DNA of 64,000 nucleotides from Alphaproteobacteria bacterium (GTDB taxonomy: Bacteria > Pseudomonadota > Alphaproteobacteria > SP197), in contig VGDP01000005.1 of NCBI GenBank assembly GCA_016869675.1, positions 1-64,000 of the forward strand, written 5' to 3'. Below, piece by piece: positions 1 through 64,000 of this stretch. How positions within the stretch are numbered: the stretch's first letter is position 1; the number at the start of each line of letters is the position of its first letter. The notes beneath the pieces were generated by a model. It did no database searches, had not been told where the DNA came from, and was given only the letters and a program-made list of their open reading frames with translations. The position numbers and the translations under genes were made by a program.

Positions 1-150
1 GCTGGAGCCAGTGGGCGAGATCGCCAGCGATATAGGACGAGCCGTTGTCGCTCAGCAGCCGTGGCCGGTGCGCGATCCGGGCTCGATCGCAGCCCGACGC
101 CTCCAAGGCGAGCTTGAGGGTGTCGGTGAGTGAGGTGCCCCCATTGAAGT
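1..150 (-). pseudogene. IS3-family transposase OrfB fragment
   Basis: The minus-strand translation contains LLSDNGSSYIAGDLAHWL, preceded by a stretch ending LALEASGCDRARIAHRPR. The SDNGSSYI block surrounds the second Asp of the DDE integrase domain of IS3-family OrfB, so this is a piece of the catalytic region. It reads off the left edge of the window and is cut at its upstream side near position 150, where a different insertion-sequence end begins. The fragment cannot encode a working transposase by itself. Its orientation is opposite to the OrfA fragment that follows, which implies two copies or a rearranged copy rather than one simple element. Confidence 0.75.
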
Positions 151-151
151 G

Positions 152-358
152 GTCCATCCTGAGGTATGGTTTTTCGAAGGAGGACCACGATGGCAAGAAA
201 GAGGCATACAGCCGAAGAGATCGAAGCTGCGGCAGGTTGAAGTTCTGTGCGGCCAGGGCAAGGCGCTGGCGGATGCGATGCGATCCGCGCAATCGGTGTA
301 ACGGAAGTCACGTACTACCGCTGGCGGAACGAATACGGTGGCCTGAAGGGCGACCAGG
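152..358 (+). mobile_element. IS3-family left end with frameshifted OrfA remnant
   Basis: The stretch starts with TGAAGTGGTCC, a plausible terminal repeat, followed by GGAGG and an ATG at 190 giving MARKRHTAEEI, the usual start of IS3-family OrfA. About five bases seem to be missing after GAGATC near 222, because the frame then hits TGA. The rest of the helix-turn-helix reading (IRAIGVTEVTYYRWRNEYGGLKGDQ) appears in other frames up to about 355. The sequence then changes abruptly into a dioxygenase gene. This is a dead left end whose insertion or recombination removed the 5' part of the next gene. Confidence 0.7.
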
Positions 359-758
359 GGCGGCAATCCCGCATGCGCGCGACGACGCCATCTATCCGCT
401 GCGCTTCCCGGGCGTCGAATGACAGATCGACGTCATGTGGGCGCTCGACGATTTCACCGCCGAGAACGGTACTACCCGCGTCGTCCCGCGCAGCCACGTG
501 CTGGGCGCGCCGTTCCAGATCGACCCGTCCACGGCGGTGCGGGCGGTGATGCCGCGCGGCTCGGCGCTGTTCTACCTGGGCTCGGTCCGGCACGGCGGCA
601 ACCCACGCATGGGGCTGATCAACACCTACGTGCTGGACTGGCTGCGCCAGGAGGTTAACCAGTACCTGGCGATCCCGCGCGAGGTGGCCATGAGCTACCC
701 GCGCCGCATCCTGGGCTTCTTCCCTGGCGACCCGGACGACGAGTCGACCGAGGCGTGA
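359..758 (+). pseudogene. Phytanoyl-CoA dioxygenase (PhyH) C-terminal fragment
   Basis: From about 366 the frame reads as the C-terminal part of a PhyH-family Fe(II)/2-oxoglutarate oxygenase: DDAIYPLRFPGVE, a TGA at 420-422, then QIDVMWALDDFTAENGTTRVVPRSH and a distal His in SVRHGGNPRMG. The N-terminal half, including the HxD iron-binding motif, is absent because IS3 debris abuts directly. The longest open part starts at ATG 435 and gives 107 residues. It lacks the complete iron site, so it should be inactive. An intact relative lies at 27381-28184. Confidence 0.75.
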
Positions 759-761
759 GCC

Positions 762-1538
762 TCACGGCGTCGCGCGGCCGCCCGAGACGTCGAGGATCGC
801 GCCGGTGACGTACGAGGCCTCGTCCGACAAGAGCCACAGGATCGCGCGGGCGACCTCGACCGGCTCGGCCAGCCGTCCGATCGGCAGCACCTTCAGCACA
901 CCCTCGCGCCAGGCGTCGTTGGCCGGGTCGGGCGCGGCGTCGGGGCCGCCGCGCATCATCTCGGTGTCGGTCACGCCGGGGCGCACGCAGTTCACCCGCA
1001 CGCCCTCGGGCATGGCTTCCTTGCCGAGCCCGATGGTCATGCTGTCCACCGCGCCCTTGCTGGCCGCGTAGTGCACGAACGCGCCGGGCCCGCCGATGCG
1101 GCTGGCCGCCGAGCCGACATTGACGATGGCGCCGCCTGCACCGCCGTGGCGCCGCGCCATGCGCCACATCGCTGCGGCCGAGCAGTAGAGCACACCCAGC
1201 GTGTTGACCTCGATGGTGCGCCGCATGTCGGCGCCGCTGATCGCCTCGATCGGGCCGAAGCCGGGGCCGACGCCGGCGTTGTTGACCAGAGCAGTGACGC
1301 GGCCGAGCTTCGCGTCCACCGTGGCAAACAGCCGCTCCACGTCATCCTCGCGGGCAACGTCACCCTGGACCGCGATGGCCGTGCCGCCGGCGCCGCTGAT
1401 GGCCGCGACCACCGCCTCAGCGCGCGCCGCGCGCTCAACGTAGTTGACCGCCACTGCGTAGCCCGCGGCCGCGCCCAGCCGGCACACCTCGGCGCCGATA
1501 CCGCGCCCGCCGCCCGTCACGATCAGCACCTTCGTCAT
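762..1538 (-). CDS. SDR family oxidoreductase
   Basis: A 258-residue classical short-chain dehydrogenase/reductase. The NAD(P)-binding TGGGRGIG is at residues 8-15, NNAG at 86-89, and the catalytic Ser143, Tyr157 and Lys161 (YAASK) are all present. It should interconvert an alcohol and a ketone in the cytoplasm; the substrate cannot be read from sequence. The ATG at 1538 overlaps the stop of the upstream Rieske gene by four bases (ATGA), so the two are translationally coupled. That pairing suits an oxygenase product such as a diol or alcohol being oxidised by the SDR. A second SDR in the same subfamily is at 13240. Confidence 0.9.
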   Translation of the reverse strand: MTKVLIVTGGGRGIGAEVCRLGAAAGYAVAVNYVERAARAEAVVAAISGAGGTAIAVQGDVAREDDVERLFATVDAKLGRVTALVNNAGVGPGFGPIEAISGADMRRTIEVNTLGVLYCSAAAMWRMARRHGGAGGAIVNVGSAASRIGGPGAFVHYAASKGAVDSMTIGLGKEAMPEGVRVNCVRPGVTDTEMMRGGPDAAPDPANDAWREGVLKVLPIGRLAEPVEVARAILWLLSDEASYVTGAILDVSGGRATP

Positions 1539-2557
1539 GACACGATCCCTCCGATGGCGTCGTGGACCAGGCGATGGAACAGCGCCACGTTGCCTTCGAC
1601 CTCGTCGGACAGCACGGCGCGCGCGAACACGCCGGCCTCGAGCGTGCGCTGCACGGTCGCGCATACGCCGAGATCCTCCTCGACGATGGCGCGCGCCCAG
1701 GCGAAGCCATCGGCGCGCGCCGCGCCGTCGATGGCACCGAACCACTGCCAGCTCGTCGAGCGCAAGCCGCCCGCGCCCACCGGCTCGATGCGCTCGGCCT
1801 TGAACGCGCTGGCGCTCAGCGTCGCCTGGAACCCGGGGAACCGGTAGAACCACAGGCCTTCGCGCCCGCGAAGTTCGGCCCCATCCGCCCGGTAGGTCAC
1901 GTGGAACGCGACCGTGCGCCCGCCGTCGTGCGGCACGATGCGGATGGCGGCCGGGTCGACCGCGCCGGTCAGGCGCGGGTGCACGAACGGCAGGTGATAG
2001 CCCTCAACCGTGTTGTCGCAGTAGGTCTTCCAGTTGGCGCGGCCCTCTACCGTGAACGTGCCGTGATAGTCCATGGCATCGGTCGGGAACGGCGCGCAGA
2101 GCCCGGGGATCGCGCCGAGCCACGCCATCAGGTCCTGCGCCGCCGCATCGACGCAGACGAACACCAGGCCGCGCCACGTCGCGACGCGCACCGGCATCAG
2201 GCCGTGGTCCGCCCGTTCGAGCGGGCCGAAGCGCGGCGCCAGCGCCAGCGCGCCGTCGAGCTCATAGGTCCAGCCGTGGTAGGGGCAGCGGAGCTGCTCG
2301 GCCGTGCCGGCGCCGTCGGGCACCACGGCCGCGCCGCGGTGGCGGCACGCGTTGTGGAAGGCGCGCAACACCCCGTCCCGCCCGCGCGCCACGATCAACG
2401 GCCAGCCGTTGACGCACGCCGCGCGCCACGCGCCGGGCGCGGCGACCTCGTGCTCGGGCCCGAACAGCGCCCAGTTGGCGGCGAAGATGGTGCGGCGCTC
2501 GGCCGCGTGCACCGACGGATCGGTGTACCACGCGGCCGGCAGGATCGACGCCGTCAT
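1535..2557 (-). CDS. Rieske non-heme iron oxygenase, alpha subunit
   Basis: A 340-residue aromatic-ring-hydroxylating dioxygenase-type alpha subunit. The N-terminal Rieske [2Fe-2S] domain has Cys71-x-His73 and Cys91-x2-His94. The catalytic domain carries NWKTYCDNTVEGYHLPFVH, giving iron ligands His188 and His193 with a bridging Asp181. Proteins of this type hydroxylate or demethylate aromatic or quaternary-amine substrates using electrons from a separate reductase. No ferredoxin or reductase gene is adjacent, so a shared one must serve it. The gene lies between the DDAH-like hydrolase and an SDR on the same strand and overlaps the SDR by four bases. The substrate is unknown. Confidence 0.88.
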   Translation of the reverse strand: MTASILPAAWYTDPSVHAAERRTIFAANWALFGPEHEVAAPGAWRAACVNGWPLIVARGRDGVLRAFHNACRHRGAAVVPDGAGTAEQLRCPYHGWTYELDGALALAPRFGPLERADHGLMPVRVATWRGLVFVCVDAAAQDLMAWLGAIPGLCAPFPTDAMDYHGTFTVEGRANWKTYCDNTVEGYHLPFVHPRLTGAVDPAAIRIVPHDGGRTVAFHVTYRADGAELRGREGLWFYRFPGFQATLSASAFKAERIEPVGAGGLRSTSWQWFGAIDGAARADGFAWARAIVEEDLGVCATVQRTLEAGVFARAVLSDEVEGNVALFHRLVHDAIGGIVS

Positions 2558-2561
2558 TGCC

Positions 2562-3476
2562 TCAGGACGCCGGGTCGCGGCGCAGCTCGTGGCAGGCGCA
2601 GTGGACGCCGCCGCCGCCGAGCGTGAACATGTCGAACTCGGGCGCCTCGACGGTGAATCCCTCGGCGCGCAGGCGCTCGTTTAGCGCCTTGTTGTGCGCC
2701 ATGGAAATGATCGTCTCGTCGCCCAGGTAGACCACGTTGCCGCCCAGCTTGACGCATTCGCGGTAGGGCACGTCGATGAAGCGTACGCCGTGCCCCTTCA
2801 GCCAGTCGAGCGCGTAGAGTTCGAGCGCGTCGGTGCACACCAGCGCCACGTCCTTGCCGAGCATCACGACGACCGCGTCCATGTGCACGAACTGCGGCGG
2901 GATCGGCACGGTGATCGCCTCCCAGCCCTTGGCGCGCATCCAGCCGGCCACCTGCTCGGCGCCCTCCATGGTGGAACGGTCGCCGGCGTAGCCGAGCATG
3001 ACGACACTTGGGCGCACGATGACGAAGTCGCCGCCTTCGAAGAACCCGGCGCTGACCCAGTTCCAGATGGGGATGCCCGCCTTCAGATAGAAGCGCGCGG
3101 CGACGCCGAAATCGCGCTGGCGCGCCGGCGTCTGGATCGACGCGATCACCGCGCCCCACGGCGTCATGAACGAGGAGTCGCGCGCGAAGATCGAGTAGTG
3201 CAGGCCCTCATCGACCTCGATGAAGTGGGTGCAGATGCCACGCCGCTCGTAGATGTCGACCATCTGGCGGTGCTGGCTCATGGCCTTCTGCTTGTCGAAG
3301 TGCAGGCCCATCTTCTCCATGTTCGCGAAGGTGTGCCGCGAGATGGAGTTCATCGGCAGCCACTTGAAGTTGTCGGGCTTGGCCAGCAGCACGTCGCGCA
3401 GCGGCATGTAGGCGTTGTCCACGCCCCAGCCTTGCGGCAACGCCGCTGCCGTCTCCGCCGTCGTCACGCCCGCCAT
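2562..3476 (-). CDS. DDAH/arginine-deiminase-like amidinohydrolase
   Basis: A 304-residue member of the amidinotransferase/DDAH/arginine deiminase superfamily, which hydrolyses or transfers C-N groups of guanidino compounds. Visible active-site elements are the ARD motif (98-100), EGGD (147-150), the histidine of VHMD (198) and a C-terminal GGGGVHCACHE with the candidate nucleophilic Cys at 293 or 295. I chose ATG 3476 because GGAGG sits six bases upstream; an ATG at 3488 in the same frame lacks a good site. It ends four bases before the Rieske gene, so the three minus-strand genes to 762 probably form one operon. A damaged relative lies at 12087. The natural substrate is not determined. Confidence 0.82.
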   Translation of the reverse strand: MAGVTTAETAAALPQGWGVDNAYMPLRDVLLAKPDNFKWLPMNSISRHTFANMEKMGLHFDKQKAMSQHRQMVDIYERRGICTHFIEVDEGLHYSIFARDSSFMTPWGAVIASIQTPARQRDFGVAARFYLKAGIPIWNWVSAGFFEGGDFVIVRPSVVMLGYAGDRSTMEGAEQVAGWMRAKGWEAITVPIPPQFVHMDAVVVMLGKDVALVCTDALELYALDWLKGHGVRFIDVPYRECVKLGGNVVYLGDETIISMAHNKALNERLRAEGFTVEAPEFDMFTLGGGGVHCACHELRRDPAS

Positions 3477-3552
3477 GGCCGCCTCCATCGTTGCCGGGGA
3501 AGCGGACTCTACACCGGGCGGCCCTGCCGATTGAATACAGGAACGAGGCGGC

Positions 3553-3987
3553 TCAGTGCCCGGCCAACACGTACTCGCGCAGCGACTGGGCCTCGTGCTC
3601 GGTCTCCTCGATGCGGCTCTTGACCACGTCGCCGATCGAGACGATGCCGACCAGCCGCCCCTGTGCCAGCACCGGCAGGTGCCGCACGCGATGGGCGGTC
3701 ATGATGGCCATGACGTGGCTGATGGTGTCGTCGCGCGCACACGCCTTGACCTTGCGCGTCATGAACTCCTCGACGCGCCGCTCCATGGCTCGACCGCCGT
3801 GCGCCGCGACGGCGGCGACGATGTCGCGCTCCGACAACATGCCGGCGATCTCGCCGCGCGCGTCGATGACGACGAGCGCGCCGATGCGCCGCCGCGCCAG
3901 CACGGCCGCCACCGCCTGCACGGTCTCCTCGGGCGCGATGGTCGCCACGTCACTGCCCTTGGTCTTCAGAATGGACTCGACGAGCAT
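3553..3987 (-). CDS. Tandem CBS-domain protein
   Basis: A protein of about 144 residues made of two CBS domains with nothing fused to them. Repeated blocks are GALVVIDARGEIAGMLSERDI and RHLPVLAQGRLVGIVSIGD. Stand-alone CBS pairs bind adenine nucleotides and act as small energy or redox sensors, usually through a partner. The start at ATG 3987 is preferred over GTG 3993 because GGAGG lies five bases before it. The gene is monocistronic, between the amidinohydrolase and the sulfotransferase. Nothing nearby identifies its partner. Confidence 0.88.
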   Translation of the reverse strand: MLVESILKTKGSDVATIAPEETVQAVAAVLARRRIGALVVIDARGEIAGMLSERDIVAAVAAHGGRAMERRVEEFMTRKVKACARDDTISHVMAIMTAHRVRHLPVLAQGRLVGIVSIGDVVKSRIEETEHEAQSLREYVLAGH

Positions 3988-4140
3988 GGTCACCTCCTCT
4001 GGCTTAGACCGGGGGGACCGCCCAGTACCCCGCGCCCGGGGTCGCCTCGCCTGCTTGGCGCGGAGATCGCGGCCGCCCGCCGGGATCGCCGTCTCAACTG
4101 TGCCTGTGGCGACCAGTGTGCCCCTTCGCTCACGTCTTGA

Positions 4141-4275
4141 CTAGCGATACTTGGCGCGCATCGCGGCTCTGTGCTCGGAGGCGCGCGACTGACCCAGTCC
4201 CTTGTTGGTTACCCATTCGTTGACTTCGGCGCGCGCATCGAAGGTCGCGGGTGACCCGTTCCGGCATTCCCTCGA
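4141..4275 (-). other. Short in-frame coding-like remnant after the sulfotransferase
   Basis: Immediately after the sulfotransferase stop, the same frame continues for 44 sense codons before a second TAG at 4141-4143. The text (ATFDARAEVNEWVTNKGLG, then EHRAAMRAKYR) looks protein-like rather than random. I do not recognise a family. It could be the tail of a vanished gene or a read-through extension. No start codon with a ribosome-binding site is evident. Confidence 0.3.
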
Positions 4276-4911
4276 CTACGTGCGCTCCGCGCCGAAGTGC
4301 TCCCAGAACTGCACCGTAGTGTTGTGGTGCGGGAACGGCTCGGCCGGCACAGGCACGCCTAGGAAGCGACACAGCGGCTCCCAGCCCTCGGCCACGTCGA
4401 ACACCAGCAGCCGCTCGCGCGGGATGGCGGCGCGCACGTCCTCGGTGCGCTTGCGGTACGCGGCCAGCGCCGCATCGCGCTCGGCATACAGGCCGTCGCA
4501 CGTCTGGCGGGCGATGATCGCGGCCGCCGCGTCCGACATGGCGCGGATGTGCGGCGGCAGGTCCATGCCGGGATAGCGGGTCAAGAACAACGCGATGGTC
4601 GCGGAGAAGCTCTTCCACCAGGACTCCTCAAGGCGCACGTTGTGCACGACCTTGGCGTCGGGGAACGCGGCGGCCAGTTCGCGCCAGACGTGGGCGCCCG
4701 GCCAGTCGACCTGCGCGCGATAGCCTGCGAACACCCGGTTCCAATCCACGGCCTCGCCGGCCGCGGCCGCCTGCCAGTGCGGCACCTGGTCGGGGTCGCA
4801 GAACACCTCCTCCATGTGATGGCGCGGCCCGAAGTCGAGCCGCTCCAGCGCGTTCTTGAGCGAGAGCGTCCCCGTGCGGCCGAAGCCGGACCCGATGACC
4901 GCGAGCGTCAT
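4276..4911 (-). CDS. Sulfotransferase-family protein
   Basis: A 211-residue protein that begins with GFGRTGTLSL (residues 9-18), the 5'-phosphosulfate-binding P-loop of PAPS-dependent sulfotransferases. It later shows VRLEESWWKS, resembling the 3'-phosphate-binding segment, and the family C-terminal pattern LLVFDVAEGWEPLCRFLGVPVP. Bacterial members of this subgroup are soluble and their acceptors are mostly unknown. The frame ends at TAG 4276-4278, and the same frame stays open for another 44 codons to 4141. That may be an old C-terminal extension or an unrelated remnant. The gene is transcribed alone or with the CaiD-like gene upstream. Confidence 0.78.
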   Translation of the reverse strand: MTLAVIGSGFGRTGTLSLKNALERLDFGPRHHMEEVFCDPDQVPHWQAAAAGEAVDWNRVFAGYRAQVDWPGAHVWRELAAAFPDAKVVHNVRLEESWWKSFSATIALFLTRYPGMDLPPHIRAMSDAAAAIIARQTCDGLYAERDAALAAYRKRTEDVRAAIPRERLLVFDVAEGWEPLCRFLGVPVPAEPFPHHNTTVQFWEHFGAERT

Positions 4912-4941
4912 GATCGTTCCCCCCAGGCGATGCCCGTGAAC

Positions 4942-5733
4942 CTACCGCCCCTTCCACACCGGCTTGCGCTTCTCGGCGAAGGCGCGTGGGCCTTCCCTAG
5001 CGTCCTCCGAGTCCCACATGGCCGCGTAGGCCGGGAGTTCGGCGCGCTTCTCGCGCATCAGGCGGATGCTGTCGTCGACGCTCAGCGGCTCGATTCGCTT
5101 GAGGATCTGCTTGATCGCCTTGACCGACAGCGGCGCCGAGGCGCAGATCGCCTGGGCGCGCTCGCGCGCCTTGGCCATCAGCTCCGCCGCCGGTACCACC
5201 GCCGCGAGCAGGCCCAACGCGAGCCCCTCGGCCGCCGACAGCCGGCGACCGGTCATCATCATCTCGACCGCCAGGTTGTAGGGTACGCGGCGCGGCAGGC
5301 GGTTGATGCCGCCGCCGTCGGGCAGGATGCCGACCTGCGCCTCGGGCAGGAAGAACTGGGCGTGCTCGGCGGCGACGATCAGGTCGGCGGCCAGCGCCAG
5401 CTCGAAGCCGCCGCCGGCGGCGTAGCCGTTGACCGCAGCGATCACCGGCTTGTCCAGCTCGTGGTAGTCGGGCAGGCCGGCGAAACCGTGCGGCCCGTAG
5501 TCTGTGGCGCCGGCGTCGTCCGAGGCCGCGGCCTTCAGGTCCCAGCCGGCCGAGAAGAACCGCTCGCCGCCGCCCGTGACGATCGCCACGCGCAAGCCGC
5601 AGTCCGTGTGCAGCCGCTCGAACGCGTCGCCCAGCGCCCGGCTGGTCGCCCCGTCGATGGCGTTGGCCGGCGGCCGGTCCAACGTGATCTCGAGCACGCC
5701 GCCGTCGCGCACGACCCTGACCGCCTCGCCCAT
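4942..5733 (-). CDS. caiD: CaiD-like carnitinyl-CoA dehydratase (crotonase fold)
   Basis: A 263-residue crotonase-superfamily enzyme that matches remembered E. coli CaiD along its length: GGVLEITLDRPPANAID, FFSAGWDLKAAA, NGYAAGGGFELALAAD and a C-terminal FAEKRKPVWKGR. Glu111 and Glu131 fall where crotonases place their catalytic acids. CaiD hydrates crotonobetainyl-CoA to carnitinyl-CoA, but close homologues in soil bacteria act on other enoyl-CoAs. No caiA, caiB or caiC partner is next to it, so the carnitine role is uncertain. The ATG has GGAGG just upstream. The nearest same-strand neighbour is the sulfotransferase, 30 bases downstream. Confidence 0.82.
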   Translation of the reverse strand: MGEAVRVVRDGGVLEITLDRPPANAIDGATSRALGDAFERLHTDCGLRVAIVTGGGERFFSAGWDLKAAASDDAGATDYGPHGFAGLPDYHELDKPVIAAVNGYAAGGGFELALAADLIVAAEHAQFFLPEAQVGILPDGGGINRLPRRVPYNLAVEMMMTGRRLSAAEGLALGLLAAVVPAAELMAKARERAQAICASAPLSVKAIKQILKRIEPLSVDDSIRLMREKRAELPAYAAMWDSEDAREGPRAFAEKRKPVWKGR

Positions 5734-5771
5734 GGATCCCCTCCTCTGTCGGTTCGGCCAAATCTACCCGG

Positions 5772-6987
5772 TCACGCGCCGAGCGCCACGTTGTAGAAGA
5801 TCGTCAGCAGCAGGCCGCGGTTGAGGAACCACAGGCGCAGCGCGCGGTCGAGCGTGCCGTCGTGATGGGCGCGCGCCTCGGCCGCGTTGGCCGGCGCGCG
5901 CGGCGATCACGCCTTCCCAGCCTTCGGCCAAGCGGCGCGCCTGGGCGTCCATGCGGGCGTAGGCCGCGTCGGTCAGCACGTGGTCGAGCGCCGCGCGCAT
6001 GGCGGCCAGGCCGAGCGCCGCGCCCGCCAGCGTGCCGCCGATGCCGGCGACGAAGCCTTCGACTCCGGCGCTCCAGGCGTCGAGCCGCGCGGCCACTTCG
6101 GTCGTGAAACCATCGACGGCGCCGGCCACGCCGCCGGCCACGGTCTTGCCCAGCGTGACGATGTCCGGGCCCAGGCCGTAGGCGCGCGTCCTGGCGCCTT
6201 GGCCGGCTCAGATCGTGTGGGTCTCGTCGATCACCAGCAGCGTGCCGGCGGCGCGGGTCAGGCGGCGCACGCCGTCGTGGAAGCCCGGACGCGGCAGCAC
6301 CATGCCGAAGTTGGTCAGGGCCGGTTCGGCCAGCACGCACGCCACGTCGCCGGGCGCCAAGGCGGCCTCGACCGCGGCGAGGTCGTTGAACGGCACCGCG
6401 CGCGTGATCAGGGACGGGTCCTGGCCCATGCCGATGGCGTCGGCTGCGGGCACGGTGGTGCCGGGCGCGTAGTCGATCAGGGTCTCGTCCAAACTGCCGT
6501 GGTAGCAGCCGTCGCACACGACGATGTGGCGGCGCCCGGTGGCGGCGCGCGCGAGCTTGATGGCGAAGCGGTTGGCGTCCGTCGCGGTCAGGCAGAACTG
6601 CCACAGCGGCAGGCCGCACCGCTCGGCCAGGCCGCGCGGGGCCGCCGCCGCGTCCTCGGTCGGCAGCATCGTGGTCAGCCCGCGCGGGGCCTGCGCGGCC
6701 AGCCGTTCGACCACGGCGGTTGGCACGTGGCGGAACAGGGCACCGGTGTCGCCCAGGCAGAAGTCCGCGTACGCGTGGCCGTCGGCGTCGGTGACGCGCG
6801 CACCTTCGGCCGCGACGGCGTAGATCGGGAACGGCCCGGCCTACTGGCGCATCCAGTGCAACGGCACGCCGCCGTGGACGTGCGCCCTCGCGGCCTCGAA
6901 CAGCGCGCGGCTGCGCGACCGGGCCGCGGCGAAGGCGCGCAATTCCGTCTCGATCAGCGATTCGATGCGGCGGTGGTCGATGGCCAT
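5772..6987 (-). pseudogene. Class III aminotransferase (GSA-aminomutase-like), broken
   Basis: One frame from ATG 6987 reads as a PLP-dependent class III aminotransferase of the glutamate-1-semialdehyde aminomutase type. It has GGVPLHWMRQ, DFCLGDTGALF, the GRRHIVVCDGCYHG block, DETHTI and the lysine-bearing DIVTLGKTVAGG. Three lesions break it: TAG at 6841-6843 in place of the usual Trp, TGA at 6208-6210 right after DETHTI, and a one-base insertion near 5895. The insertion moves the true C-terminus (LRLWFLNRGLLLTIFYNVALGA) into another frame ending at 5772. No full-length product can form unless these are sequencing errors. It is divergently placed from the BKACE gene. Confidence 0.82.
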
Positions 6988-7073
6988 GCGTGTCCCGTCA
7001 GCCCTTGATGCCGCTGCCTTGATCGCACGGCCCGGTGGTGCCAGGGTAGCCTGCTTCGCTCAGGGGGGGGTCC

Positions 7074-8012
7074 ATGGCCGCCAAGCGCGACAAGGTCATC
7101 ATCACGTGCGCCGTCACCGGCTCAATCCACACGCCGACCATGACGCCGCACCTGCCGATCACGCCCGACGAGATCGCGCGCGCCTCGATCGAGGCGGCCG
7201 AGGCCGGCGCCGCGATCATCCACCTGCACGCCCGCGATCCCGAGAACGGCCGCCCGACCCCCAGCCCCGACGTGTTCATGCAGTTCCTGCCGCGCATCAA
7301 GCAGGCGTCCGACGCGGTGCTGAACATCACCACCGGCGGTGGCCACGGCATGACGGTCGAGGAGCGCATGGCAGGCGCGCTGCACGCCAAGCCCGAGATG
7401 GCCACGTGCAACATGGGCTCGATTAACTTCGGGCTCTACCCCATGCTCGACCGCTACAAGACGTTCAAGCACGACTGGGAGCCCAAGCACCTGGAAGCCA
7501 GCCGCGACTTCGTCTTCTCGAACACGTTCAAGTCGATCGAGACCATGATGAAGCGGCTGGGCGAGGGCTGCGGCACACGCTTCGAGTTCGAGTGCTACGA
7601 TGTCGGGCACCTTTACAACCTAGCGCACTTCCTCGACCGCAAGATCGTGCGCCCGCCGCTGTTCGTGCAGACCATCTTCGGCATCCTAGGCGGCATCGGC
7701 GCCGACACCGAGAACGTCACCCACATGAAACGCATCGCCGACAAGCTGTTCGGCGACCAGTACTACTGGTCGGTGCTGGCGGCGGGGCGGCACCAGCTCC
7801 CGTTCGTGACCATGTCCGCAATCATGGGGGGCAACGTGCGCGTCGGGCTGGAGGATTCGATCTACCTCGGCAAGGGCCAGCTGGCACCCTCGAACGCGGC
7901 CCAGGTCGCGCGCATCCGCGCGATCCTCGAGAACCTGAGCCTCGAGGTCGCGACGCCTGGGGAAGCGCGCGCCATGCTCGACCTCAAGGGCGGCGACCAG
8001 GTCGCGTTCTGA
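7074..8012 (+). CDS. BKACE family beta-keto acid cleavage enzyme
   Basis: A 312-residue member of the BKACE (DUF849, 3-keto-5-aminohexanoate cleavage) family. These Zn-dependent enzymes condense a beta-keto acid with acetyl-CoA to give acetoacetate and a CoA ester. The zinc ligands are visible as His50 and His52 in HLHARDP and Glu260 in RVGLEDS. TTGGGHGMTVEERM (86-99) is the conserved substrate-pocket segment. Length and architecture are normal. Members act on keto acids from lysine, carnitine (dehydrocarnitine) and other catabolism, so a link with the CaiD-like gene 1.3 kb away is plausible but unproven. The gene is apparently monocistronic and is followed by hairpin repeats. Confidence 0.92.
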   Translation: MAAKRDKVIITCAVTGSIHTPTMTPHLPITPDEIARASIEAAEAGAAIIHLHARDPENGRPTPSPDVFMQFLPRIKQASDAVLNITTGGGHGMTVEERMAGALHAKPEMATCNMGSINFGLYPMLDRYKTFKHDWEPKHLEASRDFVFSNTFKSIETMMKRLGEGCGTRFEFECYDVGHLYNLAHFLDRKIVRPPLFVQTIFGILGGIGADTENVTHMKRIADKLFGDQYYWSVLAAGRHQLPFVTMSAIMGGNVRVGLEDSIYLGKGQLAPSNAAQVARIRAILENLSLEVATPGEARAMLDLKGGDQVAF

Positions 8013-8033
8013 CACGATCGCGTACCGTGCCGA

Positions 8034-8145
8034 TACCCCCCCCTCCCTACCCTCCCCCGCAAGGGGGGAGGGGCGCGGTCGCCGGCCGTGCATCTCCCTC
8101 TCCCTCGATGGGGGCGGGAGGGGTGGGGGTGGGGCCGCGTCGTGG
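8034..8145. repeat. GC-rich palindromic intergenic repeats
   Basis: The 142-base gap after the BKACE gene is built of C-rich and G-rich tracts. CCCTCCCCC at 8050-8058 pairs perfectly with GGGGGAGGG at 8064-8072 around a five-base loop. A second imperfect C-rich/G-rich pair lies at about 8094-8140. There is no T tract, so a classical intrinsic terminator is not supported, although the hairpin could protect the 3' end of the BKACE transcript. A similar C-rich block occurs at 51181-51214. Confidence 0.6.
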
Positions 8146-8154
8146 TCTGGCGTC

Positions 8155-10031
<1,877 letters not shown>

Positions 10032-10051
10032 ACCGAGCCCGGTGATCCGCC

Positions 10052-10405
10052 ATGTCCCACGCGCTTGTGATCTTCGTCACCGTGTTCCTGGCCGAGTTGG
10101 GCGACAAGACCCAGCTCGCCACGCTGCTGTTCGCGTCCGACCGGCAGACCTCGCCCTGGGTGGTGTTCGCGGCGGCGTCCGGCGCGCTCGTCGCCTCGAC
10201 CACGATCGCCGTGCTGCTCGGCACGCTGGCGAAGCGCACCCTGTCCATGATCCCGCTGAAGCTGATCGCCGGCATCGGCTTCATCGCCATCGGCGCCTGG
10301 ACCCTCTGGGACTACGCGCGCGCCTATGCGACGGGGCGAGGCGTCACGTATACTGCCCGCGCCCTTGGACCCCCGGTTTGCCGTGTACAGGGCGCCCGGG
10401 GGTGA
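10052..10405 (+). CDS. TMEM165/GDT1 (UPF0016) half-size membrane protein
   Basis: A 117-residue membrane protein with one UPF0016 repeat. It has the signature ELGDKTQ at residues 15-21 and three hydrophobic helices ending at GIGFIAIGAWTLWDYARA. GDT1-family proteins transport divalent cations such as Mn2+ or Ca2+; half-size bacterial forms dimerise. The family normally ends near residue 95. The last 20 or so codons here run into a GC-rich palindromic repeat (10366-10406), so the tail was probably acquired when that element inserted. Confidence 0.88.
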   Translation: MSHALVIFVTVFLAELGDKTQLATLLFASDRQTSPWVVFAAASGALVASTTIAVLLGTLAKRTLSMIPLKLIAGIGFIAIGAWTLWDYARAYATGRGVTYTARALGPPVCRVQGARG

Positions 10406-10406
10406 C
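10366..10406. repeat. Palindromic intergenic repeat, copy A
   Basis: The core reads TGGACCCCCGGTTTGCCG, and ACCCCCGG at 10369-10376 is the exact inverse of CCGGGGGT at 10396-10403. The same core (TGGACCCCCGGTTCGCCG, then GGGGGTGACA) recurs at 13123-13163. Such dispersed palindromes are common in high-GC alphaproteobacterial genomes. This copy overlaps the 3' end of the GDT1 gene and supplies its last codons. Confidence 0.7.
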
Positions 10407-10450
10407 ATCGAGTTTCGCATGACGTGCAACACGTCCCCGGGATCCGTGCC

Positions 10451-11974
10451 ATGACGCCGCCACGACTGACCCTGCGCCTGCACCCGGCGGACAATGTGGC
10501 GGTCGCCGTCGCCGACCTGATCCCCGGCGCGCCGGCGGGCGAGGGCGTCGTCGCGCGCCAAGTCATCGCCAAGGGCCACAAGGTCGCGCTGGTCGCCATC
10601 GCGGCCGAGGCGCCGATCATCAAGTACAGCCAGATCATCGGCTTCGCGACCCAACCCATCGCCGCCGGCGAGCACGTGCACACCCACAACTGCGCCATGC
10701 GCGACGTGGAACGCGACTACGCCTTCGGCAGCGACCTGCGCGCGCCCGCGCCGGTGCCCGAGGCGGAGCGCGCCACGTTCCAGGGCATCCGCCGCGCCGA
10801 CGGCCGCGTCGGCACGCGCAACTACGTGGCGGTGCTGACTACGGTCAACTGCTCGGCCTCGGTCGCGCGCATGATCGCCGAGCAGTTCCGCGGCGACGCG
10901 CTGGCCGGCTTTCCCAACGTCGACGGTGTCATCGCGCTGACCCACGGTGCCGGCTGCGGCGCCGACCACCAGACCGACGACGTGCCCATGATCCGGCGCG
11001 CCATCGCCGGCTACGCCCGCCACCCCAACGTCGCCGCCGCCCTGATCGTCGGGCTCGGCTGCGAGGTCAACCAGCTCGGCGGCCTGGTGGTGGCCGAGGA
11101 CCTGCGCGAGGGCGACCGCCTGCGCACCATGAACATCCAGGAGACCGGCGGCACGCGCGCCACCGTGGCCGAGGGTGCCGCGCGCGTGCGCGCCATGCTG
11201 CCGATGGCCAACGATGTAACGCGCACGACCGAGTCTGCGTCGCATCTGACGCTGGCGTTGCAGTGCGGCGGCTCGGATGGGTTCTCGGGCATCTCGGCCA
11301 ACCCCTCGCTCGGCGCCGCCGCCGACCTGCTGGTCGCCCACGGCGGCACGGCGATCCTCTCGGAAACGCCCGAGATCTACGGCGCCGAGCACCTGCTGAC
11401 GCGCCGCGCCGTTACCCGCGCGATCGGCGAGGCGCTGGTCGAGCGCGTGCGCTGGTGGCAGGGCTATACGGCGGCGCGCGGCGCGCGACTAAACGGCAAC
11501 CCCTCGCCCGGCAACAAGGCGGGCGGCCTGACCACGATCCTCGAGAAGTCGCTGGGCGCCGCCGCCAAGGGCGGCACCACCAATCTGATGGGCGTGTTCC
11601 ACTATGCCGAGCCGATCACCACCAAGGGCTTCGTGTTCATGGACAGCCCGGGCTACGACCCGTGCTCGGTGACCGGCCAGGTGGCGTCCGGCGCCACCGT
11701 GGTGTGCTTCACCACCGGGCGCGGCTCGGTGTTCGGCTGCAAGCCGGTGCCCAGCCTGAAGCTGGCGACCAACTCCGACGTCTACCGGCGCATGACCGAG
11801 GACATGGACATCAACTGTGGCGCCGTGATCGACGACGGCGTGTCGGTCGCCGCCATGGGCCGGCGCATCTTCGAGCGCGTCCTGGCCGTCGCCTCGGGCG
11901 AGCGCAGCAAGAGCGAGGCCCTGGGCATCGGCGACGCCGAGTTCGTGCCCTGGCAGGTCGGCGCGACGCTGTAG
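10451..11974 (+). CDS. UxaA-family (altronate/galactarate-type) dehydratase
   Basis: A 507-residue protein with an N-terminal SAF-like domain (about residues 1-90) followed by the large UxaA catalytic domain. Conserved features are GIRRADGRVGTRNYVAVL, the Cys-containing HGAGCGAD, GLGCEVNQ, CGGSDGFSGISANP and DSPGYDPCSVTGQVASGA. These iron-dependent enzymes dehydrate sugar acids such as D-altronate or galactarate to 2-keto-3-deoxy acids. Single-chain SAF-plus-catalytic forms also include carboxylate dehydratases of unknown specificity, so the exact substrate is open. I chose ATG 10451; an in-frame GTG at 10424 lies in the repeat-derived leader. Confidence 0.88.
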   Translation: MTPPRLTLRLHPADNVAVAVADLIPGAPAGEGVVARQVIAKGHKVALVAIAAEAPIIKYSQIIGFATQPIAAGEHVHTHNCAMRDVERDYAFGSDLRAPAPVPEAERATFQGIRRADGRVGTRNYVAVLTTVNCSASVARMIAEQFRGDALAGFPNVDGVIALTHGAGCGADHQTDDVPMIRRAIAGYARHPNVAAALIVGLGCEVNQLGGLVVAEDLREGDRLRTMNIQETGGTRATVAEGAARVRAMLPMANDVTRTTESASHLTLALQCGGSDGFSGISANPSLGAAADLLVAHGGTAILSETPEIYGAEHLLTRRAVTRAIGEALVERVRWWQGYTAARGARLNGNPSPGNKAGGLTTILEKSLGAAAKGGTTNLMGVFHYAEPITTKGFVFMDSPGYDPCSVTGQVASGATVVCFTTGRGSVFGCKPVPSLKLATNSDVYRRMTEDMDINCGAVIDDGVSVAAMGRRIFERVLAVASGERSKSEALGIGDAEFVPWQVGATL

Positions 11975-11982
11975 GAGGTTCC

Positions 11983-12090
11983 ATGCCGCTGATCTCCGAG
12001 GAAGAGTACCGCTACAAAAAGCTCATCAAGATCTTCGCCTCGGTGCCCGAACCGCCGTTCGAGCACCCGGCCGAGCAGGAGGCGACGTGA
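11983..12090 (+). CDS. Small 35-residue ORF
   Basis: The ATG at 11983 follows TAGGAGGTTCC, a near-perfect ribosome-binding site, and encodes 35 residues starting MPLISEEEYRYKKLIKIF and ending HPAEQEAT. It is charged, with no membrane segment or metal motif. The strong translation signal, the eight-base gap after the dehydratase stop and the overlap with the next gene at 12087 argue that it is expressed as part of that operon. I do not recognise a family. It may assist or couple the downstream amidinohydrolase. Confidence 0.55.
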   Translation: MPLISEEEYRYKKLIKIFASVPEPPFEHPAEQEAT

Positions 12091-13173
12091 GGCGGGCGCT
12101 GGGGCTGCCTCACCGACGTGGGCCGCCTGCGCGCAGTCCTGGTGCACCGGCCGGGACCCGAGGGGAACGTGGTCGATCCGGCCAGGGTGATGCCCGGCAT
12201 CGGCGCGTTCGGCGGCCCGGACAAGGGCTGGTACTGGCGCGGTCCCACGCCACCCGACCTGCCGGCCATGCAAGCGACGCACGACCGCCTGGTCGAGACG
12301 CTGCGCGCTGAGCAGGTGCGCGTCGAGGAGGTCGGTGACGTTCCGGCCGGCTGCATGAAGGCGTGCTACACGCGCGACGTGGCGATCGCGGTGGACGGCG
12401 GCGCCATCGTCTGCCGCATGGGCTCGCGCGTGCGCCGCGGCGAGGAGCTGGCGGCCAGCCGCGCGCTGGCGCGCCTCAGCGTGCCGATCCTGCGCACCAT
12501 CCACGGCACCGGCATCGTCGAGGGCGGCAGCTTCGCCTGAATCGATGGGACGACGGCGGTGATCGGCCTTTCGGCGCGGGTCAACGAGGAAGGCGCGCGC
12601 CAGGTCGAGGGGGTGCTGCGCGTCCAGGGCGTCAAGTTGCTGCGCGTGCACCTGACCGGCTACCGGCTGCACATCGACGGCCTGTTCCTGATGGTTGGCC
12701 GCGACCTGGCGCTGATCAACCCCACCCTGCTGCCGTTCACGTTCCTCGAGGCGCTGAAGGCGCGCGGCATCCGCACCATCGAGGTCGACCCCGAGGACCA
12801 ACCGTTCACGGTCAACGGCCTGGCCGTGCGTCCAGGGCGCGTGATCCTGAGCGAGACCAGCCCGCGCACGCTCGACCGGCTCGACAAGGCGGGCGTCGAG
12901 GTGGTGCCCCTGCCCTACGAGGCCATGTACCGGGGCGGCGGCGGCATCCACTGCTCCACGTCGTTCCTGGCGCGCGATCCGGCGTGCAGGGCGAACCTCT
13001 CTCCGATCTCTCGCGTGTCATGCCCGGGCCGTCCTGAGGAGCGGACCCTGAGTGCGTCGAAGGGCCCGCGTCGCGAAGGGCGGAACCGGGCATCCAGGGC
13101 CGTGGGGCCCGTTGGTGGCCCCTGGACCCCCGGTTCGCCGCGCGCGGCGCGCGGGGGTGACAGGCCGGGTTGA
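12087..13173 (+). pseudogene. Second amidinohydrolase (DDAH/ADI superfamily), broken
   Basis: The same superfamily as 2562-3476: a GRLRAVLVHRPGP start, ACYTRDVAIAV, GTGIVEGGSF, RVHLTGYRLHIDGLF and GGGGIHCSTSF with the expected nucleophilic Cys. Two lesions are visible. A likely one-base insertion in the G run near 12094 separates the GTG at 12087 from the coding frame, with GTG 12118 an internal alternative. A TGA at 12538-12540 replaces the Trp expected after GGSFA. The natural end after FLARDPA (about 12982) has also lost its stop, and the frame runs into a repeat to 13173. A functional product needs correction of at least the TGA. Confidence 0.8.
13016..13165. repeat. Composite palindromic intergenic repeat, copy B
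   Basis: This gap holds nested palindromes. ATGCCCGG at 13020-13027 is the exact inverse of CCGGGCAT at 13086-13093. Then TGGACCCCCGGTTCGCCG (from 13123) is followed by GCGGGGGTGACA ending at 13163, matching copy A at 10366-10406. It explains why the amidinohydrolase frame stays open past its natural end. The remaining bases to 13239 hold no coding signal that I can see. Confidence 0.7.
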
Positions 13174-13239
13174 AGCCGCGATAGTCGTCGCGAGGCGGAT
13201 CGGGCACGCTCGTGCCCGAATTGCGACGCGGGGAACATC

Positions 13240-13983
13240 ATGGGCGTGATGATCGTGACGGGCGCGGGGCGCGGCATCGGCGCGGCGATCGCGCGCATGG
13301 CCGGAGCCAAGGGCTGGGACGTGGCGGTGAACTACAGCCGCGCCAAGGACAAGGCCGAGGCGGTGGCCACCGCCATCCGCGCCACGGGGCGGCGCGCCAT
13401 CGCGGTCAGGGGCGACGTGGCCAGCGAGACGGACGTCGTGGCCATGTTCCAGCGGGTCGACGCCGAACTCGGGCCGGTGGACGCGCTGGTCAACAACGCG
13501 GGCGTCGACTACGAGTGCCTGGTCGGCGACATCGAACGCCCCGGCATTGAGCGCGTGCTCGGCGTCAACGTCGTCGGCCTGATGCTGTGCTCGCGCGAGG
13601 CGGTGCGCCGCATGTCGACGGCGCGCGGCGGCAAGGGCGGCGCGATCGTGCACATTGGCTCGATCTCCGCGCGCACAGGCGGCCTGCCCAAGGACTGCGT
13701 CTACACCGCGTCCAAGGGCGCGGTCGACGCCTTCACCCACGCGCTGTCCAACGAGGTCGCGCGCGAGGGCATCCGTGTGGCGTGCGTGCGCCCCGGCCTG
13801 ATCCAGACCGAGATCTTCGACACCAACCTGGGTCTGGAGCAGGTCAAAGAGCTGGCCAAGCGCAACGTGCCCATGGGCCGCATCGGCCAGCCCGAGGAGA
13901 TCGCGGCCATGACCTGCTGGCTCTGCTCGGCCGAGGCGTCCTACGTCTCGGGCTTCATCTACGACGTCAGCGGCGGCCGATGA
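13240..13983 (+). CDS. SDR family oxidoreductase
   Basis: A 247-residue classical SDR with TGAGRGIG at 7-14, NNAG at 85-88, Ser141, Tyr155 and Lys159. The MGRIGQPEEIA and ASYVSGFIYDVSGG C-terminus is typical of 3-oxoacyl-ACP-reductase/glucose-dehydrogenase-like members. It reduces or oxidises a carbonyl or alcohol with NAD(P); the substrate is unknown. Its stop overlaps the ATG of the FAD oxidoreductase by four bases, so the two enzymes are made together. The arrangement of an amidinohydrolase beside an SDR of this subfamily also occurs at 762-3476. Confidence 0.9.
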   Translation: MGVMIVTGAGRGIGAAIARMAGAKGWDVAVNYSRAKDKAEAVATAIRATGRRAIAVRGDVASETDVVAMFQRVDAELGPVDALVNNAGVDYECLVGDIERPGIERVLGVNVVGLMLCSREAVRRMSTARGGKGGAIVHIGSISARTGGLPKDCVYTASKGAVDAFTHALSNEVAREGIRVACVRPGLIQTEIFDTNLGLEQVKELAKRNVPMGRIGQPEEIAAMTCWLCSAEASYVSGFIYDVSGGR

Positions 13984-15386
13984 CCGGGCGCCACCGCAGC
14001 CACTGGCTGCGCCAGATCCTGGCCGACGACACCGACGTCGCCCCGGCCCTGACCGGCACGGCGAAGGCCGACGTGGCGATCGCCGGCGGCGGCTATCTGG
14101 GCCTGTGGACCGCGCTGGAACTGAAGGCGCGCGAGCCCGCGCTCGACCTCGCCATCATCGAGCGCGACATCTGCGGCGGCGGTGCATCGGGGCGCAACGC
14201 CGGCTACGTGCTGAACCTGTGGGCCAAGTTCCCGACCCTGGTGGCGCTGGCCGGCGCCGACCGCGCGCTGCGCATCGGCCGCGCCGCCGCCGCCGTCCCC
14301 GCCGAGATCGCCGCGTTCTGCGTCGAGCACGGCATCGACGCCGAAGTCCGCCCCGACGGCTGGCTGTGGGGCGCCACGTGCGCCGCCCAGGCCGGCGCCT
14401 GGGACGGCGTGATCGAGGCACTGGCGCGCTCGCAGGTCACGCCGTTCGAAGTGCTGACCGGCCACGACATCCGTACGCGCTGGGGGCTGGACGGCTTTCC
14501 CGGCGGCGGCGTGCTGGAACCCACGTGCGCCACGGTGCACCCGGCCAAGCTCGCGCGGGGCCTGCGCCGCGTTGCGCTCGCCAAGGGCGTGCGCATCTAC
14601 GAGAACTCGGCGCTCGAACGGCTGGAGCGCGGCCGCCGCCCGGCGCTGGTCACGGCGGGCGGCCGGCTCGAGGCCGACAGGGTCGTGCTGGCCATGAACG
14701 CCTGGCTCGCCGGCTTCCGCGAGCTGCGGCCGACCTTCATCGTCGTCGCCGCCGAGGCGGCGATCACCGAGCCGATCCCCGACCAGCTGGCCGCCATGGG
14801 CTGGGCCGGCGGCCCGGCCGTGACGGATTCGCGCACCATGGTGGGCAACGCGCGCACCACGGCCGACGGCCGGGTCGAGTTCGGCAAGGGCAGCGGCGCG
14901 CTGGCCTTCGGCGCCCATGTCGGCGCGGCCTACGAGACGACGGCGCCCCGGCTCGACCTGATCCGGCGCGAGTTCGCCCAGGCGATTCCCAGGCTCGCCG
15001 ACGTGGCGCCCACGCACTCCTGGTCGGGGCCGATCGACCGGGGGTTCGACGGCGTGCCCGCGTTCGGGCCGCTCGCCGGCACCGACAACGTGTTCTTCGG
15101 CGTCGGCTTCTCGGGCAACGGCGTCGGCCCGACCAAGCTCGGCGGACGCATCCTGGCGTCGCTGGCGCTCGGCGCGCGGGATGAATGGGCGACGTGCGGC
15201 CTGGTGCGCCACCCGCGCGCGGCGTTCCCGGGCGAACCGGTGCGCGCCGTGGGCAGCGCCATCGTGCGCCGCGCGGTCATACGCAAGGACCGGCTGGACC
15301 ACGAGGGGCTGACGGCCGACCCGCTGACCCGCGCGCTGCTCCGCTTCGTCCCCGCCGGGCTCAGCCCGACGACGGTGACGTCGTGA
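13980..15386 (+). CDS. FAD-dependent oxidoreductase (DAO family)
   Basis: A 468-residue glycine-oxidase/D-amino-acid-oxidase-fold flavoprotein. The FAD-binding GGGYLGLWTALELK starts at residue 36, GGGASGRNAGYVLNLW follows, and the C-terminal FAD loop reads FFGVGFSGNGVGPT. It resembles gamma-glutamylputrescine-oxidase-like enzymes that oxidise amines to aldehyde, ammonia and H2O2. It is coupled to the SDR by a four-base overlap. The context of an amidinohydrolase upstream suggests a guanidino or amine substrate, but this is inference. Confidence 0.88.
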   Translation: MTGRHRSHWLRQILADDTDVAPALTGTAKADVAIAGGGYLGLWTALELKAREPALDLAIIERDICGGGASGRNAGYVLNLWAKFPTLVALAGADRALRIGRAAAAVPAEIAAFCVEHGIDAEVRPDGWLWGATCAAQAGAWDGVIEALARSQVTPFEVLTGHDIRTRWGLDGFPGGGVLEPTCATVHPAKLARGLRRVALAKGVRIYENSALERLERGRRPALVTAGGRLEADRVVLAMNAWLAGFRELRPTFIVVAAEAAITEPIPDQLAAMGWAGGPAVTDSRTMVGNARTTADGRVEFGKGSGALAFGAHVGAAYETTAPRLDLIRREFAQAIPRLADVAPTHSWSGPIDRGFDGVPAFGPLAGTDNVFFGVGFSGNGVGPTKLGGRILASLALGARDEWATCGLVRHPRAAFPGEPVRAVGSAIVRRAVIRKDRLDHEGLTADPLTRALLRFVPAGLSPTTVTS

Positions 15387-15408
15387 TAAGGGCAACGAGG
15401 GGAGCCTC

Positions 15409-15831
15409 ATGCAGTTCGTCGGAATCAACTACATCGCGGTGATCGTGGCCGCGATCGCCGGCTTCGCCTTCGGCTCGGTCTACTACATGGTGCTGGGTAA
15501 GCGCTGGACGGCCGCGCTCGGCAAGACCGAGGCGGAGATCAAGGGCGCAGGCAAGACGATGCCGGTGGTGCCCATGCTGATCGCACTCGTCGCCCAGTTC
15601 ATGATGGCGTACCTGCTGGCCGGCGTGCTCGGCCATCTGGGCCTCGCGCACATGACGGTGCGCGGCGGCGTGATCACGGGCATGTTCCTGTGGGGCGGCT
15701 TCGTGGTCACGACCATGGCGGTGAACTACGCGTTCCAGGGCTCGCGGCGCGCGCTGTGGTTCATCGACGCCGGCCATTGGCTTGGTGTGCTGGTCGTGCA
15801 AGGCCTCGTCATCGGCGCCTTCGGCGTCTGA
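15409..15831 (+). CDS. DUF1761 membrane protein
   Basis: A 140-residue protein with four hydrophobic segments. It begins with NYIAVIVAAIAGFAFGSVYYMVLGKRW and ends with HWLGVLVVQGLVIGAFGV, the layout of DUF1761. The function of the family is not known. A GGGGAG ribosome-binding site precedes the ATG. It lies 22 bases after the FAD oxidoreductase and may be co-transcribed with it. Confidence 0.85.
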   Translation: MQFVGINYIAVIVAAIAGFAFGSVYYMVLGKRWTAALGKTEAEIKGAGKTMPVVPMLIALVAQFMMAYLLAGVLGHLGLAHMTVRGGVITGMFLWGGFVVTTMAVNYAFQGSRRALWFIDAGHWLGVLVVQGLVIGAFGV

Positions 15832-15833
15832 GA

Positions 15834-16993
15834 TCACCCCTTCGGGTGCACGTCGAAGGCGATCGAGATGCGCTGGCCCGCGCCGGCGAACGGGATCGTG
15901 CCGTGCCACAGGTATGACGGGAACAGCACCACGAGGCCCTCGCGCGGGCGGACCCGGTGGATCGCCATGGCCGGCGTCTCGGGCAGGCCGTAGCCGGGCC
16001 GACCGAACTCGAGCCAGCCGGCCTCGCCGGCCTCGCCGAGCCCCGGCGGCAGGGAGACGTAGTAGACACCGCTGAGCCAGCCCAGGTTGTGGATGTGCTC
16101 CGCCTGGTGGCCCTCGGCGACCAGGATGTTGCACCAGGCATCGAGTGTGTACGCGCGCGGCCGCGCGCCGAGAAACGGGTGGGCGGGATCCTCCGCCAGC
16201 GGCAACGTGTCGATGGCGCGCCGGATCATCGCCTCGAACGCGGCGAGCGCCGGCGTCGCATCGACGAACAGATCGGTCGCGAGCCAACCGCCGCGCGCGG
16301 CCCGGCGCTTGTGGTCCCACGTCTCGGTCAGGGTGCGGTGGGCGCGCACCTCGGCCACCAGCGCCGGGTGGAACGCCGCGCGGTCGGCGAAGCCGGATGG
16401 CAAGGGCGGCTCGACCGGGAACGTGAAGCGATCGGGATCGGCGAGCGCGAGCGCCTCGAGCGCCGCCGTGGCCTCGCCCGCCTTGAGCAGCGCCGAGGCT
16501 AGGTTCGCCAGGATCGCGGCATCGGGCGCCAGCGCGGCGGCCGTGATCGAGCGCCGGCCGCTTCGTCGAGCCGGCCCAGTTCCTGCAGCAGGTTCGCCAG
16601 GTTGAACGGCGGCCCCGAAACCTTGGGCGCGCGCGCCATGGCGTCGCGGTACGCTGCCTCGGTGCCCGACTCGTCGCCCGCTTCGCGCAGGGCGTTGCCC
16701 AGGTTGAGCCGTGTGAGTTCGCGATCGGGGCGCAGCGCGAGCACGCGCCGGTAGCAAGTGGCCGCCCGCGCCGGCTGCCCGCCGGCCATGTGGGCGTTAC
16801 CCAGGTTGAACCAGGCCTCGACGTAGGTCGGCATGGCGGCGACCGCCGCCTCCAGGCTGGCGATCGCGCCGGCCAAGTCGCCCTCGGCCTTCCCCGCCAG
16901 GCCCAACAGGTGCAGCGCGCGCCCATCACCGGGCGCCAGGGCCAAAGCCCGGCGCGCGGCTTCCGCCGCCTCGCGGCCGCGCCCGGCGCGCAA
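15834..16993 (-). pseudogene. TPR-linked putative 2OG-Fe(II) oxygenase, frameshifted
   Basis: The upstream part (16993 to about 16556) encodes tetratricopeptide repeats, seen as AEGDLAGAIASLEAAVAAMP, YVEAWFNLGNAHMAGGQPARA and LTRLNLGNALREAGDES. After a single-base frame change near 16556 the other frame continues through SITAAALAPDAAILANLASALL. It then enters a 2OG-Fe(II) oxygenase-like domain with EHIHNLGWLSGVYYVSLP, FGRPGY and LVVLFPSYLWHGTIPF. The two conserved histidines (HIHN and LWHGT) look like iron ligands. No good start exists, since the open part begins at a TTG at 16993, exactly where a plus-strand gene starts. The 5' end may be missing, so I treat it as broken. Confidence 0.75.
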
Positions 16994-17323
16994 GTGGGCC
17001 GCGCGACCCGCGCGGCATCGCTCGCCGACCTGGCCGAACGGATGCGCGCCCGCCTGGAACAGTGCCTGGCGGCCGACGACGAGACGCTGTTCCAGGGCCG
17101 CGACAACGGCGTCGCCCTGTTGCTGCGCCTGACCGAGGTAATCGACCGGATCGCCCTGATGGACGCGGCGACGGACATCGACGCGACGACCCCGGACGCG
17201 GCCGATCGCGCGATCCTGGAGCGCTACGTGGCGTGGCGACTGCGCCGCTACGGTATCGCGACGGGCGTCGAGGGCGTGCCGCCGCCCGAACCGACCGAAG
17301 GGTCGGACCCGGACCGAGCCTGA
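16994..17323 (+). CDS. Small helical hypothetical protein
   Basis: A 109-residue frame from GTG 16994 (alternative ATG 17042). It contains ADLAERMRARLEQCLAADDE, VALLLRLTEVIDRIALMDA and AADRAILERYVAWRLRRYG, an amphipathic helical text with normal composition. I do not recognise a family. It is the only plus-strand gene between two minus-strand broken genes, and it begins at the very base where the TPR gene begins on the other strand. That hints at a rearrangement junction. Expression is not assured. Confidence 0.5.
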   Translation: MGRATRAASLADLAERMRARLEQCLAADDETLFQGRDNGVALLLRLTEVIDRIALMDAATDIDATTPDAADRAILERYVAWRLRRYGIATGVEGVPPPEPTEGSDPDRA

Positions 17324-18409
17324 TCAGAGCACCGCGCCGGCGGCGGCGAGGCGTGCCTCGACGCCGTTCGTCGGGCGCGGTTCCTGGCCTTCGACGACCA
17401 CGCGGTTTCGCCAGGTTCGCTTGGCGGTATAGAGCGCCGTGTCCGCCCGCGCGATGAGCGCAGCGCAGTCATCGCCCGGGTGCAGCGCCGCCACACCCAC
17501 CGACACGGTCACCTGACCGTAGTCGACACCCGAGTTGCGCCGCACGATCCGGCGCGAGGCCATGGCCTGGCGCACCTGCTCGGCGACCGTGCGCGCCTGC
17601 ATCGCCGTGGTTTCCGGCAGGACGATCGCGAACTCCTCGCCGCCGAAGCGGGCCGGGTGATCGCGGCCCTTCACGGTATCGGTCAGGGTGCGGGCGACCA
17701 GCTTGAGCACGGCATCGCCGGTCTGATGACCGTAGGTGTCGTTGAACTTCTTGAAGTGGTCGACGTCGATCATCAGGAGAGACAGAGGCGCGCGACGCGT
17801 CGCCGCCTGGCTCGCGGCCTCGTCGAACACCTGGTCGAAGGCGCGACGGTTGGGCAGCCCGGTCAGCTTGTCGGTCGTGGCGTCGCGCCGCACGTCCTCC
17901 AGCGTGCCCTGCAGTTGGGTGATCTGCTGCGACGATTACGCGAGTTCCTGCTCGAGCTTCGCGTTGTCGGCGTGCATCTTGCGCGTCGCGGCGAGCAGGG
18001 TCTTGAGCGCCTGGGCCGTTCCCGGCTTCGCATCGGGACCGTCGAGCATCGCGGCGTACGCGCCGAGTGCCACGCCATAGGTTTTGGCGCTGCTGCCGGC
18101 CTGGGTCAGTTGCGCCACGACCTCGGCGACCAATGTCGTCACCGTGTCGGTGGCGTTCATGAGCGAACGACGTTCGACCTGTTCGGGCGCGAAGGTCACG
18201 TACATCCAGTCGCTGATCTCAGGTGTGATGGGCGCCGTCTGCGCCAGCAGGCGATCGCCCAGCGACTTGAGCTCCACGTTGGCGCCGAGGACGTACTCGT
18301 ACCACACCGTGTAGTTGGCGGGCGTCGGCGCGATCGACCGATCGCGCAAGAGCGCCATCGCCTTCGCCGCGACCGCGTCGGGTCCGGCGTAGTTCGAAGT
18401 CGTGGTCAT
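17324..18409 (-). pseudogene. Diguanylate cyclase (GGDEF) split by an in-frame stop
   Basis: From ATG 18409 the frame encodes a helical N-terminal region of about 155 residues ending KMHADNAKLEQELA. It then meets TAA at 17936-17938 and continues in the same frame as SSQQITQLQGTLEDVRRDATTDKLTGLPNRRAF. The GGDEF domain follows, with the active-site GGEEF, LLMIDVDHFKKFND and GDAVLKLVA. Intact, it would make cyclic di-GMP from two GTP. The single TAA replaces one codon in the linker. Unless it is a sequencing error, only the GGDEF half (17324-17893) could be made, and only from an internal start. No transmembrane or known sensor domain is evident. Confidence 0.85.
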
Positions 18410-18468
18410 GGGCGGCCCTGTCCGTCCATCGGAGCCACCCACCTTAGGGGGTGAGTGTTAAGGCCAGG

Positions 18469-18960
18469 TTAGGTGAGGGCCTCGTAGCTCAGTCCAATCA
18501 CGACGACCTCGCGTTCGCCGCCCGGCGCGCGCCACGAAACCGCGTCGCCGACGGCCGCTCCGAGCAGCGCGCGGCCCAACGGGCTAGCCCAATTGTACCT
18601 CCGGGCACCAGGATCGGCCTCGTCCTCGCCGACCAGCGTCAGCGTACGGCGTTGTCCGTCCTCGTCCTCGATAGTCACGGTCGCGCCGAAGCCGACGCGC
18701 TCGGACGCCGCCTCGGGCCCCACGACCACGGCCGAGGCGATGCCGTCGCGCAGCCAGGCAAGATCGCGATCGGCGCGGCGCGGCGCGTCATCGCCGGCCG
18801 CGTCGCCCATTTTTTTGCGCTGCGCCAAGGCTTTCTCGTAGCGCTCGCGCAACCGATCCAGGCCAGCGCGCGTGATGTAGTTCGGGTTCGCGCTACGCGC
18901 GCGGGCAGGCGGCAGGCTGTCCTGACCGACGTCGTCTTCGCGCACGAACGCCCGGCTCAT
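18469..18960 (-). CDS. GreA/GreB-family transcription elongation factor
   Basis: A 163-residue protein with the alphaproteobacterial start [10 protein letters not shown], an N-terminal helical arm with [18 protein letters not shown], and a C-terminal FKBP-like GreA/GreB domain with [20 protein letters not shown]. Gre factors bind RNA polymerase through the C-domain and stimulate cleavage of backtracked RNA through acidic residues at the arm tip. The arm here seems shorter than in E. coli GreB, so cleavage activity is uncertain. It lies 58 bases after the Dpp ATPase on the same strand and could be transcribed with that operon. Confidence 0.78.
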
Positions 18961-19018
18961 ACGCGCGTCTCCGATCGTGGGGACTCGATACCGACTTCGG
19001 CGACCAGTCTACGCGCCA

Positions 19019-19975
19019 TCACGCGAGATGGCACGCGGCCCAATGGCTCGGCGTTGCCCCCACGGGCCGCAGGGCGGGAACCTCGCCACGGCAGCGCTCG
19101 ACCGCGCGGGGGCAGCGCGGATGGAACGGACAGCCCGGCGGTGGACGCTCGGGGTTCGGGATATCGCCGCCGATAGGGGGGCGGGCACGCACGCGCTCCG
19201 GGTCCGGGTCGGGGATCGCGGCCAGCAGTCCCTCGGTGTAGGGGTGCGCCGGCGCGCGGAACAGCGCCTCGGCGTCGGCCAACTCCACGACGCGCCCCAG
19301 GTACATCACGGCGACGCGGTCGCTCATGTACTCGACCACGGCCAGGTCGTGGGAGATGAACACGTAGGACAGGCCGAGGCGCGCCTTCAGCTCGACCAGC
19401 AGGTTGAGGATCTGCGACTGCACCGAGACGTCGAGGGCGGAGACCGGTTCATCGGCCACCACGAGGCGCGGTTCCAGCGCGATGGCGCGGGCGATGCCGA
19501 TGCGCTGGCGCTGGCCGCCGGAGAATTCGTGCGGGTAGCGGCGCGCCGCGTCCGCGTCCAGCCCGACGAGGCCGAGCAGCGCCGCGACGCGCGCCCGCCG
19601 CGATGCCGCGTCGCCGATCCGGTGGATGGCCAGGGGCTCGGCCACGATGGCGCCGATGGTCATGCGCGGATCGAGCGAGGCGTAGGGGTCCTGGAAGACG
19701 AGCTGCATGTGCCGGCGCGCCGCGCGCAGGCGCGGTTCGTCCAGCGCCAGCAGATCGACCCCGTCGAAGCGCAGCCGCCCCGCGCTCGGCTCGATCAGCC
19801 GTAGCATGAGGCGCGCGAGCGTGGACTTGCCGCAGCCGGATTCGCCGACCACGCCCAGCGTCTCGCCGGGCATGACGGTCAGCGTCACACCGTCGACCGC
19901 CTTGACCACGCCGCGTCCGTCGCGCGCGCGGAAGGTGCGCGCGATGCCCTCCAGCTCCAAGATCGGCGTGGTCAT
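19019..19975 (-). CDS. Peptide ABC transporter ATP-binding protein (DppF/OppF type)
   Basis: A 318-residue ATPase with Walker [11 protein letters not shown]-loop [12 protein letters not shown], the signature [14 protein letters not shown], Walker [13 protein letters not shown] and the switch histidine ISHDLAVV. The C-terminal oligopeptide-transporter extension has clustered cysteines ([18 protein letters not shown]), which in this family can bind an Fe-S cluster. It pairs with the DppD-like ATPase upstream, which it overlaps by four bases. Together they drive import through the DppB/DppC-like permeases of the same operon. Confidence 0.93.
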
Positions 19976-20955
19976 GGCACCGGGTTCCAGCAGGCGTGGG
20001 CGTGGCCGTCGCCCATGAGCGGCGGGCGTTCGACCCGGCAACGTTCGGCGACGCGCGCGCAACGCTCGGCGAAGGCGCAGCCGGCGGCGCGCCGGCCGGG
20101 CGCCGGCACCATGCCGGGGATCGCGGGCAGCGGCCGGCCGCGCGGCGCGCGCCGGGGTGAGGACGCGAGCAGGCCGTGGGTGTAGGGGTGGCGCGGCCGG
20201 CGGAACAGGTCGGCCGCGCGCGCGCGCTCGACCACGCGGCCGGCGTACATGACGACGACCTCGTCGCACACCGCCGCGACCACGCCGAGATCGTGGGTGA
20301 TTAGCAGCACCGCCATGCCGAGCGCGCGCTGCACGTCGCGCAGGAGGTCGAGGATCTGCGCCTGGATCGTGACGTCGAGCGCCGTGGTCGGTTCGTCGGC
20401 GATCAGCAACCGCGGCCGGCAGGCGAGCGCCATGGCGATCATGACACGCTGGCGCAGGCCGCCCGAGAGCTGGTGCGGGAACTGGTCGACGCGGCGTTCC
20501 GGCGCGCCGACGCCCACGGCGCGCAGACCCTCGACCACCGCCGAGCGCGCCTCGGCCCGGCCCATGGCGCGGTGCAGGCGCAGCACCTCGGCGATCTGCG
20601 CGCCGACCGTCATGGTCGGGTTCAGGCTGGTCATCGGTTCCTGGAAGATCATGCCGACCCGGTTGCCCCGCACGGCGCGCAAGGCGCGCGCGTCGAGCGC
20701 CAGCAGGTCCTGACCGTCGAGCCGGATGGCGCCGGCCTCGATGCGCGCCGGCGGCATGGGCAGCAGGCGCAGGATCGACATGGCGGTGACGGTCTTGCCG
20801 CAACCGGACTCGCCGACCAGGCCGACCGTGCGCCCCTCGGCGATGGTCAGACCGACGTCCTCGACCACGGGCACGCGCCCGGCCTCGCCGGCGAAGCTGA
20901 CCGTCAGCCCCGCGATGTCGAGCAGGGGCGGCGGCACGCCCGCCGCCAGGGTCAT
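19972..20955 (-). CDS. Peptide ABC transporter ATP-binding protein (DppD/OppD type)
   Basis: A 327-residue ATPase with Walker [12 protein letters not shown]-loop [11 protein letters not shown], the signature [14 protein letters not shown], Walker [13 protein letters not shown] and ITHDLGVV. The C-terminal extension holds the family cysteines ([15 protein letters not shown]). It overlaps the formamidase stop and the DppF ATG by four bases each, so the three genes are translationally coupled. The first residues ([17 protein letters not shown]) show no alternative start. Confidence 0.93.
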
Positions 20956-21896
20956 GCGAAGACGATCTTGGGGAAGTAGAACGACACCACCCAGTTCGGG
21001 ATGTCGACGATCTCGCTGATGCGCAGGTCGCCCGCGACGCTGCACAGCATGTACGCATCGGCGGCGCCCAGCCCGTGTTCGCGGCCCAGGAGGTCGATCA
21101 TGCCCTTGACCGCGTCGCGCGACGCGGCCATCAGGTCGGGCCCGATGCCGGTGGTGGCGTGGTAGCCCTTGCCGTCCAGGTGGCGCGCGACCGGCCCCTC
21201 GGTCTCGAAGCGCGGGAAGCGCAGGCCGGTGCTCTTGACCAGCCCCAAGCGCAGCACGACCTTCATCTGGCTCTCGATCGCCGTGCCGCACACCTCGCCA
21301 TCGCCCTGGGCCGCGTGGGTGTCGCCGATCGAGAACAGGGCACCCTTCACCTCGACCGGCAGGTAGAGCGTGGTGCCCGCCGCCATGTCGCGGATGTCCA
21401 TGTTGCCGCCGACGCGGCGCGGCGGCACGACGCTGTGCAGGCCCGCCTCGGCGAGCGCCAGGCCGATGGTGCCGGCGAACGGCTTGAGCGGCACCTTGCC
21501 GCCGGGGCCGTAGGCCGCCGACAACAGCGAGGCGCGGTCGTAGCTCCAGATGTGCAGCGCCGGATCGGGGAACTGGTCGGCCAGCAGGCCGAAGCCGGGG
21601 ATGCACGCGGTCCAGCCCCAGCCGGACGCGCCGAACTCGAGGATCTCGACCTTGAGCGCGTCGCCCGGCTCGGCGCCGTCCACCAGGATCGGCCCCGAGG
21701 TCGGGTTGACCTTGCCGAAGTCGAGCTTGGCGATGTCGGCGATCGTCGAGGACGGCGTCAGCTGGCCGCCCGAGGAATCCTGGGTGTCGATCTCGACCGT
21801 CGCCCCCGGCGCCACGGTGAGCACCGGGGGAAGGCGGTTGTCCCAGCCGAAATGGTGCTGGTGGCGGTGGATGGTGTGGCGCGGGCTATTGGGCAT
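20952..21896 (-). CDS. fmdA: Acetamidase/formamidase family protein
   Basis: A 314-residue member of the FmdA/AmdA acetamidase/formamidase family, Zn-dependent enzymes that release ammonia from short amides. It starts [22 protein letters not shown] and has [32 protein letters not shown] and the C-terminal [17 protein letters not shown] typical of the group. It is embedded inside the Dpp operon, overlapping the substrate-binding-protein stop by 11 bases and the DppD start by four. Hydrolysis of an amide brought in by this transporter is therefore likely. The specific amide is unknown. Confidence 0.9.
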
Positions 21897-23508
21897 CGGT
21901 CGCGAACACCACGTCGTAGTGCACCGGGATGTGCACCGGATCGACGAAGATTGCGTCCGAATCGCCCGCGATGCGCGTCGAGTGCATGGTGAACCGCTCC
22001 TCGTTGAAGATCGGGATCCAGGGAGCATCCGCCAGCACCTTGGAGAACACCCGGGTCCATGCGTCCAGCCGCGCCTGGGCCTGGGCCGGATCGGTCATGG
22101 CGTCGGCCTGGCCGGCGAGCGCGTCAACGTCCTGGTTGCAGTACCACGACCAGTTCCAGCCGCCCGGCGCCGCCGCGCCGCAGCCCAGGATCGCCCAGTA
22201 GAAGTTGGACGGATCGGGGAAGTCGGCGATCCACGCCATGCCGCCCGACCAGATCATGGGCGCGGCGCCTTCGGTGCCGCCGGCCTCGATCACCACGGAG
22301 GGATCGAGCGCCTTGATCTCGACGGTCACCCCGATGGCGGCCAGATCCTGCTGGATCGCCTGGGCGATGCGCGGGTTGGGATCAGTGTTCATGGCGTAGA
22401 GCTCGGTGGAGAAGCCGTCCGCCAGGCCCGCCTCGGCCAGCAGCGCCTTGGCCTTCTCGGGGTCGTAGGCGTAGCCGGTCTCGGCCGTGTTGTAGGCCGG
22501 CATCGCCGGCGGCAGGGCCTGGTTCGCGGGCACCGCGCGGCCGTTGATGATCTGGACGATGCGATCCTTGTTGATCGCGTGGTTGAGCGCTTGGCGCACC
22601 GCGACGTTGTCGAGCGGCGCGACGCGCGTGTTCAGCGTGACGTAGCCGGTGTGGAGCTGGCCGCCCTGGACCACCTGCTTGGCCAGATCGGCGTTGCCCA
22701 TCACGTCGACGAAGCGCGCCGGCGGGATGCCGTCGCCCAAGAGGTCGACCTCGCCGCGCTCGAGCCGCAGCAGCGCGACCGAGGGGTCCTGGCCGATCTC
22801 GAAGACGACCTCGTCGAGCTTCGGCCGGTCGGCGATGTAGTAGTCGGCGTTCCTGGCGAATACGACACGCTGGCCGAGCGTCCATTCGGCCAGCTTGAAC
22901 GCGCCGGTGCCCACCGGGTTCTTGCCGAAATCGGCGCCGTGCTCCTCGACCGCTTCCTTGGCGACGACGAAGGCGAAGTTGAGCGCCAGCTTGTGCAGGA
23001 ACGGCGCGTCGGGCCGGTTGAGCTCGATGGTCAGCGTGTGGGGATCGACCACCGTGACGCCCGCCAGCGTCGTCGAGGCGCCCGAGGCGACGTCCTCGTA
23101 GCCCTTGATGGTGTCGTAGTAGCTGGCGCCCGGGCTCTGGGTCGCCGGGTTGATCGTGCGCTCCAGGCTGTACTTGACGTCCTCGGCCGTCATTTCGCGG
23201 CCGTTGTGGAAAGTGACCCCCTGGCGCAGCTTGAACGTGTAGGTCAGGCCGTCGGCGGAGATCTCGTAGCTCTCGGCCAGGTCGGGCACAATCTCGGTGG
23301 TGCCGGGCGCGTAGTCGATCAGGCCGTCGAACAGGCTCTTGATCATCGACCAGTTCTGCCAGTCGTAGCCGACCGCCGGGTCGAGCGTGGCGACGTCGGA
23401 CTGGTACGTGACGATCATCGAGCCGGCGGCGCGCACGTCCGTTCCGAACGCGCCGATCAGGGCCGCCCCGGCCAGCAGCGCAGCGCGCAGCAATGTCCGT
23501 GTTGTCAT
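21886..23508 (-). CDS. Peptide/nickel-type ABC transporter substrate-binding protein (family 5)
   Basis: A 540-residue periplasmic binding protein. The Sec signal peptide reads LLRAALLAGAALIGAFGTDVRA, followed by mature GSMIVTYQSDVATLDPAVGY. Family-5 blocks are visible: PDLAESYEISADGLTYTFKL, GVTFHNGREMTAEDVKYSLER and NPVGTGAFKL. The ATG at 23508 is chosen over an upstream in-frame GTG because AGGGGAGG precedes it and the signal peptide then starts properly. It delivers the ligand to the DppB/C-like permeases. The ligand could be a peptide, an opine or an amide-containing compound. Confidence 0.93.
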   Translation of the reverse strand: MTTRTLLRAALLAGAALIGAFGTDVRAAGSMIVTYQSDVATLDPAVGYDWQNWSMIKSLFDGLIDYAPGTTEIVPDLAESYEISADGLTYTFKLRQGVTFHNGREMTAEDVKYSLERTINPATQSPGASYYDTIKGYEDVASGASTTLAGVTVVDPHTLTIELNRPDAPFLHKLALNFAFVVAKEAVEEHGADFGKNPVGTGAFKLAEWTLGQRVVFARNADYYIADRPKLDEVVFEIGQDPSVALLRLERGEVDLLGDGIPPARFVDVMGNADLAKQVVQGGQLHTGYVTLNTRVAPLDNVAVRQALNHAINKDRIVQIINGRAVPANQALPPAMPAYNTAETGYAYDPEKAKALLAEAGLADGFSTELYAMNTDPNPRIAQAIQQDLAAIGVTVEIKALDPSVVIEAGGTEGAAPMIWSGGMAWIADFPDPSNFYWAILGCGAAAPGGWNWSWYCNQDVDALAGQADAMTDPAQAQARLDAWTRVFSKVLADAPWIPIFNEERFTMHSTRIAGDSDAIFVDPVHIPVHYDVVFATDAQ

Positions 23509-23561
23509 GGTGTCGAACCTCCCCTTGTGAATGCGTAGCGGTGCCATGCGTTGCCGCGACT

Positions 23562-24482
23562 CTAGTTGAGGCGGATACGCGGATCAATCAGCGCCGTCGC
23601 CAGGTCGGCGATCACGTTTCCGAGAACGATCGCGGTGGCGGCGGTCAGCGTCACGCCCATCATGATCGGGATATCCACGCGCTGGATCGCCTGCCAGGCG
23701 AGCTGGCCGATGCCCGGCCAGCCAAACACCGATTCGACGACCACCGCGCCGCTCATGAACAAGCCGATGTCGATGCCGATCATGGCGACAATCGGCAGGA
23801 TCGCGTTGCGCAGGCCGTGGCGCAGCACCACGCCCGTCTCGGCGACGCCCTTGGCGCGCGCGGTGCGGATGTAGTCCTGGCCGAGCACGCCGACCATGCT
23901 GGCCCGCGTCATGCGCGAATAGAACCCGCCGCCCGCGAGCCCGAGGGTGAGCGCCGGCAGCACCAGATGCTCGAGCCCGCCATAGCCGCTCAGCGGGAAC
24001 AACCCGAGCAGGTAGGCGAACACATAGAGCAGCAGGAGCCCGACGACGAACTGCGGCGCCGAGACACCGACGAACGAGAGTGTCATGACCGCGCGGTCGG
24101 CGAAGCGGCCGCGCCGGGTCGCGGCGAAGATGCCGGCGGGCAGACCGATGGCGAGTTCGCAGAAGATCGCGCCGGCCAGCAGCAGCAGCGTCGCCGGCAG
24201 GCGGCTGCCGATCAGTTCGACCACCTCGGTCTTCTGGGCGTAGGAGCGGCCAAGATCGCCCTGCGCCAGGCGCCCCAGGTAGCGCGCGTACTGCACCGGG
24301 ATCGGCTGGTCGAGCCCGAGCTGGTGGCGGATCGAGGCGACCGTCTCGACGGTCGCGGCGCGCCCGGCGATCATGCGCGCGGGATCCGCCGGGATCAAGA
24401 ACGCGAGCGCGAAGGTGACGACCGTGACGCCAAGCAGGATGACCACGGCCTGGGCCAGGCGGCGGGCGAGAAACCGGATCAC
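23562..24482 (-). CDS. ABC transporter permease (DppB type)
   Basis: A 306-residue inner-membrane permease with about six hydrophobic helices. The start is FLARRLAQAVVILLGVTVVTF and the conserved permease-ATPase coupling segment reads DYIRTARAKGVAETGVVLRHGLRNAILP. It starts at GTG 24482, overlapping the DppC-like gene by four bases, and ends 53 bases before the binding-protein gene. It forms the channel with the DppC-like partner. Confidence 0.92.
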   Translation of the reverse strand: MIRFLARRLAQAVVILLGVTVVTFALAFLIPADPARMIAGRAATVETVASIRHQLGLDQPIPVQYARYLGRLAQGDLGRSYAQKTEVVELIGSRLPATLLLLAGAIFCELAIGLPAGIFAATRRGRFADRAVMTLSFVGVSAPQFVVGLLLLYVFAYLLGLFPLSGYGGLEHLVLPALTLGLAGGGFYSRMTRASMVGVLGQDYIRTARAKGVAETGVVLRHGLRNAILPIVAMIGIDIGLFMSGAVVVESVFGWPGIGQLAWQAIQRVDIPIMMGVTLTAATAIVLGNVIADLATALIDPRIRLN

Positions 24483-25330
24483 CGCCGGCCCCTCTGGGTT
24501 GGGTCGAGCGCGTCGTTGAGCGCCTCGCCGACCAGGTTGAAGGCGAGCGCGGCCATGATGATCGCGATGCCGGGGAAGAACACCAGCCACGGCGCGGTCA
24601 GGAAGTAGGACTGGCCCTCGAAGATGATGCCGCCCCACGACGGGGTCGGCGGCTGCACACCAACGCCCAGGAACGACAGCGTCGCCTCGAGCAGCACGGT
24701 GGTGGCGATGCCGAGCGTACTCCACACCAGGATGGTCGGCACCAGATGGGGCAGCACGTGGCGCAGCACGATGCGCGCCCGCCCGGCGCCCAGTGCGCGC
24801 GCCGCCTCGATGAACTCGCGCTCGGCCAGCGCGGTGGTCTGGGTGTAGACGACGCGGCAGATCTGCACCCAGTTCACGAGCGCGATGACCAGGGCGACGA
24901 TCCACAGAGAGGGGCGCAGGATCGCGGCCAGCGCGATGGCCAGCAGCAGCGCCGGGAACGCCATCATCAGGTCCGTGAAGCGCATGATGGCGCCGCCCAC
25001 CACGCCGCGCGCGAGGCCCGCGATCATGCCGAGCAGCGTGCCGACGATGACGGCGGCGCCGTTGGCCACGACGCCGACGGTGAGCGAGGCACGCGCGCCC
25101 CAGATCAGGCGCGAGAGCAGGTCGCGCCCGAGCAGATCGGTGCCCAACGGGAAGCGTTCGCTGGGCGGCAGCGGCGCGCCTTCGATGGTCAGGCCGTCGA
25201 AGAACTGCTCGGCCGGGTCGTAGGGCGCGATCATGGGCGCGAGCAGCGCCGCAGCGACCACCAGCGCGACCGTAACGGCGCCTGCGAATGCGAGCGGATC
25301 GCGGACGAAGCCCTTGAACCCGTGCGCCAT
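24479..25330 (-). CDS. ABC transporter permease (DppC type)
   Basis: A 283-residue permease. It has an N-terminal hydrophobic segment, the DppC-typical LGTDLLGRDLLSRLIWGARASL, the EAA-like loop EFIEAARALGAGRARIVLRHVLPHLVP, and a C-terminal ALAFNLVGEALNDALDPTQRGRR. It starts four bases after the ureohydrolase-like stop and overlaps DppB by four bases. This places the enzyme and transporter in one transcript. Confidence 0.92.
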   Translation of the reverse strand: MAHGFKGFVRDPLAFAGAVTVALVVAAALLAPMIAPYDPAEQFFDGLTIEGAPLPPSERFPLGTDLLGRDLLSRLIWGARASLTVGVVANGAAVIVGTLLGMIAGLARGVVGGAIMRFTDLMMAFPALLLAIALAAILRPSLWIVALVIALVNWVQICRVVYTQTTALAEREFIEAARALGAGRARIVLRHVLPHLVPTILVWSTLGIATTVLLEATLSFLGVGVQPPTPSWGGIIFEGQSYFLTAPWLVFFPGIAIIMAALAFNLVGEALNDALDPTQRGRR

Positions 25331-25334
25331 GACG

Positions 25335-26294
25335 TCAGCGCGGCGCTAGGCCGAAGCGGACGCAGAGCAGCCACAGCACCTCGTAGACGACGGTGGCGGC
25401 GAGCCAGGCGGTCAGGCCCTGGACGTCGTAATCCGGCGAGGTGGTGTTGACGTCGCAGCCGACGATGTCGAGCCCGGCGAGCGCGCGCACGAACGCCAAG
25501 CCCTCGGCGGCGCTGAAGCCGCCCCACGCCGGGGTGTAGACGCCGGGCGCGACTGAGGGATCGAACACGTCCATGTCGAAGCAGAGGTAGACCGGGCGTT
25601 CCCCCATGAGGGCGCGCACGCGCGCGGCGAACGCCTCGGCGCCCAGGGCGCGGGCGGTGTCCATGGTGACGACGCCGTAGCCCAGGCCCTCGGTGTAGGC
25701 GAACACGCCGGGCACGTAAGTCAGGCCGCGCATGCCCACGTGCAGCGAGCGGCGCGCGTCGACCCAGCCCTGGTCGGCCGCGTGGGCGAAGGTGGTCGCC
25801 GGGTCGACCTGGATGCGGTTGCCGCCGGCCGGATCGGGGTAGGCGTCGGTGTGAGAATCGAAGTGCAGCACGCACAGGCCCGGGTGGCGCGCGGCCACCG
25901 CCTTGATCACCGGCAGGCTGGTCAGCCCGTCGCCGCCGAGGCCGAGCGGCACCGCGCCCGCGCCGACGACGCGCGCGATCGCCCGGGCACCGCGCTCAAT
26001 GGCGTCGTCCACGTCGCCGGGCCGCAGCGGCACGTCGCCGCAATCGACCAGGCCGAGTGCCGCCACCGGATCGAACGGTTGCGCCAGCTCGGGCCGGTAG
26101 CGCCGCACGTTGTCGGTCGACATGGCGCGGATCGCCGCCGGCCCGTTGCGCGCGCCGACGCGGCGCGGGTGACGGCCGGTGTCGAACGGCAGGCCGACGA
26201 TGGCGGCGCGCGCGCCCGCCAGGTCCCAGGTCTGCGGCACGCCCAGATACGTGCCGACCGTGCGGAACAGCTCGGGATCGTGGATCAAGGTCAT
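25335..26294 (-). CDS. Ureohydrolase-fold (agmatinase/arginase family) protein with altered active site
   Basis: A 319-residue protein with the arginase/agmatinase fold: GLPFDTGRHPR, LVDCGDVPLRPGD, HFDSHTD (146-150), CFDMDVFDPS (metal Asp240 and Asp242) and a C-terminal DYDVQGLTAWLAATVVYE. Two normally conserved positions differ. The GGDH metal-binding His is Gly123 (GGDG). The Glu of the DxxExSP motif, which holds the guanidinium group in arginase, is Thr284 (DVNTTSP). The remaining Asp/His ligands could hold one metal. Its substrate is therefore probably not a normal guanidino compound. It is the first gene of the Dpp/formamidase operon. Confidence 0.85.
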   Translation of the reverse strand: MTLIHDPELFRTVGTYLGVPQTWDLAGARAAIVGLPFDTGRHPRRVGARNGPAAIRAMSTDNVRRYRPELAQPFDPVAALGLVDCGDVPLRPGDVDDAIERGARAIARVVGAGAVPLGLGGDGLTSLPVIKAVAARHPGLCVLHFDSHTDAYPDPAGGNRIQVDPATTFAHAADQGWVDARRSLHVGMRGLTYVPGVFAYTEGLGYGVVTMDTARALGAEAFAARVRALMGERPVYLCFDMDVFDPSVAPGVYTPAWGGFSAAEGLAFVRALAGLDIVGCDVNTTSPDYDVQGLTAWLAATVVYEVLWLLCVRFGLAPR

Positions 26295-26370
26295 GCGAAC
26301 GGTTCCTTGCCGGCCGGCCGGGAGTGTTGCAAAGCTCGACGCGCAAGTCATCCGTGACGAGGAGCGCGCG
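26295..26370. promoter_or_regulatory. Divergent promoter gap
   Basis: This 76-base gap separates the minus-strand Dpp operon from the plus-strand thioesterase-fusion gene and must hold promoters or leaders for both. GAGGAG at 26359-26364 is the ribosome-binding site for GTG 26371. I see no convincing sigma-70 boxes or clear operator. Confidence 0.4.
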
Positions 26371-27375
26371 GTGCGACCGGTTCCCGTGGGTCTCGTGTCC
26401 CGGCGCGTGTTCGACGCCCAGCCCGAGGACACCGCCGCCGCCAAGGGCAACAAGGGCGTCGACGTGGTCTCGACGGTCAGCCTGATCCTGATGATCGAGG
26501 AGACCTGCGGCGGCCTGCTGCAGCCCTACTACGAAACCGACGACGCGACCGTGGGCGCGCGCGTGGCGGTCGACCACGTCGGCCCGGCGCATATCGGGCG
26601 GCCGATCGACGTGACCGCGCGTCTGGACGCCGTCGAGGGTCGGCGCCACCGCTTCGCCGTGACGATCGAGCAGGACGGGCGGCCGGTGATGACCGGCGAG
26701 CACGCGCGCGTCGCCGTCTCGCTCGCGCGTTTCCTGGGCCGCGCCGCGCCGACGCCGGCGGCGGGGCCCGAGGTCGAGTTCTGGTTCGACGTGCACAGCC
26801 CGTGGTGCTACCTGGCGTCGCACCGCATCGGGGGCATCGTGCGCGACCACGGCGGCCGGGTGCGCTGGCGCCCGGTGCACCTGGCCAACCTGATCGAGGC
26901 GATCAAGGGCCGCCAGCCGTTGACGGAGAACGCGGCGTTCGTGCGCTGGTACCGCCAGGACATCCTGGACCAGGCCGAGCTGCTGGGCCTGCCCTACCGC
27001 GAGCATCCGGCCTACCCACTGCGCCCGTCGCGCGCGCTGCGCGCGGCGCTGTGGGCGGCGGACCAGGGCGCCGCCGAGCCGTTCGTGCAAGCGCTCATGC
27101 GCGCCTATTGGGCCGAGGCGCGGGACATCGCGGACGTGGCGGTGCTGGCGCACCTGGCGGAGGCTGTCGGGCTGCTGGGCGGCCGCGTCGCGACCGTCGT
27201 CGAGGACCCGGCCATCAAGGCGGCGATCGAGGCCAATGGCCGCGAGGCCATCGAGCGCGGCCTGTTTGGCGTGCCCACGGCGTTGTTCGGCGGCAAGATC
27301 TTCTTCGGCAACGACCATCTTGACCTGCTCGACCGCCACCTGGGACGCTGGCGCGTGGACCACGGCCAGGGCTGA
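26371..27375 (+). CDS. Fusion of FlK-like hotdog thioesterase and DsbA/HCCA-isomerase-like domain
   Basis: A 334-residue, two-domain protein. Residues 1 to about 122 resemble fluoroacetyl-CoA thioesterase-type hotdog proteins: VSLILMIEETCGGLL with Glu43, ATVGARVAVDHVGP with His69, and GEHARVAV. After a short Pro/Ala linker, residues 135-334 match the 2-hydroxychromene-2-carboxylate isomerase/DsbA thioredoxin fold: EFWFDVHSPWCYLASHRI with Ser143, WRPVHLANLIEAIKG and FGVPTALFGGKIFFGNDHLDLLDRHL. These domains usually occur as separate proteins acting on CoA esters and aromatic catabolites. The start at GTG 26371 has GAGGAG upstream. It abuts the PhyH gene, so a shared pathway is likely. Confidence 0.82.
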   Translation: MRPVPVGLVSRRVFDAQPEDTAAAKGNKGVDVVSTVSLILMIEETCGGLLQPYYETDDATVGARVAVDHVGPAHIGRPIDVTARLDAVEGRRHRFAVTIEQDGRPVMTGEHARVAVSLARFLGRAAPTPAAGPEVEFWFDVHSPWCYLASHRIGGIVRDHGGRVRWRPVHLANLIEAIKGRQPLTENAAFVRWYRQDILDQAELLGLPYREHPAYPLRPSRALRAALWAADQGAAEPFVQALMRAYWAEARDIADVAVLAHLAEAVGLLGGRVATVVEDPAIKAAIEANGREAIERGLFGVPTALFGGKIFFGNDHLDLLDRHLGRWRVDHGQG

Positions 27376-27380
27376 GCACG

Positions 27381-28184
27381 ATGGAAGCGATGCCGGACAA
27401 GGCGGCGATCGCCGATTTCCAGCGCGACGGCGCCATCGTGCTGAGCGGCGCCTTCACGGACTGGGTCGAGCGCCTGCGGGAAGGCGTCGCGCGCAACATG
27501 GCCGCGCCCAGCGCTGACGTGCGCCTCTACCGCAACGCGGACGGCTCGGGCCTGTTCTTCGGCGACTACTGTAACTGGGACCGCATCCCGGAGTACCGCG
27601 CGTTCGTCTTCGAATCGGACGCCGGGCGCATCGCCGCGGCGCTCATGCAATCGCGCACCGCGCGCCTGTTCCACGAGCATGTGCTGGTCAAGGAGCCGGG
27701 CACCGACGTACCCACGCCCTGGCATCACGACCAGCCCTACTACAACGTGGACGGCAACCAGAACGTCAGCCTGTGGCTGGCGCTCGATCCGGTGCCGGCC
27801 GAGGTCGCCGTCGAGTTCGTCGCGGGCAGCCACTACTGGGGCCGCTGGTTCCGACCGGAGCGGTTTAACCGCACCGCGCTCTACGACGACGACCGGATGT
27901 CGCCGGTGCCCGACATCGACGGGCACCGCGCCAACTTCTCGATCCTGAGCTGGGCGCTGGAGCCGGGCGACTGCGTGGCGTTCCATTTCCTGACCCTGCA
28001 CGGCGCGCCCGGCACCAAGGGCGCCAAGCACCGGCGGCGCGGCTTCTCGACCCGCTGGATCGGCGACGACGCGCGCTTCGCCGTGCGCAAGGGCCCGACC
28101 TCGCCGCCGTTCCGCGGCGTCACCCTGAAGCCGGGCCAGCCCATGGACGCGCCCGAGTTCCCGCTGGTGTTCGGCGGCTCATGA
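27381..28184 (+). CDS. Phytanoyl-CoA dioxygenase family protein
   Basis: A 267-residue Fe(II)/2-oxoglutarate oxygenase. The iron triad is visible as His115-x-Asp117 in PTPWHHDQPYYN and distal His207 in FHFLTLHGAPG, with an Arg-rich 2OG-binding stretch (KHRRRGFSTRW) after it. The family hydroxylates carbon next to a carboxyl, CoA ester or amine; here the substrate is unknown. It lies five bases after the fusion gene on the same strand. After its stop the sequence turns into a deacetylase remnant. Confidence 0.9.
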   Translation: MEAMPDKAAIADFQRDGAIVLSGAFTDWVERLREGVARNMAAPSADVRLYRNADGSGLFFGDYCNWDRIPEYRAFVFESDAGRIAAALMQSRTARLFHEHVLVKEPGTDVPTPWHHDQPYYNVDGNQNVSLWLALDPVPAEVAVEFVAGSHYWGRWFRPERFNRTALYDDDRMSPVPDIDGHRANFSILSWALEPGDCVAFHFLTLHGAPGTKGAKHRRRGFSTRWIGDDARFAVRKGPTSPPFRGVTLKPGQPMDAPEFPLVFGGS

Positions 28185-28205
28185 CGCAGTTATAGCGCTT
28201 GTAGG

Positions 28206-28531
28206 CGGATTGACAAGGCGTGTCCGTTTGGGACGATGGTGATGACCAGCCTTGGTTACGCGCAGTTCACTCGCATGTTGATGCAGGTGGCGGACGAAGT
28301 CTGCGGCGGCCGCCTCGTGCTGTCGCATGAAGGCGGCGATGCGCCGGAACACGTGCCATACTGCGGCCTGGCGGTCATGGAGGAGTTTCGGGTATTCGCA
28401 CCGGGGTCGAGGACCCCTGGGAGGCGATCATGGAGCAGTGGGGACAGCAGGAGCTGCAGCCCCATCAAGAGGCGGCGGTCGCCAAGGTGGCGGTCGCCGA
28501 GGCGGCGACGCTCGTCAAGCGTATCCGCTGA
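28206..28531 (+). pseudogene. Histone-deacetylase-like C-terminal fragment
   Basis: From about 28206 the frame reads PFGTMVMTSLGYAQFTRMLM, ADEVCGGRLVLSHEGGD and VPYCGLAVMEEF. This aligns position for position with the C-terminal part of the intact deacetylase at 33790-34890 (CGGRLLLTHEGGY, VPYCGLAVMEEL). Near 28388 one base is missing, and the homology continues in the next frame as SGIRTGVEDPWEAI and ELQPHQEAAVAKVAVAEAATLVKRIR to TGA 28529-28531. The catalytic Tyr is Asp in this copy (EGGD), and the whole zinc-binding N-terminal part is absent. It marks the left edge of the lower-GC Liv cassette. Confidence 0.85.
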
Positions 28532-28557
28532 TCAACCACGAAAAGGGAGATGAGAAG

Positions 28558-29895
28558 ATGAGCAACAAGCTGAAAGAAAAATTGGAAAAGGCCGCGACTA
28601 TCGGCCGGCGAGAACTCTTCAATCGCGGTGTCGTCGTCGCCGGCGGTTCGGCGGCAATCCTGGCCGGACTGAACGGTGAAGCAAAAGCCGAAGGCGAGCC
28701 GATCCCTGTGGGTCAAGCGACGCCGCTGACCGGCTTTGCCGCGGCGGACGGCATCGAATTCCAGAATGGCCTGAATCTCGCCTGCGAGGAGATCAACGCC
28801 ATGGGTGGTATTCTTGGGCGCCCACTCGAACCCTATTTCGAAGACACCAAGGAGATGGGCGACGCGACCAACATCCAGGCGGTGCAACGCCTGATCGACC
28901 GGCACGGCGTCTATGCCATTCTCAACGGGTATAACGTCGGCAGCGGCACGGCCATCCAGGAAGTGATCGCGGATGCCGGCATCATCTACGTGCACTATGA
29001 CACCACGATCGGGCACAACAACCTGATCAAGTCGAACCCCGAGCGCTATTACGGTTCCTTCCAGGCCGATCCGGCAGAGTATTGGTATGGTCCCGGCTAC
29101 CTCAAATTCATGCAGCAGCTCGAGGAGCAGGGGAAATGGAAGCGCGCCAACAACAAGATGGCGATCATTACCTCAGCCGGCGTATACTCGATCAACATTG
29201 CCAACGCGCTGAAGGAAACCGGCAAGGACTATGGCTGGGAAGTAAGTCTTTTTGAGACGGTGAACGTGCCGATCTCGGAGTGGGGCCCGACCTTGGCAAA
29301 GATTCGCCAGGATCCGCCAGGCGCCATCGCCATTACGCACTTCTATCCGCAGGACCTAGCGCAGTTCATGGTGCAGTTTGTGCCGAACCCAACGCCGAGC
29401 TTGATCTATATGCAGTATGGCCCGACGCTCCCCGCCTTCCGCGAGGTCGGAAAGGAAGCGGTCAACGGAGTTCTCTTTGCGACGGTCGTCGGCTGCTTGC
29501 AGGACGAAATCGGCCGGGCTTTCGAGAAGCGCTACAAGGAGAAGTTCGGCGCAAACGCGGGGCATATGTCGGGTGGCCAGACTTTTGACGGCGCTTACGT
29601 CTGGGCCATCGCCGCGGCTTTGGCGGGCGGGCCCGGGGAACAGGGCAACGACGAGCAGAATCGCAAGGTTGCCACCCGCATGAACCAGCTCATCTACCGA
29701 GGCGTCAACGGCACCACGCGCTTCATACCGAATGAGAACGCGGCCTATACCTATCCGACACAAACCAACGACTCCTCGCTGGGCATGCCTCACCTCTTCT
29801 TGCAGCACCAGGACTACACCAAGGAGCCGGCCCTGATCGCGCCCGCTCCCTATGGCGTAGGTGAGTTCATCCTGCCGCCCTGGATCAACGCCTAG
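28558..29895 (+). CDS. Liv/amide-type ABC transporter substrate-binding protein
   Basis: A 445-residue periplasmic-binding protein type 1. The N-terminus has a twin-arginine-like RRELFNRG followed by VVVAGGSAAILAG, so Tat or lipid-independent Sec export is possible. The mature part has IPVGQATPLTGFAAADGIEFQNGLNLACEEINAMGG, typical of the AmiC/UrtA/LivK group, and ALNGYNVGSG-like ligand-pocket text. It binds an amide, urea-like or branched amino-acid ligand. A good site (AAGGGAGATGAGAAG) precedes ATG 28558. Codon use is visibly less GC-rich than its neighbours, as in the four genes that follow. Confidence 0.9.
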   Translation: MSNKLKEKLEKAATIGRRELFNRGVVVAGGSAAILAGLNGEAKAEGEPIPVGQATPLTGFAAADGIEFQNGLNLACEEINAMGGILGRPLEPYFEDTKEMGDATNIQAVQRLIDRHGVYAILNGYNVGSGTAIQEVIADAGIIYVHYDTTIGHNNLIKSNPERYYGSFQADPAEYWYGPGYLKFMQQLEEQGKWKRANNKMAIITSAGVYSINIANALKETGKDYGWEVSLFETVNVPISEWGPTLAKIRQDPPGAIAITHFYPQDLAQFMVQFVPNPTPSLIYMQYGPTLPAFREVGKEAVNGVLFATVVGCLQDEIGRAFEKRYKEKFGANAGHMSGGQTFDGAYVWAIAAALAGGPGEQGNDEQNRKVATRMNQLIYRGVNGTTRFIPNENAAYTYPTQTNDSSLGMPHLFLQHQDYTKEPALIAPAPYGVGEFILPPWINA

Positions 29896-29904
29896 GTCGG
29901 TGCC

Positions 29905-30702
29905 ATGACTCAGACCGCCGCCGGCCAGCCGCTGCTCGAGGTGACAGCGGTCACCAAGAGCTTCGGTGCGCTGGTGGCGGTCAATGGCCTCTCTTTCAAT
30001 TTGAACGAGGGCGAGGTGCTCGGCATTGGCGGCCCCAACGGGGCTGGCAAGACCACGCTTTTCGAGGTCATCTCCGGGCTCTCCCCAGCCACGTCTGGCA
30101 GCGTCCGCTTTGCCGGGGAGGACATAACGCGCCTGTCGGCCGAAGCGATCTGCCATGCTGGCATCGCGCGCACCTTCCAGCTCAACGCCGCCTTCGACAG
30201 CCTGAGCGTTCGAGAGAACGTCGAGGTTGCCGCGCAGTTCGGCCGCGCCAACCGTGCTGTGCCGGGTCTTCGCCTCGACCGGTGCACGCGTGCGTCGGTT
30301 GACGCAGCTTTGGAGATCACCGGTCTTATCGAGCGACAGCGCCGAATCGCCGCTAAGCTGCCGGTGATCGATCGCAAGCTACTGATGATCGCTGGCGCAT
30401 TGGCGACCGAACCGCGCCTAGTCTTGATGGACGAGCCGGTCGGCGGCCTGACACCGGGCGAGACCGATCGTATCGTCCACTTGGTCGAGCGGCTGCGCGC
30501 CGAAGGCCGTAGCATCATCATGATCGAGCACGTGATGCGCTTTCTGGTGCAACTTTCGGACCGCGTGCTGATCCTGCATCACGGCGAAAAGATATACGAA
30601 GGCGTGCCGCGTGGACTGGTGCAGGACGCTCAAGTGGTCGACGTCTTCCTGGGTCAGGGCGCCTCGAGGCGCCTCGCCAGCTATCTGGAGGGGCGGGCGT
30701 GA
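29905..30702 (+). CDS. ABC transporter ATP-binding protein (LivG type)
   Basis: A 265-residue ATPase with Walker A GGPNGAGKTTLF, LivG-type GIARTFQLNAAFDSLSVRENV, Walker B LVLMDEPVGGLTPGE and IMIEHVMRFL. The usual LSGG signature is replaced by the weaker KLPVIDRKLLMIAGAL. That is unusual but appears in some members. It starts nine bases after the binding protein and its stop overlaps the LivF-type GTG by four bases. It is part of the lower-GC cassette. Confidence 0.9.
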   Translation: MTQTAAGQPLLEVTAVTKSFGALVAVNGLSFNLNEGEVLGIGGPNGAGKTTLFEVISGLSPATSGSVRFAGEDITRLSAEAICHAGIARTFQLNAAFDSLSVRENVEVAAQFGRANRAVPGLRLDRCTRASVDAALEITGLIERQRRIAAKLPVIDRKLLMIAGALATEPRLVLMDEPVGGLTPGETDRIVHLVERLRAEGRSIIMIEHVMRFLVQLSDRVLILHHGEKIYEGVPRGLVQDAQVVDVFLGQGASRRLASYLEGRA

Positions 30703-31412
30703 GCGGCGGCTTGGAGATGGCCAACCTCAGCGCCGGTTATCTTGGACGCGACGTACTGCACGAACTAAGTCTTTCGGTGCCGGCTGAGGGATTGACCGCC
30801 ATCATCGGGCCGAATGGCCACGGCAAGACCACTTTACTGCGAGCCATTTCTGGTTTGGTGCCGCGCTGCAGTGGAGCAATCACGCTCGACGGCCGACCGC
30901 TGCAGGGTTTGCGCCCCGATGCGCGCGTTGCTGCCGGCGTGGTGCATGTGCCACAGGGCGATATGGTGTTCGCCGAGATGACGGTGCTGGATAACCTGCT
31001 GATGGGCGCCTATCTGCCGGCTGCTGCCCGCAGCGCTAAAGAGCGCCTTGAAGAGGTTTTTGCGCTGCTGCCCAAACTGGCGGAGCGGCGAGGACAGATC
31101 GCTTCCACCCTTTCGGGCGGCGAGCGCCGCATGTTGGGCATCGGTCGCGGTCTCATGGCAGATGGCCGCGTCATTTTATTGGACGAGCCTTCGCTCGGGC
31201 TCGCCCCCATCGTCATCGAGCAGATCTATGCGCTGATCGCTCAGCTGAAAAACAGCGGCCGCACTCTCTTGGTCGTGGAGGAAAACGCCGCGCGCGTCGT
31301 CGAGTTGGCGGAGGCCATACACCTGTTGGACGACGGACGCTTTGTCTGGTCGGGCGCCGGTGCCGAACTCATGGCGCGGCCGGAAATTCTGGAAACCTAT
31401 TTTGGCGGATAG
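30699..31412 (+). CDS. ABC transporter ATP-binding protein (LivF type)
   Basis: A 237-residue ATPase starting at GTG 30699 (overlap of four bases). It has Walker A GPNGHGKTTLL, GVVHVPQGDMVFAEMTVLDNLLMGAYL, the signature LSGGERRMLGIGRGLM and Walker B ILLDEPSLGLAPI. This is the second ATPase of the Liv-type importer, paired with the LivG-type subunit before it. It belongs to the lower-GC cassette. Confidence 0.92.
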   Translation: MSGGLEMANLSAGYLGRDVLHELSLSVPAEGLTAIIGPNGHGKTTLLRAISGLVPRCSGAITLDGRPLQGLRPDARVAAGVVHVPQGDMVFAEMTVLDNLLMGAYLPAAARSAKERLEEVFALLPKLAERRGQIASTLSGGERRMLGIGRGLMADGRVILLDEPSLGLAPIVIEQIYALIAQLKNSGRTLLVVEENAARVVELAEAIHLLDDGRFVWSGAGAELMARPEILETYFGG

Positions 31413-31418
31413 CGCGGC

Positions 31419-32303
31419 GTGACCCTCGACATCCTCACTCAGATCATCGCTTCGGGCCTGACCCTTGGGGCCATGTACGCGGTATCCACCGTCGGGCTTT
31501 CGCTGGTTTGGGGATCGCTCGGCATGTTGAATTTGGCGCATGGCGGGCTCATGGCCTTCGGCGGCTATTCAGCTTATTACGCCATGGGCGCTCTGGGTCT
31601 GCCGCTGCCGGCAGGATTGCTGGCGGCGATCCTGATGGGCGGCCTCTTGGGCGCGCTCACTTACCATGGCGCGGTGCGCTTCATGCTGCGCCAAAAAGCC
31701 TTTGAAACTAATGTGGTCATCGCCACCGTGGGCCTTGCTTTCGTGCTGGAGAATGCCGTGCTGAAGCTTTTCGGCGCGCAAGCTCAGCGTCAACCGCTTC
31801 AAGTCGAAGGCGCGATCCAGGTCGGCAATGTGGTGGTGCCGCTGCAGAACATTTTGATTCTGGCGACGGCTCTCCTCCTGATGCTGTTGGTCGCTCTGCT
31901 GCTGAAGAAAAGCAGGATCGGCCGCGCTGTGCGCGCCACAGCAATGAACCGAGAGGCGGCGCAGCTCATGGGTGTGCGCGTAGGCCAAATCTATGCCCTG
32001 GTTCTTATGCTGGCTGGCGCTCTGGCCGCCGTCTCGGGCGTGATGATTTCCTCTTTGACCGGGCTATCGCCCGGCATGGGGGCCGACCCGATGCTTAAGG
32101 CGTTCATTATCTGTGTCGTAGCGGGCCTGGGGAATGTCTATGGCGCGGTCAGCGCGGCTCTGGCTCTGGGCCTGATCGAGGCTTTGGCGCAGTTCGTGCT
32201 GGGCGTTCGCTTTGGCTTTGCCACATTGCTGCTGATCGTCATCGTCGTTTTGATCTGGCGCCCCAACGGACTCTTTGGTCGGCAGCAGGTGACGCGACTA
32301 TGA
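31419..32303 (+). CDS. ABC transporter permease (LivH type)
   Basis: A 294-residue permease with eight or so hydrophobic segments. The LivH landmarks are GLTLGAMYAVSTVGLSLVWG, GMLNLAHGGLMAFGGY, RATAMNREAAQLMGVRVGQIYAL and VVAGLGNVYGAVSAALALGLIEAL. It starts at GTG 31419 after a six-base gap and overlaps the LivM-type ATG by four bases. It forms half of the membrane channel of the cassette transporter. Confidence 0.92.
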   Translation: MTLDILTQIIASGLTLGAMYAVSTVGLSLVWGSLGMLNLAHGGLMAFGGYSAYYAMGALGLPLPAGLLAAILMGGLLGALTYHGAVRFMLRQKAFETNVVIATVGLAFVLENAVLKLFGAQAQRQPLQVEGAIQVGNVVVPLQNILILATALLLMLLVALLLKKSRIGRAVRATAMNREAAQLMGVRVGQIYALVLMLAGALAAVSGVMISSLTGLSPGMGADPMLKAFIICVVAGLGNVYGAVSAALALGLIEALAQFVLGVRFGFATLLLIVIVVLIWRPNGLFGRQQVTRL

Positions 32304-33274
32304 GCTGGCGTGGCCACCTCATCGTTGGGCTTCTGTCGCTGGCGATCGCAGTCGCCTTGCCCTTCGTCTTCAACATCAACTATCTCGTCACTCAGGTCAC
32401 TCTGGCCTTTATCTACGGCACGGTAGTGACGCAGTGGAACCTGGTCTACGGCGTCGCAGGAATCTTCTCTCTGGCGCAAATGGCGCTCTTTGCCGTCGGC
32501 GCCTATGCCGCCGCCATGCTGGGCTTCTACTTCGGATGGTCGTTATGGATTGCCATGCCGGTGGCGGCGCTGATCACCGTCGTCGTCTCGGTGCTGATTG
32601 GTCTGGCCTGTCTGCGCCTGCGCGGACCCTATGTTGCGTTGCTGACGCTGGCCATCGCTCAAGTGTTATATCTGGTGATCGTCAACGACACGGACTGCTA
32701 CACCACAGAGGGTTCCGGTTGCCTGCCTTTCTTCGGCGGCGTGCGCGGCCTTACGCGTTTTGGCGAGTTGGGCTTTCGTGAATGGTTGGGCGAAGACTGG
32801 CGGCTAGGCAATTACTTCGTTGCGCTGGCTCTTCTGGCTTTGGCGCTCATCTTCTCGGCTGTCATCATGCGCGGACCCCTGGGACTCGCGTTCCGCGCTT
32901 TGCGCGACAATCCAGGTCTCGCACGCTCACGCGGCATCAGCCGATTCAAGTATCAAATCTGGGTTTTCGCTCTCTCGGCCTTTTTTACTGGGCTGGCCGG
33001 CGCTTTCTACGCTGCCAACTACGAGTCGATCGGCCCGACCGTCTTTTCGTTCTCGCTGTTGCTTTTCCTCATCGCCATGATGACGGTGGGAGGCATCGGT
33101 ACACTCTGGGGGCCGCTGCTCGGGGCTATTTTGCTGATGGGCACCGACGAGGTGCTCCGAGATTATCAGGAATGGCGTGATATCGGCCTGGGGCTGCTGC
33201 TCGTGTTTTTCGTCATTCTGCTGCCACAGGGCTTGGTCGGCCTGATTAATTGGCGCCGAGAAAGAGTTGATTGA
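32300..33274 (+). CDS. ABC transporter permease (LivM type)
   Basis: A 324-residue permease with LivM landmarks: NLVYGVAGIFSLAQMALFAVGAY, CLRLRGPYVALLTLAIAQVLYL, GLAFRALRDNPGLARSRGISRFKYQIW and MMTVGGIGTLWGPLLGAILLM. It ends with QGLVGLINWRRERVD. It is the last gene of the lower-GC cassette. Directly downstream, a high-GC fragment repeats its C-terminal third (33371-33782), showing that a native livM once stood here. Confidence 0.92.
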   Translation: MSWRGHLIVGLLSLAIAVALPFVFNINYLVTQVTLAFIYGTVVTQWNLVYGVAGIFSLAQMALFAVGAYAAAMLGFYFGWSLWIAMPVAALITVVVSVLIGLACLRLRGPYVALLTLAIAQVLYLVIVNDTDCYTTEGSGCLPFFGGVRGLTRFGELGFREWLGEDWRLGNYFVALALLALALIFSAVIMRGPLGLAFRALRDNPGLARSRGISRFKYQIWVFALSAFFTGLAGAFYAANYESIGPTVFSFSLLLFLIAMMTVGGIGTLWGPLLGAILLMGTDEVLRDYQEWRDIGLGLLLVFFVILLPQGLVGLINWRRERVD

Positions 33275-33370
33275 AATTTAGCTGCCTGTTGAAAAAAGCG
33301 ATCCGCGATCACGATGGCCGCATGCGAATCTAACAGCCAGGCACGTCGGCGCCACACCTGGGGCTTCCCT

Positions 33371-33782
33371 CGCTTGCTGCGCGACAACCCGCCCTACGCG
33401 GTCGCGCGTGGCATCAGCCGGTTCAAGTACCAGTTGCTGGTGTTCGCGTGCTCGGCCTTCTTCACCGGGCTGGCGGGCAGCGTCTACGCCGGCAACTTCA
33501 AGGCCATCGAGCCGAACCTGCTGCAGCTTCCCCTGCTGCTGTTCCTGATCTCGATGATGATCGTGGGTGGGGTGGGCACGGTGTGGGGCCCGTTTGTCGG
33601 CGCGGTGCTGCTGATGGGCGCCGACGAGCTCCTGAAGGAGGACCAGTTCGCCGACGCGCGCGCCATGGGGGCTCGGCATCCTGCTGGCCGCCTTCGTGGT
33701 GCTGATGCCGCGCGGCGTGGTGGGCACCATCGCGGCCGCGCGCGAGCGCCGGCGCAACCGGCGCGCCGGCGCGGCCGGCTGA
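33371..33782 (+). pseudogene. livM: Native livM C-terminal fragment
   Basis: From about 33371 the high-GC sequence encodes LLRDNPPYAVARGISRFKYQ, then VFACSAFFTGLAGSVYAGNFK and ISMMIVGGVGTVWGPFVGAV. This aligns without gaps with the last third of the intact LivM just upstream. Near 33666 an extra G in ATGGGGGCTC shifts the frame. The true ending (GILLAAFVVLMPRGVVGTIAAARERRR) then lies in another frame up to TGA 33780-33782. The N-terminal two thirds are missing. It is the relic of the transporter that the lower-GC cassette appears to have replaced. Confidence 0.88.
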
Positions 33783-33789
33783 GAAGAGC

Positions 33790-34890
33790 CTACTTCACGG
33801 CCTGAGCCAGCGCCGCCGCCTTGGCGATGACGGCCTCCTGGTGCGGGTACATATGGTGCCCGCCGGCAACGTCGATGAACACGGCGAAGGGATCGCCGAT
33901 GTTGGTCTTGCGGCCCGACAGCTCTTCCATGACCGCCAGCCCGCAGTAAGGCACATAGGCCGCCGAGTAGCCGCCTTCGTGGGTCAGCAGCAGGCGGCCG
34001 CCGCACAGCTCGGCCGCCAGGTCGATCATGATGCGCGCGAGTTTCCGGTAGGTGGTGCTGGTCACCATCATGCGCCCGAGCGGATCGTAGATGCCGCCGT
34101 CGAAGCCCGAGGCGATGACGATCAACTCGGGCTTGAAGCGGCGCAGCGCCGGGGCAACGACGCGCTCGAAGGTGGCGATGTAGGGATCGCGGCCCGAGCC
34201 GGGCGGCAGCGGCACGTTGATGTTGTAGCCTTGGCCCTTGCCGGCGCCGGTCTCGTGCAGGTGCCCGGAATCCGCCGGATACCAGTTGTCCTGGTGGATC
34301 GAGATGGTCAGCACGCTGGGGTCTTCGTAGAACATCTTTTGCGTGCCGTTGCCGTGGTGCACGTCCCAGTCGACCACGGCGACGCGGCCGAGCTTGTGGC
34401 GCACCTGGGCGTGGCGTACCGCGAGCGCCGCGTTGCCGAAGATGCAGAAGCCGCGGCCGCGGTCGGGTTCGGCGTGATGCCCCGGCGGGCGCACCAGCGC
34501 GTAGGCGTTGGCGACCTCGCCGCCGACCACGGCGTCGAGCGCGGCCATGGTGCCGCCGGCGGCCAGCAGCGCGATCTCGTAGCTGCCCGGGCCGAACGGC
34601 GTTGCCTCGCCGGCGTCGCCGCCGTGGGCGTCGCTCATGGTCTTGATGCGCTTGACGTAGTCGGCCGTGTGCACGCGCTGGACTTCGTCCACGGCGGCGG
34701 GGCGCGCCTTGATGGCCACCAGATGGTCGAGCAGCCCGGCGACATCCAAAAGGTTGCGGAAGCGACGCTTGGTGTCGGAATTCTCGGCGTTCAGGTCGGG
34801 CTCGACGGTCAGGCCGGCGGGGTGCCACAGCGCCGCACGCCCGGTGTCGTGCCACATGTAGAGTTCGTGGAACAGGAATCCGCTGGCCAC
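33790..34890 (-). CDS. Histone deacetylase/acetylpolyamine amidohydrolase family protein
   Basis: A 366-residue class II-type zinc deacetylase. The active site is complete: RPPGHHAE (His138, His139), DWDVHHGNGTQ (zinc ligands Asp176 and His178), SGFDGG (third zinc ligand Asp264) and EGGY with catalytic Tyr308. Bacterial members remove acetyl groups from polyamines, acetylated lysine or other amides in the cytoplasm. It faces the livM remnant tail to tail, with seven bases between the two stops. It is the intact relative of the fragment at 28206-28531, so the locus once had two copies or a duplicated segment. Confidence 0.92.
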   Translation of the reverse strand: MASGFLFHELYMWHDTGRAALWHPAGLTVEPDLNAENSDTKRRFRNLLDVAGLLDHLVAIKARPAAVDEVQRVHTADYVKRIKTMSDAHGGDAGEATPFGPGSYEIALLAAGGTMAALDAVVGGEVANAYALVRPPGHHAEPDRGRGFCIFGNAALAVRHAQVRHKLGRVAVVDWDVHHGNGTQKMFYEDPSVLTISIHQDNWYPADSGHLHETGAGKGQGYNINVPLPPGSGRDPYIATFERVVAPALRRFKPELIVIASGFDGGIYDPLGRMMVTSTTYRKLARIMIDLAAELCGGRLLLTHEGGYSAAYVPYCGLAVMEELSGRKTNIGDPFAVFIDVAGGHHMYPHQEAVIAKAAALAQAVK

Positions 34891-35004
34891 GCTCGCCCCC
34901 CCTCGCTCAAGTCCCGTGCCCCATGGTGCCGGGGGCGCGCGTCCGAGTCCAGGTCGTATGCAAGCGGGCTTGCAGCCGGTGCGCCGGCCTGGAAGGATCG
35001 CGTC

Positions 35005-36300
35005 ATGGAACGCGACGGCACCACACGGGCGGACACGGTGGTGATCGGCGGCGGCATCGCCGGCGCCGCCACGGCCTACTACCTGGCCAAGGGCGGTCAG
35101 AAGGTGGTGCTAGTCGAGAAGGGCACGATCGCCGGCGAGCAATCCAGCCGCAACTGGGGCTTCGTGCGCCAGCAGGGGCGCGACCCGCGCGAGGTGCCCC
35201 TGATGGCCGCGTGTAACCGCATGTGGCAGGGGCTCGAGGCCGAGCTCGGCGCCGACCTGGAATGGCGCCAGGGCGGCAACCTGGCGGTGGCGCGCGACGC
35301 GGCCCAGGTCGCCCGCTACGAAGCCTGGCTCGAGGTTGCGCGCCAGCACCAGATCGGCAGCCGGGTGATCGCGGGCCGCGCGGTCAACGACCTGGTGCCG
35401 GGCCTGCAAGGCAGCTTCGCGGGCGCGTTGCACACGCCGGGCGACGGCCAGGCCGAGCCGGCCAAGGTAGCACCCGCGTTCGCCGCGGCGGCCGAGCGGC
35501 TCGGCGCCGAGGTGCGCGCGGGTTGCGCGGTGCTGCGCATCGAGACCGCCGGCGGCCGCGTCGAGCGGGTGGCGACCGAGCGCGGCGCCATCGCGTGCGA
35601 CCACGCGGTCGTCGCGGCGGGCGCGTGGTCCTCGCGCCTGTTGCGCCCGCTCAGCATCGACCTGCCGCAGCTCTGGATCCGCGCCAGCGTCGGCCGCACC
35701 GCGCCGGTCGCGGCGATCGGCGACGGCGCGCTGGCCATGTGGGCGCCGGGCCTGGGCGTGCGCCAGCGGCGCGACGGCACGCTCAACATTGCCGACGGCG
35801 CGACCGACTTCGACCTGTCGTTCGACGCGCTGCGCCACGGCCGCGCGTTCCTGCCGCTGTGGCGCGACAACCGCGACAGCGTCGCCGTGCGTCTGGGCCC
35901 GGGGCTCGGCGCCACGCTGGCCGAGACGATCGGCGGCACCGAGCGCGCCTTCACCGTCCACCGCACCCTGGACCCGGCGCCGAACCCGGCGCGCGTCGCC
36001 AGCGCCCTGGGCGCGCTCGCGCGCATGCTGCCGGGGCTTGGCAACGTGTCCGTGACCCGGAGCTGGGCCGGCTACATCGACATCACGCCGGACTTCATCC
36101 CGGTGCTGGGCGCGGTGGACGCGGTGCGCGGCCTGGCGGTGGCGACGGGCCTCAGCGGTCACGGCTTCGGCATGGGTCCGGTGGTCGGGCGGGTCAGCGC
36201 CGAGACCATCCTGAAGGGCCAGGCGTCGCTCGACATCGCGCCGTTCCGCCTGAGCCGGTTCCACGACGGCTCGACCAACGCGCCCGCCAACGTCGTCTGA
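35005..36300 (+). CDS. FAD-dependent oxidoreductase (sarcosine/glycine-oxidase-like, DAO family)
   Basis: A 431-residue flavoprotein with FAD-binding VVIGGGIAGAATAYYLAKGG (17-36) and VLVEKGTIAGEQSSRNWGFVRQQ. The C-terminal ATGLSGHGFGMGPVVGR is the usual flavin-contact loop. It resembles single-chain amine oxidases of the SoxB/D-amino-acid-dehydrogenase type. The start at ATG 35005 has GGAAGGA seven bases upstream; the sequence upstream in the same frame is antisense to the deacetylase and not coding. It is followed 17 bases later by the class II aldolase gene. Substrate unknown. Confidence 0.9.
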   Translation: MERDGTTRADTVVIGGGIAGAATAYYLAKGGQKVVLVEKGTIAGEQSSRNWGFVRQQGRDPREVPLMAACNRMWQGLEAELGADLEWRQGGNLAVARDAAQVARYEAWLEVARQHQIGSRVIAGRAVNDLVPGLQGSFAGALHTPGDGQAEPAKVAPAFAAAAERLGAEVRAGCAVLRIETAGGRVERVATERGAIACDHAVVAAGAWSSRLLRPLSIDLPQLWIRASVGRTAPVAAIGDGALAMWAPGLGVRQRRDGTLNIADGATDFDLSFDALRHGRAFLPLWRDNRDSVAVRLGPGLGATLAETIGGTERAFTVHRTLDPAPNPARVASALGALARMLPGLGNVSVTRSWAGYIDITPDFIPVLGAVDAVRGLAVATGLSGHGFGMGPVVGRVSAETILKGQASLDIAPFRLSRFHDGSTNAPANVV

Positions 36301-36317
36301 CCGGGGGAAGCCGCACC

Positions 36318-37055
36318 GTGACCGCCGCCATGGACCCTAAGGAATGGCAGACCCGCGTCGACCTGGCCGCGTGCTACCGGCTGGCGGCTCGGGCGCGCTG
36401 GACCGACCTGATCTACACCCACATCTCGGCCCGGCTCGACGACGGCGCTTTCCTGATGAACCCCTACGGGCTCGGCTTCCACGAGATCACGGCGTCGAGC
36501 CTGGTGAAGGTCGCCCACGACGGCACCGTGCTGCCGGCGTCCAACCATGCGCTGAACCGCGCCGGCTTCGTCATCCACGGCGGGCTGCTGGCGGCACGGC
36601 CCGACGTCGTGTGCGTGCTGCACACCCACACGCGCGACGGCTGCGCCGTGGCGGCCATGGCGTGCGGCCTGCTGCCGCTGTCGCAGTTCGCCATGTTCTA
36701 CGACGGACGCATCGGCTACCACGACTACGAGGGCGCGGCGACCGACGAGGCCGAGCGCGACCGCCTAGCCGCCGACCTGGGCCCGACCCACCGGGTGCTG
36801 GTTCTGCGCAACCACGGGCTCATCACCGTCGGGCGCACCATCGCCGAGGCGTACGTCGCCATGGATCAGATCGAGAAGGCGTGCGCGGTGCAGGTGGCGG
36901 CGATGGCGTCTGGCACACCGCTCAGCCAGCCCTCGGCCGCGGCGCGCACACACACGGCCGCCTACGCCAACCTGGACGGTCCACCCAAGGGCGCGCGCGA
37001 ATGGGCGATGCTGCTCCGCACCCTCGACCGCGAGGAGCCGGACTACCGGACCTGA
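36318..37055 (+). CDS. Class II aldolase/adducin-family protein
   Basis: A 245-residue protein of the class II aldolase/adducin domain family. Zinc ligands His102 and His104 (LHTHTRDG) and His166 (RNHGLIT) are visible, along with the N-terminal THISARL. Family members cleave or epimerise sugar phosphates, but many bacterial relatives have unknown function. The GTG at 36318 follows GGGGGAAG; ATG 36330 is an alternative. It is probably co-transcribed with the FAD oxidoreductase and converges on the broken MBL gene, overlapping its 3' end by 13 bases. Confidence 0.88.
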   Translation: MTAAMDPKEWQTRVDLAACYRLAARARWTDLIYTHISARLDDGAFLMNPYGLGFHEITASSLVKVAHDGTVLPASNHALNRAGFVIHGGLLAARPDVVCVLHTHTRDGCAVAAMACGLLPLSQFAMFYDGRIGYHDYEGAATDEAERDRLAADLGPTHRVLVLRNHGLITVGRTIAEAYVAMDQIEKACAVQVAAMASGTPLSQPSAAARTHTAAYANLDGPPKGAREWAMLLRTLDREEPDYRT

Positions 37056-38467
37056 GGCGCCGGCTGGCCCTCGAACACGACCCGCGTGGCCAGATCGTAG
37101 AGATCGGGCCAGTTGCCACCGATCATGCGCCGCGCGAATCGTTTGGCCCGGTAGAGCCATTCCGGCTGACCCCCGAAGCGCGAGGGCGGCGGCGCTGTGT
37201 GTTGGCGCAGCATCACAGCCAGTTCGCGATGCAGATTGACGCGCGCATCGCGTGCATCGCGGTAGGTGAAGTGCCTCCCGAGCCGACGAACAGCACCTCG
37301 TACGCCGGAAGGCGCGGACAGCGAGCGGCGCAGGTACTGGAACCGCGTCGTGAAGATCACGTCGTAGCGGCCGCGATCGACCGGCGCGGGCGCGGCGTCG
37401 ATACGGATGTCGCGGCCCGCCTTGACGATGGCGATCGCCGTGTCGGCGCCCTTGACCTCGATCAGGAACCGGTAGTCGCGGCGCCGCTCGCGCAGGTAGT
37501 CGCGCGTCAACTCGAGCGTCGCGCGCAGCATCGCCACCAGCTCGTCGACCTGGGCGTCGGTCGGCTTGGTGACGCGGTTGGCGCTCCGCACGTCGTCGGC
37601 GTGGTCGCGCAGCAGCGCCGCGTTGTCCACCGGCACGAACAGCCGCTCGGTCATGACCTTGTGGTCCTCGACCTCGAAGCCCTGGCCGATATCGACGACC
37701 CGCGTCGTCGCGGCACTGCGCGTCGCCTCGAACACGGCGGTCGGCCGTTCGGGGTCGTGGATCGGCTCGTTCGCCCAGGCGAGGTCGTCGTCGAGGAACG
37801 CCACGTCGGCGGCGAAGGGGAACGCCATGACGGGATCGAGCCGGTGAACGATATCGACCCAACGCCGGTTGAACATGGCCTGGCGGCGCGCCGCCGTCGC
37901 GACGCGGTCCTTGCCGGGGATGACTTAGCAGGCCGGGAAGTGCGAGGCGATGCCGTAGCCGCAGAACACGTAGTCGACGCGGCCGTAGCGCGCGCGCAGG
38001 TCGTCGATGGTGCGGGCGACCACGGCGTCGGGCGCCGCGTGCAGCGCGTCGTTGAGGTTGAGGCAGGTGGACGTGCCGTCGGCGATCATCATGTAGCTGT
38101 CGCCCGCGTGGGTCGGCGCGATCTCGACATGGACGCTCGGCGCGATCTCGGTGGGTACGCGCGCGTCGAGTTCGATGGTCTCGAAGCCGGCGTCGCGCGT
38201 GCTGGCGGCCAGGTCGAGTTCGCGCCCGACCAGCACCTTGGCCGTCTTGGGCAGGCGCTGCAGGGTGCCGAAGTGCAGGTGGTCGTGGTGCCCGTGGGAG
38301 ATGTAGATGAAGTCCGGGTCACGCGCGCGCACCAGATCGAGCGCCGGCGCGGGATGGACCCACCACTGGGTGCCGAAGCATGGGCCCGACCACCAAGGAT
38401 CGGACAGCACCCGGATCCCGCGCGTGTCCACCGCGATCGAGGCGTGGCCGACGAATCCGATACGCAC
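37043..38467 (-). pseudogene. MBL-fold metallohydrolase-like protein split by an in-frame TAA
   Basis: From GTG 38467 (GAAGGAG six bases upstream) the frame encodes RIGFVGHASIAVDTRGIRVLSDPWW and the metal motif YISHGHHDHLHF, a metallo-beta-lactamase fold of the UlaG-like kind. After YGIASHFPAC comes TAA at 37925-37927. The same frame then continues as VIPGKDRVATAARRQAMFNRRW for about 280 more residues to 37043. A Tyr codon (TAC to TAA) would restore a 474-residue protein. The second half shows no enzyme motif I recognise. If the stop is real, only a 180-residue MBL half would be made. Confidence 0.78.
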
Positions 38468-38548
38468 ATGCAACTCCTTCACAGGGCCGGGCGGTACCGC
38501 AGTATCCGCGCCGCGATGCCGAGGCGTCAAAGCGACAGGAGCACACCC

Positions 38549-40162
38549 CTAGTCAAGGAACGCTGAATCCTCGCGCAGATCGATGACCGTCGGGACATCG
38601 CGCGCGTCCGCCGCCGCCACGGCGCCGGCCAGCTCATCGAGCGAGCCGGGACGCAGCGCGTGGCAGCCGAAGGCGCGGGCCAGCGCCACAAAGTCCGGGT
38701 TGCGCAGATCGACGCCGATTGTGGGGAAGCCGCGCGCGCCCATGTCGTCCTTGATCTGACCGTAGGCATCGTTGTTCCACACGATCACGGCGAGCGGCAC
38801 CTTGTAGTCCACCGCCGTCGCCAGTTCCTGCACGGTGAACAGCAGGCCGCCGTCACCGATGATGACCGCGCCGGGCCGCTCGGGCGCCGCGAGCTTGGCG
38901 CCGATCGCCGCCGGCAGGGCGAAGCCGAGCGTGCCGTAGCCCACCGGGAAGAACCACGAGCGCGGGCCGGCGCACGGGAACACCGGGTTGCCGGTGTAGG
39001 CGAGCTGGGTCGAATCGGCCGCGACGAAGCCCGTGGCCGGCAGGCCCTTGCGCAGGGCGCCGAGCGCCTTGGCGTGGCGGCGCTGCTTGGGCGTCAGCAC
39101 CGCCAAGTTCTCGGTCCGGCGCGCGGCGAGCGCGGCGCCATCGCCGTAGCCCGAGGGCGCGTTGCGCGCGGGTACCAGCTCATCCAGCAGCGCCGCCAGG
39201 CCGGCGCCCGCGTCGCCGTGCAGCGCCACCGCCGCCGGGTAATCGCGCACCAGGGCCGCCGCGTCGATGTCGAGCCGGATCAGCTTGCCGCCCAGCGCGA
39301 GGCGCGGCGCCATCCAGTGGTCGGTCTGCGAGATCTCGGTGCCCACGGCCAGCACCACGTCGGCGCCGGCCAGCACGGCGCGCGTCCCCGGCAGGCGCAG
39401 GGTGGCGCCCAGGCTGAGCCCATGGGTCTCGGGCAGCACGCCCTTGCCGCCGCGCGTCGTCACGACCGCCGCGCCGACCCGTTCGGCCAGGCGCAGCAGC
39501 AGCGCGGCCGAGGCCTGCGCGCCACCGCCCGCCAGGATCACCGGGCGTTCGGCCTTGGCCAGGAGCGCCGCCGCGCGCGCAACGGCCGCGTGATCGGGCG
39601 CCGCCGGGGCGGGCAGCGCGCGCGCCTCGGGCGTGAAGCCGGCCGGTTCCGCAAGCACGTCGATCGGTACCGCGATATGGGCCGGGCGCGGCCGACCCGT
39701 GGCGAACAGGGCGAAGGCGCGCGCCAGCAGCTCGGGCACCTCGTCGGTGCGCAGCGCCGTCGCGCTCATGCCGGTGAGCCCGGCCGTGACCGCCTGCTGT
39801 GAGGGCAGCTCGTGCAGCTCGCCCCGCCCCATGCCCAGGTCGCCGCGCGCGTTGACACTGGAGATCACCAGCATGGGCGAGGATTCGGCGTACGCCTCGG
39901 CGATCGCGGTCGCCGCGTTGGTGACGCCCGGGCCGGTGATCAGGACGCACACGCCCGGCCGGCCGCTGATGCGGGCGTAACCGTCGGCCATGAAGCCCGC
40001 GCCCTGCTCGTGGCGCACGACCACGTGACGCAGCCCCACCTGGGCGATGCCGCGATAGATCTCGAGCGTGTGCACGCCGGGGATGCCGAACACCGTGTCG
40101 ACCCCGTAGGCCTTGAGTCCCGCCATGAGCGCGGCGCCGCATGTCATCACCGGTTGGTCCAT
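38549..40162 (-). CDS. TPP-dependent enzyme of the acetolactate synthase/AruI type
   Basis: A 537-residue thiamine-diphosphate enzyme in the usual three-domain layout. It has FGIPGVHTLEIYRGIA, the cofactor-activating Glu52 in RHEQGAGFMADGYAR, and a middle domain with RPVILAGGGAQAS. The TPP/Mg motif follows as IIGDGGLLF, then VWNNDAYGQIK. The text resembles 5-guanidino-2-oxopentanoate decarboxylase (AruI) and related 2-keto-acid decarboxylases more than true acetolactate synthase. No regulatory subunit gene is near. A guanidino-keto-acid substrate would match the amidinohydrolase relatives elsewhere in the window, but this is inference. It is divergent from the HpaB operon. Confidence 0.85.
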   Translation of the reverse strand: MDQPVMTCGAALMAGLKAYGVDTVFGIPGVHTLEIYRGIAQVGLRHVVVRHEQGAGFMADGYARISGRPGVCVLITGPGVTNAATAIAEAYAESSPMLVISSVNARGDLGMGRGELHELPSQQAVTAGLTGMSATALRTDEVPELLARAFALFATGRPRPAHIAVPIDVLAEPAGFTPEARALPAPAAPDHAAVARAAALLAKAERPVILAGGGAQASAALLLRLAERVGAAVVTTRGGKGVLPETHGLSLGATLRLPGTRAVLAGADVVLAVGTEISQTDHWMAPRLALGGKLIRLDIDAAALVRDYPAAVALHGDAGAGLAALLDELVPARNAPSGYGDGAALAARRTENLAVLTPKQRRHAKALGALRKGLPATGFVAADSTQLAYTGNPVFPCAGPRSWFFPVGYGTLGFALPAAIGAKLAAPERPGAVIIGDGGLLFTVQELATAVDYKVPLAVIVWNNDAYGQIKDDMGARGFPTIGVDLRNPDFVALARAFGCHALRPGSLDELAGAVAAADARDVPTVIDLREDSAFLD

Positions 40163-40315
40163 CGGTCACCTCCGCCCCTTCCCTAACCCATCGCGCGCCG
40201 CGGGAAAACCATGGCCGCGCCGCCTCGAATCGCGGCCGCGCGAACGACAGGGGTTCCCATCCGCGCCGCGCCACCGTATACAAACCGTCAAAAGGTATGA
40301 AGAGGTGACCGAACC
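40163..40315. promoter_or_regulatory. Divergent promoter region, TPP enzyme / HpaB operon
   Basis: A 153-base gap between divergent genes. It contains GTATACAAACCG from 40276, whose GTATAC is a perfect palindrome. The central sequence resembles half of a GntR/FadR-type operator or a weak -10 element for the plus-strand operon. ATACAAAC recurs at 58578 before soxB. AGAGGTGACC precedes ATG 40316 as a ribosome-binding site. Confidence 0.35.
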
Positions 40316-41773
40316 ATGTTGTTGACGGGCGCGGCGTACCGCGAGTCCATCCGGGACGGCCGGCAGGTCTGGATCGACGGCGAGCGGGTGCGCGACGTCA
40401 CCACCCATTCGGCGTTCAAGCCGATCGTCGATGTGCGCGCGCGCGTCTACGACATGGCCCACGAGGACGCGACGCGCGAGGTCATGGCCTTTGCCGACGA
40501 GGCGGGCGGGCGCTCGTCGATCGCGTGGCGGCCGCCGCGCGCCAAGGCGGACTGGTACGCCAAGCGCGCCTGGATCGACGCGGTCATGCACGACATCGGC
40601 GGTGTGGCGATCCGGCTGGGCGACGAGACCATCGGCGCGCTGTGGTCCATGCTGGACGCGCGCGAGGTGCTGGACAACGTGGACCCGCGCTTCACGGCGA
40701 ACATCGAACACCACGTGCGGCGCGTCGTGGACCGGGACCTGTTCCACGTCTCGGCCAACACGGACCCGAAGGGCGACCGGTCCAAGCGGCCGCAGGACCA
40801 GGACCCTGACATGCTGCTGCACGTGGTCAAGGAGACCGACGCGGGCATCGTGGTGCGCGGCGCCAAATACGAAACCGCCGCGGCCTACGCCCATCAGGCG
40901 TTCGTCAAGCCGACCATCGCCAACTGGGGCGATGCCACCATGTCGGACTACGCGCTGAGCTTCATCTGCCCGATGAACGCGGACGGGCTTAAGCACATCT
41001 GCCGCACCGGCTTCGCCGATCGCGTGAACCCGGACGACTACCCGCTGGCCAGCCGGTTCGACGAGGTCGACACGCTGCTCGTCTTCGACGACGTGCTGAT
41101 CCCGTGGGAGGACGTGCTGTTCTACCGGCACACGCGCGCGGCCTCGTTTATCCGCGGCATGCTGCACCGCTACAGCGCGTTCCCCTTCGTCGCGCGCCTG
41201 CTGCACGTCGCCGACCTGCTGATCGGCGCGGCGCTGTTCAACGCGCGCCAGACGGGCCTGCACCACCAGCAGGCGGTGCGCGAGAAGCTGGCGGAACTCG
41301 CGTGCTACCGCCAGGGCATTGAGGCGCACCTGGTGGCGGCGATCGAGCTGGCGCAGCCGACCGACGGCGGGCTGCTGATGCCGAACCAGTCGATGATCTA
41401 CACGGGCCGCATGCACGCGTGCTCGCGCCTGCCGGCGATGATGCACCTAGCGCGCGAGCTGGTTGGCGGCCAGATCTGCGTGACCCCCGACGCGGCGGCG
41501 TTCGCCGATCCGGAGATCAAGGACTGGCTGGCCAAGTACTACACGGTCAACGAGGCCTGGAGCGCCGAGGACCGCCGCAAGCTGCTGGCCTTCGCCCGCG
41601 ACCTGTTAAACTCGGGCTACGCCGGCCACCGCCTGACGTTCCAGCTGTTCGCCCAGTCGCCGCCCGTCGCCCATCTGGCGGCGGTCTACCAGACGTTCGA
41701 CTTCCAGGGGCCGCTCGCCTTCGTGCAGCGCGCCGCCGGACTGTCCGACCGCGTGCTCGAGCAGAAAGGCTGA
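40316..41773 (+). CDS. HpaB-family (4-hydroxyphenylacetate 3-hydroxylase type) flavin monooxygenase
   Basis: A 485-residue protein of the 4-hydroxyphenylacetate 3-monooxygenase oxygenase family. It begins LLTGAAYRESIRDGRQVWIDGERV and contains FVKPTIANWGDATMSDYALSF and FDDVLIPWEDVLFYRH, hallmarks of the group. The C-terminal helical part has HLARELVGGQICVTPD. Such enzymes hydroxylate phenols or N-heterocycles with reduced FAD supplied by a partner reductase. No HpaC-like reductase is adjacent. It opens a plus-strand operon whose next start is four bases after its stop. Confidence 0.9.
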   Translation: MLLTGAAYRESIRDGRQVWIDGERVRDVTTHSAFKPIVDVRARVYDMAHEDATREVMAFADEAGGRSSIAWRPPRAKADWYAKRAWIDAVMHDIGGVAIRLGDETIGALWSMLDAREVLDNVDPRFTANIEHHVRRVVDRDLFHVSANTDPKGDRSKRPQDQDPDMLLHVVKETDAGIVVRGAKYETAAAYAHQAFVKPTIANWGDATMSDYALSFICPMNADGLKHICRTGFADRVNPDDYPLASRFDEVDTLLVFDDVLIPWEDVLFYRHTRAASFIRGMLHRYSAFPFVARLLHVADLLIGAALFNARQTGLHHQQAVREKLAELACYRQGIEAHLVAAIELAQPTDGGLLMPNQSMIYTGRMHACSRLPAMMHLARELVGGQICVTPDAAAFADPEIKDWLAKYYTVNEAWSAEDRRKLLAFARDLLNSGYAGHRLTFQLFAQSPPVAHLAAVYQTFDFQGPLAFVQRAAGLSDRVLEQKG

Positions 41774-41776
41774 TCC

Positions 41777-42199
41777 ATGGCGCACACGCGCATCCGCAAG
41801 TTCACGACCAAGGAGTGGTACAAGGGCGTGCAGGACCTGGGCGCGGCCGAGTTCTGCATGGCGGTGCGCGCGGGCAACCGCGTGTTCCTGCGCGGCCAGA
41901 CCGGCCACGACTTCGAGGGCAAGTTCCACGGCATGGGCAACGCCGGCGCCCAGGCCGAGCAGGCCATGCGCAACGTCAAGCAGCTGCTGGAGGAAGCCGG
42001 CGCCAAGCTCGAGCACATCTGCAAGATCACCGTGTTCATCACCGACCGGGCGTACCGCGAGCCGGTCTACCAGGCGATCGGGCGTCACCTGAAGGGCGTG
42101 TTCCCGTGCTCGACCGGCCTGATCGTCAAGGGCCTGGCGCGGCCCTGCATGTCCATGGAGATCGACGTCGAGGCCGAGATCCCGGCGGGCGAGGGCTGA
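41777..42199 (+). CDS. RidA family protein
   Basis: A 140-residue YjgF/RidA protein. The substrate-carboxylate-binding Arg is present as Arg122 in GLARPCMSMEIDVEAEIP, and FLRGQTGHDFEGKF and LEEAGAKLEHICKITVFITD are typical. RidA-type proteins hydrolyse reactive enamines and imines, and catabolic versions act as amidases or deaminases on ring-opened products. It sits between the HpaB-like monooxygenase and the CocE hydrolase with gaps of three bases on each side, pointing to a pathway role. Confidence 0.9.
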   Translation: MAHTRIRKFTTKEWYKGVQDLGAAEFCMAVRAGNRVFLRGQTGHDFEGKFHGMGNAGAQAEQAMRNVKQLLEEAGAKLEHICKITVFITDRAYREPVYQAIGRHLKGVFPCSTGLIVKGLARPCMSMEIDVEAEIPAGEG

Positions 42200-42202
42200 G
42201 CC

Positions 42203-44236
42203 ATGAGCACGAACGTCAAGCTGGTCGACCGCTTCCCGCGCCCGATCCGCGAGATCGAGACCCTGTGGATTCCGACGCGCGACGGCACGCGGCTCGCCGC
42301 CCGCGTGCGCCTGCCGGTGGACGCCGAGCGCGATCCCGTCCCGGCCATCGTGGAGTACATCCCCTACCGGCGCCGCGACACCACGGCCTACGGCGACTCG
42401 TTCACCCACCCGTGGCTGGCCGGCCACGGCTACGCCGCGATCCGGCTCGACATCCGCGGCAGCGGCGATTCCGAAGGCGTGCTGCAGGACGAGTACCTGC
42501 CCATCGAACAGCAGGACATGCTGGACGCCCTGGCGTTGATCGCCAAGCAGCCCTGGTGCACCGGCAAGATCGGCATGATGGGCATCTCGTGGGGTGGCTT
42601 CAACAGCCTGCAGGTAGCCGCGCTGCGTCCGCCCGAGCTGAAGGCGATCGTCACCTTGTGCTCGACCGACGACCGCTACGCCACCGACGTGCACTTCATG
42701 GGCGGCTGCCTGCTGAAGGACGGCATCAGCTGGGGCTCGGGCATCTTCACGGTCCAGTCGCGGCCACCCGACCCGTCGGTCGTCGGCGAACGCTGGCGCG
42801 ACCTGTGGCTCGAGCGGCTGCGCGCGGCGAACGTGCCGCTCATCACGTGGCTGCGCCACCTCCGGCGCGACGCCTACTGGAAGCACGGCTCGGTGTGCGA
42901 GGACTACGGCGCGATCGAGTGCGCGGTCTACGCCGTGGGCGGCTGGGTCGACGGCTACTCCGGCGCGATTCTGCGCCTGCTGGAGAACCTCAAGGCGCCG
43001 GCCAAGGGCATGATCGGCCCGTGGACCCACACCTACCCGCACCAGGGCGTGCCCGGCGAGCCGACCGGCTTCCTGCAGGAGACCCTGCGCTGGTGGGACC
43101 GCTGGCTGAAGGGCATCGAGAACGGCGTGGACAAGGAGCCGCGCCTGAACGCCTGGATGCAGGAACGCATCAACCCCGACGCCACCATGCCGCGAAGCCC
43201 CGGCCACTGGATCGCCGAGCCGGGCTGGCCAGCGCCGGGCATCGCGCCCGCGGCCTTCGCCCTCAACCCGGGGCGCATCGACGCCAAGCCGGAACCTTCG
43301 GTCGCGCTGGCGATCCGTTCGCCGCAAACCACGGGCGCCATGGCGGGCGAATGGTGCCCGCTCGATTCCGGGGGCGACGGACCCGAGTTCCAGTCGGACC
43401 AGCGGCCCGACGACGGGCGCTCGCTCAGCTTCGACACCGCGCCATTGGCCGAGCGCTTGGCGATCCTGGGCGCGCCCATCGTGGAGCTCGACATCTCGGT
43501 CGACCAGCCGGTCGCTCTGCTGTGCGCGCGGCTCTGCGACGTGGCGCCCGGCGGAGCCTCGACGCGCGTGACGTTCGGCCTGCTCAACCTGACCCACCGC
43601 GACAGCCACGAGCACCCGACGCCCCTGGAGCCCGGGCGCCGCTACCGCGTGCGCCTCCAACTCGACGACACGGCCTACGCCTTCGTGCCCGGCCACTGCG
43701 TGCGGCTGGCCCTGTCCACGTCCTACTGGCCCATGGTGTGGCCGTCGCCGGCGCCCGCCACGGTGACCGTCCACACCGGCACCAGCACGCTCGGCCTGCC
43801 CGTGCGTCCGGCCAAACCGGCGGACGGCAAGGTCCCCTACCCGCCGGCCGAAGCCTCGGCGCCGCTGGCGCGCACCTGGATCGCCAAGCCCAAGTCCACG
43901 CGCGGCATGCACCACGACTTCGCCACCGGCATGACCGTCTACACCCACGACGAGGACCGCGGCGTCTACCGGCTGGACGGTATCGATTCGACGCTGGGCT
44001 ACAAGGCGCTGGAACGCTACTCGATCGCCGACGGCGACCCCACGACCGAGCGCACCGAGATGCGCCGCACGGTCACCTTCGAGCGGGGCGCCTGGCGCAC
44101 CCGCGTCGAGACGCTGATCGACGTGACCTGCGACGCGCGCTCGTTCCACCTGGTCGCCCGGCTCGAGGCCTTCGACGGCGATGAGCGCATCTTCGAGCGG
44201 GACTGGCGCGCAACCATCCCGCGCGACATGATCTAG
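42203..44236 (+). CDS. CocE/NonD family serine hydrolase
   Basis: A 677-residue hydrolase of the X-Pro dipeptidyl-peptidase/cocaine-esterase type. The N-terminal alpha/beta domain has IPTRDGTRLAARVRLP, RLDIRGSGDSEG and the nucleophile elbow GISWGGF (Ser129). A cap region and a C-terminal jelly-roll domain (YRVRLQLDDTAYAFVPGHCVRLALS) follow. The family cleaves esters or amides. There is no signal peptide, so it acts in the cytoplasm. At the C-terminus an additional region of about 120 residues (after SAPLARTWIAKP) extends beyond the usual end. It is operonic with RidA and, 31 bases on, with MttB. Confidence 0.9.
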   Translation: MSTNVKLVDRFPRPIREIETLWIPTRDGTRLAARVRLPVDAERDPVPAIVEYIPYRRRDTTAYGDSFTHPWLAGHGYAAIRLDIRGSGDSEGVLQDEYLPIEQQDMLDALALIAKQPWCTGKIGMMGISWGGFNSLQVAALRPPELKAIVTLCSTDDRYATDVHFMGGCLLKDGISWGSGIFTVQSRPPDPSVVGERWRDLWLERLRAANVPLITWLRHLRRDAYWKHGSVCEDYGAIECAVYAVGGWVDGYSGAILRLLENLKAPAKGMIGPWTHTYPHQGVPGEPTGFLQETLRWWDRWLKGIENGVDKEPRLNAWMQERINPDATMPRSPGHWIAEPGWPAPGIAPAAFALNPGRIDAKPEPSVALAIRSPQTTGAMAGEWCPLDSGGDGPEFQSDQRPDDGRSLSFDTAPLAERLAILGAPIVELDISVDQPVALLCARLCDVAPGGASTRVTFGLLNLTHRDSHEHPTPLEPGRRYRVRLQLDDTAYAFVPGHCVRLALSTSYWPMVWPSPAPATVTVHTGTSTLGLPVRPAKPADGKVPYPPAEASAPLARTWIAKPKSTRGMHHDFATGMTVYTHDEDRGVYRLDGIDSTLGYKALERYSIADGDPTTERTEMRRTVTFERGAWRTRVETLIDVTCDARSFHLVARLEAFDGDERIFERDWRATIPRDMI

Positions 44237-44267
44237 GCCCAAGGCCCGCCAGGAGCAGCGACCGACC

Positions 44268-45791
44268 ATGTCCCGCGAGATGTCGCGCCAGCGGGCGCGC
44301 CGGCAAGATCACGGCATCAAGCAACGGCCGTGGGCGCGGCTGACCAATCCGTACCGGCCGTTCGAGATCCTGAGCACCGACGAGGTCGAGGCGATTCACC
44401 TGGCCTCGCTCGACCTGCTCGAGAACCACGGCATGGAGATCATGAGCGACAGCGCGCTCGACCGCATGAAGGCGGCCGGAGCCGACGTGGATCGCTCAAG
44501 CCGCATGGTGCGCCTCGACCGCGGGCTGGTCATGGCCATGGTCGGCAAGGCGCCCGAGACGTTCACGCTCACGTCGCGCAACCCGGCGCGCAACGTCACG
44601 TTCGGGCGCAACAACATCGCCTTCGGCTCGGTCGGCGGGCCGGCCAACGTCTCGGACCTGGACCGTGGGCGGCAGTCGGGCAACTTCGCCGACCTGTGCG
44701 ATCTTGTGCGCCTGATCCAGAGCGTCGAGACCGTGCACGTGGTGGGTGGCATCGCCGTGGCGCCGATCGAAATGGATGCCGAGACACGCCACCTGGACTG
44801 CGTCCACGCGTTCATCACGCTGACCGACAAGGTCTGGCACGGCAGCGGGCTGGGCCGCACGCGCGCGTCCGACTGCATCGACATGATGTGCCTGGCGCGC
44901 GGCATCGACCGCGATCGGCTGCGCGCCGAGCCGAGCATCCTGACCACGATCAACTGCAACTCGCCGCGCCGCTACGACGGGCCGCTGCTCGACGGCCTGG
45001 AGACCATGGCCGAGGCCGGCCAGGCCCTGTCGATCACGCCGTTCACGCTGCTCGGCGCCATGAGCCCGGTGACCATCGCGGGCTCGCTGACCCAGCAGAA
45101 CGCCGAGGCGCTGCTCGGTCTGGCCTACACGCAGATGGTCAACCCGGGCAACCCGGTGTTCTACGGCGGCTTCACGTCGAACGTGGACATGAAGACCGGC
45201 GCGCCCGCGTTCGGCACGCCCGAGTACGCCAAGGCCGTGATCGCCGGCGCCCAGCTCGCGCGCCGCTACCGCCTGCCCTACCGGTCGAGCAACGTGAACG
45301 CCTCGAACGCGCCGGACGCGCAAGCCGCCTACGAGTCCGAGATGTCGATCTGGTCCGCGGTGCTGGCCCACACCAACCTGGTGCACCATGGCGTCGGCTG
45401 GCTGGAAGGCGGCCTGACCGCCTCGTTCGAGAAGGTGATCCTGGATGCGGAGATGCTGCAGATGATGGCGTCGTTCCTGGAACCCGTACCCCTCGACCGG
45501 GATTCGCTGGCGGTCGAGGCGATCGCCGCCGTGCCGCCGGGCGGCCACTTCTTCGGCACGGCCCACACGCTGGCGCGCTACGAGACGGCGTTCTACGCGC
45601 CGCTGGTGTCGGACTGGCGCAACTTCGAGAACTGGCGCGATGCCGGCTCGCTCACCGCGACCCAGCGCGCCAACCTGATGTGGAAGGAGTTGCTCAAGGC
45701 CTACACCCCGCCGCCGATCGACCCGGCGATCGACGAGGCGCTGCGCGCCTACATGGCGCGGCGCAAGACCGAGATCGCGGTGGCCGCATGA
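44268..45791 (+). CDS. MttB-family methyltransferase, non-pyrrolysine
   Basis: A 507-residue member of the trimethylamine methyltransferase (MttB) superfamily. The frame has no internal TAG, so it is of the non-pyrrolysine kind, like glycine-betaine methyltransferase MtgB. Family text includes SLDLLENHGMEIMSDSALDRMKAAGADVD, VGGPANVSDLD, PFTLLGAMSPVTIAGSLTQQNAEALLGLA and NPVFYGGF. Such enzymes move a methyl from a quaternary amine to a corrinoid protein. No corrinoid protein gene is visible nearby. AGGAG precedes the ATG. Its stop overlaps the Rieske start (ATGATGG), so the two are coupled. Confidence 0.9.
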   Translation: MSREMSRQRARRQDHGIKQRPWARLTNPYRPFEILSTDEVEAIHLASLDLLENHGMEIMSDSALDRMKAAGADVDRSSRMVRLDRGLVMAMVGKAPETFTLTSRNPARNVTFGRNNIAFGSVGGPANVSDLDRGRQSGNFADLCDLVRLIQSVETVHVVGGIAVAPIEMDAETRHLDCVHAFITLTDKVWHGSGLGRTRASDCIDMMCLARGIDRDRLRAEPSILTTINCNSPRRYDGPLLDGLETMAEAGQALSITPFTLLGAMSPVTIAGSLTQQNAEALLGLAYTQMVNPGNPVFYGGFTSNVDMKTGAPAFGTPEYAKAVIAGAQLARRYRLPYRSSNVNASNAPDAQAAYESEMSIWSAVLAHTNLVHHGVGWLEGGLTASFEKVILDAEMLQMMASFLEPVPLDRDSLAVEAIAAVPPGGHFFGTAHTLARYETAFYAPLVSDWRNFENWRDAGSLTATQRANLMWKELLKAYTPPPIDPAIDEALRAYMARRKTEIAVAA

Positions 45792-46954
45792 TGGCGCCCA
45801 GCCTGGCGCCGGCCGTGGCCCCGGCGAACCTGTTCGATCCCGTGCACTACGCCGCCGTGCGCAAGCCGCTCCTGCAGGCCGAGACCCTGCCGCCCTGGTG
45901 CTACACCGACACCGCGTTCTACCGGCGCGAGGTCGAGCGCATCTTCCTCAAGGCGTGGAACTTCGTCGGGCGCGGCGACGCGATCCCGCGCCGGGGGGAT
46001 TACCTGGCGTTCGACTTCGCGGGCGTGCCGATCATCCTCGTGCGCGACGACCAGGGGGCCGTGCGCGCCTTCGTCAACGCCTGCCGCCATCGCGGCACCA
46101 AGATCGTCGATGACGGCACCGGCGCCGCCACAGCGTTCCGCTGCCCCTACCACAGCTGGATCTACGGCCTGGACGGTTCGCTCCAGGTGGCGCCGCAGAT
46201 GGAGGACACGGTCGATTTCGCCAAGGGCCGCTATGGCCTGACGCCGATCCGGCTCGAGACCTGGGACGGCTTCCTGTTCATCACCTTCGATGCCAAGGCA
46301 ACGAGCCTGGCCGCCTGGCTGGGCGACCTGCCGGCCAAGATGGCGTCCTACCGGTTCGACGACATGGTCTGCGTGCGGCGCAAGGAATACGACCTGGCGT
46401 GCAACTGGAAGATCTATGTCGAGAACGCCATGGAGAGCTACCACGTGCCGACCGTGCACGGGCAGACGCTGCAGAAGCAGAAGCGCGACATCAACCCGCC
46501 GATCGACGCGAAGGGCGCCTACTGCGGGCTCTACACCCGGCACCAGGGCAGCCGCGCCCTGATGGCGGGCGACACCGGGTTCCCGTTCATCCCGACGCTC
46601 GCGGGCGACGCGGCGGCCGGCACGCACTACCCGCTGGTCTACCCGTCCACCATGTTCGGCTGCACCTACGACTGCATGTGGTGGCTGGAGCTGCACCCGC
46701 GCGGGCCGGACCGCACGCGGCTGATCGTCGGCTCGTGCTTCCCCCGCGCGACCGCCGAGCGACCCGACTTCGAGGAGGTCGCGCAGAAGTACTACCGGCG
46801 CTGGGACCTTTCGATCCCCGAGGACAACGAGATCTCGGAGCGGCAGCAGGCCGGGCTCGCCTCGCCGTTCGCCTACCCGGGCCGCTTCTCGTACATGGAG
46901 CCGCTGGTGCACGTCATCGACAATTGGGTGCTGGACCAGGTGCTCGAGCCGTGA
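45788..46954 (+). CDS. Rieske non-heme iron oxygenase, alpha subunit
   Basis: A 388-residue Rieske oxygenase with Cys99-x-His101 and Cys119-x2-His122 as cluster ligands, and NWKIYVENAMESYHVPTVH giving iron ligands His219 and His224 with bridging Glu212. It resembles the GbcA/CntA group that demethylates or cleaves quaternary amines, though aromatic substrates are possible. It is coupled by overlaps to MttB upstream and to the D-2-hydroxyacid dehydrogenase downstream (GTG 46951). No reductase gene is in the operon. It is longer than, and only distantly similar to, the Rieske protein at 1535. Confidence 0.9.
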   Translation: MMAPSLAPAVAPANLFDPVHYAAVRKPLLQAETLPPWCYTDTAFYRREVERIFLKAWNFVGRGDAIPRRGDYLAFDFAGVPIILVRDDQGAVRAFVNACRHRGTKIVDDGTGAATAFRCPYHSWIYGLDGSLQVAPQMEDTVDFAKGRYGLTPIRLETWDGFLFITFDAKATSLAAWLGDLPAKMASYRFDDMVCVRRKEYDLACNWKIYVENAMESYHVPTVHGQTLQKQKRDINPPIDAKGAYCGLYTRHQGSRALMAGDTGFPFIPTLAGDAAAGTHYPLVYPSTMFGCTYDCMWWLELHPRGPDRTRLIVGSCFPRATAERPDFEEVAQKYYRRWDLSIPEDNEISERQQAGLASPFAYPGRFSYMEPLVHVIDNWVLDQVLEP

Positions 46955-47946
46955 GCCTCGCGAGGCTTCGCCTGCTGGTCTCGATCCGGCGGGCCCAGAA
47001 CCCCGTGTTCGCCATGACGCCGGAGCGCTTCGCCGCCGCGTGCGCCCGTCACCCGGACGTGGCGGCACGCATCGACCCGGTGTTCGTGACCGACGAGGAC
47101 GGGCTTGACGCGGCGCTGCGCGATGCCGATGCCATCCTCGGCTGGCGCTTCGCGCGCGACAACCTGGCGGCGCGCGCGCCGCGCCTGCGCTGGATCCAGC
47201 TCACAGGCGCGGGCGCCGAGCATCTGATGCCGCTAGACTGGCTGCCGCGCGGAGCCGCGATCACCACGGCGAGCGGCGTGCACGGGGCCAAGGCGCGCGA
47301 GTTCGCCACCATGGCGCTCCTGATGCTGCACACGCGCATCCCCGCCATGGCGACCAACCAGCAGGCGCACCGCTGGCGGCAGATCTTCACGCCGATCATC
47401 GCGGGCCGCACCGTGCTGGTCGTCGGCGTCGGCGCGATGGGCCGGGCGGTCGTGCGCGCGGCGCGCGGGCTTGGGCTCCAGGTGCTGGGCATCCGTCGCT
47501 CGGGCCGCGCCATGGCGGGCGTGCACGCGATGGGCACGCCGGATGACCTCGACCGCTTCCTGCCGCAGGCCGACCTGGTGGCGTTGACCGCGCCGGCCAC
47601 CGCCGCGACGACGCGTCTTCTGGGCGCGCAGCGCCTCGCCCTGATCAAGCCGGGCGCCGGCCTGCTCAACATGGGCCGCGCCGCGCTGGTCGACAACGCG
47701 GCGCTGATCGACGCGCTCGAGTCGGGGCGGCTGTCCGGAGCCGTGGTGGACGTCTTCGACCCCGAGCCCCTGCCCGCCGAGTCGCCCCTGTGGGACGCGC
47801 CCAATCTGTTCGTCGTGCCGCACTGCTCGTCCGACGACGCCGACATCTACGCCGCCGGCGTGCTGGACCTGACGCTGGACAACGCTGCGCGGCTCTTGGC
47901 CGGACGGGCGCTCAAGAACCGGCTGCGGCCAAACCGGCAGTACTGA
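46951..47946 (+). CDS. D-2-hydroxyacid dehydrogenase family protein
   Basis: A 331-residue NAD(P)-dependent dehydrogenase with the Rossmann GVGAMG at 159-164 and the catalytic trio Arg243 (NMGRAALVD), Glu272 (DPEPLP) and His291 (VVPHCSS). It should reduce a 2-keto acid, or oxidise the D-2-hydroxy acid. The start at GTG 46951 overlaps the Rieske stop by four bases; no better start is near. It is the last gene of the plus-strand operon and converges with livF, leaving six bases between the stops. Confidence 0.9.
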   Translation: MSLARLRLLVSIRRAQNPVFAMTPERFAAACARHPDVAARIDPVFVTDEDGLDAALRDADAILGWRFARDNLAARAPRLRWIQLTGAGAEHLMPLDWLPRGAAITTASGVHGAKAREFATMALLMLHTRIPAMATNQQAHRWRQIFTPIIAGRTVLVVGVGAMGRAVVRAARGLGLQVLGIRRSGRAMAGVHAMGTPDDLDRFLPQADLVALTAPATAATTRLLGAQRLALIKPGAGLLNMGRAALVDNAALIDALESGRLSGAVVDVFDPEPLPAESPLWDAPNLFVVPHCSSDDADIYAAGVLDLTLDNAARLLAGRALKNRLRPNRQY

Positions 47947-47952
47947 GCCCCG

Positions 47953-48659
<707 letters not shown>

Positions 48660-48663
<4 letters not shown>

Positions 48664-49382
48664 GGCGCGGCCCCCAGGTAGGCCTCGCTGACGCGGGCAT
48701 CGCCGGCGATGGTGGCGGGTTCGCCCTCGGCGATCACCCGGCCCTGGTGCAGCACGACGATGCGCTGGGCCAGGCGCATCAGCGCCTGCATGACGTGCTC
48801 GACGACCAGCAGCGTCAGGCGGCGGTCCTGGTGCAGGCGCCCGATGACGTCGAGCATCGCCGCGACCTCGGTGGCGTTCAGCCCGGCCATCACCTCGTCG
48901 ACCAGAACCAGCCGCGCGCCGGTGGCCACGGCGCGCGCGAGCTCGAGCCGCTTCTGTTCGGCGAGCGTCAGCGCGCCAGCCGGACGTCCGGCCTGCTCGG
49001 CCAGCCCGAGGTCGGCGAGCGCGGCCGCGGTCGTCGCGGCGGGGTCGTCGTCGCGCGGCCGCCGGCCGAAGCGGGCCGCCAGCAGCACGTTGTCGCGCAC
49101 GCTGAGCGCGCGGAACGGACGCACGATCTGGAAGGTGCGCGCGATGCCCAGCGCCGCGACGCGGTCGGGGCGAAGCCCGTCGATGCGCCGGCCTTCGAAG
49201 GTGATGGTGCCGGCGTCCGCGCGCTCGTTGCCGGCGATGACGCCGAACAACGTGGTCTTGCCCGCGCCGTTGGCGCCCATCAGCCCGACGATCGCGCCGG
49301 GGGCCACGTCCAGATCGACGCCCTCGAGCGCGCGCACGCCGCCGAAGGACTTGCCGACGTCCCGGACGACGAGCCCGTTCAC
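48660..49382 (-). CDS. livG: ABC transporter ATP-binding protein (LivG)
   Basis: A 240-residue ATPase with Walker A GANGAGKTTLF, the LivG text LGIARTFQIVRPFRALSVRDNVLLAARFG, a degenerate signature LTLAEQKRLELARA, Walker B LVLVDEVMAGLN and LLVVEHVMQALM. GTG 49382 is the start and overlaps livM by four bases. It energises uptake with LivF. Confidence 0.92.
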
Positions 49383-50275
49383 GGTCTGGGCCGCGCCAGC
49401 GCACCGGTGATGCCGCCCGGCGCGAACACCACGAAGCCGATCAGCAGAACGCCGAGGGCGATCATGTACCCCTGGGGTGCGTTGGCCCATAGGAGCTCGG
49501 AGACCACCACGAGGAGAAGCGCGCCAAGGATGGGACCGCGCGCGTCCGCCGCGCCGCCGACCACCGCCATGGTCACGATGGTGAACGAGATCACCGGGTT
49601 GAACACCTGGAGCGGCTCGAAGTAGGCCGAGCGCAAGGCCATCAGCCCGCCGACCATGCCGGGGATCACCGCCGACAACGCGAACGCGAACACCTTGTAG
49701 CGGCCGATCGGCACGCCGATGGTCTCGGCCGTGACCTCGTCCTCGCGCACGGCGACCAGCCCGGCGCCCAGGCGCGAGCGGCGCACGAGGGCCGCGACGA
49801 TGATGGCCAGCACCGCCAGACCGAGGGTGGCGAGGTAGAGGGTTCGGTTGTCCGGCACACCGAACAGCAGCCGGCTGGAGGCGCCGAGCGCGGCCTCGAC
49901 GTTGAGCACCGCATACTTGACCAACTCCGCGATGCCGAGCGTAAGGATGACGAAGTAGGGTCCGCGCACGCGCAGCACCGGCCAGCCGATGGTGAGCGCG
50001 AAAGCGCCTGCCACCAGGCCGCCGAGCGGCACGGCGACGACGAGCGGCAGCACCTGCCAGCTTGTCACCACCACGTAGGCGCCGAGCCCGTAGAACGCCA
50101 CGTGGCCGAGCGAGATGTACGCTGCGGTACCGCCCAGGATCGACCAGCTCACGGTCAGCGCGACCCACATGGCGGCGTTGAGCGCGATGGTCAGGCCGTA
50201 GGGCCCGACCAACCATGGTACAGCCCCGGCCAGCGCCAGCGCGGCGCCGGCGGCAATGCCCGCGCGCGGGGTCAT
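49379..50275 (-). CDS. livM: ABC transporter permease (LivM)
   Basis: A 298-residue LivM-type permease with about eight to nine hydrophobic segments, including AYISLGHVAFYGLGAYV, RVRGPYFVILTLGIAELVKY, RLGAGLVAVREDEVTAETIGVPIGRYK and FTIVTMAVVGGAADARGPILGALL. ATG 50275 overlaps livH by four bases. It is the membrane half-channel of this importer and is distinct from the livM fragment at 33371. Confidence 0.92.
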   Translation of the reverse strand: MTPRAGIAAGAALALAGAVPWLVGPYGLTIALNAAMWVALTVSWSILGGTAAYISLGHVAFYGLGAYVVVTSWQVLPLVVAVPLGGLVAGAFALTIGWPVLRVRGPYFVILTLGIAELVKYAVLNVEAALGASSRLLFGVPDNRTLYLATLGLAVLAIIVAALVRRSRLGAGLVAVREDEVTAETIGVPIGRYKVFAFALSAVIPGMVGGLMALRSAYFEPLQVFNPVISFTIVTMAVVGGAADARGPILGALLLVVVSELLWANAPQGYMIALGVLLIGFVVFAPGGITGALARPRP

Positions 50276-51162
50276 GAACGGATGCGCGCCGCGCGCGCGA
50301 GGCCCTGCGGGCGCAGCAGCAGCACGGCCACGAAGGTGCCATAGAGCAACATGCTGGAGAAGGTCGGCGCGGTCAGCGCGACGCCGTAGACCTGGACGAA
50401 GCCGAGCAGCAGCCCGGCCACGACGCCGCCGCCCAGCCGGCCGAGGCCGCCCAGGATGATCACGACGAACGCCGCGATGGTGTAGGGGAAGCCCATGAAC
50501 GGGCCGATCTGCTCGACCATGGCGAGCAGCGCGCCGGCCAGGCCGGCGATGGCGAACCCGGCCCACAGGGCGAGCCGGCGCACGCGCGGCACGTCGACCC
50601 CCACCACGGCCGCGGCGCGGCCGTTGTCGATCACTGCCTTGATCGCGAGGCCCCACACGGTCGCGCGCAGGCCGATCAGCACGCCGCCGCACACCGCCAG
50701 GGCGACGAGGAGGATGACGATGCGGCTCTCGGTCATGGCGACGCCGGCCACGTGCACCACGTCGTCGAGCGTGCGCAGCGCGCGCGGCGACGCGGTGAAG
50801 GCGAGCGCCGCCAGGTTCTGCACGATGATCGAGAGACCGAAGAAGACCAGCAGCGAGTTGGCCTCGATTCGCTCCGCACCGGCACCGAGCAGGCGGTGCA
50901 ACAATCCCCGGTGCAACGCCTCGGCCAGCAGGACGCCGAGCGCGGCCGCCAGCGGCGCGGCCAGCGGCGGCGGCAGTCCGGTCAGCGCGAAGCACCAGAA
51001 CGCGACGTACGCGCCCAGCATGACCAGATCGCCATGCCCGACGTTCAAGAGCCGCATGGTGCCGTAGACCAGGTTCAGGCCCAGCCCGACCAGGGCGTAG
51101 CCGGCCCCCAGCACCAGCGCCGAGAACAGAAGCTGCGGCGAGGCGATCAGGTCCATGGTCAT
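50272..51162 (-). CDS. livH: ABC transporter permease (LivH)
   Basis: A 296-residue LivH-type permease with the family blocks AGYALVGLGLNLVYG, LLNVGHGDLVMLGAY, IDNGRAAAVVGVDVPRVRRLALW and VIILGGLGRLGGGVVAGLLLGF. ATG 51162 is used, with ATG 51156 in frame as an alternative. A strong stem-loop (51240-51262) separates it from the binding-protein gene upstream in transcription. Confidence 0.92.
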   Translation of the reverse strand: MTMDLIASPQLLFSALVLGAGYALVGLGLNLVYGTMRLLNVGHGDLVMLGAYVAFWCFALTGLPPPLAAPLAAALGVLLAEALHRGLLHRLLGAGAERIEANSLLVFFGLSIIVQNLAALAFTASPRALRTLDDVVHVAGVAMTESRIVILLVALAVCGGVLIGLRATVWGLAIKAVIDNGRAAAVVGVDVPRVRRLALWAGFAIAGLAGALLAMVEQIGPFMGFPYTIAAFVVIILGGLGRLGGGVVAGLLLGFVQVYGVALTAPTFSSMLLYGTFVAVLLLRPQGLARAARIRS

Positions 51163-51180
51163 CCATTCATCGCTCGGTGT

Positions 51181-51214
51181 CCCCCCTTCCTACCCTCCGT
51201 CAAGAGGGGCGGAG
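51181..51214. repeat. C-rich palindromic repeat between liv genes
   Basis: The sequence CCCCCCTTCCTACCCTCCG followed by TCAAGAGGGGCGGAGG has CCTCCG pairing with CGGAGG. It resembles the C-rich repeat at 8034-8073 in composition and layout. It is an intergenic repeat inside the liv operon with no coding content. Confidence 0.5.
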
Positions 51215-51239
51215 GTCATCGCGACCACGTGCGATAAAG

Positions 51240-51262
51240 GGGGCGGGTCCGAGACCCGCCCC
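51240..51262 (-). terminator. Intercistronic stem-loop after the liv binding-protein gene
   Basis: GGGGCGGGTC at 51240-51249 pairs perfectly with GACCCGCCCC at 51253-51262 around a three-base CGA loop. It sits 18 bases past the stop of the binding-protein gene, before livH in the same operon. No U tract follows, so it is more likely an RNA-stabilising or partly attenuating hairpin that keeps binding-protein mRNA high relative to permease mRNA. Confidence 0.5.
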
Positions 51263-51280
51263 TACGGTCGCGATCGGATG

Positions 51281-52447
51281 TTACCGCGGCTTGTACGCGG
51301 CGGTCGCGACGTCGGCCGGCCAGATCAGGTGCATCTCGCCGCCCTGGAGCTGCAGGAACGCGGTCGGCGTGATCGCGTTCTCCACGCCGTCGAACTTGAC
51401 CGGCCCGTTGATCGTGTCGAACGTCTCGGACGCGATGGTCGCGCGCAGGGCATCCTTGTCGAGCCCGGCCTTGGCGACCGCCTGTTGCAGGATCTCGCAG
51501 CTCATGTACGCCAGCGCGGTATCCAGGTAATCGGGCTTCATGCCGAAGCTCAGGACGTAGGCGTCGTAGAACGGCTTGGCGCGGCCCCACGCCGCCTGGT
51601 GCGGACTCCAGTGGCCGAGCGTGACCACGTTGTCGGCGACCGGGCCGAAGGCGTCGGCGAAGGCCGCGATGGTCGGCCCGACCAGCAGGAACTGGAACGG
51701 CGCGGCGACGCCGATCTCCTTGGCCTGGCCCATGTAGAGGAACGAATCCGCTGGGTACGACAGGGCGATCACGCCGTCGGCGCCGCTGTCCTTAATCGCG
51801 GTCAGCAGCGTGGTCATGTCGGCGATGTCGGGCGGATAGCTCTCGTTGATCACCACCTCGATGCCCTCGGCGCCGAGCGCGGGCACCAAGTACTCCAAGT
51901 TTTCCTGGGAGAACGGAAGCACGTTGGCGATGATCGCTGCCTTGGTCACGCCGGTGCTTCGAGCCAGCGCGGCGAGCGCGGGACCGATCTTGTCGGGGAT
52001 CGCCGAGGTCGGGAACCAGATGTTGCCCGGCGCCACCTGGCGAATCGCCACCGATGCCGCCGTGTTGCCGACCATGGGGAAGCCGTACTTCTCGAGCGTG
52101 CCCGCCACGGCGAGGTGAGTCGGCGTGCCCCACGGCGCCAGCAGCAGGTCGACCTTGTCGTCGGTGATCAGCTTCTCGTAGATCTGCGCCGCCTTGGTCG
52201 GGTTCGACTCGTCGTCGTACCAGACGAACTCGATCGCGCGCTGCTCGCTGCCGACATCCAGGCCGCCGGCCGCGTTGACCTCGTCGCGCCACATCTCGTA
52301 GGCGGTCATCTGCGACGGCGCCGCCTGGGCGAACAGCCCCGTCTGCGCGATCGAGAAACCGATGCGGACGGGATCGGCGGCGTGCGCCGCCCCCGCCACG
52401 AGAGCGGCCCCGGCGACGCCGAGGGCCAGGAATGTACGTCGGTGCAT
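51281..52447 (-). CDS. Liv-type ABC transporter substrate-binding protein
   Basis: A 388-residue periplasmic-binding protein type 1 with the signal peptide FLALGVAGAALVAGAAHA. The mature sequence starts ADPVRIGFSIAQTGLFAQAAPSQMTAYEMWRDEVNAAGG, and family blocks include LLLAPWGTPTHLAVAGTLEKYGFPMVGNTAAS. The ATG at 52447 is preceded by GGGAGG. Unlike true leucine-binding proteins it lacks paired cysteines near the N-terminus. Lying just after Mo-hydroxylase and hydrolase genes on the same strand, it probably brings in the aromatic or N-heterocyclic substrate of that pathway. Confidence 0.9.
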   Translation of the reverse strand: MHRRTFLALGVAGAALVAGAAHAADPVRIGFSIAQTGLFAQAAPSQMTAYEMWRDEVNAAGGLDVGSEQRAIEFVWYDDESNPTKAAQIYEKLITDDKVDLLLAPWGTPTHLAVAGTLEKYGFPMVGNTAASVAIRQVAPGNIWFPTSAIPDKIGPALAALARSTGVTKAAIIANVLPFSQENLEYLVPALGAEGIEVVINESYPPDIADMTTLLTAIKDSGADGVIALSYPADSFLYMGQAKEIGVAAPFQFLLVGPTIAAFADAFGPVADNVVTLGHWSPHQAAWGRAKPFYDAYVLSFGMKPDYLDTALAYMSCEILQQAVAKAGLDKDALRATIASETFDTINGPVKFDGVENAITPTAFLQLQGGEMHLIWPADVATAAYKPR

Positions 52448-52476
52448 GATAAGCCTCCCTGATGAAACCGTTGGAT

Positions 52477-53301
52477 TCAGTGTCGCCCCATCCAGGCGAC
52501 GGCGCGCGGGACCCATGGCCCCGCGGCGTCACCGCTGACGTAACTGGCCTCGAAATGATCGCAGCCGTCGAGAGTGACCCGGGTAACATCGCCGCCGGCG
52601 GCGCGCAAGGCACCCTCCATCTCGGCCGCCTGGGTGATCAGATGGGGAAAGTCGCAATCGCCATGGACCATGAGGAACGGCGCCGGCGCGCCATGGATGG
52701 CGAGGATCGGGCTGGCCGGCGCCTCGTTGCCCTCGGGCCCCAGGAAGCGCGGCCGGACCGCGAGGCCCGAGCATTCGTCGAAGCGGTAGACGCCCGAAAT
52801 CGGCAGGCAGCCGCGCACCACGTCGGCCGGCAGCCCGCGCGCCGCCTGCCAGTCGCTGCGCACGGCGAGCAGCGCCGCGTAGTGGCCGCCCGCCGAATGA
52901 CCGCCCACGAAAATGCGGTCAGCCCGGCCGCCGTGTCCGGCGATGCGCGCGTGGACCCACGCCATCGCCGCCATGGCGTCGTCGAGCGCCGCCGGGAACA
53001 CATGGGCCGGCGCCAGACGGTAGCCGGCGAGCACGACCGTGACGCCGGCCGCGTTCAACGCGGGCGCCATGAACGCGAGCCATTCCTTGTAGCCGTTGGT
53101 CCAGCCGCCGCCGTGCCACAGGATCAGTACGTCGCCCGAGGGCTTCGCCGCGCGGTGCACCGCCAGCGTCTGGTACGGGTCGGCGCCGAACGATGCTTCA
53201 TGGTCGGGTGCCAGGCCAGCACCCTTCGCCATCACGGTGTCGTGGTAGCGGCGCGCCAGCGGCGAGAACGGCTCCTGCGGCGGGTAGGCGTCAGGATGCA
53301 T
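52477..53301 (-). CDS. Alpha/beta-hydrolase, arylformamidase-like
   Basis: A 274-residue hydrolase of the HSL/arylformamidase type. The oxyanion motif is WHGGGWTNG, the nucleophile elbow GGHSAGGHYAALL, then PISGVYRFDE, the acid segment VHGDCDFP and the His in DGCDHFEAS. This is the pattern of alpha/beta-type kynurenine formamidases. It overlaps the CoxL-like stop by 11 bases. Because the NicX-like enzyme of the same operon would produce an N-formyl amide, a deformylase role (like NicD in nicotinate degradation) is an attractive inference. An ordinary ester substrate cannot be excluded. Confidence 0.85.
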   Translation of the reverse strand: MHPDAYPPQEPFSPLARRYHDTVMAKGAGLAPDHEASFGADPYQTLAVHRAAKPSGDVLILWHGGGWTNGYKEWLAFMAPALNAAGVTVVLAGYRLAPAHVFPAALDDAMAAMAWVHARIAGHGGRADRIFVGGHSAGGHYAALLAVRSDWQAARGLPADVVRGCLPISGVYRFDECSGLAVRPRFLGPEGNEAPASPILAIHGAPAPFLMVHGDCDFPHLITQAAEMEGALRAAGGDVTRVTLDGCDHFEASYVSGDAAGPWVPRAVAWMGRH

Positions 53302-55591
53302 CGCCGCCCCCGGTCATGGCGTCGAGCACGCGTTCAGGCGTCATGGGCAGGCGGTCGAGCCGGGCGCCGGTCGCGGCCGCGATGCCGTTGGCGATGGCGG
53401 CCGGCACCGTGACGATGCCGATCTCGCCGACGCCCTTGGCGCCGAACGGGCCGTCGGGCTCGGGCGCCTCGACGATCACCGTGTGGATGCCGTGGGGCGA
53501 ATCGAGCGTGGTCGGCACCTTGTAGTCGGCGAGCGTCGGGTTGGCCAGACGGCCACCGTCCCACACCATCTCCTCGGTCAGGGCGAAGCCCATGCCCTGG
53601 ACGAACGCCCCCTCCATCTGGCCTTCCACGGCGCCGGGGTTGATCGCCTTGCCGACGTCGACCGCCGACCAAGCCTCGCGCACCGCCGCCTTGCCGGTCA
53701 CGTCGTCGACCGCCACGTCGGCGACCGTGCAGGCGAACGAAAAGACGCCGATGCGCGGGAACGGCAGGCCGGTGACCACGGCGCGCTTGGGGTCGACGCT
53801 GGCGCGATCGAACACCAGGGTGTTGGTGCCGACGATCGGCCCGCCCGCCGCCCAGTGCGCGCGCAAACTGACGTGGAGGAACGAGATTTCCTTGTCGGGC
53901 ACGCCCTTCAGACCGATGCGCCCGCCCCAGCGCAGTTCCAGATCGTCGGCAGAGCATTCCAGCATCTCGCCGGCGTGCTCGCGCAGCTTGCGCTCGACCT
54001 CGCGCGCGGCGGCCACCACCGCGCGCCCCGTGGTGTAGGTGACGCGGCTGGCCGTGGTGCCCCAGTTGTAGGGCGAGCCGTCGGTGTCGGGGCTGGCGAC
54101 GCTGACCCGCTCGACCGGGACCTTGAGCGCCTCGGCGCAGATCTGCGCCAGCGCCGTGTCCGAACCTTGGCCGATGTCGACCGCCCCGGTGTTGAGCACG
54201 ATCGAGCCGTCCTCGAGCACGCGCACGATGGCCCCGGTGGCGAGCAGCCCGCTGATGTGGGCGGCGCACGCGGCACCCAGCCCGTTAGGCGCACCGCGCC
54301 GTGCCGTCCAGCCCGAGGCCGCACGCGCCCCTTCGATGCACTGGGCCAAACCGTTCGACAGCACCTCGCCGCCGCCGAACCAGCGATCGCCGTCCCTGAG
54401 CGCGTTCCGTGCACGCAGGTCCAACGGGTCCATGCCGAGCCGTTCGGCGATGCGGTCGATCTGGGTTTCGCCGGCGAAGGCGATCTGCGGGTTGCCGAAC
54501 CCGCGGAACGCGCCGAAGCGCAGCTTGTTGGTGTAGACCAGCCGGCCGTGGGCACACGCGTGGGCAATGCGGTACGGCCCGCGCGACATGAGCAGCGCAT
54601 AGCCGAGCACGCCGGGACTGTCGTCACCGTAGGCGCCGCAATCGAGCAGCACCTCGGTGTCGCGCGCGACCAGGGTGCCGTCGCGCCGGGCGCCGGTGCG
54701 CATGCGCACCTTGAACGGGTGGCGCGCGCGGACGATCTCGAAATCCTCCTCGCGGTTGAGGATCAGCTTGACCGGCCGGCCGGTGGCGAGCGCGAGCGCC
54801 ACCACCAGCGGCTGGACGTGCGCCTCCATCTTGTTGCCGAAGCCGCCGCCGACGCGCGGTGTCAAACAGCGTAGGCGCCCCATGGGCAGGCCCAGGCTCT
54901 CGCACACGTTGGCCTGGACGCGGAACACCGACTGGTTGGCCGACCACAGCGTTACCCGGCCGCCGGCGTCAACCTCGGCCAGCGCGCCGCACGGCTCGAT
55001 CGCCACATGGGCCTGGGGCGCCGTGGCGTACTCGCCTTCCACCACGATATCGGCGGCGGCGAGTGCGGCCTCGACGTCGCCCTCGGCGATGGTCGTCTCG
55101 GACGCCACGTTGCCGCCGCACACGGCCGGGAACACCTTGAAGTAGGAGGCGAGATCCTCGTGCACCAGCGGGGCGTCCGGGGCGATGCCGTCCTCGGGCG
55201 ACAGAACGGCGGGCAGTTCCTCGTAGCGCACCTCGATCAGGCGCGCGGCCTGGCGCGCGGTCGCCTCGTCCTCGGCCGCGACCACGGCGACCGGCTCGCC
55301 CACGTAGCGCGCCTTGCCCTTGGCGATGGGCGGCTCGTCCTTGATGAAGGCGCCCATGCGGTGATCGCCGAGATCATCGCCGGTCAGCACGCACGCGACG
55401 CCCGGCAGGGCGCGCGCCGCCGCCGTGTCGTAGCCCAGGATGCGGGCGTGGGCGTGCGGGCTGCCCAGGATGGCGCCGTGCAGCATGCCGGGCCGCGCCA
55501 GATCGGCGATGTACTGGGCGCGGCCCAGCACCTTCTCGCGCGTCTCGAGGCGCGCGAGCCCGAGCCCGACCGCCTGGGTCGCGGCGTTCAC
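53291..55591 (-). CDS. Molybdenum hydroxylase large subunit (CoxL/XdhB type)
   Basis: A 766-residue molybdopterin-binding subunit of the xanthine dehydrogenase family. It has the N-terminal GRAQYIADLARPGMLHGAILGSPHAHARI, LTPRVGGGFGNKMEAHVQPLV, RFGAFRGFGNPQ, DIGQGSDTALAQI and the catalytic Glu in GAKGVGEIGI. It lacks the AYRCSFR active-site loop of CO dehydrogenase, so it is a hydroxylase of N-heterocycles or aldehydes, not a CO oxidiser. It starts at GTG 55591 and overlaps the 2Fe-2S subunit by four bases. With the next two genes it forms an LSM heterotrimer. Confidence 0.93.
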   Translation of the reverse strand: MNAATQAVGLGLARLETREKVLGRAQYIADLARPGMLHGAILGSPHAHARILGYDTAAARALPGVACVLTGDDLGDHRMGAFIKDEPPIAKGKARYVGEPVAVVAAEDEATARQAARLIEVRYEELPAVLSPEDGIAPDAPLVHEDLASYFKVFPAVCGGNVASETTIAEGDVEAALAAADIVVEGEYATAPQAHVAIEPCGALAEVDAGGRVTLWSANQSVFRVQANVCESLGLPMGRLRCLTPRVGGGFGNKMEAHVQPLVVALALATGRPVKLILNREEDFEIVRARHPFKVRMRTGARRDGTLVARDTEVLLDCGAYGDDSPGVLGYALLMSRGPYRIAHACAHGRLVYTNKLRFGAFRGFGNPQIAFAGETQIDRIAERLGMDPLDLRARNALRDGDRWFGGGEVLSNGLAQCIEGARAASGWTARRGAPNGLGAACAAHISGLLATGAIVRVLEDGSIVLNTGAVDIGQGSDTALAQICAEALKVPVERVSVASPDTDGSPYNWGTTASRVTYTTGRAVVAAAREVERKLREHAGEMLECSADDLELRWGGRIGLKGVPDKEISFLHVSLRAHWAAGGPIVGTNTLVFDRASVDPKRAVVTGLPFPRIGVFSFACTVADVAVDDVTGKAAVREAWSAVDVGKAINPGAVEGQMEGAFVQGMGFALTEEMVWDGGRLANPTLADYKVPTTLDSPHGIHTVIVEAPEPDGPFGAKGVGEIGIVTVPAAIANGIAAATGARLDRLPMTPERVLDAMTGGGDAS

Positions 55592-56052
55592 GGCGCGCCC
55601 CCGCCGGCGCGGTGCACGGCTTCGACGACCTTGCGGTAGCCCGAGCAGCGGCAGAGGTTGCCCGAGAGCCCTTCGCGCACCGCCTCGAGGCTGGGCGCCG
55701 GGTGGTCGCGCAGGAACGCGGTCGCCGCCATCACCATGCCCGGCGTGCAGAAGCCGCACTGCACTGCGCCCGCCTCGGCCAGCGCCGCCTGCACCGGGTT
55801 GGGCTCGGCGCCCAGCCCCTCGATGGTGGTGATCGCGCGATCCTCGGCGTCGTGCGCCAGCGTCAGGCAGCCGCGCACAGGCCGGCCGTCGAGCAAGACC
55901 GTGCACGCGCCGCACACGCCCTGGTTGCAGCCGCGCTTGGCGCCGGTCAGCGCGAGCCCTTCGCGCAGCACGGTCAGCAACGTGGTGTCGAGCCTCACGG
56001 CCAGGCGGTGCGCGCGGCCGTTGATCTGGAGCGTCACGTCCTGCGTCGTCAT
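55588..56052 (-). CDS. Molybdenum hydroxylase [2Fe-2S] small subunit (CoxS type)
   Basis: A 154-residue iron-sulfur subunit with two clusters. The plant-ferredoxin-type cluster uses Cys42, Cys47, Cys50 and Cys62 (GCNQGVCGACTVL). The C-terminal cluster uses Cys99, Cys102, Cys134 and Cys136 (QCGFCTPGM, NLCRCSGY). It passes electrons from molybdopterin to the FAD subunit. It overlaps both neighbours by four bases, which supports a stoichiometric complex. Confidence 0.94.
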   Translation of the reverse strand: MTTQDVTLQINGRAHRLAVRLDTTLLTVLREGLALTGAKRGCNQGVCGACTVLLDGRPVRGCLTLAHDAEDRAITTIEGLGAEPNPVQAALAEAGAVQCGFCTPGMVMAATAFLRDHPAPSLEAVREGLSGNLCRCSGYRKVVEAVHRAGGGAP

Positions 56053-56909
56053 GCGGCGCGCGCCTCGGGCGCCAACAGCGTGCCCAGCGCGTGGGCGACC
56101 ATGCGCGGCACCACCCGGCGGCGGTACGCGGCGGAGGCCCGCACGTCGTCCACCGGATCGCACGCGGCGCCCAGCGCGGCGGCGGCCTCGGCGATGCGCG
56201 GGCTGCCCGGGCGAGCGCCCACGAGCAAGGCCTCGGCCTCGGCGACGCGCACCGGGCGCGGGCCGCAGCCGCCGACCGCCAGGCGCAGCGCCGCGAACGC
56301 GCCGTCGCGCACCACGGCCACCACCGCCACCGACGCGATGGCGAAATCGCCGGTCACGCGCACCAGCTTGTCGTAGCGCGCCACGGCGCCCAAGGGGCCG
56401 GGAGGCAGGCGCACGGCCGCGACGATCTCGCCGGGGCGCAGCGCCGTCGCGTACCAGTCGACGAAGAAAGCCTCGGCGGTGAGCTCGCGCGTGCCCTGGG
56501 GCCCGACGATCTCAACCACCGCGTCGGCGGCGACCAGGGCGGCCGGATAATCCGCCGCCGGGTCGGCGAAGGCGATCGAGCCGCCAATGGTCCCCATGTT
56601 GCGCACGGTCGGGTTGGCGATGCGCGCGGCGGCCAGGGCGACGATGCGCTGCGCGCCCCGCAGATCGCTTTCGTGCACCGTTTCCCGATGCCGGCGCATG
56701 GCGCCGATGCGCGAGGTACCATCGGCCGCACGGGAAATGGTGGCGAGCGATGCGACGTGGCGGAGCGCGACCAGGGCCGAGGGGCGCGCCAGATCGGCGT
56801 TCATCATGGCGACCAGTGTGGCGCCGCCGGCCAGCGGCCGCGCGTCCGGATCGGCGGCGAGCAGGCGGACCGCCTCGGCGGCGGTCGCGGGCTTGTGCAA
56901 CAGGGTCAT
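56049..56909 (-). CDS. Molybdenum hydroxylase FAD subunit (CoxM type)
   Basis: A 286-residue FAD-binding subunit with PLAGGATLVAMMNADLARP and RNMGTIGGSIAFADPAADYPAALVAADA, the two flavin-contact motifs of CoxM/NdhF-type proteins. A CO-dehydrogenase C-terminal domain (LAVGGCGPRPVRV) ends it. It accepts electrons from the small subunit and passes them to an unknown acceptor. It overlaps CoxS and CoxG genes by four bases. Confidence 0.93.
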   Translation of the reverse strand: MTLLHKPATAAEAVRLLAADPDARPLAGGATLVAMMNADLARPSALVALRHVASLATISRAADGTSRIGAMRRHRETVHESDLRGAQRIVALAAARIANPTVRNMGTIGGSIAFADPAADYPAALVAADAVVEIVGPQGTRELTAEAFFVDWYATALRPGEIVAAVRLPPGPLGAVARYDKLVRVTGDFAIASVAVVAVVRDGAFAALRLAVGGCGPRPVRVAEAEALLVGARPGSPRIAEAAAALGAACDPVDDVRASAAYRRRVVPRMVAHALGTLLAPEARAA

Positions 56910-57361
56910 GCCGCGCCGGCCTGGGTGATGCGTGCGCGGAACGTCTCGGCGAAGCTGCGACCCAGGCTTTCCGCCTTCTTGCGCATGACGCCCAGGCCGA
57001 ACTTGCCGAGCCGGCCGACCAGCGCCACGTCGGAGGCGTAGGCGACGCGCGTGCCGCCGTCGATCGCCTCGAGCCGGAGCGTCGATTCGGCCTGCAGCGT
57101 CGAGGCGCGCGTGCCCTCCTCGCCCCGGGTCACGGTGGCGACGAAGCTGGGCGGCCGCTGCTCGCGCAGCTCGACCTGCAGGTTGAACAGCGCCTTGATC
57201 GGCCCGAGCTCGACCCCGACGACCGCGCGATAACTGGTCGGCCCCAGGGTCTCGATCGAACGGCAGCCGGGCAGGCACGCGCCGATCACCACGGGATCGA
57301 CGATCGCCGCCCAGACATGCTCGATGGGCGCGGCCACCTCGAAACTGTCCTCGATGCGCAA
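56906..57361 (-). CDS. coxG: CoxG-like SRPBCC protein
   Basis: A 151-residue SRPBCC-fold protein starting with RIEDSFEVAAPIEHVWAAIVDP and GACLPGCRSIE, as in carbon monoxide dehydrogenase subunit G. In Oligotropha, CoxG helps anchor or mature the Mo-hydroxylase at the membrane. Here the gene overlaps the FAD subunit by four bases and lies 13 bases after the NicX-like gene. It is part of the same transcript and likely serves this hydroxylase. Confidence 0.88.
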   Translation of the reverse strand: MRIEDSFEVAAPIEHVWAAIVDPVVIGACLPGCRSIETLGPTSYRAVVGVELGPIKALFNLQVELREQRPPSFVATVTRGEEGTRASTLQAESTLRLEAIDGGTRVAYASDVALVGRLGKFGLGVMRKKAESLGRSFAETFRARITQAGAA

Positions 57362-57374
57362 CGGGCCGGCCCGG

Positions 57375-58454
57375 TCAGTGCGCCACGCGCTGGACGACCA
57401 TCCTGGGATCGACCAGGCGGCCCGCCTCGATCACGGTCGTACCATCGATCACCACGGTGCAATCGCGCATGGGAACGTCGTAGTGGCCTCGCGTCGCGCG
57501 GTTGCCGCCGCCCTGGGTGTTCGGCCCGGTCGAGAACAGGAAGTTGCCGGGAAACGTGCGCGCGGCGGCGCGGCTGCGTTCCGGCTCGTCGCCGTTGAGC
57601 GCGATGCCGTACCACAGCGCCTGCGGGTTCAGGCCCCAGCCCAGGTGCGACACGGCGAACGGATCGCGGTCCTCGGCATCGGCTTTGTTGTCGTTCAGCC
57701 AGTCCTTCATCAGCTTGGCGTCGAGCCCGCCCTCGATCGCCGTGATGAAACCGTCACGCACCTGGACCCGCACCGGGTCCTGCACGTAGCGGCAGTAGGG
57801 CAGGATGACGATGTCGCCGGGCTGGAACACGACCGTGCCGTTGGCCGAGCCTTCGTTGGGAAAGGTGTGGACGTGGCCGCCGCCCCAATGGTCGAAATGG
57901 CCGGGTTCGTCGGCGAAGCCGTACTGGCTCATGACCGGATAGCCGCCGCAGCGGTACGTGAAGTCGGTGCCCGCCGGGCTGGTCACCCGCACCTCGCGCG
58001 CGGCCTCCAGCACCTTGTGGGCGTAAAGCACAGCCTCCCTGAGGCCGGGCGGGGCGATGAGCTGCTCCAGGTCGTCGGGCCCGTCGATGATCATCAGCAC
58101 GCGCACGCCGGCAACCATCACGTCCTTCAGCCAGCGGGTGAACAGCGGCACGTGGAACACGACGATCAGGTCGGCGGCCTTGGCCGCCTCGAGCGTGCCC
58201 TTGCACTTGCCGACGGTGGCCACGCCCACCCTGGTCCACGACGGGATCGAGTTGACGCACATCTCGTAGATGTCGGCGCCTAGCTCGTCGGCCGCCGCGA
58301 ACGCGGCCTGGACGTAGGCGCGGCGCGTCTGCAGATCGGTCACCAGCATGACCGTCTGGCCCGCCGCCACCTTGCTCATGCGGAACTGGCGCAGGAACAG
58401 GAGCGTCAGCTTGGCCGGGTTGAGCTCCTGAACCCTCATGCCGGGGGTGTCCAT
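57375..58454 (-). CDS. nicX: NicX-like ring-cleavage dioxygenase (2,5-dihydroxypyridine 5,6-dioxygenase family)
   Basis: A 359-residue protein resembling 2,5-dihydroxypyridine dioxygenase NicX, an M29-aminopeptidase-like fold that carries Fe(II). Recognisable blocks are YGFADEPGHFDHWGGGHVHTFPNEGSA, GFITAIEGGLDAKLM and GNFLFSTGPNTQGGGN. The three iron ligands have counterparts: His270 (VSHLGWGL), His324 and Asp326 (GHYDVPMRD). NicX cleaves 2,5-dihydroxypyridine to N-formylmaleamate. Its actual ring substrate here is unknown, and an M29 aminopeptidase-like role is a less likely alternative. ATG 58454 has GGAGG six bases upstream. It is the first gene of the minus-strand run. Confidence 0.85.
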   Translation of the reverse strand: MDTPGMRVQELNPAKLTLLFLRQFRMSKVAAGQTVMLVTDLQTRRAYVQAAFAAADELGADIYEMCVNSIPSWTRVGVATVGKCKGTLEAAKAADLIVVFHVPLFTRWLKDVMVAGVRVLMIIDGPDDLEQLIAPPGLREAVLYAHKVLEAAREVRVTSPAGTDFTYRCGGYPVMSQYGFADEPGHFDHWGGGHVHTFPNEGSANGTVVFQPGDIVILPYCRYVQDPVRVQVRDGFITAIEGGLDAKLMKDWLNDNKADAEDRDPFAVSHLGWGLNPQALWYGIALNGDEPERSRAAARTFPGNFLFSTGPNTQGGGNRATRGHYDVPMRDCTVVIDGTTVIEAGRLVDPRMVVQRVAH

Positions 58455-58594
58455 GGTGGGCCTCCGATCCGCATACCGATTGCCGCGCGAAGAAACCCGA
58501 ACGGGCCGGCCAAGTAAAGGGCGATGCACGACCGGCTTCCGCGTCGCCTTGGCCCTTCGCGGGGGCGCCACGATGGGATACAAACGCGTCCGCC
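58455..58594. promoter_or_regulatory. Divergent promoter region, NicX operon / sox operon
   Basis: A 140-base gap between the NicX-like gene and soxB, which are transcribed away from each other. GGAGG at 58460-58464 (read on the minus strand) serves the NicX-like start. GGATACAAACG at 58576-58586 lies just before the soxB ATG and shares ATACAAAC with 40278-40285. I see no complete palindromic operator or clear sigma-70 boxes. Confidence 0.35.
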
Positions 58595-59836
58595 ATGGGC
58601 TATTCGTTCCTTCGATTGGCGCGCGAGGCGCTCCGCGACCACACCGGCTGGCGCCCGGCGTGGCGCGACGCCGAGCCCAAGCCCCGCTACGACGTGGTGG
58701 TGATCGGCGGCGGCGGCCACGGCTTGGCCACGGCCTACTACCTGGCGCGCAACCACGGCGCCCGCAACGTCGCCGTCGTGGAGAAGGGCTGGATCGGCGG
58801 CGGGAATACCGGCCGCAACACGACCGTCATTCGCTCGAACTACTATTTTCCATCTAGCGCAGAGCTTTATGACCTATCTCTGCGGTTGTATGAGAACCTT
58901 GGGGTCGACCTCAACTACAACGTCATGGTCAGCCAGCGCGGCTTCCTGTTCCTGGCCCACGCGCCGCTCCAGCTCGAGATGTACAACCGCATCGTTAATG
59001 CGTTGTTGGTCAACGGCATCGACGCGGAACTTCTCAGCTCGGATGAAGTGTTCAGGCGGGCGCCCCTGCTCAACCGGGCCATGCGCTGGCCGGTCGTCGG
59101 CGGCTTCACCCAGCCGCGCGCCGGCATCGCGCGCCACGACGCGGTCGCCTGGGGCTACGCCCGCGCCGCCGACCGCCTGGGCGTCGACATCGTGCAGCAC
59201 TGCGAGGTCACGGGCCTGCGCCAGGCCGGCGGGCGGATCACGGCGGTCGAGACGACGCGCGGCACCATCGAGGCCGGCGCGGTCGCCATCGTGGTGGCCG
59301 GGCATTCGAGCGTGCTGGCGGCCATGGCGGGCCTGCGCCTGCCGGTGACCAGCTACGCCCTGCAGGCCATGGTCAGCGAGCCCGTGAAACCCATTCTCGA
59401 CACCGTGGTCAACTCGCCAGCCACCGGCGTTTATGTCAGCCAATCGGACAAGGGCGAGCTGGTGTTCGGCGGCGGGCTGGACCTCTACCCGTCCTACGCC
59501 CAGCGCGGCAACCTGCCGGTGGTCGAGCATGTGATCGCCGGCCTAATCGAGATGTTCCCGGCTTTCGCCCAGCTCCGCCTGATGCGCAAGTGGGCCGGCA
59601 TCGTCGACGTGGTGCACGATTCCAGCCCGATCCTGGGCCCGACGCCGGTGGACGGTCTCTATATCAACTGCGGCTGGGGCACAGGCGGCTTCAAGGCGAT
59701 CCCGGCCGGCGGCTGGCTGACCGCCCATTGCATCGCTACCGGCGGCCACCACGCGCTGTCGGCGCCCTTCGACCTGGGCCGGTTCGCCACCGGCGCCTTG
59801 GTCGACGAGGCCGCCGCCGCCGGCATCGCGCACTAG
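58595..59836 (+). CDS. soxB: Sarcosine oxidase beta subunit
   Basis: A 413-residue beta subunit of heterotetrameric sarcosine oxidase. It starts MGYSFLRLAREALRDHTGWRPAWR, has the FAD motif GGGGHGLATAYYLA (38-51), GGGNTGRNTTVIRSNYYFPSSA around the covalent-FMN region, and GLYINCGWGTGGFKAIPAGG. It oxidises the N-methyl group of sarcosine to a methylene group with H2O2 formation. A patch at about 58840-58910 is much more AT-rich than the rest of the gene. It is followed 17 bases later by soxD. Confidence 0.95.
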   Translation: MGYSFLRLAREALRDHTGWRPAWRDAEPKPRYDVVVIGGGGHGLATAYYLARNHGARNVAVVEKGWIGGGNTGRNTTVIRSNYYFPSSAELYDLSLRLYENLGVDLNYNVMVSQRGFLFLAHAPLQLEMYNRIVNALLVNGIDAELLSSDEVFRRAPLLNRAMRWPVVGGFTQPRAGIARHDAVAWGYARAADRLGVDIVQHCEVTGLRQAGGRITAVETTRGTIEAGAVAIVVAGHSSVLAAMAGLRLPVTSYALQAMVSEPVKPILDTVVNSPATGVYVSQSDKGELVFGGGLDLYPSYAQRGNLPVVEHVIAGLIEMFPAFAQLRLMRKWAGIVDVVHDSSPILGPTPVDGLYINCGWGTGGFKAIPAGGWLTAHCIATGGHHALSAPFDLGRFATGALVDEAAAAGIAH

Positions 59837-59853
59837 GCGGGCGGAACATCGCC

Positions 59854-60138
59854 ATGCTGCTGATCGCCTGCCCCTTCTGCGGCCCACGCGACGAGACCGA
59901 GTTCCGCTGCGGCGGCGAATCCCACATCGCGCGGCCCGGCCCGGCCGAGACGGTCAGCGACGAGCGCTGGGGCGATTATCTGTTCAACCGGGCCAATCCC
60001 AAGGGCGTCCACCTGGAGCGCTGGCTGCACGGCCATGGCTGCGGCCAGTGGTTCAACGTGGCGCGCGACACGGTCAGCCACCGCGTGCTGGCCGTCTACC
60101 GCATGGGCGACCCGCCGCCCAAGGACCTGACGCCATGA
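59854..60138 (+). CDS. soxD: Sarcosine oxidase delta subunit
   Basis: A 94-residue zinc-binding subunit with CPFCGPRDETEFRCGGE at the start (Cys6, Cys9) and a second metal pair in HGHGCGQWFNVARDT. It stabilises the SoxBDAG complex. The stop overlaps the soxA ATG by four bases. Confidence 0.94.
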   Translation: MLLIACPFCGPRDETEFRCGGESHIARPGPAETVSDERWGDYLFNRANPKGVHLERWLHGHGCGQWFNVARDTVSHRVLAVYRMGDPPPKDLTP

Positions 60139-63038
60139 CCGGCCAGCGCCTGGAGAGCGGCGGGACGATCCGCCGCGACCGGCCCATCGCGTTCCGCTTC
60201 GACGGCGCGACGTTCACGGGCTTCGAGGGCGACACGCTGGCCTCGGCGCTGCTGGCCAGCGGTGTTTCGGTCATGGGGCGCAGCTTCCGTTACCACCGGC
60301 CGCGCGGCCTGTGGGGCGCCTGGACCGAGGAGCCAGCGGCGCTGGTCGATCTCAGCGTCGGCGGGCGCTACGAGCCCAACGCGCGCGCCACCCTGGTGCC
60401 GCTCGAGCCGGAGCTTGAGGCGACCTCGGTCAACCGTTGGCCGGGCCTGCGCTTCGACCTGGGCGCCTTCGTCGACGTGCTACACCCGCTGTTCCCGGCG
60501 GGGTTCTACTACAAGACCTTCATGAAGCCGGGCTGGGCGACGTGGGAAGAGAGCGTGCGCGCCCGCGCCGGGCTCGGCCGCGTCAATGGCGAGGCTGGCG
60601 CGCCGACGCGGACCGCGCGCACCGCCCATTGCGACGTGCTGGTGATCGGCGGCGGCCCGGCCGGCCTGGCGGCGGCGCGGGCGGCGGCCGGCGGCGAGGC
60701 GCGCGTGATGCTGGTCGACGACCGCCCAGCGTTCGGCGGCAGCCTGCCCCTGGACGCCGCGACCATCGACGGGCACAACGCCGAGGCATGGGCCGCGGCC
60801 GTCGCCGCCGACCTGGCCACGCGCCCCATGGTGACCCTGCTGCCGCGCACCACCGCGATCGGCTACTTCGACCACGACCTAGTGGCGCTGGCCGAGCGCC
60901 GGCCCGACGGGCGCGAGCGGCTGTGGCGCGTGCGCGCCCGCCGCGTGGTGCTGGCGACCGGCGCGATCGAACGACCGCTCGTCTTTCCCGACAACGACCG
61001 GCCGGGGATCATGGCGGCCTCGGCGGCGCTGGGCTACGTCTGGCGCCACGGCGTCCTGCCAGGCGCGGACATCGTCGTCGTCACCAACAACGGCGGCGCG
61101 TACCAGGCCGCACGCGCGCTTGCGGCGGCGGGCGCGCGCATCAAGGCCATCGTGGACACGCGCGCGACACCGGGCGTGGTGGATGCCGTGGCCGAGGTGA
61201 TTCCCGGCTCGATCGTGACGCGCACCCAAGGCCGGCTCGGCATCCATCATGTCGAGGTCGCGCCCTTGGGCGGTGGCCGCGCCCGCACCCTGGCATGCGA
61301 CCTGGTCGCCGTGTCGGGCGGCTGGAACCCGTCGGTCCATCTGTTCAGCCAGTCCGGCGGCAAACTCCGTTGGGACGAGGCGATCGCCGCCTTCGTGCCC
61401 GACCGCTCGGTGCAGAACGAGCAGAGCGTCGGCGCGGCACGCGGCGTCTTCGACCTGGCGGCGTGCCTGGAGGACGGCCACGTGGCCGGGCTGGCGGCGG
61501 CCGCGGCGACGGGGCACGCGGCGCGCGACCCGGGCATGCCTCGCGCCCAGGAAGGCGCGCCCTACCGCATCGAGCCCTTCTGGTTCGTTCCCGGCACGCG
61601 ACGGCGCCAGTGGATCGACCGGCTGAACGACGTGACCGTGGCCGACGTCCGGCTCGCGGCGCGCGAGAACTTCGCCTCGGTCGAGCACCTCAAGCGTTAC
61701 ACGACGCTGGGCATGGGGACCGACCAGGGCAAGACGTCGAACGTCAACGGCCTAGCGGTGCTGGCCGCCGCCACGGGCCGCGCGATTCCCGACGTGGGCA
61801 CCACCACGTTCCGCCCGCCGACCACCCCCACCAGCTTTGCCGCGTTCACCGCGCTGAGACGTTGCGCCCTGCACGCGCCCACGCGCCGACTGCCGGCGCA
61901 CCACGCGCACGCGCGCCTCGGCGCCGTGTTCGACGAGTACGGCGGCTGGCAGCGTCCCGCCTGCTACCCGCGCGCCGGCGAGGACCGCGCCGCCGCCATC
62001 CGGCGCGAGGCTGCCCACCCGCGCCGCGCGGTCGGCCTGTTCGATGCCTCGTCGCTCGGCAAGGTCGAGGTCACCGGGCCGGACGCCGCGCGCTTCCTCG
62101 ATCTCATGATCTACAACGCGATCGGCAACCTGGCGCCGGGCCGCGTGCGCTACGCCCTGATGCTCAACGAGAACGGCAAGGTGTTCGACGACGGCGTCGT
62201 CGCGCGCCTGGGACCCGAACGCTTCCTGTTGTCGCCGTCGTCCAGCCACACCGCCGGCGTGGTCGCCGCCCTAGAGGAATGGCGCCAGTGCGAGTATCTG
62301 GACATGAAGGTCCGCGTCGAGGATGTCACGGCCGCGTGGGGAACGGTGGCCGTCACGGGCCCGCGCGCCCACGCCGTGCTGGACAAGCTGGAGACCGACA
62401 TCGTGCCCGGACCGCACATGTCGGTGGCCGAGGGAACCGTGCTGGGCGCGTTGGGCCGCATCGCGCGGGTCAGTTACACCGGCGAGGCCGGGTTCGAGAT
62501 CAGCGTTCCGGCGGGTCGCGCCGACGCGTTGTGGGACCACCTGCTGGCACTGGGCGAGGACGAAGGGATCGCGCCCTTCGGGCTCGAGGCCCTGATGATC
62601 CTGCGCATGGAGAAGGGCTACATCCTGATCGGCATCGACACCGACGGCAACACCGAGCCCCAGGACCTGGGCATGACCGGCCCGCTGCGCGCCAAGACCG
62701 TCGATTTCGTCGGACGGCGTTCGCTGCTGCGCCCCGATTCCCGCCGCACGGACCGGCTGGAGCTGGTCGGCCTGGCGGTCGAGGGCGCCGAGCCGATACC
62801 CGGCGGTGCCCACGTGCTGGCGCCCGGCGGGCGCGGCGAGCGCAGCATCGGCCATGTGTCGTCGAGCGCCTTCAGCCCGAGCCTGGGCCGGCCCGTGGCG
62901 CTGGCCATGGTCGAAGGCGGCCGGGCGCGCCAGACGGCGGGCGAGCGGGTCGCGGTCTTTTCGCGCGGCACGCGGGTCATGGCGCGGATCGTGGCGCCGG
63001 CCTTCGTCGATCCCGAGGGAGCGCGGCTGCGTGACTGA
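60135..63038 (+). CDS. soxA: Sarcosine oxidase alpha subunit
   Basis: A 967-residue alpha subunit. The N-terminal part binds NAD-like and tetrahydrofolate-linked domains: MGRSFRYHRPRGLWGAWTEEP, CDVLVIGGGPAGLAAARAAA and VVLATGAIERPLVFPDNDRPG. The C-terminal half is a glycine-cleavage T-protein-like tetrahydrofolate-binding domain with RRAVGLFDASSLGKVEVTGPDA and SYTGEAGFEISVP. The complex yields glycine, H2O2 and, with tetrahydrofolate, 5,10-methylene-tetrahydrofolate. Its stop overlaps soxG by eight bases. Confidence 0.95.
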   Translation: MTGQRLESGGTIRRDRPIAFRFDGATFTGFEGDTLASALLASGVSVMGRSFRYHRPRGLWGAWTEEPAALVDLSVGGRYEPNARATLVPLEPELEATSVNRWPGLRFDLGAFVDVLHPLFPAGFYYKTFMKPGWATWEESVRARAGLGRVNGEAGAPTRTARTAHCDVLVIGGGPAGLAAARAAAGGEARVMLVDDRPAFGGSLPLDAATIDGHNAEAWAAAVAADLATRPMVTLLPRTTAIGYFDHDLVALAERRPDGRERLWRVRARRVVLATGAIERPLVFPDNDRPGIMAASAALGYVWRHGVLPGADIVVVTNNGGAYQAARALAAAGARIKAIVDTRATPGVVDAVAEVIPGSIVTRTQGRLGIHHVEVAPLGGGRARTLACDLVAVSGGWNPSVHLFSQSGGKLRWDEAIAAFVPDRSVQNEQSVGAARGVFDLAACLEDGHVAGLAAAAATGHAARDPGMPRAQEGAPYRIEPFWFVPGTRRRQWIDRLNDVTVADVRLAARENFASVEHLKRYTTLGMGTDQGKTSNVNGLAVLAAATGRAIPDVGTTTFRPPTTPTSFAAFTALRRCALHAPTRRLPAHHAHARLGAVFDEYGGWQRPACYPRAGEDRAAAIRREAAHPRRAVGLFDASSLGKVEVTGPDAARFLDLMIYNAIGNLAPGRVRYALMLNENGKVFDDGVVARLGPERFLLSPSSSHTAGVVAALEEWRQCEYLDMKVRVEDVTAAWGTVAVTGPRAHAVLDKLETDIVPGPHMSVAEGTVLGALGRIARVSYTGEAGFEISVPAGRADALWDHLLALGEDEGIAPFGLEALMILRMEKGYILIGIDTDGNTEPQDLGMTGPLRAKTVDFVGRRSLLRPDSRRTDRLELVGLAVEGAEPIPGGAHVLAPGGRGERSIGHVSSSAFSPSLGRPVALAMVEGGRARQTAGERVAVFSRGTRVMARIVAPAFVDPEGARLRD

Positions 63039-63582
63039 GCTGGCCCGCATCCCGGCGCTCGACGCCGCGCCCATCGCGTTCGTCGGCGTGACGGTCGCCG
63101 TCGTCGATCTGGCGGGTCAGGTGATCCTGCGCGGCGACGGCGCGGCGATCGACCCGGCGGCGCGGGAGGTGTTGGGCGTCCCCTTGCCGCTTGTCCCGTG
63201 CACGCGCGCGGGAGCGGCCGGCGTCGACGTCGTATGGCTGCGCCCCGACCGCTGGCTGGTGGCGGCCGCCGCGCACCCCGGTGGCGCCCTGTCGCGCGCC
63301 TTCGCCGAGCGGCTGGCGCCCAGCGCCGCCGACGCCCACGACGCGAGCGACGGCCTGACCGTGATCGACGCGACGGGGCCGGAGGCGACCGCGTTGCTGG
63401 CGGCGTCGTGCAACCTGGACCTGCACCCGCGCGCCTTCGGCGCCGAGCGCGCGGTCACCACCCTGGTGGGCGGCGTCGACGCGGTGCTCTATCGGCGGGA
63501 CGGCGGCTTCCGCCTGCACGTGGCGCGCCCCCTCACCCATCATCTGTGGGACTGGCTGGGCGCGGCGGCCCGCGACCTGTAG
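63031..63582 (+). CDS. soxG: Sarcosine oxidase gamma subunit
   Basis: A 183-residue gamma subunit starting at GTG 63031. It has WLRPDRWLVAAA, DASDGLTVIDATGPEATALLAASCNLDLHPRAFG and RDGGFRLHVARPLTHHLWDWL, all typical of SoxG. It completes the tetramer that links oxidation of N-methylglycine to one-carbon metabolism. The glutamine-synthetase-family gene starts 13 bases later. Confidence 0.92.
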   Translation: MTELARIPALDAAPIAFVGVTVAVVDLAGQVILRGDGAAIDPAAREVLGVPLPLVPCTRAGAAGVDVVWLRPDRWLVAAAAHPGGALSRAFAERLAPSAADAHDASDGLTVIDATGPEATALLAASCNLDLHPRAFGAERAVTTLVGGVDAVLYRRDGGFRLHVARPLTHHLWDWLGAAARDL

Positions 63583-63595
63583 CACCGGGGGAGCG

Positions 63596-64000
63596 ATGGA
63601 CATCAAGGACATCGACGAGCTGATCCAGGCGCACGGGATCCGCACCGTCATCGTCGCGGGCGTCGACCCCTATGGCATCCTGCGCGGCAAGCGCATGACG
63701 GTGCGCCACTTCCGTGACGCGGTGGACGCGGGCGTCTTCTTCGCGTCGTTCTTCTTCGCCTCGAACACCATCGACGAGGTGATCCCCGGGCCGAAGATCA
63801 CCGGCTTCGAGACCGGCATCCCGGACATCAAGGGCGTCATCGATCTGGACTCGTTCCGCCTGGCGACCTGGGAGCCGGCCACCGCCATGGCCATGCTCGA
63901 CTGGCGGCTGGCCGACGGCACGCCGACCCGGCTGTGCCCGCGCAGCGAGCTGAAGCACCACGTGGCGCGCGCCCGCGCGCTGGGGCTAGACCCGTCGTTC
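63596..64000 (+). CDS. Glutamine synthetase family protein (N-terminal part)
   Basis: The frame from ATG 63596 (GGGGGAG upstream) is open to the window edge, giving 135 residues: ELIQAHGIRTVIVAGVDPYG, ILRGKRMTVRHFRDA, SNTIDEVIPGPKITGFETGIPDIKGVIDLDSFRLATWEP and CPRSELKHHVARARALGL. This is the N-terminal beta-grasp part of the glutamine-synthetase family. After sox genes, such members are often gamma-glutamylmethylamide synthetase or related gamma-glutamyl-amine ligases rather than GlnA. The catalytic domain lies outside the window, so the function is only inferred. Confidence 0.85.
   Translation, partial: MDIKDIDELIQAHGIRTVIVAGVDPYGILRGKRMTVRHFRDAVDAGVFFASFFFASNTIDEVIPGPKITGFETGIPDIKGVIDLDSFRLATWEPATAMAMLDWRLADGTPTRLCPRSELKHHVARARALGLDPSF

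Follow-up and report, generated by a model that had tools for sequence, protein, structure and literature searches.

What can a ureohydrolase-fold protein do when residues central to catalysis in its superfamily have been replaced? The question is raised by a gene in a 64,000-nucleotide stretch of an alphaproteobacterial contig (VGDP01000005.1), referred to here as the window. The gene and the motifs of its product are as follows.

26294..25335, minus strand: ureohydrolase-fold gene, ATG start, 319 amino acids
Motifs of the product: GGDG (residues 120-123), DSHTD (146-150), DMD (240-242), APGV (249-252) and DVNT (281-284)

We assigned residue equivalences by alignment of the 319-residue protein to four solved enzymes. 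Gly123 lies within GLGGDG, FDMD covers residues 239-242, and Thr284, within DVNTTSP, occupies the position of the agmatinase Glu. The protein scored 227.9 bits for the Pfam Arginase family (PF00491; cut-off 22), which identifies an arginase-fold domain. Five ligands of the six-ligand signature (GGDH, DxHxD, DxD) are present, and the His of GGDH is Gly. Membership of the PF00491 superfamily by fold stands, and the catalytic signature is incomplete. None of the curated cut-offs for equivalogs or subfamilies was reached, namely those for agmatinase (TIGR01230, 152.9 versus 174.3 bits), NF002564 (213.1 versus 302), formimidoylglutamase (hutG, TIGR01227, 102.9 versus 229.15 bits) and arginase (TIGR01229, 53.6 versus 227.6 bits). 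An AlphaFold2 model built from a 52-sequence alignment had a mean pLDDT of 92.5 and a pTM of 0.92. In a fold search with this model (E 2.9e-29), the best PDB matches were GpuA, proclavaminate amidinohydrolase (PAH), E. coli agmatinase and GbuA.

To place the protein, a PMSF tree of 80 rows was calculated. It compared SpeB, PAH, GbuA and GpuA and left out guanidinase, formiminoglutamase and arginase; guanidinase and HutG were set against the clade by papers and PDB match lists only. A branch supported at 100/100 separated all 55 clade rows from SpeB, PAH, GbuA and GpuA, and this split was present in all 200 bootstrap trees examined. The stem of the clade is about 1.07 changes per column long. 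The nearest relative of the window protein (L009) is 69% identical to it. Members are mainly from Alphaproteobacteria, with a few from Betaproteobacteria: Bordetella hinzii (L064), Caballeronia (L154) and metagenome-assembled genomes labelled Betaproteobacteria or Burkholderiales (L032, L061). The motif pattern of the clade, correctly spaced, was found in 24 of 385 alphaproteobacterial genomes (about 6%), after two wrongly spaced chance matches (G247, G070) had been removed from 26 raw ones. Members on plasmids are annotated by NCBI only as 'arginase family protein', and the open-access literature searched was not found to describe any ureohydrolase subfamily with GGDG and DVNT. Judged by tree and motifs, the clade is an uncharacterised, previously unnamed, monophyletic subfamily of the ureohydrolases (PF00491).

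The active-site columns were examined in 96 clade rows, 89 of them distinct. These rows came from a scan of one genome collection, a motif search across the class and three plasmid records. Gly at the metal-A His position (Gly123) was present in 86 of the 89 distinct rows; two others are gapped there, and the one that differs is a frame-disrupted fragment. Thr284, at the position of the guanidinium-binding Glu, and Val252, which turns APGT into APGV, were found in 89/89. The catalytic proton-shuttle His of the HGT motif (His163 of the E. coli enzyme) is S, P, A, T, N, G or V in all covered rows and never His. Of the metal ligands, D240 and D242 never vary across the 89 distinct rows, nor do D146, H148 and D150 in the 87 rows that extend over those positions; the mean column identity of the clade, the backdrop for these fixed columns, is 62%. 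By alignment, three key catalytic residues (metal-A His, shuttle His and guanidinium Glu) are thus swapped throughout the clade, and the Thr of APGT is a fourth departure. The remaining metal shell is, on the same pattern, under strong constraint. Since the other five ligands are invariant, the metal site is probably retained. The earlier note, written from the window alone, had given positions 25335-26294, an arginase/agmatinase scaffold with DxHxD and DxD kept, and the changes of GGDH to GGDG and of the DxxExSP Glu to Thr; all of this was borne out, the gene lying on the minus strand. Alignment of the clade showed Gly and Thr to be clade-defining and brought out two further changes, those of the shuttle His and the APGT Thr. 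Chance and sequencing or assembly error were rejected, as the changes are common to 89 distinct sequences. His185, nearly clade-specific (84 of 87 rows), was considered as a compensating metal ligand and judged unlikely to be one; by alignment it is on a strand face far from the active-site end.

Mutants of E. coli agmatinase indicate what such changes might cost. H126N retained about 50% of activity and H151N lost all of it (PMC7313459), while H163F left 3-5% and E274A 1-2% (PMC8125230). Because H126N keeps about half, loss of the metal-A His alone would be mild. With the Glu and the shuttle His both gone, almost no agmatinase activity is predicted to remain, an effect not expected from the Gly change by itself. 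The view that the Gly and Thr changes together argue against ordinary agmatinase activity is supported when the loss of the shuttle His is counted with them; its metal-His part is by itself indecisive.

Is the protein still an amidinohydrolase? In this main rival explanation, a guanidino compound would be converted to urea in a redesigned pocket, in which other residues replace the Glu and the His. Its best structural matches are a guanidinopropionase, proclavaminate amidinohydrolase, agmatinase and guanidinobutyrase, the H126N enzyme remains about half active, and active enzymes without the shuttle His are known: metformin hydrolase MetCa is active with Asn and the peptide arginase OspR with Ile at that position. 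However, the Glu, the shuttle His and the metal-A His are jointly gone clade-wide, and the E274A replacement alone leaves 1-2% of activity. We consider continued amidinohydrolysis somewhat unlikely.

Metformin hydrolase (MetCa/MetCb, also MfmA/MfmB) shares the arginase fold and offers a second precedent. In MetCb-type pseudoenzymes, between three and five of the six metal ligands are gone, and with several catalytic residues missing the clade protein could likewise be a catalytically dead structural or regulatory subunit. MetCa keeps six ligands and MetCb has lost five of six, whereas the clade has lost one. As its five other ligands are invariant and no second ureohydrolase was present in the fetched neighbourhood at 95 of 96 clade loci, this reading is less likely, and we regard it as improbable. 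Pairing with an adjacent catalytic ureohydrolase in the manner of MetCa and MetCb was rejected; the sole exception is a Bosea locus (L153), where an agmatinase-type gene with GGDH and VEV lies about 6.6 kb away.

In the window the ureohydrolase gene is the first of a seven-gene operon and is followed by dppC, dppB, dppA, fmdA, dppD and dppF. Neighbouring genes mostly overlap, by 4-11 nt.

24479..25330, minus strand: DppC/OppC-type permease; start 4 nt past the ureohydrolase stop
23562..24482, minus strand: DppB/NikB-type permease; GTG start, 4 nt overlap with dppC
21886..23508, minus strand: DppA-type substrate-binding protein (SBP_bac_5); alternative upstream start at 23547
20952..21896, minus strand: acetamidase/formamidase family protein (PF03069), short form; 141 bits versus the NCBIfam FmdA equivalog cut-off of 500
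19972..20955, minus strand: DppD-type ATPase, assigned by sequence and position
19019..19975, minus strand: DppF-type ATPase

The tight packing of the seven genes supports co-transcription, and the gene order and short junctions confirm what had been noted before, that the ureohydrolase gene heads an operon with a Dpp-type importer and an acetamidase/formamidase. HutG, a member of the same superfamily, releases formamide. A HutG-like enzyme in this operon would remove a formimidoyl or acetimidoyl group, and the formamide or acetamide would be hydrolysed by the amidase encoded in the same tight operon by the fmdA-family gene. The ureohydrolase score is, however, far under the hutG cut-off, the fmdA product is itself under the formamidase cut-off, and the linkage is unseen in relatives, so that we hold this route to be very unlikely. 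Homologues of fmdA that are 62-75% identical adjoin neither Dpp genes nor the clade gene in relatives of the same family, and no adjacency to these Dpp genes was found among the fetched neighbourhoods of other clade members. The formamidase linkage was dropped as a functional clue, as the arrangement is not conserved. The suggestion in the earlier note of an amide or ureide substrate had leaned on the Dpp and formamidase genes; that argument is weak, with the linkage not conserved and other importers in relatives. The substrate itself is still plausible through the neutralised pocket and the amide/ureide-type and ADI/DDAH-like neighbours described below.

One divergent gene lies on the other side of the ureohydrolase gene.

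26450..27375, plus strand: FlK thioesterase-like and DSBA-like fusion protein; start approximate; divergent from the ureohydrolase gene, likewise in L009 and L139

The fusion gene, kept beside the clade member of L009, is followed in the window by a PhyH-family gene (26450-28184, plus strand, for both). PhyH homologues also occur near the clade members of L067, L121 and L122.

The neighbourhoods of relatives vary in their importers. In Reyranella, Methylobacterium and others, an amino-acid ABC importer and an M20 (ArgE/DapE-type) hydrolase precede the clade gene, and LysR and M28 genes are divergent in loci of this type. In Oceanibaculum, Thalassobaculum-like genomes, BAL199 and L069, the order is a Pot-type importer, an M20 or DUF1028 gene, an ADI/DDAH-like gene and then the clade gene. 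The clade locus on a Bosea plasmid contains an AtzE-family amidohydrolase, a creatininase, a flavin monooxygenase pair and an ABC importer, and the Caballeronia plasmid gene is near an amino-acid importer. Further neighbours are M20, amidase and N-formylglutamate amidohydrolase genes. The recurrence of unrelated importer types with varied amide/ureide-type hydrolases points to a role of the clade in the catabolism of imported nitrogen compounds. In the Bosea locus L153 (2254-16574), the clade gene comes straight after a flavin reductase gene, and an LLM monooxygenase, a polysaccharide deacetylase and a normal agmatinase-type gene are also present; the region is a candidate nitrogen-compound degradation cluster.

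We searched the 385 alphaproteobacterial genomes with the ADI/DDAH-like protein of L069 (E up to 1e-60), and the statistics refer to that sample. The partner was found in 12 genomes, and 10 of the 12 also carry the clade gene, itself present in 24/385 (hypergeometric p 7e-12). When collapsed to families, the only correction made for kinship, the co-occurrence was 6/7 (p 3e-7). The ureohydrolases of the two partner-bearing genomes that lack a clade gene (G163 and G380) are all more distant (at most 39% identity). In G182 the two genes are unlinked, about 405 kb apart on one chromosome, so the association is more than adjacency. At the same threshold, 14 of the 24 clade-bearing genomes have no close ADI/DDAH homologue. 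Aligned to DDAH, the partner retains Glu, His and Cys, which are the catalytic residues of DDAH. This link is a stronger clue than the Dpp/formamidase operon. It would fit a guanidino substrate of the clade enzyme just as well, and known members of the partner's superfamily mostly use guanidino compounds, which favours the amidinohydrolase explanation.

Two ADI/DDAH-like genes are present in the window.

11983..12990, plus strand: ADI/DDAH-like gene of the partner type; interrupted by two in-frame TGA codons at sites that are Trp in relatives
2562..3488, minus strand: second ADI/DDAH-like gene, intact (PF02274); close homologue about 3 kb from the L009 clade member

The TGA codons of the first gene, which lies downstream of a UxaA-type dehydratase gene, are at EEAT*GGRWGC and GGSFA*IDGT (asterisks). 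This gene may be decayed; sequence error or read-through are alternatives. The second belongs to a block at 1535-10031 that encodes a Rieske oxygenase, the ADI/DDAH-like protein, a sulfotransferase-like protein, an enoyl-CoA hydratase, a beta-keto acid cleavage enzyme, an EamA protein and a proline iminopeptidase-like protein. In L009 and L139, several genes of the block recur on the downstream side of the clade member, within about 8 kb of it.

Taken with the conserved ligands, these neighbourhoods lead us to favour, tentatively and at somewhat less than an even chance, a metallohydrolase of an uncharacterised subfamily that would act on a non-guanidinium nitrogen compound (a ureide, an amide or similar) after its import. 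The protein would still bind metal, with firm binding in site B and weak binding, if any, in site A, and would activate water for hydrolysis of a C-N bond. With the carboxylate gone from the cation-binding side of the pocket, the substrate would more probably be a neutral nitrogen compound of ureido, amide or imide type than a guanidinium ion. The enzyme would work in the cytoplasm following ABC import, often in one pathway with the ADI/DDAH-like enzyme, which could turn a guanidino group into a neutral ureido group for the clade enzyme to attack. The full two-step route for guanidino nutrients, in which a clade enzyme without the site-A His hydrolyses the neutral ureido or amide product of the ADI/DDAH-like enzyme in place of direct amidinohydrolysis, is in this specific form unlikely. 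If active, the metallohydrolase would show that a reduced metal-A site is enough for the arginase fold to act on non-guanidinium substrates. A branch found in about 6% of the sampled alphaproteobacterial genomes departs, in every member, at four positions from the catalytic signature of a metallohydrolase fold that ranks among the best studied, and the pathway can be tested directly through the co-occurring ADI/DDAH-like enzyme.

We compared the clade with the closest known systems. Pseudomonas aeruginosa GpuA and GbuA (3nip, 3nio) resemble the clade protein in sequence (33-36% identity), structure (TM-score about 0.83-0.88) and five of six ligands. They keep GGDH, the HGT His, APGT and the VEVSP Glu, where the clade has Gly, S/P/A/T/N/G/V, Val and Thr, and they fall in a separate clade. 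E. coli agmatinase SpeB (7lol) shares the fold and DxHTDxY with the window protein, including the equivalent of Tyr155 (Tyr152), but the equivalents of His126, His163 and Glu274 are gone. Guanidinase GdmH of Synechocystis and Nitrospira (7esr, 9fek) has the same superfamily fold at about 24-26% identity. Six of its residues coordinate Ni/Mn, and Glu344 (N. inopinata numbering) is proposed as an active-site residue (PMC11410670). By comparison with the paper and PDB matches, the clade has lost both the ligand His and the Glu. Histone deacetylases, which have the arginase/deacetylase fold and hold a single metal, would broadly resemble the clade in their loss of metal-A coordination. Deacetylases have also lost metal-A aspartates, whereas D150 and D240 are invariant in the clade. 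The window also encodes a predicted histone-deacetylase/acetylpolyamine-amidohydrolase-like protein (33790-34890, minus strand; assigned by sequence motifs) near branched-chain-type ABC transporter genes.

Other odd ureohydrolases were observed as well. Genome G000 has eight ureohydrolase homologues altogether. One of them (C45:16578-17501, L006) forms with L074 and L078 another odd branch, in which GGDH is kept and the guanidinium Glu is replaced by Cys (DIVCLIP). Two further paralogues (C3:78725-79606, L007, and C2:154335-154934, L008) have GGDD, a change of the metal-A His to Asp, and retain the Glu.
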